The translations under genes were made by a program, and so were the position numbers. Source: Cymodocea nodosa (Eukaryota; Streptophyta; Magnoliopsida; Alismatales; Cymodoceaceae). Taken from it: 64,000 bases of DNA. The notes under the pieces are model-generated. The model did no database searches and was not told the DNA's origin. It worked only from the letters and a program-made list of their open reading frames with translations. Where the stretch lies: contig CM072343.1 of NCBI GenBank assembly GCA_036874045.1, positions 13,536,001 through 13,600,000 of the forward strand. Direction: 5' to 3'. This document shows positions 1 through 64,000 of this stretch, in pieces (position 1 is the first letter of the stretch; the number at the start of each line of letters is the position of its first letter).

Positions 1-537
1 TTTATTCTTGCACACAAAACGAAAAATCTTTTCAAGGATGAAACCATCCTTGCACACCAAAAGAAAAATCTTTTTCAAGGATCAAAAACACCTTCTCGGG
101 GAAAATCTCTTAAGTGGAAGAATGTTCAGTGAAGCATTAAAAGGTATGATTTTCGTCACTGAAGATTTGAAGTATCAGAAGAAAGCAAATTCGGTGAAGC
201 ATGAAAAGTCAAGATATTCGTCACTGAAGAATTGCTGAAGAAGAAAAAGAAGAAGAAGAAAGATCTCAAACAGGGAGAAAAGTTTTAAATTCTGCAAATT
301 AGTTTTCTCTATTTGTAGTTATGAAATTGTTTAGATGATACATGGTATCGAAATATAATTGCATCTACAATTTCTAAGGAGAATTGAATTGTATATTGTA
401 ATTGAAACCTTGAATAAAAATGATTTTATGATAACAATGTCTCGACTTGTTTTTGAGTTTTAAAGTTTCAATTATATTTCAGAAAATATTAAAAATAGAC
501 AATTCACCCCCTTCTTGTGTAGCCATACGATCCTACA
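1..537 (+). mobile_element. 3' part of a family K (SIRE-type Copia) LTR
   Basis: The segment matches the downstream two fifths of the solo LTR at 16163-17778 and, reversed, the LTRs of A and C. It holds the same tandem stem-loop (ATCCTTG ... CAAGGAT), the GAAGAAGAAAAAG purine stretch and the terminal GATCCTACA. No methionine-tRNA primer site follows position 537, so it is a 3' LTR or a solo LTR. The element starts before the window. The sequence resumes at 538 in the middle of a G-type LTR, so this K copy is inserted in the LTR of G1; the expected duplicate CTATT (538-542) cannot be tested because the other flank is outside. Confidence 0.85.
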
Positions 538-3286
538 CTATTGTAATAAGCATGTGCAAGTACGTGTCGAATCCACAAGGAGTTTGTCTTAAATAATTTT
601 TTAAAATGATTATTTGATTAAATATCCACATTAAACTAACTCATAATTAAACTTTAATTACTTAATATTAATGTACAAAATTCGTAGCACAATTAAGGTT
701 TATAAGATTACCCCAAAATCCAATTAATTCTTAAGTTATGATAAGATATTTAAGAAATCAATGAGTATTAATCCTAAAATCACAGAATTTATGCTCAACT
801 TTTAACTCTAATAACTTCCAACTTGAACGTTTAAAAATCTCGAATAAATAATGGTTGGAAAGATCCTCGGAATATCTTTAAAATGGCAGTGATTTCATGG
901 ATTAACTCAAATTAAAACGTTGGCAATATCTTATTTAATAAAGGGGCGCAGATGGTTATGGAAACTTTCCAAAAACGCACCTTCGGTGCAAAAATCAAAT
1001 CTCCGTCAAATATTCATGAAATGCTACGAAATAAGCATGCCATGAAAGTACACAACGCAAGCACAGCATAGGCGTCGAGCTCAAAACTAGCACTCGACAA
1101 AGACTCAAAACCGTTGATCCCTTTACAAAATAAAATCTAAAATCTTTGGAAAACATTCTAAAAAATTCTAAAACTTTGTGAACTTATTCTACACTCATTA
1201 TACTTACAAAAAATGGAATTTAGAGATGTCGAACAAGTGGATACAATTTGAAGAAAAACTACTAACAATCTTGCCATCTAAGAAACGGAAAACTGCCTTC
1301 ACAATTCACATCATCACATTCATTCACACTAAACATATGATATGAACTCAATTCTTATATCAATTAACATCAAAACCATATATGATCTTTAATTTAGAAC
1401 ATTTGAAACAAAGATTTATGCATAGAATTTCGTTCTTCCACATACTCAAACTATACTCATACATATAAAATTGTAAAACATGAAAACTAGTACGAGGATC
1501 TCTCCTTTCCATCATACCTTTTAATCTTCCATGTTTCTTCTAGCAAGAACTCCCCAAAGTCCTTGAAATCGATGCTCCATAGGGCTATCACCACTTGTAA
1601 CACGTCCAAGCGAAGCTTCTAGGGTTGCTTTGAAGAAGAATGGTGCACGTCCTTAAGATCTTGCCTCCAAGACCCACAACTTTGGCTTCCACATCTAAGG
1701 ATGGTGCTTCCGATGACTCAACCCTGAAGATCCTAACCTTTTTCTCCACTCCAAATCAGTCACACGAGCCTCCCAATCCACCAAGATCAATGCCTAAAGG
1801 AGATCCTAACGTATGGCCGTCTAAATTGAAGAGAAGGTGTCTTCTAGGAAGAGTGGAAGATGCCAAGGCTCACCATTCTTGAAGGGAGCTTGTTCAAGAT
1901 CAAGGGGAAGATGGGACTTTCCGGATGGAGATGCTGGAATGGCTGGAACCGCCGACTGCAATTTGTTGGAAGAGGAGGAGATAGCCTACAATTGAGTGGT
2001 CAAACACTTTAAATACTTTAGGCTTTTGTTGCTTGAGCTCCAATAAGTTGCATCTAATGGCCCACGTTTTTTTCCTCTTTGATCCACCTTGATTTCATGG
2101 TTTATTGGCCTATAAAACTCAAAACCAAGTTGGATGCACATATACAATGAATATAAATCATATGATGCAAATATAGTTTACATGCATGCATGAGTTACCA
2201 TATATGGAAAGTTGCCAAATTAGGAAAGTTTTGGTCCACAACTTCTTCACATGTGCATACATGAATTACTTAAAGTTCTTTAGTTTAACATCATATTTAA
2301 GTGATTTGGCAATTATACAATGTATATAAAGTCATACATTGAAGAATTATAAGAATTATGTCTAATACAAGGGCTATTGACTAGGTGTTTAATTGATAAA
2401 GGATAAATTTGTACATTATCAACTATTTAATCCCTAATTCATGCATATGTCTAAAAATATGATTTTCATGTAATCCTTTATAAGAACATATATAATGATG
2501 ACTTATAATCCTTAATATGCATGAATTAATATATATAAAATGCACAAATTGACATTTTACAACAATCTTAATGAGAATGTTAGCTACTTACAGACTTAAC
2601 TATCCGATGCTCATATGCATTTCGGATAGTTACAGATAACTCACCGATATATAACTTAAGTAAATCTACCAGATCATGACACGTGTCATAAGCAGTTTTA
2701 TAATAAAAGAAACATTTCGAAGAGTTACAAGTCTAACTATCTGATGCCCAGATGCATTTCAGATAGTTAGAGATAACTCACCGAAAATCCACTTAAGTCA
2801 TTCTCTCAGAACATGACACGTGTCCACAGCAATTTTATAAATAAAAGGAGATTTCGAAGAGTTATTGGTCTAACTATCTAATGCCCAGATGCATTTTGGA
2901 TAGTTAGAGATAACTCACCGAAAGTTCACTTAAGTCATGCATTATGGTTTCAACACGTGTACTTCTGGAAATAATAAAATATTCTTTTAAAACATAACTG
3001 TTCGGCAATTTAAACATAACTGTTCGGTACATGTTTGGTATGTTAAACATAACTCTCCGAAATAACAGAAAATTCGGATACTTAAGAATTTCACAGCCTG
3101 CAATTTACCGACAGTTCAGAAATGTACTAAATTTACATTAATTCCATGAAATTAAGCAAATTCTTTAATTAAAGCTTATAATAGTGCAATTATAACATAA
3201 TGGCTTAATTCTCATATGATAAGCTAAATATTATGCAATTAACTATCATTTAACCGTTAATATTATGCACTTTTTCATTCTAAACA
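538..3286 (-). mobile_element. LTR of Gypsy element G1 (3' LTR, interrupted by a K LTR)
   Basis: The high end reads, on the minus strand, purine tract then TGTTTAGAATG, exactly as in the LTRs ending at 15131 and 20455. About 700 bases next to that end align by eye with both of those LTRs. The lower part has diverged but keeps the GCAAGTA ... TCGAATCCACA signature common in plant Athila/Tat LTRs. The segment contains three or four copies of an approximately 130 bp unit with CGGATAGTTA, ACTTAAGTCA and GACACGTGTC (about 2590-2950). The low terminus lies beyond the K LTR and is outside the window. Plus-strand reading frames here, such as one near 1640-1882, look accidental. Confidence 0.75.
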
Positions 3287-3301
3287 CTTCCCCCATACCT
3301 A
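3287..3301 (-). other. Polypurine tract of G1 at the 3' LTR
   Basis: On the minus strand the sequence AGGTATGGGGGAAG directly precedes the LTR start TGTTTAG. The same tract sits at 15132-15146 and 20456-20470. It is the expected plus-strand primer site of an LTR retrotransposon. Confidence 0.75.
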
Positions 3302-4078
3302 AATTTTGTTAGTCCCTTAGCAAACTAAGATCTAATTAATTGGTCTTTCTAAAAGTGCTAGAATTAATTCTTCCTTTTTTCTTCTGTTCAGCATAAGAAA
3401 TTGTATTATTATATAGATATTCTATATGTTTCAATAATCAACCTGCAAATATACTTAGAATATATGCAAATTACATACAAAGTATATCATCATCACATAG
3501 GTATTAATTATATTATCGTTTGTTCTTCTTTTCATCATCTGTCATCCTGAATTTTCCAATAAGATTTCTAGAAGAAATTTCAACAACATATGAATCAAAG
3601 TACAATCTAATTCAATATGATTAAGACAAGTAGAATAAAGAATTGTATCTCCATTAAACAACTTCAAAAGTTTATAAAAATTTTACAGTCTCAATTATCA
3701 GATAGTTACAACAAATTCATAAAAATTTTCAATTTCCACAAAACTTTGCAGTACAATTTTAATTCCTTTAATTAACAAACTTACGTGGCTGTTACTTTAA
3801 TTACCTCCCCCATACCTACATTTTGCATTATCCTCAATGTAAAGGATTTGATAATAAATACAGTAATTGTAGCAGGCATGAATACAGTTTCGTTGATTTA
3901 GCACCTAACTCAACGAATGAGTTTAAATCTAAATTTAGGATAAGTAATCAATTACATACCTTGTTTCGTTTGTATCTACTTCTGCATATTCTGATTTTTG
4001 ATTCTGAAAAACTTTTCATTCACAGATAAAAGCAGAATATATAACAAAATAACATTTAACAGATATTTATAAATCATT
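3302..4078 (-). other. 3' noncoding region of G1
   Basis: No gene is seen. Around 3790-3840 the minus strand has ACATTGAGGATAATGC followed by GTAGGTATGGGGGAGG, the 'TTGAGGACAATG ... GGGGG' signature that in Athila and Ogre elements follows the last coding frame. It recurs in G2 (about 17820-17860) and G3 (about 21748-21790). Near 3955 the minus strand reads ACAAGGTATGTAATTG, a good splice-donor match also kept in G3 near 21938. The 3440-3780 part is a short version of the block that is longer in G3 and in Copia family K. Confidence 0.6.
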
Positions 4079-4165
4079 GTCTTGTGTGGAACCCAAGCTC
4101 CTATGCCTTTGGTGGCTCACAAGCAAGCCAGTTGGTTTCCCAAAACAGATACCAACAAACTGGAT
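4079..4165 (-). repeat. Conserved 87-base block downstream of the F-box frame, with inverted repeats
   Basis: The block recurs nearly unchanged at about 18112-18200 and 22060-22148, always just 3' of the F-box frame. It holds CTTGTG (4081-4086) facing CACAAG (4118-4123), and CCAGTTGGT (4128-4136) facing ACCAACAAACTGG (4151-4163), so two stem-loops are possible. Changes in the G2 copy do not look compensatory, so an RNA structure is not proven. It could simply be 3' untranslated sequence of the captured gene. Confidence 0.5.
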
Positions 4166-4273
4166 TGATATTTTGTTTTTGTTTTCTTCTTTTTATAAAA
4201 TAAAATTAAAACTAATTTTTTTTCTTTTTTTTAAAAATAAATGTAGAATACACACAACATTAAACACACAAAA

Positions 4274-5428
4274 TCATAGCTTAAGAATATGATTGAAAAG
4301 TAGAAATAAATGGAATAAACGTGTTAGTCCAAGCAAACTTTTTAGGCATATTCTTCTTGCTATTAATTCTGTTTTAATGCAGTTCAAGTTCCTTCTTAAT
4401 TTGTAAACTTGTAGTATATTATCAATGCAAAATACAAGTGTATTACCATTAATGAAATGAAATGTAGAAAGGGATCCTTTTCGGTTCCAAGATAATGTAG
4501 CAGTTTCTATTTCTACATCTATTTCAATATATTCCTCTTCCCACTTCCATTCATTTATGTCTTTCATAATCCATATTTGAAATTTCATCAATTCATCCCA
4601 CCATCTTATCAAACATAAAGTAGGATCATCATATTCATTATACCACATTCCTATTTGAATTTTATCAAATTCTGCAGATGGTGGTTTAACTATATCACTC
4701 GGTATAGGTAATATTTCTATAAAATCATCATCATAACTATCTATGCCTACTATGTATAAATCAGATCTAAATGCAACTGATATATCTGAGACTAGATATA
4801 TATATCCATCAAGTATGACATGCATGCTGTTAATTAATGATTTCTATCCTAGATATATCATAGTATTTTTAGTCCAAGATCTATTCAAAAAATTATACAC
4901 CCTCAAGCATAAATCTTCATCCCAATTTCCTGTAGGTCTCTAATAATATAATTTTTCAGGAATGGTAGAATTTTTATCAGAAAATATTAAAGCCGACCCA
5001 CAATTTATAGTTGGTACTTCATATCTATTAGGTCTTCCTATATTCCATTCTTCTCTTGTGATAGGATTTTTTATCAAAATATCAGGTAATAGACTTGCAT
5101 ACCTTGGTCTAGTTCTGTATATGATTAATCCTTCATCCATCCCCATAATATGATCTATTCCTTCTAATATATTGGGTGGAATTCCAGTAGTTTCTTCCAT
5201 ATTCAGATATTCATGGGTAATTGAACTACGATTAAATGACTTCCATATGAATCCATCTTTAATCTTAGTCATTTTTGCAGCTTGTAGTCCATGAAAATAT
5301 TTTTCTCCAACACAGTCTTTAATTTCCTTTGATACACAACACAACTTGCACAGATCTTTAGCTAACAAGTTACTCAATACTTCCCTTAGTGCATCCAACG
5401 GTAATTGCATCAATTCCATTTGTTGATT
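4274..5428 (-). pseudogene. F-box protein gene carried by G1 (fossil copy)
   Basis: The frame starts at 5419 with an N-terminal F-box (about residues 5-45): LPLDALREVLSNLLAKDL, then a CCVSKEIKD stretch as in plant F-boxes that bind SKP1. The C-terminal two thirds resemble an F-box-associated interaction domain, with the phrases KFQIWIMKDINEWKWEEEY, SLSTFHFINGN and NILQVYKLR. A full protein of this type is about 370-400 residues. Such proteins are substrate receptors of SCF ubiquitin ligases; the substrate is unknown. A good splice acceptor (GTGTTATACAG) ends at 5429. The frame lies downstream of gag and upstream of the G purine tracts, where pol or env would be expected. It is broken in one or two places. 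Assignment to the F-box family is firm; which host gene it came from is not known. Confidence 0.8.
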
Positions 5429-6975
5429 CTGTATAACACAAACAAAAATTTTAGTAGAGACAAAAATTAACATAACTACTACACACCCTCGTGGAGTTAG
5501 GGCATAACTCAACGGACTAAGTTCGTTGAGTTAAGGACTAACTCTACGATACTATTAACTATAAATAAACTTATATATATATATTTACTTTAGCTATACT
5601 GCTTCATTCAACTATCCTCCTAGAAGAGGTATCAATTCCATTAACAATTCTATTGACAGGGTTAGGTATTGCTTGTATTAGCAATCCTCTAGTGGATCTA
5701 ACTTCCATTGATTCCTTCTGTCTAAGTGGTATATTTCTATTCTGATTTTGAATTGCAGCATTTCCAAATACAAAATCCAAACGATTGTTTAATTGTTGGA
5801 TTATCTTTTCTAATTTCTCTATCCTAGATCCTTGTTCAAGTAATGTTTCATAACTTATATTCTTCTCATTTATACTTTCTACTCCCTAGAAATTATTGTT
5901 TCTCCAAGATAAATTTGGGTGATTTCTCCAATTGGGATTATAAGAATTTCCAAAGTTATCTTTCTAGTTTCTAGCATAAATAATATCTAGATCATTAATG
6001 TTTGCATTCTTTTCTGCTAGCTTTTGATTTAATGATAACTCTTCTATTTTCTTTGTTAATTCAGTTAATTTCACTTCAAGCATAGTACTTGAATCTATTT
6101 CATGCATTCCTCTTGGCAATATTCTTTTATCTACAATAACTTCAACTGAGTTTTCCCACTATGCAGTTTTTTTTGCAAAGTTTTCTAAATATGCCCATAC
6201 TTCTTCACTACATAGTTTCAGAAATCCATTTTGACAAGTAGATTCTAATAAAGATTTCGTTGAAACATCTATGCCTTCATAAATTATACTTATTAATTGT
6301 GCTTTACTCATTACATAATGTGGACATTGAGTCAGTAAATCTTTAAATCTTTCAAAATATTTTTAGAATGATTCACCCTGTTTTTGACTACACATTAATA
6401 TTTCTTTTTTCTTTTTAATCATTTGATGTGTTGGATAATATTTTTCCAGAAAAACAGAGCAAAATTCAGTCCATGCAGAAATTGAATCAAGCGATAGAGT
6501 ATATAACCATCTCTTAGTTGTGTCTTTTAAAGCAAAAGGGATATATCTAAGTTTAATAGCATCTATACTCATGTTCGGCATTTTCATCATTTGACAAACT
6601 TCGTTAAATTCTCTAAGGAAATAATAGGCATCCTATCTTTCTAATCCATGAAAATGTGGCAATTGACTAATATAATTAGATTTTAGTTCAAACCTATCTC
6701 CCTCAAAGTTTGGCAATCGAATACATAAAGGTTCATCAACTAATTCAGGATACAAAATTTCTCCTAATGGTTTTTCTACTAGAGCAGCCATCTCTACGTT
6801 CTGTTTTAAAGAAAGGTTAACTGCACCCCAAAGAATTTCGTTAAAGTCCAGTTTAGAAAATGTTTCAGTACACCTCTATGTTGAATATTCCTGGTTAGGT
6901 GTTCTTACTAATCGTTTAGTGCTTAGAGAACGAGTCCATGTGCTCATAAATAAATAGTAGAAGATTAATTACATA
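5429..6975 (-). other. Candidate intron spanning gag in G1
   Basis: The minus strand reads ATTG then GTATGTAATTAATC at 6975, a strong plant-type donor, and a pyrimidine-rich tract ending TTATACAG at 5429. The same pair occurs in G3 (24966 to 23373). The gag start codon lies about 28 bases after the donor and the F-box start codon 10 bases after the acceptor. Unspliced RNA would therefore offer gag and spliced RNA the F-box frame, a layout like the spliced downstream frames of retroviruses and of Athila/Ogre elements. This is inferred from sequence only. Confidence 0.5.
5604..6947 (-). pseudogene. gag of G1 (Athila/Tat-like Gypsy, fossil)
   Basis: The start is placed at 6947 (MSTWTRSLSTKRLVRTP). 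The middle shows the plant Gypsy capsid region: PNFEG, an ELKSNYISQLPHFHGLE stretch, YFLREFNKVCQMMKMPN, then LRYIPFALKDTTKRWLY, FLEKYYPTH and QGESFWKYFERFKDLLTQCPH. These match the Retrotrans_gag family. The C-terminus is basic and polar, and I see no CCHC zinc knuckle. The frame ends at 5604 and no protease follows; the F-box frame comes next. The copy is broken in a few places. G3 carries the close relative at 23574-24922. Confidence 0.8.
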
Positions 6976-7926
6976 CCAATTTGAAGCTTTCCATTCAGTA
7001 AATATTTGTTGATGGATGAAGTAGAATCAGCTGCTTCTCCTTCCAGTTCCCCCAACTCATTCTCCTTTCTTTTAAAAGTGCTGGTAACTCGTAAATAACA
7101 TTCTGTTTTATATATATAATGCACATCCATAAAGTAAATAAATCTCGTTGCAAGAACATGTCTTGCAACGTGCATCGTGGTTCCTATTTTTATGGGTACG
7201 TGTACCACTACTAATTTCAAATTTTGGTAACCGCTAAACCGACGAAGTTTCGTTCATGGTTAAAAGAATAACTGTTCTGCTTAATCCACAAACTAACCTC
7301 ATTGAGTTACAGATAACTCAACGTAACAATGTCGGTTACTGTTGCTAACTCCACGAACTAACTTTGTTGAGTTATAGATAACTCAACGGAGTGACCTTAT
7401 ATTATATTACTGACCTCGTGGAGTTAAGTTTAACTCAACGAACATACTTTGTTGAGTTAACACTTGGCAACTTCTAAGTTTACTCCTCGTAAGTACCTCT
7501 ATGTTTTTATTTTATTATTATTATTATTATTATTTTTCCTACACTTTGCTAACTGAATTAAAGTTAACTATATGTCATTACTACAGCATTCTAATCAAAA
7601 TTCGTTTAAATCTGAACATTATATAAATATTTAACTTGCAGTTAATTTCATGTTATGCAGAATTTACATTTTTCTTCTTTGCAGCATGTAGATATTTTCA
7701 GACATCTATTATTTAATCCTGTCATTCAGCACTGTAAATCTTTTTAAACATTCATGCATAATGTTCCACGAATTATATAACATTCAGTATAGTCCATCCA
7801 TTTCACATTCAAAACACACATGAAAAGTATATCTGAAAAATATTTATTCATTCATATGAATCAATTACAGTATAACTTAATCAGATATTTTTCATACAAT
7901 TATATACAAGTAGATGAACAATACAA
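6976..7926 (-). other. Leader region upstream of gag in G1 with hairpin motifs
   Basis: No convincing protein is seen; a short open frame at 6969-7220 runs across the splice donor and looks untranslated. At 7300-7460 there are several copies of TAACTCAACG and its inverse CGTTGAGTTA, some as hairpins with a 4-base loop. At 7511-7536 there is an ATT microsatellite. The region is conserved in G3 at 24967-25898. Confidence 0.55.
7107..7121 (-). promoter_or_regulatory. Candidate internal TATA box in G1
   Basis: The minus strand reads ATTATATATATAAAAC about 130 bases upstream of the candidate splice donor. The G3 counterpart (about 25099-25108) reads TATAAATA, a textbook plant TATA box, within conserved flanks. 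It could drive a transcript that begins near 7075 and is spliced into the F-box frame. No start-site data are available, and the AT-rich background makes chance matches common. Confidence 0.35.
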
Positions 7927-9050
7927 TTAGTCTCTATTCCTAAGTTCATCTACATCCTTTTGGAGTTTTTCTAATTGTTGCTCTAATTGGTTAATTCTCT
8001 CTACAGCTCCTGTAATGTCTTCAGAAGATGTAGCAATCTTTGTAGCTACAAAATTCCTGTACTCTTTCACTGAAATGTTTCTTGATTTGATCCTTTTTTA
8101 TGCCCATTTAGTGAAATCGATACAATCCACCATTAGTAGTGGAATCAAATCTCCATAAAACAATTTCTTCTTCACTATTCTCAGCTTGGAGATAAAAATT
8201 ACAGACCAATTTATTTGAATTCTATTTACAATTGCATATGTGGCCCATTTGACAAATTAACTCAGTTCTATGTCATGTCCTTATCGTTGATAAGCATTCT
8301 TAATCAAAATGTTGGCTATCATGTGTGCTTTACCATTTAAATGCTTCAGTCTATTTAATAATGGCACACCAGTATCGATAGCCAAACTGTCCTTGATTTC
8401 CTGCTCTATCCATTCAACGGTAGTTGTACTTTCCAAAATTTCCTTTCCTTCATTTTTCAATCCAAAAATGTTGTGGAGAAGCTCTGGTATTATCTGTACA
8501 TCAACTTCCTCCACATTGGAAATTAATTTTCCTTCTTCTTCTCTTAAGTTTGCATAAAAGTAGGGCACTAGATTCTCATATACTGCATGCCCTCTTTCTT
8601 GAGAAATAAAATTCAGTAGACCTTGAAATTCAAATAATTCTTTGATTTCTTGCATTCCGTCCCAATTTATTGGTCTACTATATATAATATCATAACCCCT
8701 AATCTCTTGATATTTATTATAAGCTTCCTGACTCCAAAAATGTACTTCATTCAGAACTGTTGCTTCAGTCGGGTCAGGAATGTGACTTTGTTGTTCTAGA
8801 GGGGTTTGTTCTTGATCTTCCTCTACCATAGGCTGCACTTAAACATGTTCTGCAGATTCCTGAACATTTGCTTTTGCTTTTGTTTGTGGTGGTGAGTCGA
8901 CAGAACTCTCCACTCTGTCTTGAATTCTTTCCATAAATTGCTGAAGAGTTTCTTGCTCTTCAGTGGAATCTGCAAAGTCATTTTTGTCCAAATGGCTTTG
9001 TTCAGCTTCTTGTTCATTTTCTGTTCTTTCTTCCTCCTCCTGACTACCAA
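7927..9050 (-). pseudogene. Accessory frame of G1, 'plant putative transposon protein' type (fossil, 5' cut)
   Basis: The visible part has an acidic, Q/E-rich N-terminal stretch, then a globular region with RPINWDGMQEIKELFEFQGL, YENLVPYFYANLREEE, HNIFGLKNEGKE, IANILIKNAYQRQGH and NRIQINW. It ends in a coiled coil with a heptad-like L/V pattern and the end VDELRNRD. This resembles the family annotated in plants as 'putative plant transposon protein' (Transposase_32-like), often found beside Athila-type elements. Its role is unknown; it has been discussed as envelope-like or as a gag-related factor. It is cut at 9050 and broken inside. A related frame occurs in Copia element C at 48291-50503. 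Confidence 0.65.
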
Positions 9051-9057
9051 TCTACTC

Positions 9058-9930
9058 TATCACAAACAAAAGAGTTTGTGTGATGCATGTCAACTAGGTA
9101 AATTACATAAAATATCCTTTAAAAGTTTAAATGAAATAACAAGCAAAAGAGTATTAGAACTAGTGCATATGGATTTATTTGGACCTACTAGGATAACCAA
9201 TCTAGGAGGTAAACATTATGCTTTTGTACTAGTTGATGACTATTCTTGGTTTACTTGGGTTTACTTTCTAGCTAAAAAAATTGAAGTTTTTGAAATATTT
9301 AAAATATTCTGTAATAAAGTTTAGAATGAGCAAAATGTTAAAATTCAAAAACTTAGGAGTGATCATGGTACAAAATTTGATAATGATCAAATGGACACCT
9401 TTTGTGAAGAATTAGGCATAGATCATAAGTACTCATTTCCAAGAGCTCCTTCACAAATTGGGATAGTAGAACATAAAAATAGATCACTTTAGGAAATGTC
9501 CAGAACCATGTTAAATGAAAATAAGTTACCCCTATCTCTTTGGGCCAAAGCAGTTCATACAGCATGTTATGCTATAAATAGAGTACATCTAAGACCAATT
9601 TTGGATAAAACTCCTTATGAGATATGATATAATAGGGTTCCCAAAATAAGTTATTTAAAACCCTTTGGTTGTAAGTGTTTTATTTTAAACACTAAAGAAC
9701 GTAGAGCCAAATTAGATGAGGGTATTTTTGTTGGTTATTCCATTAGAAGTAAGGCATATAGAGTATATAACAAATCAACAAAAACCATTGAGGAAACCCT
9801 ACATGTGAAATTTCATGAAAATTCTCATTTGGATTTTAGACATGTTGAAAACTTTGATTTAGAAATTCTCCCAGAAATGGTACCAAATGATGTTAACAAA
9901 GAAATTGAGAAATTATTTGACTGAATAAAA
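9058..9930 (+). pseudogene. Copia D integrase region (fossil)
   Basis: CDACQLGKLHKISFKS is the end of the GAG-pre-integrase zinc region. It is followed by the integrase core: LELVHMDLFGPT (first catalytic Asp), FVLVDDYSWFTWVYFL, and a FPRAPSQ region. The C-terminal part reads KPFGCKCFILN, DEGIFVGYSIRSKAYRVYN. These are classic Ty1/Copia integrase signatures. The part upstream (gag and protease) is missing from the window copy. The region is broken in several places. Confidence 0.8.
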
Positions 9931-10129
9931 AATATAAACTTAAATGATGAATATTTAGAAGAAAATAATGTCATACCTATAGAAAATGTAGAACATAGAA
10001 ATTGGCGTTATGCTTCATCTCATCCTATTGATCAGATAATAAGCGATCCTAATCAAGGAGTTAGGACTAGGTCATCAGTAGTCAACATTTGTGGTGCTTA
10101 TTCATTTGTTTCCTTACTAGAACCTAAGA

Positions 10130-11640
10130 AAATTGAAGATGCCTTAGAAGATGAATTTTGGTATTTATCTATGCAAGATGAGCTAAATCAATTTATAAGA
10201 AATGAGGTATGGGATCTCGTTCCACCACTTGAAAATCAGTCTGTAATATAAACAAGGTGGGTATTTAGAAACAAAGTAGATCTGGATGGACATATAGTTA
10301 AAAATAAAGCTAGGTTAGTTGCTCAATGTTACAAGCAAGAGGAAGGAATTGACTATGATGAAACATTTGCTCCTGTTGCTAGACTCGAATCAATACGAAT
10401 TTTGTTAGCATATGCTTATTATATGGATTTCAAATTATATCAAATGGATGTTAAGACTATTTTTTTAAATGGATATATAAAAGAAGAAGTGTATGTGAAA
10501 CAACCTCTAGGTTTTGAGGATTCAAAATACCCCAAGTATGTTTACAAGCTTAAAAAGACACTATATGGCCTTAAACAAGCCCCTAGGTCTTCGTACGAGA
10601 GATTATCCAAATTTCTTATAGAAAAAGGGTATTCTATGGGAAAGGCAGATCACACTCTTTTTATCAAGAAGGTCGAAAAAGATATATTGGTAGTTCAAAT
10701 CTATGTAGATGACATTATATTTAGAGCAACAAATGATAAATTAGTTGAGTCTTTTTCGAATAATCAATTTGAAATAAGTATGATGGGTGAACTATCATTT
10801 TTTCTAGGCTTACAAATTAAGCAATTAGAACAGGGTACTTTTAATTCACAAGAAAAATATACTCGAGATTTATTAAAGAAGTTTGGATTAGACAACACTA
10901 AAACAAAGAATACACCAATGAGTACTATCACTAAGTTGGATAAAGATGACTCTAGAAAAACTGTAGATATTAAACAATATAGAAGTATAATTGGTTCATT
11001 ACTTTATTTAACAGCTAGCTGACCAGATATTATGTTTAGTATGTGTACTTGTGCTAGATATCAATCTAATCCTAAAGAATCACACCTACTTGGTGTTAAA
11101 TTAATTTTTAAATATCTATTAGGAATCATCAATTTCGGATTGTTTTACTTTAAACACAATTCTTTAAATTTAATAGGTTATAATGATGCTAATTTTGCAA
11201 GATGTAAGTCTGAAAGAAAAAACACTAGTGGCACTTGTCAATTATTAGGAAATTCTTTAGTGTCATGGTTTAGCAAAAAGCAAAATTGTGTAGCATTATC
11301 TACATCTGAAGTTGAATATATAGCTGCTAGACTTTGCTGTGCTCAAATACTATGGATCAGACAAACTTTAAAAGATTTTAATTTAGCCTATGAACCAACT
11401 AAGATTTTCTGTGATAGTAGTTCTACAATAAGTTTGTCTAAAAATCCTATCTTTCATTCACGAGCTAAACATATAGAAGTTCGACATCATTTTCTAAGGG
11501 ATAATGCGATAAAAGGAAAAATAATATTAAATTTTGTTCCTATCATAGAAACAATTAGCAAATCTATTTACAAAACCCTTAGATGAGAATACCTTTTCAA
11601 AATTACGATTAGAACTTGGTATCTGTAGGTTATCGGATGT
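10130..11640 (+). pseudogene. Copia D reverse transcriptase and RNase H (fossil)
   Basis: The RT shows [20 protein letters not shown], the [10 protein letters not shown] motif and the catalytic YVDDIIF box (about 10703-10723). Then follow [14 protein letters not shown] and the [14 protein letters not shown] stretch. RNase H shows SWFSKKQNCVALSTSE, ILWIRQTL and KHIEVRHHFLRD. The end reads LRLELGICRL, matching the end of pol in A and C. Enzymatic roles are DNA synthesis on the element RNA and RNA removal. A few breaks are present. Confidence 0.8.
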
Positions 11641-12580
11641 TTAAATTGTCTTGTTCATTACATAACATTTTGGTTTGTTACAAATTTAGAATTTAATTTT
11701 TTTATATTTAATATATATATATATATCTGTTTTAGAATTATTGTTTACTAGTAGTTAAGAATTTATGAAATTCTAATTTTTATTGAAGTCAATTTATTTA
11801 AGGAAAAATTCAGAAAAGGTTACTTAAGGAAAGTTGATTTAATTCAATATGAGTACCAACTGTATTTTTGTTACTTATGTATATGCCATTATAGAGATTT
11901 TAACTAGAAAATACATTGAAAATATGTACCATTTATTAAAGGAAAGTTATTAACATACTGTTAGAAAAATTATGTCTCGCAATTACCTCTTATTCAATTT
12001 ACTATCTTGTTTTATTGTTTGTTTGCAATTACTTGAATAATTAAGTCCGTTGGTAGATCTTAAACCCTAGTCACTTGAACCAACTGGTTTAGGATGTGCT
12101 GACTAAAAACTCATTTTACAAGTAATTCAGATTCTATTTAAAAAAAAAAAGGTTACCTGTTCTCACTTATCATTGAGTAACTGGTTATCTTTCCCCTAAG
12201 CAAGAGATTGTGATTACGTAAAAAGATGATATTGTGGGAGGTAATACATAAAATATATATATATAAAAAGAAAAGAAAAGGGGGCAATATACTCAAGCTT
12301 AGTTTCTTTTATAGATGTTATAACAATTCTACCATAATCTGTGCATATAATCTTTGTAATTATTCTTGTTTATTATCTATTCTTTACACATAATGTAATG
12401 CATTTATTTTCTTAAGTTTGTGTACTCATTAATGAATTCTTTTAAGTTACCTGAAGGTATATCTCTACGAATTTTCTTTCATAAACTGAATAAAATAAAA
12501 GTCAAAAATTCTAAATTGTTAAACCTACTACTTATTTTTGTATTTAAATTTTTTAAAAAAAAGGTAGAGAGATTCAAATC
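11641..12580 (+). other. 3' noncoding part of Copia D
   Basis: No gene is seen in this AT-rich stretch between the end of pol and the tandem repeat. It contains a short TA run near 11709-11725. It does not obviously match the K-family block at 50504-52060 by eye, so D may belong to a separate subfamily. Confidence 0.45.
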
Positions 12581-12795
12581 TATTGGGGCTTGGCAACCCA
12601 GTTTAAGTACTCCATTTGCACTTAAAAGAAAAATATATTGGGGCTTGGCAACCCAATTATAGTACGCCATTTGCACTTAAATGACAAATCTATTAGGGCT
12701 TAGCAACTCACTTAAGTCAACTATTTTGAACTTAAAAAACTAATTTATTAGGGCTTAGCAACCTAATATTAAGTATGCCATAGTTTCTCTTGATT
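12581..12795 (+). repeat. 55-bp tandem repeat, about four units
   Basis: The phrase TATTGGGGCTTGGCAACCCA and its variants start at 12581, 12636, 12691 and 12746, exactly 55 bases apart. Each unit continues with a variant of TAAGTACGCCATTTGCACTTA. Units 1-2 are closer to each other than to units 3-4. Inside each unit TTGGG and CCCAA can pair. The array lies just 5' of a GGGGGAG purine tract, a position where tandem repeats are common in SIRE-type elements. Confidence 0.85.
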
Positions 12796-12829
12796 ACATT
12801 TATGTAGGGGGAGCAAACAATGACAAACA

Positions 12830-13487
12830 ATGGTAAATTTAATCAAATGCAAATATTCTGGAACTTATACTGATAAAAAGTTAGACTCATTCAATTAGTT
12901 TAATATACAGTTATGTATTTCACTTGAATTCAGCTATTTTATCTCACATATCAATAACTAACCATTCGAGTTTCTCGTATTGTTATGTTTTACTTTTCTA
13001 CAAACTTGAATAGTTAGATTTCTCTCTGAGTTTCTGTTTTAAATTCTTATATTTTATCCTTTTAAGACACTCGAACAGTTATGCTTAAGTCTTCGACTTT
13101 TTCACATATCCATCTGAGAAACTCAAACAATTAACTTAATATTATTATATTTTTATTAAAGACTTAAAATATGACAATAACTATTCTAGTTTATCATATA
13201 GTTATGTGCTTTACTACTCATAAAACTTGAATAGTTATCATAAGTCTTCGAGTTTTCTCATTTTTACTTAGCTAGTAATTATTTTCTTTACACGAACAAT
13301 TACACTAAGTCTTCTACTTTTATAGGTGGTAAAACTTGTACATTTATTGTAAACATTCGAGTTATTTATCAGTAATGGATCTTATATTTATGATTTCAAT
13401 GATTGAATACGTTTATCCATTTATAAACTCGAAGAGTTATAAATGTTTTACTGACAACCTGTATTGATTGTGAAAAGTTAGATTACA
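12830..13487. other. Noncoding stretch with ACTCGAA / TTCGAGT motif array
   Basis: No gene is seen. The stretch is filled with loose copies of TTCGAGT, ACTCGAACAGTTAT and similar words in both orientations, spaced about 40-110 bases. The same words fill 14440-14650 inside the LTR at 13520-15131. It is either leader sequence of G2 below its primer site or the 3' end of Copia D; the border between the two could not be placed. Confidence 0.4.
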
Positions 13488-13512
13488 CAATTGGTCACCG
13501 GTAACGGCGCTA
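13488..13512 (-). other. Primer binding site of G2
   Basis: The minus strand reads TAGCGCCGTTACCGGTGACC ten bases after the LTR end. It resembles the GGCGCCGTTGCCGGGGA primer site that is characteristic of Athila/Tat elements. It shows that the LTR at 13520-15131 serves as the 5' LTR of internal sequence at lower coordinates. Confidence 0.65.
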
Positions 13513-13519
13513 GAAATGC

Positions 13520-15131
13520 TTGTTCTTGGGTTTTGTTAACTTCTATTTTTAAACTTGTTTAATTTGTCTTTATGCTTATATCAATAATTACTTTTAAAAG
13601 TAAACTAACAACCTTTCACACAAATTAGATATTAATTCCAATTTGTATTTTAACTGCAAGTGCATAGTGTATATTGTATTTGTATGCAAGTACAGGTCCA
13701 TCCCATAGAGAATTGAGTAAGAATTGCGTATTGTTTCATTTTTTTTATATTAGACTTAATGTGTTCAGTAATCACTCCGTTGAGTTACAGTTAACACAAC
13801 AGACTAAGTTCATGGAGTTATGGCTAACTCAACGGACTAACCTCGTGGACTTAAGTTAACTCCATGAGCCTATCTTTCTAGTTAAATATTGTTAATTACA
13901 GAGGAATTCAGCCAACCATTGGGTGGTTCTACAGATTGTAAATAACATCAATTAAGCTCTTTAATGCTAGTTAAGATTAGATTTATTATTAAGCAATAAT
14001 AACATTTAGATATTTCAAACAGTAACCATTAAAATCTTTAAGTATCTGGAATGAATCAATTTCAGTAAATTGTAAAACTATTTTCTATTTTCTGAATCAA
14101 ACAAACATAAAACACTCACAATACTGACAATGATACATTAATGGTGTGGAGTTTCAGTAAACTTCCGACGCTGCCTGCAGTTAGCGTGGTCCTCCACCTC
14201 TGCTCACACTGCCCACCACACTTTCTTCATTTTTCTCCTCTTCTTTTATATTTCTTTTAGTAGTAACTATTTTTGCTTAGACGATCAGTTGGATTTCTTT
14301 CATTCATATCAACGATGGTGATTTCTTATTTCTTCCACGAGTGAATTCCTACGTGACACATGCAATCGTGGTTTTCCTTCAAATGTTCTGTTTTTGCAAC
14401 TGCTACATTGGTATATTAGTCTTCGTTTTAGTAGAACACTTATCCTTTAAGTCCTGTAAAAACTCAAACACTTATCTGTAACTTTTCGAGTTTTTGCACT
14501 TGCAAAACACGTGACTGAACATAGAAAACTTATCTATTCATTAGTCATTTTATAAAACTTGAACAATTATCTAATTAAGACTCGAACAGTTATTTATCCA
14601 TACATATAAAAACACAAACAATTATCTAACTCTTCGATTTTCAATATCGAACGCACATGGAAAACACATGACAACTTAAAAAATTAAAAACACACGTGCA
14701 GATAATTTCTAACTTAATGAGTTCAGATATTTCAGATACTTACAACCTTAACTATCTGATGCTCAGATGCATTTCAGATAGTTAACAAATAACTTACCGA
14801 GCATTCACTTAAGTCATTCATTAAGGTTACAACACATGTATTCCAGGAAATAATAAAATATTCGTTTAAAACATACTATCCGATGCCTTAAACATAACTC
14901 TCCGAAATAACATAAAATTTGGACACTTAAGAATTTCATAGCCTACAATTCACCGATAGTTCCGAAATGTACTTAATTAATGTTAATTCCCTGAATTTAT
15001 GTAGATTCCTTCATTAAAGCATATAATAGTGCAATTATAACATAATGGCTTAATTCTCATATGATAAGCTAAATATTATGCAATTAACCATCATTTAACC
15101 CTTAATATTATGCACTTTTTCATTCTAAACA
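13520..15131 (-). mobile_element. G2 LTR with primer site on one side and purine tract on the other
   Basis: The LTR is 1612 bases long, starts TGTTTAG and ends AACA on the minus strand. It aligns by eye with the LTR at 18641-20455 along most of its length, including GTGCATAGTGTA, the AACCATTGGGTGG phrase, and the CCACGAGTGAATTCCTACGTG block. A primer site abuts the low side and a purine tract the high side, so one LTR is shared by two internal regions, as happens after unequal exchange between copies. It contains ACTCAACGG hairpin words and G-box-like ACACGTG words. Confidence 0.75.
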
Positions 15132-16162
15132 CTTCTCCCATACTTAAATTTTGCTAGTCCCTTAGTAAACTAAGATCTAACTAGTTGGCCCTTCTAAAGT
15201 GCTAGAATTAATTCTTCATTTTGTTCTTCTTCAAAATAGTAAATTAGATTACTATATAGATATTTTGTATTTTTCAGCAATTAGTTTTAACTTTGTTCTG
15301 TCCTCTTCAACCTACAAATATATTTAAAACATATGTAAATTACATACAAAATATATCTGCATCACATAGATGTTAATTATATTATCATTTTTTCTTCTTT
15401 TCAGCATTTGTTATCCTGAATTTTCCAATATGATTTCCAAAATAAATTTCAACTACAAATGAATCAAAACACAATCAAATTCAATATGATTAAGACAAGT
15501 AGAATAAAGAATTGTATCTCAGATAAACAACTTCAAAAGTCTATTCTAGATTCATAGTTCAGTAATCTTAGATAACAGAAAATATACTCAATCCAAAAGA
15601 TATCTGTATTTCACAAAACACTTTTATCTTTTCAGAACAATATATGCATATTTGTACTTAATTGTATTTAATACAGATGTAATAAAACACAAATCTCGTA
15701 TAGTCCTGCTTCTAATATTTACTGAAAATATGAATCCATCTTAATAAGCTCATACTTTTTTTGTAGTTTAATAAGATCTACACATAAATCATTCTACAAG
15801 TTTAATCAATCAAATTAAATGTATCCTCGATCATATGTATTTCATTTAATCTAAAAATCAACATTTCAGCTCTTTCAGGATTTCAGATAATTTACTGAGT
15901 TTCAATTAAGCATTCTGATTTTTTTTTTTTTTAAATCGTGAAACTATTAAACTCATAAAATTCAGCAAAAACATAAGATACTATATCTAGATTTGTATGA
16001 ATAGTAAAATTTTGTATCATCTTATATAGGATTCTAAATATAACATTCAAGTAGTTACAGTTCTTAAAAAAATTACAGTCTTAATTATCGAATAGTTACA
16101 GCAAATTCATAAAAAAATTTTCAATTTCTACAAAACTTTTGCAGTACCATTCTAATTCCTTT
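15132..16162 (-). other. G2 internal 3' noncoding region, left of the solo K LTR
   Basis: The minus strand begins (at the low end) with the purine tract before LTR 13520-15131. The rest is noncoding and matches G3 20456-21720 apart from a shorter middle. Nothing coding is seen. The block ends at the solo K LTR and resumes at 17784 without loss, as judged from the G1 and G3 copies. Confidence 0.65.
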
Positions 16163-17211
16163 TGTTGAGTATTTTGTTTTGATGATGTGTGCTGAATGAA
16201 AATAATCATATTTGCTCAATTACTATTGCTTGTGAAAAAAAATTAAAATCATTAGTTAATACAGAAAAAGCTTACTGATATAAATATTTGTCTGTATTGG
16301 ATCTGAAGTTAATAACTAGTCATTTCATTGCATTAATTTCTCATTTAACTAAACGTTAAGTTAACGTGTGTTTTTATTGAAAAGCATGATATGTTTTAAA
16401 GTTATATCTTCTGTATCATGAATAGTGCACGTTTAGACAACTCGTTAAGTTAGTGTTATACACGTGGTGAAATTATAAGTTACGAATGTTGTATTGTATC
16501 ACGTGAGGTGCACATGTTTAACTCGTTAAGTTAGCATATCTAAATGCGTTGAGTTGCTATATTGAACACTAAGGCAACACGTTAGGTTAGCGTTATAAAC
16601 TTAAGTTGTTATTTTTGCGCGTGGTAAAATTCTTATTATAAAAATATTTGTTTATTACTGAATCAGTGAGTTAAAGTTTTTCGGAGACTTACAGTAGTAA
16701 CTATCCGAAAGGTAACTTAAGTCATGTTTTCAGGTCTTGACACGTGTCTCACTAGTTTTATGGTAAAAAGAGTTTTCCAGAGACTTACAACCGTAACTAT
16801 CCGAAACTTAAACTATTTTCGGTGAGTTATCGTTTAACCTTTTGAAAGAAAGGTTAAGTAGGTTCATTGAGTTAGCGTAACACCATAGACTTAGTTCATT
16901 GAGTTAGCTATAGTACTTGTCATGTGAAATGGCACATGAGGATCTCGTTAAGTTATATATATATACTTGTGTTATTCGTTTAGTTAATATTAAAGTAACG
17001 ACTTCTTATTACGCTTGATGAAAGATTTTGGACGAGAAAGTTTATTTTGCAGAAAATTTTTCAGAGATCTAGGACTGATGATTAAAGAAAATTTGAAATG
17101 TAAACGTGGGTCAGAACGTGTGTATTTCAATGAAGGAAAAAGAAAAGACGTGAAGAAGTGGAAAACTGGTAGTGGTTAAACGTGAAGGATATGCATGAAA
17201 TGAAGATACAG

Positions 17212-17220
17212 TATAAAAGG
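17212..17220 (+). promoter_or_regulatory. TATA box of the family K LTR
   Basis: TATAAAAGG lies about 1050 bases into the LTR. The same box appears reversed at 30414-30422 (A), 46609-46617 (C, 3' LTR, one base changed) and 58198-58206 (C, 5' LTR). Its conservation and position mark the U3/R border, with transcription expected to begin about 30 bases downstream. Confidence 0.7.
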
Positions 17221-17245
17221 CATAGAGTTCTGATTGATCAAATTA

Positions 17246-17324
17246 ATCCTTGCACACAAAAAGAAAAATCTTTTCAAGGATCAAACAATCCCTGCACACC
17301 AAAAGAAAAATCTTTTTCAAGGAT
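17246..17324 (+). repeat. Tandem stem-loop unit just downstream of the K LTR start site
   Basis: Two similar units follow one another. In each, ATCCTTG or ATCCCTG is followed by CACACCAAAAGAAAAATCTT-like sequence and then CAAGGAT. The arms (17246-17252 with 17275-17281, and 17288-17294 with 17318-17324) can pair. All K LTRs in the window keep both units. In the RNA this would form two hairpins close to the 5' end. Confidence 0.7.
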
Positions 17325-17783
17325 CAAAAAAGCCTCTTCGGGAAAATCTCTCAAGTGGAAGAAAATTCAGTAAAGCATAAAAAGGTATTATTTATGTCAC
17401 TAAAGATTTAAAGTATCAGAAGAAAGCAAATTCAGTGAAGCAGAGAAAGACAAGATATTCGTCACTGAAGAATTGCTGAAGAAGAAAAAGAAGAAGAAGA
17501 AAGATCTCAAACAGGGAGAAATGTTTTAAATTTCGTAAATTAGTTTTCTCTATTTGTAGTTATGAAATTATTTAGATGATACATGGTATCAAGATATAAT
17601 TGCGTCTACAATTTCTGAGGAAAATTGAATTGTATATTGTAATTGAAACCTTGAATAAAAATGATTTTATGAAAATAATGTCTCGAATTGTTTTTGAGTT
17701 TTAAAGTTTCAATTATATTTCATAAAATATTAAAAATACACAATTCACCCCCCTCTTATGTAGCCATATGATCCTACACCTTT

Positions 17784-18299
17784 AATTAACAAAATTACAT
17801 GATTGTTACTTTAATTACCTCCCCCCATACCTACATTTTGCATTGTCCTCAATGTAAAGATTTTACAGTAAATATAGTAATTGTTGCAGGCATGAATATT
17901 GTTTCGTTGACTCAATGAACTTAATTTGTTGAGTTAATGAATAACTCAATGAATTGAGTTTAAATGTGAATTCAAGATAAGTAATTAATTACATATCGTG
18001 TTCTTTTGTATCTCCTTCAATATCTTCAGATTTTTTATTTTGAAAAACTTTTCATTCACACATAAAAGCAGAATATATAACAAAATAACAAAACATAAAT
18101 TGTTAATTCAGTGTCTTGTGTGGAATCTAGGCTCCTATGCCTTTGGTGGCTCACAAAAAGCTAGTTGGTTTCCCAAAATAGATACCAACAAACTGGATTG
18201 ATATATATATATATATATATATTATAAAATAAAACTACAACTAAAAAAATTATTATTATTATTAGTTTTTCTAAAAATAAATGCAAACTATACATAACA
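17784..18299 (-). other. G2 internal 3' noncoding region, right of the solo K LTR
   Basis: It holds the GTAGGTATGGGGGGAGG purine signature (about 17820-17840), ACATTGAGGACAATGC, ACTCAACG hairpin words, the conserved 87-base block (18112-18200) and a TA microsatellite (18202-18222). It corresponds to 21745-22240 of G3. No coding frame is seen. Confidence 0.6.
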
Positions 18300-18640
18300 T
18301 TAAAAATACAAAATCACAGTTTAAGAACATGATTGAAAAGTAGTAACAAATGGAATAAACGTGTCAGTTCATGCAAACTTTTTAGGCATAATTCTTCTTA
18401 CTATTAATTCTATTTTAATGTAATCTGCTTTCCATTTTAGCTTGTAAACTTGCAGTATGTTATCAATACTAAATATAAGTTTATTTCCATTAATGAAATG
18501 AAATGCAGAAAGGGATCCTCTTCTGTTCCACGATAATGTAGCTATTTTTATTTCTACATCTATTTCAATATATTCCTCTTCCCACTTCCATTCATTTAGG
18601 TCTTTTATAATCCATATTTGAAATTTCCTCAATTCATCCC
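18300..18640 (-). pseudogene. F-box gene of G2, C-terminal part only (fossil)
   Basis: The frame keeps the end of the F-box-associated region: KFQIWIIKDLNEWKWEEEY, SLSAFHFINGN, NILQVYKLKW. It is closely similar to G1 and G3. It stops where the G3 LTR begins at 18641, so the rest of the gene in this copy was displaced by the G3 insertion. The expected target duplicate is ATCCC (18636-18640), and its partner should lie beyond the window with the far end of G3. Confidence 0.75.
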
Positions 18641-20455
18641 TGTTTGGCTTGTAACTTAGTTAATTTATCTTTTTGCTTATCAGTAATTTCTTTTAGAAGT
18701 CAACAAACAATCATTCACACAAATTAGATATTAAGTCCAATTTGTATTTTAACTGCAAATGCACAGTGTACATTATATTTGTTTGCAAGTACAAGTCGAT
18801 CACATAGAGAATTGAGGTAGAACTCTGTACTGCTTCATTTTTAATAATGAAATTTATATATTCAGTAAGCACTCCGTTGAGTTATAGCTAACTCAACGGA
18901 CTAACCTCGTGGAATTGAAGTAACTCAACGAAGCTATCTATCCAATTTAATACTACTATTCACAAAGGAATTCGGCCAACCATTGGGTAGCTCCACAGAT
19001 TGTAAATAACATCAATTAAGCTCTATAATGCTAGTTAATATTAGATTTATCATTCAACAACACGAACATTCAAATATTTCAAACAGTAGCCATTAAAATC
19101 TTTAAGTATCAAGAACGATTCAATTTAGTAAATTGTAAAACTATTTTCTAATTTCTAAATTAAACAAACATGAAACATTCAAAACATTGACAATGATAAC
19201 CATAATCACGATACACAACAAACAATACAACACTCCATTACTAACTATAAACATAGATAAGTTGTTTTTGGTATTTTGGTTTTGATATGATCATGAAAAT
19301 GGGCGAAAGGTGAAATGTAAAAGTAATCTCTATCAACAGTAAAAACTTTTGTCACTACATGCGACACGATTACACCACTGAAAACTTAATCACTTACAAT
19401 TCTGCCTCCTCTCCCTATAGAATCGCGAATCCAGAATTGCAAGATGATCTCCTCTTCAGCATACTAGCATCAACTCGAAACCAAGGCTAGAAGCTTTACG
19501 TTCTCCTGAGATATGAGTCAGTGCTTAGTGAAAATGGCTTCCCTTCCTGCGACGCAATCACTCCTCACAGTGGTTGTCAGGCATTGTGTTTGGCTTGGAA
19601 TCGACCCGACATCAAGAAAGTATCCTTACAGACCTTCGATGGTTGGTGATTATGGTGTGATGGTTGTGGTTGTGGTAGTTGGTGTGGTACTTCAGGGAAC
19701 TTCTGACGCTGCCTGCAGATAGCTTGGTTTGTCCTCCTCCGCACACACTAGCCATGCCTTCTTTGTCTTTTCTCCTTTTATTTTATATTTCTTTAGTGGT
19801 AACTGCTTCTACTTAGATTATCGGTTGGATTTCCTTCATTCATATCAACGATGGTGATTTCTTCTCCCTTCCACGAGTGAATTCCTACGTGATATGTGCA
19901 ATCGTGGTTTTCCTTTGAATATCCTGTCTCTATAACTGCTATAGTGGCATATCAGAAAATAAATGGTCCATGGAGTTACAGATAACTCAACAGACTTACT
20001 TCCTTGATTTAACTATAAAACACGTACAATAAAGAAATAAGCTGCTAACCTAATGCGTTACCTTAGTGTGTATTCATGTAACTCAACGCGTACAGTTATG
20101 CTAACTTAACGAGTTCAGATATATAACTTAAGGTTTTTACTTGCTAACTCAATGAGTTGTTACTGTTCACCTAAATATTCTTTTAGCGTTTAAAACATAA
20201 CTGTCCGGTACATGCAATATAACTCTCCAAACTAACAGAAAATTCGGATACTAAGGAATTAAAAACCAGCAGCATACCGACAGTTCGGAAATGTATTAAA
20301 TTAACACTAATTTCCTAGAATTATGCAGATTCTTTCATTGAAGCATATAACAGTGCAATAATAACATAATGGCTTAATTTTCATATGATAAGCTAAAAAT
20401 TATGGAATTAACCATCATATTATCGTTAATATTATGCACCTTTTCATTCTAAACA
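18641..20455 (-). mobile_element. 3' LTR of Gypsy element G3
   Basis: The LTR is 1815 bases, begins TGTTTAGAATG after a purine tract at 20456-20470 and ends CCAAACA at 18641 on the minus strand. No primer site follows, so it is a 3' LTR. It contains a perfect 11-bp hairpin CCGTTGAGTTA / TAACTCAACGG (18871-18896). A more GC-rich part lies at 19380-19740; open frames there on the plus strand look accidental. Confidence 0.8.
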
Positions 20456-22239
20456 CTTCCCCCATACTTAAATTTTGCTAGTCCCTTAGCAAACTAAGAT
20501 CTAACTAATTGATCTTTCTAAAGTGCTAGATTTAATTATTCATTTCGCTCTTCTTCAGAATAATAAATTAGAATACTATATAGATATTCTATATGCTTCA
20601 GTAATCTGTTTTAACTTTGTTGTCTCCTCTTCAACCTATAAATTACATACAAAATATATAAGCATCACATAGGTGTTAATTATATTATCATTTTTTTCTT
20701 TTCAGCATCTGTCATCCTAAATTTTCCAATATGATTTCCAGAATAAATTTCAAGTACATATGAATCAAAACACAATCCACTTCAATATGATTAAGACAAG
20801 TAGAATAAAGAATTGTATCTCAAATAAACAACTTCAAAAGTCTAATCTAGATTCATACTTCAGTAATTTTAGATAACAGAAAATATACTCGATTCAAAAG
20901 ATATCTGTATTTCACAAAACACTTGTATCTTTTCAAAACAGTATATGCATATTTGTACTTTTAAAAGTTAATTTGACAAGCTTGAATCATACAAAAGCTT
21001 TCTAGTGTACCCATGTATCGAGCTTTCAGTCAACAATCCCAGATCTGATTAGGATCTTAGGTTGCTAGATTTAAAGAGTCCTTTTTCAGGTCAACAATCC
21101 TTACATATCTATCTGCTCAAGTACAAAAGGCTCGTGATCAAACAAGTCAATAAACTCTCAAAATTTTTCTCTTTTTTTCCTCTTTTCTTTTCTTTTCAAC
21201 ATAGTATATGAACGTATTTCATTAATACAGATGCAATAAAACACAAATCTCGTATATTCCTGCTCTTATTATTTACTGAAAATATGAATCCATATCAATA
21301 AGCTCATACTTTTTCTATAATTTAATAAGATCTACACATAAATCATTCTACAAGTTTAATCAATCAAATTAAATGTATCATTGATCATATGTATTTCCTT
21401 TAATCCAAAAATCAACATTTCAGCTCTTTCAGGATTTCAGATAATTTATTGAGTTTCAGTTAAACATTCTGATTTCTTTTTAAAATCGTGAAATTGTTAA
21501 ACTCATAAATTTCAACAAAAACATAAGATACTATATCTAGATTTGTATGAGTAGTAAAATTAGTAGCATCTTATATAAGGTTATAAATATAACATTTCAG
21601 CAGTTACAGTTTAAAAAAAAGATAACTTTTTTTTTTTTTGCAGTTTCAATTATCGGATAGTTATAGCAACTTCAACTTCCATAGAACTTTTGCAGTACTA
21701 TTTTAATTCTTCTAACTAACAAAATTACATAGCTGTTACTTTAATTATCTCTCCCCCATACCTACATTTTGCATTGTCCTCAATGTAAATGATTTTTCAG
21801 TAAATACAGTAATTGCAGCAGGCATGACTATTATTTCGTTAACTTAACACCTAACTCAACGAACTTAATTTGTTGAGTTAATGAATAACTCCACGAATTG
21901 AGTTTAAATGTAAATTTAGGATAAGTAATTAATTACATACCTTGTTTCATTTGTATCTCCTTCTGTATATTTCGATTTTTGATTCTGAAAAACTTTTCAT
22001 TCATAGATAAAAGCAGAATATATAACAAAATAACATTTAACAAATATTGATAAATCAGTGTCTTGTGTGGAACCCAGGCTCCTATGCCTTTGGCGGCTCA
22101 CAAGCAAGCCAGTTGGTTTCCTATAACAGATACCAACAAACTGGATTGATATTTTTGTTATTTTTTTTTTCTAAAAATAAATGCAGACTACACATAACAT
22201 TAAAAACACAGAATCATACTTTAAAAATATGACTAAAAA
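20456..22239 (-). other. 3' noncoding region of G3, including a block shared with Copia family K
   Basis: From about 20880 to 21600 the sequence matches Copia A (32200-32900) and Copia C (51240-51960) in the same strand, for example AGCTTGAATCATACAAAAGC, CAACAATCCCAGATCTGA, CTCAAGTACAAAAGGCTC and CAGATGCAATAAAACACAAA. From 21745 to 21790 lies the TTGAGGACAATG plus GGGGGAG signature. The conserved 87-base block lies at 22060-22148. No coding frame is supported. Confidence 0.75.
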
Positions 22240-23372
22240 GTAGTAACAAATGGAATAAACGTGTCAGTCCAAGAAAACTTTTTTGGCATAATTCTTCTTG
22301 CTATCAATTTTGTTTCAATGCAGTCTATTTTCTTTTTTAATTTGTAAACTTGCAGTATGTTATCAATACTAAATATAAGTGTATTTCCATTAATGAAATG
22401 AAATGAAATGCAGAAAGAGATCCTCTTATGTTCTAATATAGTGTAGCTGTTTCTATTTCTACATCTATTTCAATATATTCCTCTTCCCACTTCCATTCAG
22501 TTAGGTCTTTTATAATCCATATTTGAAATTTCTTCAATTCATCCCACCATCTTATTAGACATAAAGTAGGATTATCATATTCATTATACCACATTCCCAA
22601 TTGAATTTTATCATATTCTGCAGATGGTGGTTTAGCTATATCACTTGGTATAGGCAATATTTCTATAAAATCATCATAACTGTCTATGCTTACTATGTAT
22701 AAATCAGATCTAAATGCAATTGATATATCTATGACTAGATATATATATCCATCAAGTATGACATGTATGTTGTTAACTAATGATTTCTTTCTTAGATATA
22801 TCATATTGTTTTTAGTCCAAGATCTATTCAGAAAATTATACACACTTAAGCATAAATCTTCATCCCAATTTCCAACAGGTCTTCAATAATATAATTTTTT
22901 AGGAATGGTCGAATTTTTATCAGAAAATATTAAAGCTGACCCACAATTTTCAGTTGGTACTTCATATCTATTGGGCCTTCCTATATTCTATTCTTCTCTT
23001 GTGAGAGGATTTCTAATTAAAATATCAGGTAACAGAATTGCATACCTTGGTTTAGTTCTGTATATAATTAATCCTTCATCCATCCTATAATATGATCTAT
23101 TCCTTCTAATGTATTGGGTGGAATTCCAACAATTTCTTCCATATTCAGATATTCATAGCTAATTGAACTATAATTAAATGACTTCCATAAAAATCCATCT
23201 CTAATCTTAGTCATTTCTACAGCTTGTAGTCCATGAAAATATTTTTCTCTAACAGAGTCTTTAATATCCTTTGATATACAATACAATCTACACAGATCTT
23301 TAGCTAACAAGTTACTTAGTACTTCCCTTAGTGCATCCTGCGGTAATTTCATCAATTCCATCTGTTGTGATT
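22240..23372 (-). pseudogene. F-box protein gene carried by G3 (fossil copy)
   Basis: The start codon is at 23361. The F-box reads LPQDALREVLSNLLAKDL followed by CISKDIKD. The middle keeps EYLNMEEIVGIPPN and PRYAILLPDIL; the C-terminal part keeps ILPIPSDIAKPPSAEYDKIQ, MWYNEYDNPTLCLIRWWDEL and KFQIWIIKDLTEWKWEEEY. It is collinear with G1. A matching splice acceptor ends at 23373. It is broken at a few points. F-box proteins recruit substrates to SCF ubiquitin ligases; what this one would have recognised is unknown. Confidence 0.8.
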
Positions 23373-24966
23373 CTATATGACATAAACAAAAATTAACAGA
23401 GACAAAATTAACATAGCTACTACACATCCTCGTGGAGTTAGGTCATAACTCAACTAATTAAGCTCGTTGAGTTAAGTAATAACTCTACGATACTATTAAC
23501 TATAAGTAAACTTACATTTTATTTATTTTTTTATATTAACTATATTATACATAGTTACTTCAGTTATACTACTTCATTCGGTTACCCTCCTAGAGGAGGT
23601 ATCAATTTCATTAACAGTTCTGTTAATAGGGTTAGGTACTACTTGCATTGACAATCCTCTAGTAGGTCTAACTTCTATTGATTCTTTCTGTCTAAGGGGT
23701 ATATTTCTATTTATATTTTGATTTTGAATTGCAGCATTTCCAAATACAAAATCTAGACAATTGTTTAATTATTTAATTATCTTTTCTAACTTCTCTATTC
23801 TAGATCCTTGTTCAATTAATGCTTCATAATTTATATTCTTGTCATTTATATTTTCTCCTACTTGGAAATTGTTGTTTCTCCAAGATAAATTCGGGTGATT
23901 TCTCCAATTAGGGTTATACAAATTTCCAAAGTTATTTTTTTGGTTTCTAGCATAAATAATATCTTAGTCATTAACGTTTGCACTTTTTTCTACTAGTTTC
24001 TGATTTAATGATAACTCTTCTTTTTTTTTTGTTAATTCAGTTAATTTAACTTCAAGCATAGTGCTTAAATCTATTTCATGCATTCCCCTTGGCAATATTC
24101 TTTTATCTGCAATAACTTCAGCTGAGTTCTCCCATTGTGCAGTTCTTTCTACAAAGCTTTCTAAGTATGCCCATGCTTCTTCAGTACACAATTTTAAAAA
24201 TCCATTATGACAAGTAGATTCTAATAAAGATTTCGTTGAAACATCTATGCCATCATAAATTATACCTATCAATTGTGCTTTACTCATTGCATGATGTGGA
24301 CATTAAGTCAGTAAATCTTTAAATCTTTCAAAATATTTCCAAAATGATTCTCCCTATTTTTGGCTACACATTAATATTTCCTTTTTCTTTTTAATCATTT
24401 GATGTGTTGGATAATATTTTTCCAAAAAAACAGAGCAAAATTCAGTCCATGTAGAAATTGAATCGGGCGACAAAGTATATAACCATCTCTTAGTTGTGTC
24501 TTTTAAAGCAAAAAGGATATATCTAAGTTTAATAGCATCTATACTCATGTTCGGCATTTTCATCATTTGACAAACTTTGTTAAATTCTCTAAGGAAATAA
24601 TAGGCATCCTCTCTTTCTAATCCATGAAAATGTGGCAATTGACTAATATAATTAGATTTCAATTCAAACCTATCTCCCTCAAAGTTTGGCAATCGAATAC
24701 ATTAAGGTTCATCAACTAATTCAGGATACAGAATTTTCCCTAATAGTTTCTCTACTAGAGCAGCCATATCTTCATTCTCTTTTAAAGAAAGATTAGCTAC
24801 ACCCCTAAGGATTTCGTTAAAGTCCAATTCAGAAAATTTTCAGTACGTCTTTGTGTTGAATAATCTTGTGTAGGTGTTCTTACTAATCGTTTAGTGCTAG
24901 GAGAACGAATCCATGTGCTCATAAACTCTTAACATAAAATAAGATAGCAGAAGATTAATTACATAC
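23373..24966 (-). other. Candidate intron spanning gag in G3
   Basis: The donor reads GACTG then GTATGTAATTAATC at 24966 and the acceptor ends CATATAG at 23373. Both sites and their spacing (about 1.59 kb) match G1 (about 1.55 kb). The gag frame is inside and the F-box start codon is 12 bases after the acceptor. Confidence 0.5.
23574..24922 (-). pseudogene. gag of G3 (Athila/Tat-like Gypsy, fossil)
   Basis: The capsid region reads PNFEGDRFELKSNYISQLPH, FHGLEREDAYYFLREFNKV, LRYILFALKDTTKRWLY, TWTEFCSVFLEKYYPTH and MSKAQLIGIIYDGID, with a coiled-coil-like TELTKKKEELSLNQ later on. It is collinear with G1 gag and of similar length (about 450 codons). There is no visible zinc knuckle. No pol follows it; the next frame is the F-box gene. 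A few breaks are present. Confidence 0.8.
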
Positions 24967-25898
24967 CAGTCTGAAGCTTTATATTCAGTAAATAATTGTT
25001 GACGGATGAAGTTGAATAAGCTGCTTCTCCTTCCAATTCCCCAATGAATTTTCTTTTCTCTCACAAGTGCTGGTAACTAGTAAATAACATTCTGTTCTAT
25101 ATTTATAATGCACGTCCATAAAGCAAATGAATCTTGTTGCAAGAACGTGATTTGTAACGTGGAGTATGGTTCCTATTTTTATGGTACGTGTGCCACTTCT
25201 AATTTGAAATTTCAGTAACCGCTAGACCCACGAAGTTTCGTTCGTTGCTAAAAGAATAACCGTTTAGCTTAATCCATGAACTAACCTCGTTGAGTTAGAG
25301 ATAACTCAACGGAATAGCTTCGGTTACTGTTGCAAACTCCACGGACTAACCTCGTCGAGTTACAGATAACTCAACGGAGTGACCTTATATTATATTATTG
25401 ACCTCGTAGAGTTAAGGTTAACTCAACAGACTTACTTCATTGAGTTAACACTTAACAGATTTTCTAAACTTACTCCTCATATATACTTTTTTGCTCTCTT
25501 GCATTTTTCCTACTTAAATAAAGTTAAATACATGTCATTAATGCAACATTCTAATTAAAGCTCATTTAAATCTGAACATTATATAAATTTTTAACTTGCA
25601 GTTCATTTCATGTTATGCAGAATTTAAATTTTTCATTGCAGCATGTAGATATTTTCAGGCATTAATTAGTTGCTGTGCCTTTAATCTTGTCATTTAGCAA
25701 ATTTGCATATCTTTTAAACAATCTTGCATTTTGTTCAAACCATTATATAATATTCAATATAGTTCATCCATTTCATCATTCTCAAACACGAATGAAAAAT
25801 ACATTTGAAAAACATACATTCATTAATATGAATAGTATACATTACAATAACTCAGATATTTTTCATACAAATGTACACAAGTAGACGAACAATACAAT
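24967..25898 (-). other. Leader region upstream of gag in G3
   Basis: It matches G1 6976-7926. It holds a TATAAATA box on the minus strand (about 25099-25108). Hairpin words occur at 25280-25440, including CGTTGAGTTA, a 4-base loop, TAACTCAACG at about 25288-25311. No gene is seen. Confidence 0.55.
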
Positions 25899-26166
25899 TT
25901 AATCTCTTCTCCTAAGTTCATCTACTTCCTTCTGGAGTCTTTCTACTTGTTGCTCTAATAGGTTAATTCTTTCTACAACTCCTGTAACTCCTCCAGAAGG
26001 TTCAGCAATTTCTGCAGCAGCATAGTTTCGGTACTCTTTCACTAAAATGATTCTTGATCTTATCCTTTTGGATGCCCATTTCGTGAAATCAATACTATCC
26101 ACCATCAGTAGTGGAATCAAATCTCCATAAAATAATTTATTCTTTACTACTTTCAGCTTGGAGATA
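25899..26166 (-). pseudogene. C-terminal end of the G3 accessory frame (fossil)
   Basis: The segment encodes VDSIDFTKWASKRIRSR and then a coiled coil ending VERLQKEVDELRRRD. It is the continuation of the frame at 39525-41449, interrupted by Copia B: the sequence left of B (TTGGAGATAAATAC) and right of B (TTTGTACCAATTAATTTG) correspond to adjacent sequence in G1 around 8185-8215. See the entry at 39525 for the family. Confidence 0.65.
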
Positions 26167-26171
26167 AATAC

Positions 26172-26544
26172 TGTTGTGTAGAAAGATCAAACAAACGTGG
26201 AGCATCTAGGGGTGGCGTGGAGAAGAGATCTGCGTGGAAGAGGGGATTGCGAGTGGGGAATTCGAAGAACAACAAATTTATGTGGTTCCCCAACACGGGT
26301 ACATCCACGAGTGATCAATCTATCACGATTCCTTGCTGTATGGTTGCTGGTACAAAGAAGGGGGAGAACGAAATCAAGGGATGGTTTGGCATGGCATCCC
26401 TTGGACATGGATGACCCCTTACATATAGAGGGGCAACGGTTGGTGATACCCAAAAGACAAGTTTGCCCCTATACAAATTATCAAAGAAATACAACCATAT
26501 TCAATGACACATACATATACTTGATGGAAGACACACGCATCACA
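26172..26544 (-). mobile_element. 3' LTR of Copia B
   Basis: The LTR reads TGTGATGCGTG ... ACACAACA on the minus strand. It is more GC-rich than its surroundings. Long open frames on both strands here (for example 26187-26453 and 26197-26580) are by-products of that composition and recur in the other LTR. Confidence 0.92.
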
Positions 26545-26612
26545 AATCTCCACCTTGTCTTTCATCAATCTTCACTATGAACAAATGATAGATCACCAAG
26601 ACCCAGCGTGGG

Positions 26613-29600
26613 TCAGCAGCAGTAATAGACGTTCAGTAAGTCCAAGCAATGCTTGAACTTGCTTTCAACAACGCCCTTTGTAAACATATCAACTGGATTG
26701 TCCTTTGTGTTGACCTTCATAATCTTTATCCTGTCTTCTTTCCTAAGGAAGTGATACTTAACATCCATATGTTTAGTTCTATCATGAAAGACATTATTTT
26801 TGGAGAGACAAATAGCGCTAAGACTATCACAGAAGATATCATCTTTATCAATGCACCAACCAAAGTCTCCAAGTAAGCCTTTCAACCAAATCCCTTCCTT
26901 TGCAGCTTTTGTCATAGCCACATATTCAGCCTCAATTGTGGATAGAGATACCGAAGGCTGAAGAGTTGATTTCCAACTCACAATAGAACTTGCAAATGTA
27001 AAGACATAACCAGATAATGATCTCCTTCTGTCAACATCACCTGCATAGTCTGAGTCTGTATAACCAGCCATAGTACAACCCTGATCTGCTGCATACATCA
27101 AGCCAACACCTGGAGTTCCTTTCAAATATCTGAATATCTTTTTAACTACTTTCTAATGTTCCCTGCCCGGATTGGACATGAACCTACTAACAACACTCAA
27201 AGGATATGCCAGATCAGGCCTAGTGCATAGCATAGCATACATAAGACTTCCAACTGCCTGTGCATAAGGAACTCGCTGCATATCAAGCTTTTTAGAATCA
27301 GTTTGTGGACACATCGCAGATGACAATTTGACATTTCTGTCATAAGGTGTGCTAATGGCTTTGCATGAAGCCATACCAAATCTGCTAAGGATCTTCTCAA
27401 TATACTTCTGTTGATTCAAAAACAGCTTACCAGAATTTCTTTCACACCTAATCTCCATTCCAAGAATTCTATCAACTGGACTAAGATCTTTCATTTCAAA
27501 TTCTGATTTTAATGAGTCCTTCAGCTCCTGTATCACTTCGATATTCTTCGTAGCTATAAGAATATCATCAACATACAATAACAAATAAACATGTGTACTC
27601 TTATCAAGAGTTTTAACATATACACATGAATCATAGTTGCTGCATCTAAAACCAACTTTAACTATAAAGGCATCAAACCTTTTGTACCATTGGCGTGGTG
27701 ACTTTTTAAGTCCATACAAGGACTTATTTAATTTGCACACCCAATCATATTTACCTTTCACCACAAACCCTGTTGGTTGTTCCATCCAAATATTTCCTTC
27801 CAACTCACCATGTAAGAAGGCCGTCTTTACATCTAGTTGTTCCAATTCTAAATTCTATGCTGTAGCAATGGATAACAAAATTCTAATAGATGTATGACGT
27901 AGAACAAGAGCAAATACCTCATTGAAGTCAACTCCTTCTCGTTGTGAATAACCTTTGGCGACTAATCTTGCCTTGTGCTGCACACTTGCGTTGCCTTGAG
28001 TCACAATTTTCTTCTTATAGACCCATTTGCAACCAACAATATTTGTGTTCTTTGGACGTTTCACTAGTTCCCAAGTCTTGTTCTTATGGAGAGATTGGAG
28101 TTCCTCCTCCATAGCAGACATCCAAAGACCAACTTCTAAATCTTTCATTGTAGCTTCATATGTAGGTGGATCAACAAAATCCTCCACCTCAACTGCTACC
28201 TGTAAGGCAAAAGCAACCAAACTGTCGTAGCCATATCTAATTGGAGGTCTAACGTCTCTTCTAGGACGATCTTTGCCAATGGTTCTAGGTAGTGGTTGCT
28301 CCACCTCTTCCTCCTCAACTTCATTTTCTTGAGTTTCAAATGAGATTTCTCTAATTTCAACTTGATCAGTGATAGGCGGCTGCTGTGCGTCATCTATCTC
28401 CATCTGTTCAGGAAGGGTGTGCTCAATTTCTAATGTTTCACCTGCTAGTTTATCTGTTGCCTACAAAACAGAATTTTCATCAAAAGTAACATCACGGCTA
28501 TATATTACTTTGTGAGATTCAATATCATATATCCTGTATCCCTTTACACCAACACCATAGCCCACAAATATGCCTTTCTTGGCGCGTGGTTCTAGCTTGC
28601 CATTGTTCACATGATAGTAAGCTGGACACCCGAAAATTCTGAACTTTGAATAACTAGCATATCTTTTTAACCATACCTCAAGAGGTATCTTCCCATCTAA
28701 GGCACTAGAAGGGGACCTGTTCACTAGATAGGAAGCTGTGTTAACAGCCTCTGCCCAAAACTTCTTACTCAAACCTGCATGAGACAGCATACAACGTGCC
28801 ATTTCTAGGAGTGTTCTGTTCAATCTTTCAGCCACTCCATGTTGCTGACGGGTATACCTGACAGTGTTATGCCGTGTAATGCCTTCATCTTTACAAAAGT
28901 TATCAAATTCTTGAGAACAAAACTTAAGACCATTATCAATTCTAAGATATTTTACCTTTATGTCTGTTTGGTTTTCTACCTACTTCTTCTAATGCTTGAA
29001 GCAAGAAAAAACTTCACTTTTGTGTGTCAAAAAGAAAACCCAGTTCATCCTTGAATGACAGTCAATGATAGAAAGAAAATATCTGGAACCTGCAATAGAA
29101 CGCTGACGTGAAGGCCCCCAACAATTAGCATGAATATAATCAAGAACTCCCTTGGAGCTATGCTGCCTACGTGCAAATGACACTCTTTTCTATTTGCCAA
29201 AGAGACAATGCTTGCACATGTCAATACAAGCAACCTTGTGCCCATCAAACTTGCCCAAACTACTCAATTTCTGCATTCCTTTCTGCCCCAAATGACCCAT
29301 CCTTGAGTGCCACATGACAGAAAAATCCTACTGACCAGATATAGCTAATGTAGCTACGCCAACAATTGGAGTGCCCTGCAAAATGTATAAGGGACTAGAT
29401 ATGGTTCCCTTCATAACAACTAACGAGCCTTTCAGTATGCTGATCTTCCCCTCACCACCTATATATCTATAACCCTTAGCATCAAGGGCCATCAATGAGA
29501 TCAGACTTTTTCCAAGCTTTGGGACGTGCCAAACATCCTCCAGAATTCTAACTGTGCTATCATGCAGTTTAAATTTTATAGTGCCCACACCAACTCTAGA

Positions 29601-29850
29601 ACACACATCATCATTGGCCAAAGTCACTTGACCACCCTCCACCTACTCGTAGGTGTCAAAATACTCCCTAGTAGCAGTCATATGATGTGAAGCTCCTAAG
29701 TCCATAATCCACTGATCATCAGAATAGGCACTGTAACAAATTGTAAGAGAAAAGTCATCACTTAACGCAGAACTAGTTTCTGCCACAACAGCCTTTCCTT
29801 TGTTCATAAGCTTGGGACAATGTGATTTCCAATGTCCTTTCTCCTTACAG
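26613..29850 (-). pseudogene. Copia B pol: zinc knuckle end, protease, integrase, RT, RNase H (fossil)
   Basis: From high to low coordinates: half of a CCHC knuckle (KGHWKSHCPKL, about 29800-29845), a protease-type DLGASHHM (about 29690), and the GAG-pre-integrase zinc region (WHSRMGHLGQKGM). The integrase follows, with LDYIHANCWGPS, a SRDV-type C-terminus and GCPAYYHV. The RT shows LDVKTAFLHGELEGNIWMEQ, LYGLKKSPRQWYKRFD, the LLYVDDILIA box (about 27563-27592) and DRILGMEI. RNase H shows SLSTIEAEYVAMTKAAKE and KHMDVKYHFLR. The motifs point to the Tork/Tnt1 branch of Copia. Element A separates gag from this segment. Several breaks are present. Confidence 0.88.
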
Positions 29851-29855
29851 TAATG

Positions 29856-31605
29856 TGTAGGATCATATGGCTACACAAGAGTGGGGTGAATTGTGTATTT
29901 TTAATATTTTCTGAAATATAATTGAAACTTTAAAACTCAAATGCAAGTCGAGAAATTGTTTTCATAAAATCATTTTTATTCAAGGTTTCAATTACAATAT
30001 ACAATTCAATTCTCCTTAGAAATTGTAGATGCAATTTTATTTCGATACCATGTATCATCTAAACAATTTCATAACTACAAACAGAGAAAACTAATTTGCG
30101 GAATTTAAAACTTTTCTCCCTGTTTGAGATCTTTCTTCTTCTTCTTTTTCTTCTTCAGCAATTCTTCAGTGACGAATATCTTGTCTTTTCATGCTTCACC
30201 GAATTTGCTTTCTTCTGATACTTCAAATCTTCAGTGACGAAAATCTTACCTTTTTAAGCTTCACTGAACTTTCTTCCACTTGAGAGATTTTTCCCGAAGA
30301 GGTGTTTTTGATCCTTGAAAAAGATTTTTCTTTTGGTGTGCAGGGATGGTTTGATCCTTGAAAAGATTTTTCGTTTTCTATGCAAGGATAAATTGATCAA
30401 CGAGAATTCTATGCCTTTTATACTGTATCTTCATTTCATGCATATCCTTCACGTTTAACCACTACTAGTTTTCCACTTCTCCACGTCTTTTCTTTTTCCT
30501 TCATCGAAATACACACGTTCTAACCCACGTTTATATTTCGAATTTTCTCTAATCATCAGTCCTGGATCTCTGAAAAATTTCCTGAAAATAAACTTTCTCG
30601 TCCAAAAATTTTTCATTAGTGTAATAAGAAGTCGTTACTTTAATGTTAACTAAACGAGTAACACAAGTATATATATATAACTTAACGTTTCTAACTTAAC
30701 GAGTTCACCATGTGCTATTTCACGTGACAAGTACTGTAGCTAACTCAACGAACTAAGTCTGTGGTGTTATGCTAACTCAACGAACTAGCTTAACCTTTCT
30801 TTCGGAAGGTTAAACGATAACTCACCGAAAATAGTTTAAGTTTCGGATAGTTACGACTGTAAGTCATCGAAAAACTCTTTATATTATAAAACTAGTGAGA
30901 CGTGTCAAGACCTGAAAACATGACTTAAGTTACCTTTCAGATAGTTACGACTGTAAGTCTCCGAAAAAACTTTAACTCACTGATTCAATAAGAAACAAAT
31001 GTTTTTATAATAAGAATTTTACCACGTGCAAAAATAACAACTTAAGTTTATAATGCTAACCTAACGCATTGCCTTAGTGTTCAATATAGCAACTCAACGC
31101 GTTTAGTTATGTTAACTTAGCGAGTTAAACATGTGCACCTCACGTGATACAATACAACATTCGTAACTTATAATTTCACCACATGTATAACACTAACTTA
31201 ATGAGTTTGTCTCTTCTTTTACTCACTAACTTAACGAGTTATCATGTGACCTATTTTAACCTTTAAGCCTCTAACTTAACGAGTTCTCACGTGACCTCTA
31301 TACAAACAAAACTCTAACTTAACGAGTTGTCTAAACATGCACTGTTCATGATACAGAATATATAACATTAAAACATATCATGCTTTTCAATAAAAACACA
31401 CGTTAACTTAACGTTTAGCTAAATGGGAAATTAATGCAACGAAATAACTAGTTATTAACTTCAGATCCAATACAGACAAGTATTTATATCAGTAAGCTTT
31501 TTCTATATTAATTGATGATTTTAATTTCTTTTCACAAGCAATAGTAATTGAGGAAATATGATTATTTTCAATCAGCACACATCATCAAAACAAAAATACT
31601 CAACA
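29856..31605 (-). mobile_element. 3' LTR of Copia A
   Basis: The LTR starts TGTTGAGTATT and ends CCTACA on the minus strand. A TATA box lies at 30414-30422 and the tandem stem-loops just below it. The U3 part has many GTTAACTTAACGAGTT words and CACGTG. The adjoining AATCTCCCCCTTTTTGATG at 31606 is the reverse of a purine tract. Confidence 0.92.
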
Positions 31606-32979
31606 ATCTCCCCCTTTTTGATGGTGACAAAATCATATTAAATCAATTATGAAATATGTTTAACTCAACAAAGCACCTTCGTTGGGTTAACTTTTAATTC
31701 AACAAACTTGTTTGTTGACTTAAGTTCACTTAAGCTTATTTCGATTGTTTCTGTAAATTTTACCTCTCAGAACTAAAACTCTCAGATGTCAATAATTATA
31801 TAAGTATCAGTTTTCTAATTATCATCTGTCAGATTACAATAACCATTTCAATAGCATCTCCTTTTATAATATATATATGCAATTAAGATCATAATCATCT
31901 TTTTATAATATTTCTCCCCCTTTTTGTCATTAATCAAAAAGATAATTACAGAGAATATATATATATATATAAGAGATATAATTACAACAACTCTTTTTGT
32001 AAACAAGAATAATAATTGAAGACATTTACAGAAAAATGTATTGTTCAATCAAATCAAACAAATAATACAAACATTACATTTTGTATTCAGAAACAAACAA
32101 AAACAGTTATCAACCCCTCCTAAGTATATCACTTATAGCATTACATATTTTATCTCCAAGATGCCTAATATCATTTCTAATGTCGTATTGGTATAAACTA
32201 TATGCGATTCAAAGATATCTGTAATTAATGAAACAACTTTTTCTTTTCAAAACATTAAATATTGATAATTTTCTTTAAAAGTTAGTTTGAAAAGCTTGAA
32301 TCATACAAAAGCTTTCTAATGTACCCGTGTAATGAGCTTTCAGTCAACAATCCCAGATCTGATCAGGACCTTAGGTTGCCAGATTTAAAGAATCCTTTTT
32401 CAAGACAACAATCCTTACATACTTATCTGCTCAAGTACAAAAGGCTCATGATCTAACTGATCAATAAACTCTCAAAGATTTTTACTTTGTAAGCACTTTT
32501 CATTTTAAGCACAGTATATATGTATTCCATTAATACAGATGCAATAAAACACAAATCTCATACAATTTTACTTCTATGATTGTTTTGGGAATATGAATCA
32601 GTTTCAATAAGCTTATACTTTTGATTAACAGTTTATGATGAGTTACATATAACTTATTCTACAAGTTTAATCAATTAAGTCAAATTTATGCATGATCATA
32701 TGCATTTTCCTTGATTCAAAGAAAACATTTAATCAAAATTTCAGAATGTCAAAAGTATTTAATGTTTTTCATTTACACTTCCACTTAAAATCCTAAAAAC
32801 TATTAAAATTGATAAACTACTTAAAATCAATAAGATACTACTATGATTTTACAATAAATACATAGTATCTTAAGCAGCAATTTAGATATTACTTTAGATA
32901 TTTATAATAAGTATATAATATCTATGAGGTGAACAACATCATCAATAATATTTATCTTTTTATGTGGAGTTTAAGCATT
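31606..32979 (-). other. 3' noncoding region of Copia A with the block shared with G3
   Basis: It begins at the purine tract (31606-31622). From about 32200 to 32900 it matches G3 20880-21600 over most of its length. The accessory frame that C carries between this block and the LTR is not present here. No coding frame is supported. Confidence 0.75.
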
Positions 32980-34030
32980 TTACACATCACATAGCCTACA
33001 AATACCTAAATTTAATCTAATGTTGCAGAATGTATTTTCGTTTAGACATTTTGTAAATATATCAGCTAATTGATTTTTACTAGATACAAATTCTAATTTA
33101 ATTTTTCTTTTAATTACGTTATCTCTTAGAAAATGATGTCTAACCTCTATATGTTTTGCTCTTGAATGTAATACAAGATTTTTAGAAAGATTTATTGCAG
33201 AACTACTGTCACAATAAACCTCAGTTGTATCATAAGATAATCCAAAATCTTCTAAAGTTTGCCTTATCCACAGAATCTTAGTGCAACACAGTGCAGCAGC
33301 AACATATTTAGCTTCTGTAGTAGAAAGTGCTACACAGTTTTGCTTTTTACTAAACCATGACACCAAATTATTTCCCAATAATTGACATGTGCCACTAGTA
33401 CTCTTTCTATCAGATTTAGATCCTGCATAGTCAGCATCAGTATATCCTATAAGATCTATTGAACTATCCTTAGAATAATACAGTCTGAAATTTTTAGTTC
33501 CTTGTATATATCTAAATATTCTTTTAACTGCAATTAAGTGTGATTCCTTAGGATTAGATTGAAATCTAGCACAAACACACACAGCAAACAAAATATCAGG
33601 TCTACTAGCAGTCAAATAAAGTAAAGAACCAATCATACTTGTGTATTTTCTTTGAACTATAGATTTTCCTATGTCATCAATATCTAACTTTAAAGTAGTA
33701 CTCATAGGAGTTCCTCGAATCCTTGTATCATTAAAATTAAATTTCTTAAGCATTTCATCTACATATTTTTCCTGATTTAAAAATATACCTTTATCCATTT
33801 ATGACACTCAGCAAATTAAAACCTTAGTTTTCTACAAATAGTACATTCAAAATAACACAAGTAGGAGTTATTTGAACATTGCCCATACCTATGATTTTAT
33901 CTTTGCTTTTGTTTCCAAATGTTACACTTCCTTTCATAGTATTTGTAAAATTTTGTAATAGACTTTTTTGTCCGGTCATGTGACTTGACGCTCCATTGTC
34001 TAAGATCCATTTTGATGTTGTTTCCTCCTA
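32980..34030 (-). pseudogene. Copia A pol remnant: protease region, RT end, RNase H (fossil)
   Basis: The high end keeps the protease start (WILDNGASSHMTG, about 33975-34015). The low part keeps the end of RT ([33 protein letters not shown]) and a good RNase H (SWFSKKQNCVALSTTEAKY, ILWIRQTLEDFG, YCDSSSAINLSKN, KHIEVRHHFLRDN). The close relative in element C shows what a fuller pol of this family contains. The region is clearly defective. Confidence 0.85.
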
Positions 34031-34039
34031 CAACACAAA

Positions 34040-35215
34040 TTAAGAAAAACTTTTTCTTGGTATCCAATGTTGTTGAGGACCAAGTTCATTAAATGCATAT
34101 TTCTTCTTTTTGTTTAAAAATAGCTTAACATTATCATTTATATTCTTATTAGTTGTAAGTACTATTGATTTATCATTAGCTTCATATTCACATATAGCAT
34201 TATTGCTTTTGCAATCATTCTTTTTGTTTTCAGATGTAGTATAATCAAGACCAAACATATTTTTATCAGATGTTAATTTATTTTGGTCATGCTTATACAT
34301 TTCTGTAAGTTCATGTCAAGATTTTGTACTTGTATTAACACTTTCCGTACATACAAAATCTTTTTCTGCACAAGAATTTTTTGTTTTATCACATGTAGAA
34401 TGAGTAATTGGTCTAATACCAGTGTATTGAATTACATGCTCAGGTTTCTGAATTTTCAGTTTACTACAATTGTCTGAAATTTTAGAAACATTAGAAACTG
34501 AATTTCCAAAACAAGAAACAAGATTTTTAGAAACATTTATAGTCATGTTAGAAGTACAATTTGACAAATCACATTGATTTATATTATTACTACATGATTC
34601 ATCCCTTGAAGTACCTACTTTTACATATTTATTACCTTGTTTCATAATGAAAGGAATTTTAGTCTTAGATTTACTTGAATTGCAACTAATAAAAACTTTA
34701 TTGGCTTGAGATTCAGGATATTCAGGATAATCAATTCCTAAGCCAAATTTATAAGACACCGCAGGGGTACTAGTTAGTTTGTCTAACTTAGTTTGACTTA
34801 AATTTCATTTCTCAAAGGTAGAATTTAAATCTTGCTCTCTCAGTTTCAATTTTTCTATCTCTAATTCAAGTTCATTTATATTGTCTCTCAACATTTCATT
34901 TTCAGATTCTATCTTTAATTTTTCAGCATTTATATTCTGTATTTATTCATGCAAGATACATTCATTAAATCTAAATTTTCGCAAATCTCTAGCATGATTT
35001 TCATTATCACATTTAAACTTTTCTAAAGTAGTAAACAGGAAACAATTTTCTTCTTCCATAATGGATGAAGATTTTCTAATATTCTTATTTTCTAGTTTAC
35101 ATACTTTAAGTTTTTGTAATAATGCATGATAAGTACATAATAATTCATCAAAGTTGAAATCTGAATGACTTTCAGGATCAGATATTACCTCAGACTCATC
35201 TGCCATGAAGCACAC
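34040..35215 (-). pseudogene. Copia A linker region between gag and protease (fossil)
   Basis: The sequence encodes a polar, N/K/S/E-rich stretch with a coiled-coil-like part (LLQKLKVCKLENKNIR, NENHARDLRKF) and the phrase FNELGPQQHWIPRKSF at its end. SIRE-type elements have a long variable linker here between gag and protease. Element C has the same region at 55182-56348 in better condition. No enzymatic motif is seen. Confidence 0.75.
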
Positions 35216-35305
35216 ATGAGCAACGTCTTCTAACTCTTGTTCTCCTTCTGAATGTGAAGATTTTGAAGCTGATTCCTCAGATTTAGACTCTTCAGACGTG
35301 TCATC

Positions 35306-36298
35306 TCAAGTGACCTTCAAAGCCTTTTCCTTATAAAACTTTTTCTGAGTTTTCTGAGCTGTCTTCTTCTGATTTGTCCTACTTTGCTTTTCATTTTTCC
35401 TCATAGGACAATCTGGAGAAAGATGTCCAAGTTTCTTACAATTGTAACATACATACTTTCTAGATGAAGAATTCTTGTCATTCAATGATTTTGACGTTGA
35501 GGGTTTATCATTTTTGTTCCTTTGCTGTTTCCTAGCTTTCCATGCTTTCTTGAATTTCCTAGTCAACAAAATCAAATCCTCATCAAAATCAGTAAATATA
35601 TCAGGATTTGAATTAATTTCGAAGGCTATTTCTTTCTTCATTTTTAGTTTGTTGTGACTCAGTGATTCATTTAATTGAACTTCATAAGCTGTTAAATTTC
35701 CTATAAGTTCATTCATAGTATAAACATTTAAATCTCGTGATTCCTCAATTGATGTTACTTTTTGAGACCATTTAGAACTTAGGGATCTAAGAATTTTCCT
35801 CACCAAATCTTTCTGTTCAAAATTCTTTTCTAAACATTTTAAAGAGTTTATGATATCAAGAAATCTGGAAAACATCTCAGAAATATTTTCGTCTTCATGC
35901 ATCTTAAAGAGTTCATACATATGAATCAACATGTTTATTTTAGTCTCTTTAACTTGAGAAGTACCTTCATGTGAAACTTCTAATGCATGCCACACCTCAT
36001 AAGCAGATTTATATACCGACACTTTACTGAACTGTTCATAACTCAATACACAAAATAAAATATTTAAGCTCTTAGCATTCAGAGTTTCATTTTCTTTTTC
36101 AGTAATTGTCCAAGTATTATAAGGAGTAGTTAACGGAGTATATGGTTTAGAAATCATGAACCATAATTTATGATCTATAGTTTGAAGAAAAACAGTCATC
36201 CTATATTTCCAATATTCAAAATGTATTCCATCAAATAAAGGAGGACGATTAAGATTTTGGCTTTCATATAAAAAAAAATTACCATTTCTAGTAGCCAT
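35306..36298 (-). pseudogene. Copia A gag (SIRE-type, UBN2/DUF4219-like)
   Basis: An open frame of 330 codons starts MATRNGNFFLYESQNLNRPP at 36298, followed by LFDGIHFEYWKYRMTVFLQ, the phrase HKLWFMISKPYTPLT, YEVWHALEVSHEGTSQVK, and MNELIGNLTAYEVQLNE. A CCHC knuckle CYNCKKLGHLSPDC lies at about residues 285-298. This is the classic capsid plus nucleocapsid of SIRE-type Copia. It is the best preserved frame in A. Confidence 0.9.
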
Positions 36299-36483
36299 TT
36301 TACCTTAGATTTTTCAACCTATTTGATTTTAAATAGTCTAAAAACTTTAAAACAACTTGAGCCTTAAATCAATAGAGTTAAACGTATGCTCAGATATTAA
36401 TTTCTGTTTAAAAACAAGGAAGGTAGAATAAGCAATGATATTAAATAAGTTGGTATCGATTTTATATCAAAGATTATTCAATA

Positions 36484-36498
36484 AGCTCTGATACCACT
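36484..36498 (-). other. Primer binding site of Copia A
   Basis: The minus strand reads AGTGGTATCAGAGCT directly after the LTR end, complementary to the 3' end of initiator methionine tRNA, the usual Copia primer. Element C has a slightly changed version at 57617-57631 and E has TTGGTATTAGAGC at 60168. Confidence 0.9.
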
Positions 36499-37696
36499 TG
36501 TAGGATCGTATGGCTACACAAGAGGGGGATGAATTGTGTATTTTTAATATTTTCTGAAATATAATTGAAACTTTAAAACTCAAAAACAAGTCGTGACATT
36601 GTTTTCATAAAATCATTTTTATTCAAGGTTTCAATTACAATATACAATTCAATTCTCCTCAGAAATTGTAGATGCAATTATATTTCGATACCATGTATCA
36701 TCTAAACAATTTCATAACTACAAACAGAGAAAACTAATTTGCGGAATTTAAAACTTTTCTCCCTGTTTGAGATCTTTCTTCTTCTTCTTTTTCTTCTTCA
36801 GCAATTGTTCACATGACAAGTACTGTAGCTAACTCAACGAACTAAGTCCATGGTGTTATGCTAACTCAACGAACCAACTTAACCTTTCTTTCGGAAGGTT
36901 AAACGATAACTCACCGAAAACAATTTAAGTTTTGGATAGTTACGACTGTAAGTCACCGAAAAACTCTTTATATTATAAAACTAGAGAGACACGTGTCAAT
37001 ACCTGAAAACATGACTTAAGTTACCTTTCAGATAGTTACGACTGTAAGTCTCCGAAAAAACTTTAACTCACCGATTCAGTAATAAACAAATATTTTTATA
37101 ATAAGAATTTTACCACGTGCAAAAATAACAACTTAAGTTTATAACGCTAACCTAACGCATTGCCTTAGTGTTCAATATAGCAACTCAACGCGTTTAGTTA
37201 TGTTAACTTAACGAGTTAAACATGTGCACCTCACGTGATACAATACAACATTCGTAACTTATAATTTCACCACGTGTATAACACTAACTTAACGAGTTCG
37301 TCTCTTCTTTTACTCACTAACTTAACGAGTTATCACGTGACCTATTTTAACCTTTAAGCCTCTAAGTTAATGAGTTCTCACGTGACCTCTATACAAACAA
37401 AACTCTAACTTAACGAGTTGTCTAAACGTGTACTGTTCATGATACAGAAGATATAACATTAAAACATATCATGCTTTTCAATAAAAACACACGTTAACTT
37501 AACGTTTAGCTAAATGAGAAATTAATGCAACGAAACGACTTGTTATTTACTTCAGATCTAATATAGACAAGTATTTATATCAGTAAGCTTTTTCTGTATT
37601 AATTGATGATTTTAATTTCTTTTCACAAGCAATAGTAATTGAGGAAATATGATTATTTTCATTCAGCACACATCATCATAACAAAAATACTCAACA
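36499..37696 (-). mobile_element. 5' LTR of Copia A
   Basis: Both ends match the 3' LTR at 29856-31605, but this copy is about 550 bases shorter. It retains the U3 word arrays and the terminal CCTACA. The TATA region found in the other K LTRs is not visible here. Confidence 0.9.
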
Positions 37697-37701
37697 TAAT
37701 G

Positions 37702-38394
37702 GCAAGTATCCCTAGAGTACTTGCCATTCGACTTGCTTCTGCTTTTATTCTTCCCTCCACCTTGTCTTTGGCTTCTTCCCCTGTTCTCTTGCTACTGAGC
37801 TGAGAGGCCAACACCACTTGCCTCGTTTCTACCATGCACCATGTGCCTCAGCTCCTTGGAATGAAGGTTGGACCTCACTTCTTCCAATGTAATTGAATCT
37901 CTTCCAACTACACAAGACTGAACAAAGTTTTCATAACTCAATGGGAGTGAACAAAGCAAGATAAGAGCTACATCTTCATCTTCTATGATTACTCCAATAT
38001 TCTTGAGTTCCATCAGAATAGCATTTAGCTGATCTAAATGTTGCTTATGAGGTACACCTTCTATCATCTTTAAAGAGAACAATCTCTACTTTAACAACAA
38101 TTTGTTTATTAAAGACTTAGTCATATACAATGACTCAAGTTTTTGCCAAAGACCTAATGAGGTAGATTCATCAGCAACTTCTATTATAACTTCATCAGAT
38201 AAACACAACAAGATGGTGGAGTGAGCTTTCTCCTCTTGCAATTCAAACTCTGGCAAATTTCTATTCATAGTAGTTTCCTTATTTAAAGGAGCCCAAATAC
38301 CTTGTTGCTTTAAAAGTGTTTTCATCTTAATTTGCCATAAGCTGAAGCTATTCTTACCATTAAACTTTTCTATCTTCAACCCCGAAGTATTCAT
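37702..38394 (-). pseudogene. Copia B gag (Tork/Tnt1-like, fossil)
   Basis: The frame starts MNTSGLKIEKFNGKNSFSLW at 38394, then QIKMKTLLKQQGIWAPL, LWQKLESLYMTKSLINKLLL, and later the UBN2-type LCSLPLSYENFVQSCV and ITLEEVRSNLHSKELRH. It is the capsid part; the zinc knuckle lies on the other side of element A near 29800. At least one break is present. Confidence 0.85.
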
Positions 38395-39146
38395 GTTTTC
38401 AAAACAACAAACAACCAGCAATACACACAAGATACAATGTGATTTCAACAAACACAATTTTGTAGCTTGGTACACAATAGCAAGCAATATCTCAACAACA
38501 ATATGCTACTGAAACTACTGATTTCAACGAAATGCAATTAGCCACAAGCCAAGCACACTACTTATCACAAAATAGTATCAAATACTCGCACAAACCAAGC
38601 ACAAAACCACAATCACAAAATGCCCAAAATCTGACAATCAAAGAGTCACTTGTCTAGAAAACTACTGTGCCCTAGCTAGACGCCTCTTACTGTATCTATT
38701 TGAATACGAAACTTCTGACCACGAAATTTTAAAGGAAGGAATTTCAGGAAGCTTACTACACGTCCTCAAAATTTGAGACACAACAGAGCACAGACGAGGA
38801 AGACGCATGACTTGACGTCGGAGTGTGCAGACTAGCGCTGGCGACGACGACAATTGCGGCAATGGGGGATATCCTTGCAGAAATGGCTTGAACCTTGATC
38901 AATCTCTTCAAAATTTTAAAGGAAGGAATTTTAAGAAGCTTACTGCACGTCCTCAAAATTTGAGATGCAACAGAGCATGGACGAGGAAGGTGCACGACTT
39001 GGCATCGGAGTGTGCTAACTGGCGCCGGTGATGATGGCAGTTACAACAATGGAGAGATCCCTTGCGGAAATGGCTTAAACCTTGATGAAACTCTTCGAAA
39101 CTTCAGATGCAAACCTGGAGATGTCCAACCTCACTATGATACTACT
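38395..39146 (-). other. Copia B leader with a 187-bp tandem duplication
   Basis: Two units of 187 bases follow each other at 38724-38910 and 38911-39097. Each starts AAATTTTAAAGGAAGGAATT (plus strand) and contains CGTCCTCAAAATTTGAGA and a GAAATGGCTTGAACC-like end. A primer site resembling AGTATCATAGTGAGG lies at about 39125-39146 next to the LTR. Open frames here on both strands are low-complexity and not supported as genes. Confidence 0.75.
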
Positions 39147-39519
39147 TGTTGTGCGGAAAGATCAAACAAACGTGGAGCATCTAGGGGTGGCATGGAGAAG
39201 AGATCTACGTAGAAGAGAGGATTGCAAGTGGAGAATTCGAAGAACAACAAATTTATGTGGTTCCCCAACACGGGTACATCCACGGGTGATCAATCTATCA
39301 TGATTCCTTGCTGTATGGTTGCTGGTACAAAGAAGGGGGAGAACAAAATCAAGGGATGGTTTGACATGGCATCCCTTAGACATGGATGACCCCTTACATA
39401 TATAGGGGCAACGGTTGGTGATACCCAAAAGACAAGTTTGCCCCTATACAAATTATCAAAGAAATACAACCATATTCAATGACACATACATATACTTGAT
39501 GGAAGACACACGCATTACA
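39147..39519 (-). mobile_element. 5' LTR of Copia B
   Basis: The LTR is 373 bases and aligns without gaps to 26172-26544. At nearly all differing sites this copy has A or T where the other has G or C, as expected from deamination of methylated cytosine. A CCCCTTACATATATAGGGG stretch holds a likely TATA element (about 39392-39404). Confidence 0.92.
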
Positions 39520-39524
39520 AATAC

Positions 39525-41449
39525 TTTGTACCAATTAATTTGAATTCTGTTTACAACTACATAAGTAGCCCACATGACAAATTGACTAAGTTCAATGTCG
39601 TGGCCTTGTCTTTGATAAATAGTTTTTACCAATATGACTGCGACCACGTGTGCCTTTCTATTTAAGTACTTCAGTCTATTCAGTAATGGCACACCAGGGT
39701 TGATGGCTATGCACCGTTTAATTTCCTATTCAGCCCATTCCACTGTAGTTATTTCTTCTAGAATTTCAATTCCTTCATTTCTTAGTCCAAAAATATTGTG
39801 GAGAAGCTCTAGTGTTATCTGTACATCAACTTTTTCCACATTGGAAACTAATCCTCTTTCTCCTTCTCTCAAATTTGCATAAAAGCAGGGCACTAAATTC
39901 TCATATACTACATGCCCTCTCTACTGAGAAATAAACTGTAGTAGACCTTGGAACTCAAATTAATCTTTGATTTCTTGCATTCCGTCCCAATTTATTGGTC
40001 TACTGTAAATGATATCATAACCCCTAATTTCTTGGTATTTGTTATAAGCTTCCTGACTCCAAAAGTATACTTCATTTAAAACTGTTGCCTCCGTAGGGTC
40101 AGGAATATGAATTTGTTGCTCTAGAGGGGTTTGTTCTTGAACTTCCTCTTCCAAATGTTGAACTTGGACTTGTTGAAAATGCTTTGCAGATTCTTGAATA
40201 TTTGCTTCTGTCTATGGTGGTGAGCCGGTAGAACTCTCCACTCTGTCTTGAATACTTTCTATAAATTGCTGAAGAGTTTCTTGCTCTTTAGTGGAATCTG
40301 TAGAGTTATTTCTTTCCATATATACTTGTTCAGCTTCTTATTCATTTTCTTTTCTTTCTACTTCCTCCTGACTACCAATTTGCATTGTAACTGTTCTTTC
40401 TAATTCTGTAGCAGATTGGGATGGAGTTACGGGCAAATCAGCTTCTACCCTAATTTCTATTTCTTCTTTTTGTACAGGCTGTAGACTAGTTTCAGCCTAT
40501 TTTTCTTCTTCTCTTTGTTCTTGCTGCTACTTCTCCTGCTCCTCCTCAGAATCAGATAGTAGGCCTACAAAATTTGGCTCTACAGGCTCTACTAACATTT
40601 GTATTTCAAATTTAATCTCATCGTGATATTCAAACACTATCTCTTTCCTTTTTCTGATTAATTATGTCTGGTCTTCTTCTTCCTCATCTAAAATTAAATC
40701 CATAAAAATAGGCTCTGTAGGCCTTTGAGCCCAGGTACTGTCTCTTCTTGTTTAACTTTTTCTATAATTACTGGTCTCAAAGGACCAGCTTCATCTCCTT
40801 TTGCAGCAGGTTTGGTAGTAGCTTCTTGATGTTGTTCCACTTTGATTTTATATTGGGCTTTCAACTTTTCTATAGCCCTCTTTTTGTAAAGTGCATCAAA
40901 CACTAGGTGTGTTTTAGCCACTACCAAATCTTCTGATTGTCCTTGGTTTTTCCCAACTTGAACTAGTTCTTCAAATTCTCTTAATTCTTCTTCGTTTGAA
41001 GGCCCCATAACTACCACCATTTCTAATGGTTTAGGAAGTGGATTTGAAGTTGGCTCCTCCTGTCCTTTAGTTGCCTCTTCTTCATTTTCTTTTCTTTCTT
41101 GCTCCTAGATCACTCATTTAGCTCGTCTACAGATTCATTTTTTGAACCAGAGCTGGGACTTATGTTGGATTAATTCTAGGGCAACTTCATTGTTTCGTCT
41201 TATTTTTCTTTCCTTGCTTACAGCAATTTCCGTAGCAACCTTTATTCTTGTTTCCATTATTTGAGGTATTTGTATACCCAAATCTACTAAAACTCTTCTG
41301 AAGTTGAAAAGTTCAGATTCTACCTTTTGTAGTTCTTTTTCTCTTGTCGTATTTCTGATTTTCTACCTCATGTGTCATTCTTCTGATTCTTTAAGAAATT
41401 CTGAAGTGTCTATTGCCTTTTCCCAGAACTTAAGTGTCATCTTCCTCAT
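39525..41449 (-). pseudogene. Accessory frame of G3, 'plant putative transposon protein' type (fossil)
   Basis: The likely start is at 41449 (MRKMTLKFWEKAIDTSEFLK). A long charged region follows, rich in E, K and Q (KRAIEKLKAQYKIKVEQHQ, PLRPVIIEKVKQEE). Then comes the conserved region seen in G1: TPLEQQIHIPDPTEATVLNE, RPINWDGMQEIK, LLNRLKYLNRKAHV and NRIQINWY. The coiled-coil end is at 25899-26166 beyond element B. It lies downstream of pol, where Athila elements carry an envelope-like frame. Function is unknown. It is broken in many places. Confidence 0.65.
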
Positions 41450-42142
41450 CGTGGAGTTATGCAATGGCACGGAGTCGCTCTGATCTCTACTATTCTAAGT
41501 TCTAAATGATTCTACGAATAATGCCCCCAAAACCCTAAGTTTAAGATAAATAAGCCCTAAGTTTAGGTAGGTATTCGAGTCATTTCCCACACCAACTCTC
41601 GCTCTCTCATCTGTGGAATTACGGTTAACTCCACGGACTAAGTCTATGAACTTAACTATAGTACTCCGTTGAGTTATAGTTAACTCAACGGGGAAAGTTT
41701 GTTAACTTATCCTAGACTCAACGGAGTAAGTTCATTGAGTTAAGCGTAACTCAACGGACTTCCCGTAAAGTTATATCTAATAAAAATACTTAAGATAATA
41801 ATTTTTTCTTCAGTCAAGACCGAAGAGCTTCCAATCTAATCGATTCTTAATTTTTTTTTTTTTTAATACTTTAAAAGTTTTCGATCAAACCGTTACATTC
41901 CTTGGTTGAACCGAAATTACATTTTTTTCTTTTCTATCGATTGAACCGATACTATACTTCGGTAAAATCGACGTTTTTACTAAATAATATATAGATTTTT
42001 TATGTTTCAGTCAGACCGATGGATCTTGTCGGTTGAACCGCAACAATTTTTTTATGCTTTAGTAAAACTGATAACTCCTTTCGGTTTAACCGTAACTAAG
42101 TTTAAATAATATATTTTTTTTATAAAATAAAATGATTTCTTA
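41450..42142 (-). other. Spacer between pol and accessory frame of G3, with two palindrome arrays
   Basis: No gene is seen. At 41600-41765 lie copies of CGTTGAGTTA and TAACTCAACG, including CCGTTGAGTTA, a 4-base loop, TAACTCAACGG at 41668-41693. At about 41810-42100 lie eight or so loose copies of a CGGTTGAACCG palindrome, spaced about 25-45 bases apart. The minus strand has CTTAGGGTTTTGGGGGC near 41543. Confidence 0.6.
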
Positions 42143-45100
42143 CTAAGTAAAGCTTGAGTAGTCCTCTACTCTTGCTTCTTCTATAATTCCAAAAGAACTT
42201 TTTGGTATCTTCAAAATAGGTCTAAGTCTTTGTCCATTTACTTTAAATATGTTCTAATTTTTAGGGTTTCCAATTTCAATAGCTTCATAAGGATAAATAT
42301 TTCGAATTATGTAAGGTCCTGCCCATCTAGATCTTAATTTTCCTAGATGGTTATGGAGTCTAGTCATATAAAGATATACTTCTTGTCCTATTTCAAAGGG
42401 TTTTGGAATAATTTTCTTATCATGCCAGAACTTCATTTTCTCTTACAGTTTTTGAATAAGCTTCATTCCTAAATTCTTCTAATTCAATCAATTGTAATTT
42501 CCTATTTTCAGCAGCTTGATTCAAATTAGTGTTCAGAGTTTTTAATGCCCAATAAGCTTTATGTTCAATTTCAGTTGGTAAATGACAACTTTTTCCATAT
42601 ACTAGCCTAAAAGGTAAGATACCTAAGCTTGTCTTATAAGCAGTTCTATATGCCCAAAGTGCATCTATCAATTTATTAGCCCAATCTGTTCTAGTAGTAT
42701 TTACTACTTTTTCTAAGATTAACTTAATTTGTTTGTTTCCACTTTCTACTTGTCCACTAGTTTGCGGATGATATGATGTTGCAATTTTGTGGTTTATTCC
42801 ATATTTCTTCATTAAGGCTTTAAAACTTCTATTACAGAAATGAGTTCCTCTATCACTGATAATAGCTTTAGGTATTCCAAATCTGGCAATTATATTGGTT
42901 TTTGTAAAATGTATTACCACTTTGTTGTCATTAGTTTTTGTAGGAATAGCTTCTATCCATTTAGATACATAATCCACCCCCAACAATATGTAATTAAATT
43001 GATTAGACATAGGAAATGGACCCATAAAATCTATTACCCACACATCAAAGATTTCAACCTCGACAATAGGATTAAGAGGCAACATATTTCTCTTTGATAT
43101 TCTTCCTATTTGTTGACACTTTAAACAGCTTAAGTAGTATTTATGAGCATCTTTGAATAGTGTTGGCCAATAAAATCCAGATTGCAAAATTTTGGCAGCA
43201 ATTTTCCCTGAACCAAAATGCCCTCCACATGCTTGGTCATGGCAAAAAGACAATATGCTCTGATATTCAGTTTCTAGAACACACCTCCTTAAAACCAAAT
43301 CAGGACATTTCTTAAATAAGTATGGGTCTTCCCAATAGTAATATTTTACTCTTGAAAAGAACAATTTCTTATCCTGTCTATTCCAATCTTTAGGTGTTAA
43401 ACCAGTAACTAAGTAATTTACTATGTCTACATACCAAGGCATTGTTTTGATGGTCATTAGCTGTTCATCAAGAAAATTATCCTTAATTTCAATATTTGAT
43501 TTTTCTATTTGTAATCTTGACAAATGATCTGCTACTACATTCTTACAACCCTTTTTATCTTTAATTTCTAGATCAAATTCTTGTAATAACAATATCCATC
43601 AGATCATTCTTTGCTATTAGGTGTTTTAAAGTTGAATGATTTGTGTATACTATTACTTTAGCTCCAATCAGATATGATCTAAACTTCTCTAAGGCAAACA
43701 CAACAGCTAACAGCTCTTTTTCAGTAGTTGTGTAATTGACTTGAGCATCATTTAAGGTTTTTCTTGCATAATGAATCACTCTAGGAGATTTTTCTATCTT
43801 CTGTCCCAGCACTACTCTTACAGTAAAATCAGATGCATCGCACATTAATTCAAATGAATGGCTCCAATCAGGTGCTTGTATTAACGGAGTTGAAATTAAG
43901 CTAGTTTTAAGCTTGAAAAATGCTTCTTTGCAATTTTTATCAAAGTTGAATGAGACATCTTTTAATAGATTAGTTAAAGGTCTAGCTATTTTGCAAAAAT
44001 CTTTAATAAATCTTCTATAAAATCCAACATGTCCTAGAAATGATCTAATATCTTTTACTAATTTAGGTTCTTGTAGATTAGAAATTACTTCTATTTTAGC
44101 TTTATCTACTTCCAACCCCTTCTTTGAAACAACATGTCTTAAGACAATTCCTTGATTAACCATGAAGTGACATTTTTCCCAATTTAGAACCAGATTTTTT
44201 TCCACACAGCGTTTTAATACTTCATCTAAATTGTTTAAACACACTTCATATGAAGTTCCATAAATAGTAAAATCATCCATAAATATTTCTAAAAAATCTT
44301 CAGTCATTCTAGTGAATATGCCCTACATACACCTTTGAAAGGTGGCTGGTGCATTGCATAATCCGAATGACATTCTCTTAAAAGTATAAGTTCCATTAGG
44401 ACAGGTGAAAGTTGTTTTCTCTTGATCCTCTAATGTTACTAGAACTTGGTTATATCCTGAATACCCGTCTAGGAAACAAAAATATTCTTGCCTGCTAATT
44501 TCTCTAGCATTTGATCTATAAAAGGTAAGGGAAAATGATTTTTCCTAGTTACAGCATTCAGCTTTCTATAGTCTATACACACTCTCCAGCCTGATTGAAT
44601 TCTAGTAGGTTTCAAGTCCTGACTTTCATTCCTAATTACTTTTAATCCTGATTTCTTGGGAACGACATGGATTGGACTAACCCATAAGCTATCAGAAATC
44701 GGATAAATTATGTCATTATCTAACCATTTCACTATTTCCTTCCTGACTACTTCTTTAAGGTTTGGATTTAATCTCCTCTCAGGAATTCTAACTAGTTTAG
44801 CATTCTCCTCTAAATATATATGGTGACAGCATAAAGTTACACTTAACCCTTTTATATCAGTCATAGTCCATCCTATTGCTTCTTTATAAATTTTTACTAC
44901 ATCTTTTAATTTAGCAATTTGATCCTCTTTTAAATCTGAAGCAATAATGATTGGACATGTTCATTTTTCTTTCAAAAATATATAGATTAAATCAAAAGGT
45001 AAAGGTTTTAATTCTAACTATTGCCCATTATAAGCTAGAGCTCCTAATTGAACATCATTAATTTCTTCTTGATCTCCTTCTACATTTATGCTTTACTTTC

Positions 45101-46046
45101 TTCTAAAATCTCAAAATTAAGTTGCCTATTTAATTCTTCTTGAATCACATCATCTAGCATATCTCCTTCATCCTCCAAAAAGTCTATAGAATGTAAGGAC
45201 ATTTCTAGCTCTTCAAACTTTTCTGGTTTAAAAAGGTTTAATTGAGTATCCTCATTACCATATGTTAACTTCATAATTCCAGTTTTACAATTTATAACTG
45301 CCCCTAATGTTGCTAAAAATGATCTTCCCAAAATTAAAGACGTATCATTATTTTTATGCTTAATTTGTTGGGAATCCAAAATTACAATATCAATAGGGTA
45401 GATGAAGTTTTTGATTTTAATTAAGACACCCTCTATTTTTCCTCTAGGGTATCTTATACTTCTATCAGCTAATTGAATAACCGTCCTAGGAGTTAAGCCT
45501 TCCAATCCTAAGGATGCAAATATATCACTTGGCATAACATTTATACCAGCACCTAAGTCTATTAAGGTTCTTCCTAGAATGGTATTTCCAATGGTGCATG
45601 ATATAATAGGGATTCTAGGATTAGATAACTTTTTAGGAATTTATGGCAGAAATAGGGAACTACTTTGCTCAACTAAAAAGACCTTCCTAAGAACTTTTCG
45701 CTCTCTTTTCTTAGTACATCAATCCTTAAGAAATTTAGTACAATGTGGTATTTTCTACAATAGATCTAACAAAGGAATGTTAACTTGTACTCTTTCGAAA
45801 ATTTCTCTAATTTTTTCTTGTTTTACAGGTATTGTCCGTTGTAATCTTTCAGGATAGGGTGCTAATTATTGTGATTTAAAAGATTCTTTTTCTTTCATTT
45901 GATTTGTTTGATCATTTTTAGTCTCATTTTCAAATTCATATTTTTCTTCATTGATTTCTATATTTTCGGATATTACATTCTCATTATGATTTTGATTTTT
46001 GCTCTTATCTACCTTCATATTATTTTCATTTTGAATTCTTGGTGGT
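42143..46046 (-). pseudogene. G3 gag-pol: gag end, protease, RT, RNase H, integrase (Athila/Tat-like, fossil)
   Basis: From high to low: the gag-protease linker with PYPERL and VNIPLLDLL (about 45770-45865), the protease LIDLGAGINVMPSDIFASLG (about 45510-45565), LADRSIRYPRGKIEGVLIKI. The RT has WRVCIDYRKLNAVTRKNHFP (about 44535-44595), IFMDDFTIYG (about 44265-44295) and KKGLEVDKAKIEVI. RNase H shows LMCDASDF and YTTTEKELLAVVFALEKF. Integrase shows the HHCC region ([26 protein letters not shown]), the DDE core ([29 protein letters not shown]) and the end VNGQRLRPILK. The motifs place it in the Athila/Tat branch of Gypsy. About five or more breaks are present. Copia C interrupts the upstream end. 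Confidence 0.92.
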
Positions 46047-46051
46047 ATATC

Positions 46052-47696
46052 TATAAGATCGTATGACTACACAAGAGGGGGATGAATTGTGTATTTTCAA
46101 TATTTTCTGAAATATAATTGAAACTTTAAAACTCAAAAACAAGTCGAGACATTGTTTTCATAAAATCATTTTATTCAAGGTTTCAATTACAATATACAAT
46201 TCAATTCTCCTCAGAAATTGTAGATGCAATTATATCTCAATGCCATGTATCATCTAAATAATTTCATAACTACAAACAGAGAAAACTAATTTGCAGAATT
46301 TAAAACATTTCTCCCTATTTGAGATCTTTCTTCTTCTTCTTTTTCTTCTTCAGCAATTCTTCAGTGACGAATATCTTGTCTTTCTCTACTTCATCGAATT
46401 TGCTTTCTTCTGATACTTTAAATCTTTAGTGACATAAATAATACCTTTTTCTGCTTCCCTGAATTTTCTTCTGCCTGAGAGATTTTCCTCGAAGAGGTGT
46501 TTTTGATCCCTGAAAAAGATTTTTCTTTTGGTGTGCAGGGGTAGTTTGATCCTTGAAAAGATTTTTCATTTTGTGTGCAAGGATAATTTGACCAACGAGA
46601 ACTCTATGCCTTTTATATTGTATCTTCATTTCATGCATATCCTTCACGTTTAACCACTACCAGTTTTCCACTTCTTCACGTCTTTTCTTTTTCCTTCATT
46701 GAAATACACACATTCTGACCCACGTTTACATTTCGAATTTTCTTTAATCATCAGTCCTGGATCTCTAAAAAATTTCTTGCAAAATAAACTTTTTCGTCCA
46801 AAAGAAAATTTTCATCAAGTGTAATAAGAAGTCGTTACTTTAATGTTAACTAAACAAGTAACACAAGTATATATATATAACTTAACGAGTTCCTCATGTG
46901 CCATTTCACATGACAAGTACTGTAGCTAACTCAACGAACTAAGTCTGTGGTGTTAAGCTAACTCAACGAACCAGCTTAACCTTTCTTTCGGAAGGTTAAA
47001 CGATAACTCACCGAAAATAGTTTAAGTTTCGGATAGTTACGGATGTAAGTCTTTGAAAAACTTTAACTCACCAATTCAGCAATAAACAAATGTTTTTATA
47101 ATAAGAATTTTACCACGTGCAAAAATAACAACTTAAGTTTATAACGCTAACCTAACGCGTTGCCTTAGTGTTCAATATAGCAACTCAACGCGTTTAGTTA
47201 TGCTAACTTAACGAGTTAAACATGTGCACCTCACGTGATACAATATAGCATTCGTAACTTATAATTTCACCACGTGTATAACACCTAACTTAATGAGTTC
47301 GTCTCTACTTTTACTCACTAACTTAACGAGTTCTCACGTGACCTATTTTAACATTTAAGCCTCTAACTTAAGGTGTTCTCACGTGACCTCTATACATACA
47401 AAACTCTAACTTAACGAGTTGTCTAAACGTGCACTATTCATGATACAAAAGATATAACTTTAAAACATATCATGCTTTTCAATAAAAACACACGTGAACT
47501 TAACGTTTAGTTGAATGAGAAATTAATGCAATGAAACGACTAGTTACTAACTTCAGATCCAATATAGACAAGTATTTATGTGAGTAAGCTTTTTCTGTAT
47601 TAATTGATGATTTTAATTTCTTTTCACAAGCAATAGTAATTGAGCAAATATGATTATTTTCATTCAACACACATCATCAAAACGAAAAACTCAACA
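46052..47696 (-). mobile_element. 3' LTR of Copia C
   Basis: The LTR is 1645 bases and aligns with the LTRs at 29856-31605 and 16163-17778. A TATA box lies at 46609-46617. The adjoining sequence at 47697 (ATCTCTCCCTTTTTGATG) is the reverse of the purine tract. Confidence 0.9.
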
Positions 47697-48290
47697 ATCT
47701 CTCCCTTTTTGATGATGACAAAATCATATTAATTCAATTATGAAATATATTTAACTCAACAAAGCACATTTGTTGGGTTAACTTTTAATTCAACAAACAC
47801 ATTTGTTGACCTAAGTTCACTTAAGCTTATTTCTATTGTTTGTGTAAATTTCACCTCTTAAAACTAAAACTCTCAGATATCAATAATTATTTAAGTATCA
47901 ATTTTCTAATTATCATTTGTCAGATTACAATAACCATTTAAATATCATCTCCCTTTATAATATATGCAATTAATATTTTTCCCCCTTTTTGTCATTAATC
48001 AAAAAGATAATTGCAGAGAATATATATATATATATAGTAAGAGATATATTTACAACAACGATTTCTATAAACAAGAATAATAATTGAACACATTTACAGA
48101 AAAATGTATTGTTCAATGAATTAAACAAACAAAAATACAAACATTACATTTTATATTCAGAAACAAACAAAAACAGTTATCGAGCCCTCCTAAGTATATC
48201 ACTTATAGCATTACATATTTTATCTCCTAGATGCCTAATATCATTTCTGATGTCGTTAAGCACTACATCTAAGTTAGGAGGTAGTTGGGT
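47697..48290 (-). other. Noncoding stretch between accessory frame and 3' LTR of Copia C
   Basis: It starts with the purine tract and contains a TA run (48021-48036). The matching part of element A is 31606-32190. No gene is seen. Confidence 0.6.
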
Positions 48291-50503
48291 TTACTGTTTT
48301 GCTTGAACTGAATAACTTTGTTGTTGTTGTTGTATATGGTCTGTATAGTCAGGTTGTTGTTGTTGTCTTTGAGGTTTATGCATGGCTTGGAATTTTTGCA
48401 AATCTTTAACACTAAATGCTCTCATGCCTTTAGTTTCAGAGGGCCAGTCGGATAAATTCAATTGGTTTGCAAGAATTCTACATACAGCATAACCATAAAA
48501 TAACTTTGAACTCATATGCTATAATTGAGAAGTAAAAACATCAAACCAATTGATTTGAATTCTATTCAGCAGGCCATAAGTTGCATATAAACAACTTCTA
48601 CTGACTTCCAAATTATGTCCAACTCTCTGAAATAAATTTGCATGCAATATATTTGCAATAAACATTGCCTATGCATTCAGATTTTCCATTAATCTCATTT
48701 TAGAATATACATCTGGAATTTTTGATAAAGACTGAATGTTCCATTCCAGTTGTCTAATCATGTCAAATCTGTTTGTAACAACACCTTCATTCTTTAATTC
48801 CAAAACTTCAAAAGTAAACTCAGGAGACAATGTGAACTCCTGTTGATTTATTTGAGTTTTTAGTAAATTTCCATTCTTGACCAGATTGCTATAAAAAGCT
48901 GCAATAAGCTTTGTGTATTGCTTCTATTTCGTTCCTACTGGCAAGAATTGAATGAGGCCTTGAAACTCAAATAGATCTCTTATATCCATCAAATTTCTGA
49001 ACTTTATTGGACAAGCATGCAGAATCTGACATGTAATTAGATTATTGTATTTCTGCAATGCTTATTCAAATCTAAAATGAATTGAATTACCTTGAATTTG
49101 TAATATTGTACACAAAGAAGGTGATACCTAAAGCCGTGATTCAGAGTTTAATTCATCTTCAGGAACCACTTCTTCAAAATAAATGCCATTTTGTTCCTCT
49201 ATCAAAATATTATCTTGAAGCTGCTTAGGTAAGCTTGATTCTTCAGCTTCAATAGTGTTAGGAACATCTTCAATATGCTCAACATTCATCTGTTTAGTCT
49301 CTATAGAATGATCAGAGTACAATGTTTCCATAAATTTTATAGCCAATGTATTTGTCTGTAATTGTTCATTTTGTTCAACAGATATTTCCATTGATTCATG
49401 CTGTGAATTCTCAGACTCTGCTTCTATAGATTCTGTAGAAGGCTGGTTAACTTTTAGCTCTTCTAGAGTCTTAACATTTTCAATATCTGCTACTCTAGAC
49501 AATTCAGCCTGTGAACTAGTTACTGCCTCAACATTGTCAATTAAATCTGCAATAACTTGTTCAATGTTAGGTGCTTGATGCTCAATTTGTCAATTTTTGA
49601 ATCATCAGGACTTGTACTAATAGAAAAACTTAAGCTCATATTTGACTTGTATTTCTTCTCAAGCTTTCTAGCAAGGGAAAATAAAGTCTCATTATCTTCA
49701 TTAGTTTCAGTGTGTTCGGAACTTATGAGTTTATCAAATGCACAATAAGGTACAATGTCTAGACATACACTGTCCTTTGGAAATAAATTTTCATCTGATT
49801 TTCCTTTTTCAATAGACTTTGTTTCCTTAGACATAATTTTTCTGATTTTTCTTCTTCTATAACAAGTGAATCGCTCTTTTTGAAGTATTGCTATTTTCTT
49901 CTAAAATTGTTCCATAAAAGTTTTCTACTTTAATTCTTCGAAGGCACTCTCTATTGCTACGGCCTTTCGAAGACTATCAACTTTTGTTTTATCTACAGCA
50001 ATATTTGATTCTACTTGTTTTGAATATAAAGGAGTAGGGATAGCTGATTTATGCTCTTCCTCAAATGCATGTAGTCTAGTATCGTTTATAGGTATTTGAG
50101 GAGTTCTAGTTGAAGTACCTACACATTTTTCCAAATATTTTGCATACTGCTCGAGAAATGCAATCTCAACACATTTCATTCTGTATTCTCTATCAAATTT
50201 ACTACGAATACCCATGTATGTAATATTTGCATCAGTATTTTGAAGTTCTTGTCTAACTTCATTCAGTATACCTTCAGGAAAGAAATATTCACTATAAATT
50301 TTTGCTAACCTTTTGTCCACTCGAAATATTTTCTTGAACCAAGTGCATGGAATTTCATCATTCTCTATTTCTTTTTCTTTTGCATCTCCTCTGCTTTTGC
50401 CTTTTCCTCTGCCACGACCTTTGTAGAACTTCGAGACCATCGTCGTAGGTTGTAATAGCAACAAGCGAGAAAGATTTTCTTGACAAACTTTACAAATAAC
50501 CAA
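48291..50503 (-). pseudogene. Accessory (envelope-position) frame of Copia C, related to the Gypsy G accessory frame (fossil)
   Basis: The start is probably at 50441, MVSKFYKGRGRGKGKSRGD, a basic stretch that could be a nuclear signal. A Q/E/S-rich acidic middle follows. The globular part shows MDIRDLFEFQGLIQFLPV, LIAAFYSNLVKNG, a LKNEG stretch and a FQRVGHNLEVS...ATYGLLNRIQINWF region (spelled in pieces). The end is glutamine-rich. LFEFQGL, LKNEG, IANIL, QR-GH-LE-S and NRIQINW occur in the same order in Gypsy G1 and G3. SIRE elements are known to carry an extra frame here, often called envelope-like. Function is unknown. It is broken in several places. Confidence 0.7.
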
Positions 50504-52060
50504 AGTGCCTGTGTAGTAAGTGTTTAAATAGGGTTTTAGGCGAATAACTCAACGTGAAGAGAAGTCAGCTTTAGATATTAACTAAATATTGAATAAAGTT
50601 TATTCAATGAAGGTACCCGAAATATTCAAGTAGAACTCGTTGAGTTAACTAACCTAATAAGTAAAACGCTGTCTAGAGGTAGTTTTACACATTACCTTAT
50701 CTAATATAACGTCTAGTTAGTACACTTAAAACAATTTTCGGATGCTTCCAACTGAAACGTTTCGAAAACAACACACATGCTAAACTTAACATTTTCTTGA
50801 GAAGATTGTAAACTATTTGAACATTTTTGTCCTTTGAATCTAAAATAGTTTGTTTGTCTTTTTAAATTATTTCATCAAGATTTTAAGAGGACATTAATTC
50901 AAATTAACCAATATTTGTATCCTGAATTATATTAATCTATTTTTGACATTGTTAATCCTCCCCCTACAAATATACTTCAAATATATTCAATCAAAATACA
51001 AAATATACTTGTAGTGACAATAGATGTTAAGTATAACTATACTTTTAAATTTTCTTTTCAGAGACTTCCGTTATTCTGACATCATCAAAAATGATTTCCA
51101 GAATCAATTCCTACTATATACGAATCAAAACACAACTTTGAACTCAATATGATTAATTCAAGGAGAATAAAAGAATGTATCTCAAATAAACGTTTTCAAA
51201 AGTACTAATGTTGATTCAATAAATCAGTAGCCATTTTGGTAGAAACTATATGCGATTCAAAGATATCTATAATTAATGAAACAATTGTTTTTGTACTATA
51301 AACTAAAGCGCATGTTTTTTTTTTTTTCAAAATTGTAAATATTTTTAATTTTCTTTAAAAGTTAGTTTGAAAAGCTTGAATCATACAAGAGTTTTCTAAT
51401 ATACCCGTGTAATGAGCTTTCAGTCAACAATCCCAGTTCTAATCAGGACCTTAGGTTGCCAGATTTAAAGATTCCTTTTTCAGGACAACAATCCTTGCAT
51501 ACCTATATGCTCAAATACAAAAGGCTCGTGATCAAATTGATCAATAAACTCTCAAAGATTTTCACTTTGTAAGCACTTTTCATTTTAGGCACAGTATATA
51601 TGTATTCCATTAATACAGATGCAATAAAATACAAATCTCATACAATTTTTACTTCTATGATTGTACTGAGAATATGAATCAGTTTCAATAAGCTTATACT
51701 TTTGATTAGCAGTTTAAGATGAGTTACAAATAACTTATTCTACAAGTTTAATCAATTAAGTCAAATTTATGCATGATCATATGCATTTTCCTTGATTCAA
51801 AGAAAACATTTAATCAAAATTTCAGAATGTCAGAAGTATTTAATGTTTTTCATTTACACTTCCACTTAAAATCCTAAAAACCCTTAAAATTGATAAACTA
51901 CTTAAAATCAATAAGATACTACTATGATTTTTCAATAAATACATAGTATCTTAAGCAGCAGTTTACATATTACTTTAGATATTTATGATAAGTATATAAT
52001 ATCTATGAGATGAACAATATCATCTATAAAATTTATCTTTTTATGTGGAGTTTAAGCATT
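50504..52060 (-). other. Noncoding block between pol and accessory frame of Copia C
   Basis: From about 50960 to 51960 it aligns with the 3' noncoding region of Gypsy G3 (about 20625-21600) and partly G1 and G2. The stretch 51360-51570 is best conserved. No coding frame is supported. Confidence 0.7.
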
Positions 52061-55000
52061 TTACGCATCACGTAGCCTACAAATACCTAAATTTAATCTA
52101 ATGTTGCAAAATGTATTTTCGTCTAGAGGTTTTGTAAATATATCAGCTAATTGACTTTTACTAGACACAAATTCAAATGTAATTTTTCCTTTAATTATGT
52201 TATCTCTTAGAAAATGATGTCTAACCTCTATATGCTTTGCTCTTGAATGTAATACAGGATTTTTGGAAAGATTTATTGCAGAACTACTGTCACAATAAAT
52301 CTCAATTGTATCATAAGATAATCCAAAATCTTCTAGGGTTTGCCTTATCCACAGAATCTGAGTGCAACACAGTGCAACAGTAATATATTCAGCTTCTGTA
52401 GTAGAAAGTGCTACACAATTTTGCTTTTTACTAAACCATGACACCAAATTATTTCCCAATAATTAACATGTGCCACTGGTACTCTTTCTATCAGATTTAG
52501 ATCCTGCATAATCAATATCAGTATATCCTATAAGATCTATTGAACTATCCTTAGAATAATACAGTCCAAAATTTTTAGTTCCTTATATATATCTAAATAT
52601 TCTTTTAACTGCAATTAAGTGTGATTCTTTAGGATTAGATTGAAATCTAGCACAAACACACACAGCAAACATAATATCAGGTCTACTAGCAATCAAATAA
52701 AGTAAAGAACCAATCATACCTCTGTATTTTCTTTGATCTATGGATTTTCCTATGTCATCAATATCTAACTTTAAAGAAGTACTCATAGGAGTTCCTCGAA
52801 TCCTTGTATCATTAAAATTAAATTTCTTAAGCATTTCATTTGCAAATTTTTCTTGATTTAAAAATATACCTTTATCCATTTGCTTAATTTGAAGTCCTAG
52901 AAAATATGAAAGTTCACCTATCATACTCATTTCAAACTGATTAGTCATCTCTTCAGAGAATATTTTTATCAACTTATCAGAGGTTACTCCAAAGATTATA
53001 TCATCCACGTATATTTGAACAACAATCTGATCTTTACTATCTCTCTTAATAAATAAAGTTTGATCCACTTTTCCCATGATGTAGCCTTTTTCTATTATAA
53101 AAGTAGATAATCTTTCATACCAGGATCTAGGTTCTTGCTTCAAACCATGTAAGGTTTTCTTCAATTTATACACAAAGTCAGGATTTTTAATATCTTCAAA
53201 TCCAGGTGGTTGTTTTACATAGACTTCTTCATTAATTAAACCATTTAGAAATGCACTCTTTACATCCATTTCATATAATTTCAATTCCATATAACAAGCA
53301 TAGGCCAATAATATTCTAATACTTTCTAACCTAGCCATAGGAGCAAATGTTTCATCATAATCTAATCCTTCTTCCTATGTATAGCTTTGTGCAACTAATC
53401 TAGCTTTATTCCTTATAACTTGACCAGTTTCGTTAGTTTTATTTCTAAAGATCCACTTTGTACCTATTATAGACTGATTTTCTAGTGGAGAGACTAATTC
53501 CCATACATCATTTTTGATGAATTGATTTAGTTCTTCTTGCATTGCCACTACCCAATTTTCATCAGATAATGCTTCTTGTATATTCCTTGGTTCCACCATA
53601 GAAACAAACATACACATACTATTTAGATTTACTGAAGCTCTAGTTTTAACTCCCTCATTAATATTACTAATGACTTGAGTAATGGGATGTGATGAAGAAT
53701 AACACCAATTTCTCTGATCTTCCTTAATATTCTCATCAACATCTGAATGTACATCACTTTCATCATTGGTTTGATCATTTAAGTTTATATTTTTGATTTT
53801 CTTAGATAAAACATCAATCTCTCTATTGATCTCTAACTCTTTTGGAAGATTGATCAAATCATCATTATCAACTATAGATTGAGATTCTCTAAAAGAATTT
53901 TCATTGAAGCTTACATGGAGGGTTTCTTCAATAATCCTAGAAGTCTTGTTATATACTCTATAGGCTTTACTTCTAGTAGAGTAACCTACAAAAATTCCTT
54001 CATCCAATTTGGCTTGAAATTTATCCCTTTTATCTTTAGTATTAAGAATAAAACACTTGCACCCAAATGGTTTCATATAGGAAATTTTTGGAACCCTAAT
54101 AAACATAATTTCAAAAGGAGTTTTATTAACATGAGGTCTTAAATGACTTCTATTAATAACATAACAAGCTGTATTTATTATTTCAGCCCAAAGATTTTAA
54201 GGTAACTTATGTTCATTCAACATAGTTCTGACCATTTCTTGAAGTGATCGATTCTTTCTCTCAACAACACCATTTTGGCACAGTGCTCTTGGAAAAGAAA
54301 ATCTGTAATCAATGCCATGCTCATTACAATAATTATCCATTTGATCATTATCAAATTCAATTCCATGATCACTCCTAAGTTTTTGAATAGAGACTCTATT
54401 CATTTTGAACAAAAGAGCAAAACATTTTAAACTTTTCAAAAACTTCTGTCTTAGATGCTAGAAAATATACCCAACTTGTGTATCTAGAGAAGTCATCTAC
54501 TAAAACAAATACATACCGTTTACCACCAAGACTCATGATTCTTGTTGGTCTAAAGAGATCTATATGTATAAGTTCTAAGACTCTCTTGTTTGAAATATCA
54601 GTTTTGGATTTAAAAGAGTTTTTATGAAGTTTACCTAACTCACATGCATCACACATAAAGTCTTTTGAGTATTTAATCTTTGGTAAACCTCTCACTAAAT
54701 GTTTTTTTGATAATTTATGTAACAGTATCATATTTATATACTCAAGCCTTCTATGCCACAGATATGCATCACTAGTTTCAACTAGCAAACATGAATTTAA
54801 ATTAACTGCACCAGAAGGTAAAGATAAAATACATACAGAACCTTTTCTTTTAGCAATAAACTTAATTTCATTTGTATTTTTATCAATTATTTTGTATACA
54901 TTATCTTCAAACACTACATAATATCCATTTTCAGTTAGTTTTATGACACTCAGCAAATTAAATCCTAGGTTTTCTACATATAGTACATTCGAAATAACAC

Positions 55001-55170
55001 AAGTTGGAGTTATTTGAACATTACCCATACCTATGATTTTACCTTTGCTTTTGTTTCCAAATGTTACACTTCCTTTCATGGTATTTGTAAAATTTTATAG
55101 TAGACTTTTCTATCTAGTCATGTGACTTGACGCTCCACTATCCAAGATCCATTTTAATGTTGTTTCCTCC
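52061..55170 (-). pseudogene. Copia C pol: protease, integrase, RT, RNase H (fossil)
   Basis: From high to low: protease start region (about 55110-55160), FGNKSKGKIIGMGNVQITP and LGFNLLSVIKLTENGY, then the zinc region (LWHRRLEYINMILLHKL, CDACELGKLHKNSFKS). The integrase follows (LELIHIDLFRPTRIMSLGG, FVLVDDFSRYTSWVYFL, LRSDHGIEFDN, QNGVVERKNRSLQEM, KPFGCKCFILNTKDKRDKF, GIFVGYSTRSKAYRVYN). RT shows [54 protein letters not shown] and [19 protein letters not shown]. RNase H shows SWFSKKQNCVALSTTEAEY and YCDSSSAINLSKNP. All Ty1/Copia domains are present in canonical order; several breaks exist. Confidence 0.92.
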
Positions 55171-55181
55171 TACAACACAAA

Positions 55182-56348
55182 TTAAGAAAAACTTTTTCTT
55201 GGTACCCAATGTTGTTGAGGACCAAGTTCATTAAACGCATATTTCTTCTTTTTGTTTAAAAATAGTTTAAGATTATCATTTACATTCTTATTAGTTGTAA
55301 GTACTATAGACTTATTTTTAACATCATACTTACTTATAGCATTATTGCTCTTATAATCATTCTTTTTATTTTCAGATGTAGTATAATCAAGACCAAACCG
55401 ATTTTTATCAGATGTTAATTTATTTTGGTCATGCTCATACATTTCAGTAAATTCATACCAAGATTTTGTACTTGTATTTGAATTTTCAGTGCATACAAAA
55501 TCTTTTTCTACACAAAAATTTTCAGATTTATCACATGTAGAATGAGTAATTAGTCTAATACCAGTGTATTGAATTACATGCTCAGGTTTCTGAATTTTCA
55601 GTTTACTACAATTATTTGAAATTTTAGAAACATTAGAAACTGAATTTCCAGAACAAGAAACAAGATTTTTAGAAACATTAATAATCATGTTAGAAGTACA
55701 ATTTGACAAATCACATTGATTTATATTATTACTACATGATTCATCCCATGAAGTTCCTACTTCTACATATTTATTACATTGTTTCATAATAAAAGGAATT
55801 TTAGTCTTAGATTTACTTGAACTACAACTAATAAATCCTTTATTGGTTTGAGATTCAGGATAATCAAATCCTAAGCCAAATTTATAAGACACTGCAGGGG
55901 TACTAGTTAGTTTGTCTAACTTAGTTTGACTTAAATTCCATTTCTCAATGGTAGAATTTAAATTTATCACTCTCAATTTTAATTTATCTATCTCTAATTC
56001 AAGTTCATTTATATTGTTTCTCAACATTTCATTTTCAAATTCTATCTTTAATTTTTCAACATTTATATTCTGTATTTGTTTATGCAAGATACATTCATTA
56101 AATCTAAATTTTTGCAAATCTCTAGCATGATTTTCATTATCACATTTAAACTTTTCTAAAGTACTAGACAAGAAATAATTTTCTTCTTCCATAATAGATG
56201 AAGATTTTCTAATATTCTTATTTTCCAATTTACATACTTTAAGTTTTTGTAATAATGCATGATAAGCACATAATAATTTATCAAAGTTGAAATATGAATG
56301 ACTTTCAGGATCAGATATTACCCCAGACTCATCTACCATGAAGCACAC
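55182..56348 (-). pseudogene. Copia C linker region between gag and protease
   Basis: An open stretch of 388 codons encodes a coiled-coil-prone N-terminal half (LLQKLKVCKLENKNIRKSS, MLRNNINELELEIDKLKLRV) and an N/S-rich C-terminal half ending FNELGPQQHWVPRKSF. The final phrase is typical for the region just before the Copia protease in SIRE elements. No catalytic motif is seen. Confidence 0.8.
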
Positions 56349-56449
56349 ATGAGCAACATCTTCTAACTCTTGTTCTCCTTCTAAATGTGAAGATTTTGAT
56401 GATAAATCCTCAAATTTAGACTATTCAGACGTGTCATCCCAAGTGACCT

Positions 56450-57430
56450 TCAAAGCCTTTTTCTTGTAAAACTTTTTCTGAGTTTTCTGAGCTGTCTTCT
56501 TCTGATTTGTCCTACTTTGCTTTTAATTTTTCCTCATAGGACTGTTTGGAGAAAGATGACCAGGTTTCTTACAATTCTAACATACATACTTTTTGGATGA
56601 AGAATTCTTGTCATTCAGTGATTTTGATGTTAAGGGTTTATTATTTTTGTTCCTTTGCTGTTTCCTAGCTTTCCATGCTTTCTTGAATTTCCTAGTCAAC
56701 AAAATCAAATCCTCATCACAATCAGTAGATATATCAGAATCTGAATTAATTTCGAAGGCTATTTCTTTCTTCATTTTTAGTTTGTTGTGACTTAGTGATT
56801 CATTTAATTGAACTTCATAAGCTGTAAAATTTCCTATAAGTTCATTCATAGTATAAACATTTAAATCTCGTGATTCCTTAATTGATGTTACTTTCTGAGA
56901 CCATTTAGAACTTAGGGATTTGAGAATTTTCCTCACCAAATCCTTCTGTTCAAATTTCTTTCCTAATCATTTTAAAGAGTTTATGATATCAAGAAATCTG
57001 GAAAACATCTCAGAAATACTTTCGTCTTCATGCATCTTAAAGAGTTCATACTTATGAATCAACATGTTTATTTTAGTCTCTTTAACTTGAGAAGTACCTT
57101 CATGTGAAACTTCTAATGCATGCCACACCTCATAAGTAGATTTATATGCCGACACTTTACTGAACTGTTCATAACTCAATGCAGAAAATAAAATATTTAA
57201 GCCCTTAGCATTCAGAATTTCATTTTCTTTTTCAGTAATTGTCCAAGTATTATAAGGGATAGTTAATGGAGTATATGGTTTAGAAATCATGAACCACAAC
57301 TTATGATCTATACTTGAAGAAAAACGGTCATCCTATATTTCCAATATTCAAAATGTATTCCATCAAATAAAGGAGGATGATTAAGATTTTGGCCTTCATA
57401 TAAAGAAAAATTACCATTTCCAGTAGCCAT
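56450..57430 (-). pseudogene. Copia C gag (SIRE-type, fossil)
   Basis: The start is at 57430 (MATGNGNFSLYEGQ). It is collinear with gag of A: MWFMISKPYTPLTIPYNTW, YEVWHALEVSHEGTSQVK, MNELIGNFTAYEVQLNE, FKKAWKARKQQRNKN and a zinc-knuckle region near 56540-56580. A few breaks are present. Confidence 0.88.
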
Positions 57431-57631
57431 CTTACCTTTAGATTTTTCAACCTATTTGATTTTAAACAGTCTAAAAACTTTAAAACAACTTGAGCCTTAA
57501 ATCAAGAAAGTTAAACGTATGCTCAGATATTAATTTCTGTTTAAAAACAAGGAAGGTAGAATAAGCAATGATATTTAATAAGTTGGTTTCGATTTTATAT
57601 CAAAGATTATTAACAAAGCTCTGATATCACT

Positions 57632-58636
57632 TGTAGGATCGTATGGCTACACAAGGGAGGGTGAATTGTGTATTTTCAATATTTTCTGAAAGATAATTGA
57701 AACTTTAAAACTCAAAAACAAGTCGAGACATTGTTTTCATAAACTCATTTCATTCAAGGTTTCAATTACAATATACAATTCAATTCTCCTCAGAAATTGT
57801 AGATGCAATTATATCTCGATACCATGTATCATCTAAACAATTTCATAACTACAAACAGAGAAAACTAATTTGCGGAATTTAAAACATTTCTCCTTGTTTG
57901 AGATCTTTCTTCTTCTTCTTTTTCTTCTTCAGTAATTCTTCAGTGACGAATATCTTATCTTTCTCTGCTTCACCGAATTTGCTTTCTTCTGATACTTTAA
58001 ATCTTTAGTGACATAAATAATACCTTTTTATGCTTCACTGAATTTTCTTCTACCTAAGAGATTTTCCTCGAAGAGGTGTTTTTGATCCTTGATAAAGATT
58101 TTTCTTTTGGTGTGCAAGGATAGTTTGATCCTTGAAAAGATTTTTCGTTTTGTGTGCAAGGATAATTTAATCAACGAGAACTCTATGCCTTTTATACTAT
58201 ATCTTCATTTCATGCATATCCTTCACGTTTAACCACTACCAGTTTTCCACTTCTTCACGTCTTTTCTTTTTCCTTCATCGAAATACAAACGTTCTAACCC
58301 ACGTTTACATTTCGAATTTTCTTCAATCATCAATCCTAGATCTCTGAAAAATTTCCTGCAAAATAAACTTTCTCGTCCAAAAGAAAATTTCCATCAAGTG
58401 TAATAAGAAGTAATTACTTTAATGTTAACTAAACGAGTAACACAAGTATATATATATAACTTAATGTTTCTAACTTAATGAGTTCCTCATGTGCCATTTC
58501 ACGTGACAAGTACTATAGCTAACTCAACTAACTAAGTTCGTGGTGTTATGCCAACTCAATGAACCAGCTAAACCTTTCTTTCGGAAGGTTAAACGATAAC
58601 TCACCGAAAATAGTTTAATTTTCGGATTGTTACGGT
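57632..58636 (-). mobile_element. 5' LTR of Copia C, cut by element E
   Basis: It matches the U5, R and part of U3 of the other K LTRs, with a TATA box at 58198-58206. It stops at 58636, where the LTR of E begins; the remainder should lie on the far side of E, outside the window. The expected target duplicate of E is ACGGT (58632-58636). Confidence 0.9.
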
Positions 58637-58879
58637 TGTTGAAAGGACCTCTAGATTTTGATAATGCAAAAATCAATGTAAGGTTTTGAATTGTATTTAT
58701 CAGGATTAGTCTGTACAGCAAAAAGATCAAAAGACAGACAAATCGAAGCAGCAAACAAGTTGCAGTAAATCTCAGAATATGCTGCTGTAGAAAATCGAAT
58801 AATTAAGAATTGTATTTCTCAGGATAAGGAGGATTGAATGATCGTATAGTTAAGGAGTTAACTATCCAGAAGCTTAAAG

Positions 58880-59350
58880 AACTTTTTCGGAGAGTTATAG
58901 GTATAACTATCCAAAAGTTAAGTCATTCAATAAATCACGTGCAGAAATACAGAACGGAAGCTTAAAGGACTATCCGAGTAACTATCCGAGTTTTCTTTTC
59001 AGAGAGTTAGATAACTATTCAAGTTTTTCCGTAAGTTACATGTATAACTTTCCGGAACTTAAGTCATCCTATTACGCACATGTAGAATAGAGAAGTCGGT
59101 AGTCAAAAGCTTAAAGGAAAAATCGGAGAGTTAGATAACTATCCGAAATCTCAAAGAGAGTTTTGGTGAGTTACAAGGATAACCATCCAAAACTTAAGTC
59201 ATTGAATTTCCCACGTGCAGAATTCTAGAAAGAAGCTCAAATATGTTTTTGGAGGGTTAGAAAGATAACTATTCGAAATCCTGAAGCATTTCAGTGAGTT
59301 ACAAGGATAACCATCTGAAACTTAAGTCAGCCTTTTATGCACGTGCTGAA
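58880..59350 (+). repeat. Degenerate tandem array in the U3 of Copia E, period about 130-140
   Basis: The phrase ACTTAAGTCA or near variants starts near 58916, 59056, 59191 and 59320. Each is preceded by a GAGTTACAAGGATAACCATC-like arm pair and followed about 10-15 bases later by CACGTGCAGAA or a variant. The CACGTG core is the plant G-box. Repeated U3 boxes act as enhancers in known Copia elements such as Tnt1. Confidence 0.7.
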
Positions 59351-59686
59351 TTGAAGCAATCGAAAAGTTAACAGAGGGTTACTATAGCCAACTATCCAAT
59401 AGTTATATAACTGTTCGGTAAGTTATAGTTATAATCATCTGATTGAATGTCAGCTCGTAGTAAATATTCTGGAATCCTACCTAGTAGAAAGGTTTAAGTG
59501 ATCTTTCAGTGAGTTATAGATATTCTTTAGAGAGCTACACAGCTAACTATCCGAAAGGTTAGGAAAATCGGTAAGACATCTTGAAATAACTTTCTGAACG
59601 GTAACTTACCGTATTTGGGACTGGAGTCTAATCAAGTACAGTAGAATACATTCGTTGGAAGAGAATATGATCGTTACACATGTCAA

Positions 59687-59700
59687 GTATATATATACAA
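59687..59700 (+). promoter_or_regulatory. TATA element of the Copia E LTR
   Basis: TATATATATACAAG lies downstream of the U3 repeats and about 470 bases before the LTR end, a plausible U3/R border. No other copy of this LTR is in the window for comparison. Confidence 0.5.
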
Positions 59701-60166
59701 GATACAGACAACGGATTGAGGTAGCGCTTTGCTCATACATATACTTACACCAAGCTCAACAGAAGAAAAGCTTTAGAGATCAAATCATCTTCAACACTTA
59801 CAGACCAAATTTCAGAAGCTCATCACGCATTCAACTCTGTTGTTCACAAGATAGTGTTTACTGAAGTACACAGATTAAAACTTCAGAGAAAGGATTGATT
59901 GAAGCTTCGACAAGGAAGCTCAAGTGAATGGTTAGTTGGTTCTTGCTTAAACCTTAAAGCAAGTGATTGTAAGTTTGCAAGAGTTTAGTGAAGCCCAAGT
60001 ATCCCTTGGGGGTGGACTAGCCATTAGTGGTGAACCACCTAAAAATCTCTGTGTAATTACTTTTATTGTATGTTTGCTATCACTTTACATTAAACTACTT
60101 CTAAAAGGTTAAGAAACGAATTTTTACCATTCACCCCCCCCTCTGGTAAGCCTTAAGGTCCTAACA

Positions 60167-60184
60167 ATTGGTATTAGAGCAAGG
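60167..60184 (+). other. Primer binding site of Copia E
   Basis: ATTGGTATTAGAGCAAGG directly follows the LTR end. It is one base off the usual TTGGTATCAGAGCAAGG complementary to initiator methionine tRNA. Confidence 0.88.
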
Positions 60185-60217
60185 TTGATCTCGTTAATAG
60201 ATTTAACCATCTGAGAT

Positions 60218-61067
60218 CATGGTTTTCCACACTACAGAGGGTTAGAATATCCATCGACCTCCCCTCTTTGATGGTAGCAATTATAGCTACTGAAAAAATA
60301 GGATGGAGTGCTCTCTCAAGAGTACAGATGTGAAACTTTAGAGAATGGTTGTACATGGTACACCAACTCCAATCAGTCATGAAAGTGACTAGACTGAGGA
60401 GGATGAAAGAATCATCCAGATGGATGCTTGTAGGCTTAATTCCATTTACTATGCACTAACTGGTGAACAGTATAATAAAATATCTACTTGTAAATTCTCC
60501 CATGATGCTTGAAAGATCCTTCAAATTACATATGAAGGAACTAGCCAAGTTAAAGATACTAAAATCAGCATTTTGTTAAGAAAATATGAATTATTCAAAA
60601 TACTTGAAAAAGAAAGTATCACTGAAATGTTTTCTAGATTCACAGAAATTGTGATTGAACTAAGAGGCCTTGGGAGGAGTTTTTCTAATCGTGAATAGGT
60701 ACAAAAGATCCTAAGGAGCTTGACAGTCGAATGGAAGCAGAAGTCTACTTCCATACAGGATTCAAAGGATTTGAATAACTATTCAGTTGAAGATCTGTTG
60801 GGAAACATTCTAGCCCATGAAGTCCAAATGAAGGAATGGAAAGAAGAAGGACTCACTAAAAGAAAAGCAGAGAAAAAGAAAGAACTAGCTTTTCCCTCAA
60901 TAGAAGATCAACTAAGCTCAGATGAGGATGAAGTGTTACTACTAGCCAGGAACTTCAGAAGGATGATGAGACAAGGAGGCAAAGCCAACTCCTCAAAATC
61001 AAAAGTCCCTACATGCTACAAGTGCAAGAAACTGGGACACATTCAACTTTACTGTCCTTTTCAATAG
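60218..61067 (+). pseudogene. Copia E gag (SIRE-type, fossil)
   Basis: It starts MVFHTTEG at 60218 with RPPLFDGSNYSY soon after. Next come YEGTSQVKDTKISILLRKYE, MFSRFTEIVIELRGLG, QKILRSLTVEWKQKSTSIQD, NYSVEDLLGNILAHEVQMKE and the CCHC knuckle CYKCKKLGHIQLYC (about 61015-61056). This is the UBN2-type capsid plus nucleocapsid. Several breaks are present. Confidence 0.88.
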
Positions 61068-61760
61068 GAGGAGGACAAACAGAAATGGAAAAGGAAGAAT
61101 AAGAAGAAAATGGCATTGAAAGCCACTTGGGATGACAACAATTCATCCAGCAATTCATCAGACTCAGATGTGGAGGCATCTGCAAACGTGTGCTTTGCTA
61201 CACAAGAGGTATACTCTACATCTCTCTATTACTCGGAAAAAGAAAATGATGATGTAGATATAGATAGTCTTCTCTGTACAGTAGATAACTTATATGTAAA
61301 ATATAAGAAGTTCAAGAAAGAATTAAAGAATTTAAATTCCTATCTAGAAGATGTTTTTGCTGAACTAGAAAAAGCCCTAGTTGATAATAGGGAATTGAAA
61401 ACTAAAATGGATAGCTATAGTTGTACAAACTTTGATCTGAAAGAAGAAAATAAAAATCTATTATCTAAAGTTACTGATTTAAAGAAAACTGTATGTAAAT
61501 TTACTAAGGGTGAAAATAGTTTAAACAAAATCATAGGATCTCAAAGAATAGGAAAAAGTAAATTTGGCCTAGGGTATGCTGTACCATAGGAAACACCTTA
61601 CTGTGGTGGAAAAAATAGATCTTACAAAGATGGAACCATTGTGTTTGTCATTAAGAAGAGATCTACATCTATATGGCTACCAAAAGGCAACAGGTTTAGT
61701 ATACAGAGGACTAACAGTGATGGACCCAAGAAGATATAGGTACCAAAAGTCTTAATTTCA
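61068..61760 (+). pseudogene. Copia E linker between gag and protease (fossil)
   Basis: It begins with a basic stretch (KWKRKNKKKMALKATW), then a serine/aspartate-rich acidic part (NNSSSNSSDSDVEASANVCF) and a coiled-coil-like part (KKFKKELKNLNSYLEDVFAE). No enzymatic motif is seen. The arrangement mirrors the K-family linker. Confidence 0.75.
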
Positions 61761-63320
61761 ATGACTTGCAGGACTGCATGGACAAGAAAACTCAAATGTC
61801 CAAGTGGATCATTGACAGTGGTTGCTCAAAGCATATGACAGGTATGAAAAGACTTCTGGAATCTATTAAATCAATAAATTTAAGACCTGTTAAGTTTGGT
61901 AACAATGAAAAATCTAGAATTACTGCCATAAGAAATGTTGCATCCGAAAATGGAAAAATAGAAAATGTCTTACATGTAAATGGTTTAAAACAGAATCTGC
62001 TAAGTGTAGGTCAATTATGTGACAAAGGTTACAATATACTTTTTACTATAGAAAACTGTTTATATTACAACCTGATACACATGAAATCAAATTTACTAGA
62101 TATAGAAATAATTCAATTTATACTTTGGCATTTCCATGTGATATTTTATCTAGTGATGTATGTTTAGTTGCTTCTAATGAAGATGAATGGTTATGGCATA
62201 AAAGATTAAATCATGCAAACATGAGACTTATAAGAAAATTGACCAAACATAATCTTGTTAGAGGTGTGCCTAAGCTCAAATTCAAGAGAGATAAATTGTG
62301 TAGTGACTGTACAATTGGAAAACAAAAGAAATCAGCATACAAGAGTATTGAAGACATTGCCACACGTCAACCATTGGATCTATTGCATATGGACCTGTTT
62401 GGTCCTACATAGACAGCCAATTTAGGAGGAAGAAAATATACCTTAGTGGTAGTTGATGATTATACAAGATTCACTTGGGTTATTTTCTTAACACACAAGA
62501 ATGAAGCTTGTGATGAATTCAAACATCTCTGTATTAGAATTCAAAATGAAAAAGATTCAATTGTGAAGAAGATCAGAAGTGATCATGGAGGTGAATTTGA
62601 AAATTCACAATTTGAAGAATTATGCAATTCTTTTGGCATACTGCATGAATTCTCATGTCCAAGAACTCCTGCTCAGAATGGAGTTGTAGAGAGGAAGAAT
62701 AGATCAGTATAAGAAATAGCAAGGACAATTCTTAATGCATCTGATCTACCAAAGTCTCTATGGGCTGAAGTTGTAAATACTGCATGTTATTCTATAAACA
62801 GAACTCACCTTAGACCTATCCTACATAAGACACATTTTGAACTATGGTATGGTAAAATACCAAATGTTGGATATTTTAAGGTCTTCAGATCAAGATGTTT
62901 TGTGCTTAATACAAAGGATCAAAAGGACAAATTCGATGCAAAATCTGATCCTGCTCTACTTGTTGGATACTCTTCAAGAAGCAAGGCCTATAGGGTCTAT
63001 TTTGAACATGAAAGAAGAGTAGAAGAGTCAATAAACGTATTCTTTGATGAAGACATGGTAGGAAAATTAAAGAGGCTAACAATAGACAGTGAAAGTGAAG
63101 TAATAAATTAGAAAATTCCTCAAAAAAAGGATAGTTCAACACTACCTACACCTACTAAGATAGAAAAAGTATGGAAGACAAAGTCCGAACATCCCATTGG
63201 GCAAATTATTGGGAATATAAATCAAGGTGTTCAAACAAGAAGCAAAATTCAAAATATTTGTAATTATTGTGCTTTTGTGTCAGAACTTGAACCTTCAACA
63301 GTTGAAGATGCTTGCAATGA
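61761..63320 (+). pseudogene. Copia E protease and integrase (fossil)
   Basis: Protease: SKWIIDSGCSKHMTG (about 61800-61845), with the DSG active site. GAG-pre-integrase: EWLWHKRLNHANMRLIRKL, GVPKLKFKRDKLCSDCTIG (about 62180-62330). Integrase core: LDLLHMDLFGPT, VVDDYTRFTWVIFLTHKNE, KIRSDHGGEFEN, PRTPAQNGVVERKNRSV. C-terminal part: LNTKDQKDKFDAKSDPALLV and GYSSRSKAYRVYFEHERR. These are complete SIRE-type signatures in canonical order. Some breaks are present. Confidence 0.9.
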
Positions 63321-64000
63321 TGAATACTAGATCATGGCCATGCAAGAGGAACTAAATTAGTTCAAGAAAAATGAAGTCTGGAACTTGATTGAAAGGCTCA
63401 TCGAAAAATCAATTATTGGTACTAAATGGGTGTTTAAGAACAAACATGACAATAATGGTAGTATTATCAGAAATAAAGCTAGACTTGTTGCTCAAGGATA
63501 CAACCAATAGGAAGGAATCGACTATGAAGAAACTTTTGCACCTATTGCAAGACTTGAAGCAATTAGAATGTTACTTGTCTTTGCAAGTAGTATGAAAATC
63601 AAGCTTTATCAAATGGATGTTAAAAGTGCATTTCTTAATGGCATTCTACAAGAAGAAGTATATGTAGAACAGCCACCAGGTTTTGAAGATGAAGAAAATC
63701 CAAACCATGTATACAAACTGAATAAAGCTCTCTATGGTTTGAAGCAAGCACCACGTGCATGGTATGATAAACATAAGAGTTTCCTTCTTGAGAATCAGTT
63801 TAACATAGGAACTGCAAACAACACCTTATTCATCAAATCTGAAGGTTCTCATATGTTAATTATTAAGATCTACGTGGATGATATCATTTTTGGTGCCACA
63901 CATGAGAATCTATGTCATGATTTTCAAATCTTAATGAAGAATGAATTTGAGATGAGTCTTATGGGAGAATTAAAATTCTTTCTAGGATTGCAAATTCATC
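63321..64000 (+). pseudogene. Copia E reverse transcriptase, N-terminal part (runs off the window)
   Basis: The sequence shows [100 protein letters not shown] and the catalytic [12 protein letters not shown] (about 63865-63900), then [12 protein letters not shown] at the window edge. This is the Copia RT family. RNase H and the 3' LTR lie outside. Confidence 0.9.

Follow-up and report, generated by a model that had tools for sequence, protein, structure and literature searches.

A high-copy Ty3/Gypsy family of Cymodocea nodosa carries an F-box gene that is probably constrained and may be expressed by splicing

The Ty3/Gypsy family described here, which we call G, carries an F-box sequence inside its LTR-to-LTR units, which are bordered by target duplications (one perfect, one matching in four of five bases). 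The F-box sequence is present thousands of times in the genome of Cymodocea nodosa. As a whole explanation we consider it likely that G is a Gypsy family with a constrained, splice-expressed F-box gene, whose product would act as an SCF receptor against restraint by the host.

In the window, that is the whole analysed stretch of 64,000 nucleotides (positions 13,536,001 to 13,600,000 of contig CM072343.1), F-box sequence was found at three sites, all on the minus strand and each upstream of a polypurine tract and an LTR of family G. An earlier note, made from the letters alone, had placed F-box copies at 4274-5428, 18300-18640 and 22240-23372. Matches to the F-box domain (PF00646) at 4940-5530 (E 1.8e-8) and 23068-23442 (E 1.2e-5), both on the minus strand, confirm the first and the last of these sites, whereas the middle one holds only the 3' part of the gene with its UTR, at 17780-18640 on the minus strand and directly behind an LTR. 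We refer to these as G copies 1, 2 and 3, the last being the truncated one. The F-box exon of copy 1 extends from about 4278, a lower limit inferred from the frame of the open genomic copy L007, to 5428 (4274-5428 in the note), and that of copy 2 from 22240, the lower limit of the note, to 23372; both are on the minus strand. At 5428 and 23372, the upper limits given in the note, the exon starts immediately behind the splice acceptor. The start codon lies at 5419 in copy 1 (ATG, reading MELMQ on the minus strand) and at 23361 in copy 2. All three window copies are damaged. Relative to a 380-codon frame, two stops and one frameshift were counted in copy 1 and four stops and two frameshift indels in copy 2, and copy 3 is a fragment.

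The claim that the F-box copies lie on the element's own strand and ahead of its purine tract held at all three sites. A polypurine-LTR junction, at which GTATGGGGGAAG meets TGTTTAGAATG, is located downstream of each, at 3287/3286, 20456/20455 and 15132/15131, the last with one G-to-A change. On the minus strand, the polypurine tract of copy 1 (3287-3299) is followed by the start of a truncated 3' LTR (2585-3286), and the LTR of genome copy 6 (see below) matches 3286-2585. The tract of copy 2 (20456-20468) leads into a 3' LTR at 18641-20455, likewise on the minus strand, which is common to copy 2 and the truncated copy 3. The tract and 3' LTR of copy 3 itself occupy 15132-15144 and 13532-15131 of the same strand. 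The stretch 13532-20455 is an arrangement of LTR, truncated F-box and LTR, in which one LTR is shared with the neighboring G copy. Repeat units with an offset of 137 bases were seen near the Gypsy LTR start, at 2597-2938.

The identity of the gene was further borne out by L007. Its product of 379 amino acids matches PF00646 with 40.2 bits (E 2.6e-10) against a curated cut-off of 20.5, and FBA_1 (PF07734) is recognisable in it but below the cut-off (19.2 versus 21.1 bits, E 0.0012). A search of a plant-containing protein database, in which only candidates sharing exact words were scored, revealed no relative at E<=0.001 among 369 candidates or at E<=10 among 5107. The PDB sequence search with the F-box protein gave one meaningless match (E 0.96). 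The failure to recover a database relative would therefore reflect an old capture, a poorly sampled host lineage, or a miss by the word-based search.

We searched the genome (374.6 Mb; the window lies on its contig C15, and its retroelements and F-box are of plant type) with a 32-base F-box word. It occurs 3631 times with up to three mismatches, while the reversed control gave 0 matches. The copy count that the earlier note had called for is thus available from the F-box side, taken from word matches, as thousands of F-box copies. Among the 100 word-match places listed, 50 are on contig C1 (28.9 Mb), all of them mid-contig between 5.3 and 21.2 Mb, and this clustering suggests a pericentromeric concentration. 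A DNA search was performed with window positions 4274-5530 as query; of 4785 first-look candidates, the 40 best were scored. Besides the window, these comprise 39 sequences at 93-95%, near full length in all but one. Six more places from the word-match list contain F-box sequence, five of them near full length; in the sixth, L045, 973 of 1400 bases were aligned.

For the ten best copies outside the window, flanks of about 10 kb were taken on each side. Gypsy pol and env-like sequence is collinear upstream of the F-box in seven of the ten (genome copies 1, 2, 4, 5, 6, 7 and 9), with some internal deletions; genome copy 1 is without the integrase and has lost some of its env-like region as well. 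Homology ends about 3.6 kb upstream in genome copies 0 and 8, which have a larger block in common, and a copia element interrupts genome copy 3. Genome copy 6 is a complete unit with LTRs of about 2.0 kb (the 3' LTR with an insertion), the primer binding site (PBS) TGGCGCCGTTGACGGGGA, the polypurine tract GGGGGAAG and a perfect target duplication, CATAT/CATAT. Genome copy 1 also has an LTR pair, and its target duplication, GTCAC/GTCCC, agrees in four of five bases. The LTRs diverge by 0.087 in genome copy 1 and by 0.066-0.072 in two parts of genome copy 6, mostly through transitions, and these insertions are therefore not recent.

Seen alone, the window could be read differently, since 3681-8196 and 21636-26168 resemble an 85% duplicated block: a host F-box cluster would have grown by local tandem duplication, and retrotransposons would have inserted afterwards. 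The genome-wide matches rule this out. With 3631 dispersed sites, and with LTR, polypurine tract and order of genes recurring unchanged at places unrelated to one another, we regard a tandem origin as exceedingly improbable. The proposal that the gene moves with a Gypsy family is instead supported by the word matches, the collinear pol in seven of ten copies, the LTRs, PBS, polypurine tract and target duplication, and the probable constraint described below.

The order of G from 5' to 3' is LTR, PBS, a short frame beginning CEFCNSE, protease, RT, RNase H, integrase and an env-like region, then leader exon, gag capsid, F-box, UTR, polypurine tract and LTR. The gag capsid (PF03732, E 3.3e-19) is located directly 5' of the F-box in all ten genome copies and in both window copies. 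It is absent from the usual place upstream of pol, where the PBS is followed by the CEFCNSE frame and then the protease (genome copies 1 and 6, two 5' ends only). A capsid 3' of the env-like region and inside an F-box intron is an unusual order for a Gypsy element. We infer that G is chimeric, a pol-bearing element having been joined to a leader-capsid-F-box module. What had been taken for the gag frame of G, at 8281-8838, turned out to be an env-like ORF instead. It belongs to a region at 8147-9063 (minus strand) that is collinear with the element copies and has a weak PF20167 match below the cut-off; the capsid is found at 5601-6963 and 23572-24925.

In G copy 2 all parts are again on the minus strand. 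Leader exon and spacer occupy 24967-26166, as far as a nested copia insertion. The env-like region lies at 39520-41806, collinear with the sequence between pol and F-box in the genome copies, and pol, with protease, RT, RNase H and integrase, at 41926-46051, its 5' side cut by a copia element that we call X. The Pfam matches of this pol are PF13650 (just below cut-off), PF00078, PF17919/PF17917, PF17921 and PF00665. Pol and F-box of copy 2 appear 18 kb apart because a second copia element, Y, inserted between them (26172-39519, minus strand). Copia Y has LTRs at about 26172-26547 and 39147-39519 that are 96% alike, contains copia X nested within it, and is bordered by AATAC at 26167-26171 and 39520-39524 as target duplication. 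Y without X is present in genome copy 2.

As a member of Ty3/Gypsy, G has LTRs, a PBS, a polypurine tract and a 5-bp target duplication (genome copy 6, and genome copy 1 with four of five bases), and its pol follows the order protease-RT-RNase H-integrase, read from the order of Pfam matches on the window with the protease just below cut-off. The 120 listed protein matches of the integrase are 46-66% identical, and those named are plant proteins. The PBS TGGCGCCGTTGACGGGGA has one mismatch to what we take to be the canonical tRNA-Asp primer-site letters. From this tRNA-Asp-type primer site and the general layout, G appears to be a Ty3/Gypsy family with Athila-like features; the Athila ORF-1 domain had no match among the ORFs scanned. 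According to PMC1142308, Diaspora and Calypso have a tRNA-Asp primer site, and in these elements and Athila it stands a few bases behind the LTR, as in G. The paper also describes what looks like a retrogene between pol and LTR in the related Tpb1-1. In Diaspora itself Gag precedes protease and RT (PMC1142308, figure legend), whereas the capsid of G stands behind the env-like region.

Between leader exon and F-box exon lies a GT-AG interval with the features of an intron. It measures 1548 bases in G copy 1 (5429-6976) and 1594 bases in G copy 2 (23373-24966), both on the minus strand, and contains the gag capsid region, as recognized by homology. The intron of copy 1 has the donor GTATGT and the acceptor ATACAG/AATC. 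The GT is kept in all ten genome copies and the AG in eight of them, copies 2 and 9 having a changed AG. The two window copies retain both, and a T-rich tract precedes the acceptor.

In one genomic copy this interval, together with the capsid ORF, is precisely missing. The copy was read in two stretches of sequence taken upstream of L045, the most divergent copy, namely L048 (701 bases) and L049 (800 bases). The element's leader exon is collinear with L049 and with the beginning of L048. L048 then passes from GCTTCAGACTG straight to AATCGACAAATGGAATTAATG, where a further F-box fragment begins, so that the F-box ATG is found 9 bases behind the junction with the leader exon. At these points, unspliced copies read ACTG/GTATGT at the donor and TTATACAG/AATC, or nearly so, at the acceptor. 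In all fetched sequence, which includes many places twice, the spliced junction was found once, against 29 donor and 31 acceptor unspliced matches. The precise loss of a GT-AG interval with the capsid implies a spliced F-box RNA, and the simplest reading is that the L048 form would have arisen by reverse transcription of such an RNA. One might argue that a single copy, whose locus is rearranged and has also received a copia LTR, lost the interval through chance deletion or predates the insertion of the capsid, and that there is no spliced F-box messenger. However, the boundaries fall exactly at GT and AG, the donor reads GTATG and the acceptor is preceded by a T-rich tract, these sites are kept across genome and window copies as counted above, and the 800 bases further upstream show collinearity with the element. 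We therefore hold this objection to be quite improbable and favor reverse transcription of a spliced RNA.

Constraint on the F-box frame was analyzed with 28 aligned copies (20 loci from the DNA search, window copy 2, an extra copy in L032 and the six word-list places). The third window fragment was left out, and a 22-row run that included it gave the same trend. Only in L007 is the whole 380-codon frame open; the other copies have up to seven stops. The ratio of amino acid-altering to silent changes (N/S) is 235/76 for singletons and 96/74 for variants in at least three of the 28 copies (p=2.2e-5), the value for private changes being near the neutral expectation of 2.8-3.9. Transversions were also counted separately to avoid methylation-driven C-to-T change and gave 116/20 for singletons versus 26/19 for variants shared by at least three copies (p=2.6e-4). 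Counted on a tree, N/S is 544/266 (2.05) on terminal and 117/103 (1.14) on internal branches (p=1.8e-4), and for transversions 158/32 (4.94) versus 39/30 (1.30; p=2.6e-5). Stops account for 71 of the 881 changes on terminal branches and for 7 of the 227 on internal ones. Neither wrong forward frame exhibited a drop in the site-frequency test, and both rose slightly on the tree (+1, p=0.05; +2, p=0.09); a weak drop (p=0.014) was seen in one reverse frame, which has third positions in common. The integrase of the family behaves like the F-box (114/44 versus 14/21, p=6e-4; tree p=0.009; six copies).

Inherited changes thus alter fewer amino acids than private ones, and the F-box was therefore probably constrained during the spread of the family. 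The most probable course, judged from these counts, is constraint in the lineages that propagated and decay in individual insertions. The test of constraint suggested in the earlier note hence came out in favor of a carried gene. We grade this constraint as probable, rather than proven, because of three observations. In a 12-copy F-box subset the tree test is weak (p=0.64 for all changes, p=0.07 for transversions), next to p=0.005 in the site-frequency test. The capsid ORF revealed no constraint in its own frame in the site-frequency test (p=0.25). One wrong capsid frame was significant in that test (p=5e-6), and the test can therefore produce artefacts. If the F-box were a neutral passenger, picked up a single time, copied along and never used, this would explain why 27 of the 28 copies have a stop or frameshift and why some stops are common to several copies (eight stop variants occur in at least three copies), and a retrotransposon could spread without an F-box. 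Yet inherited changes in the true frame have a lower N/S and fewer stops than private ones, and splice sites stand directly before the F-box ATG. We consider a neutral passenger improbable, and constraint at the level of the element is a reason to expect a role in its spread.

We propose that between the env-like region and the 3' LTR G carries a module of two genes, in which a gag capsid ORF precedes a sense F-box gene. The full transcript would serve replication and capsid synthesis, while splicing of the capsid interval would yield an F-box messenger, much as env is expressed in retroviruses. The product would dock on SKP1 as substrate receptor of an SCF complex and, as viral F-box proteins do, might direct a host factor that restrains the element, in silencing or capsid restriction, to degradation. 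In our view, the likeliest role is to bind SKP1 and destroy a host factor by which the element is held in check. The protein might instead be used by the element in another way, for example to regulate its own capsid or polymerase. The F-box gene adjoins the capsid gene, and a target is not readable from the sequence; nothing speaks directly against such a use, though the match to the F-box domain suggests that the protein at least binds SKP1. We judge a use outside defense rather unlikely and retain the anti-restraint role. More speculatively, and with slightly less confidence than doubt, G could possess a retrovirus-style accessory F-box gene, expressed from spliced RNA and selected at the level of the element, which redirected host ubiquitin and accompanied the rise to thousands of copies.

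Polerovirus P0 and crinivirus p22 are F-box or F-box-like receptors of a parasitic element that suppress silencing, with AGO1 as the target of P0; G is likened to them by analogy only. Among LTR retrotransposons, a flax Ty1-copia element has an F-box domain gene between its LTRs and thereby resembles G (PMC5142383). The same paper presents this single copia element as gene capture (transduplication), and we liken it to G by description only. G differs in belonging to Gypsy, in having its F-box in thousands of copies, and in the probable constraint and the spliced form of that gene. In Thlaspi an LTR-associated gene belongs to the F-box family (PMC8764390). PMC7602945 was considered as a precedent and rejected, as its subject is different.

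Additional ORFs of plant LTR retrotransposons, such as aORF-3S and the env-like ORFs of Athila and Bagy-2, are covered in a review (PMC7264820). As described there, aORF-3S is similar to the G F-box as a family-wide sense ORF between pol and the 3' LTR, with splicing reported for Bagy2. The product of G is, in contrast, an F-box protein, and the main text of PMC7264820 contains the words "F-box" and "ubiquitin" 0 times. According to the same review, transduced genes in plant LTR elements are present in one or few copies and conserved extra ORFs are mostly of unknown origin. Maize Bs1 and other transduced host genes share with G a host-type gene in the sense direction of the element, but G has thousands of copies and the protein database search yielded no host parent for its gene. 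"F-box" has 0 mentions in the main texts of PMC6317226, PMC13317346 and PMC3726574, which deal with captured genes or element classification. No high-copy plant Gypsy family with an F-box was found in the open-access literature, as judged from listings. New here is a high-copy Gypsy family with a spliced, probably constrained F-box, compared with the single flax copia case found in that literature. It is an open question whether elements use the host-type genes that plant LTR retrotransposons carry. G is a high-copy family in which a ubiquitin-ligase receptor, recognisable as such, is fixed, with probable constraint and a readable route of expression. This makes possible a direct test of whether the element employs an F-box protein against its host, as some RNA viruses do.

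The copia element X of the window has extra sense ORFs of its own (207 and 153 amino acids) between pol and LTR, at 49128-50548, without a Pfam match. The region behind its pol is mostly 70-79% alike to the Gypsy region from F-box to polypurine tract. This shared 3' sequence occupies 50963-51859 and 32195-32840 in copia X and 14863-16158 and 20187-21709 in the Gypsy copies, although the two families are unrelated.
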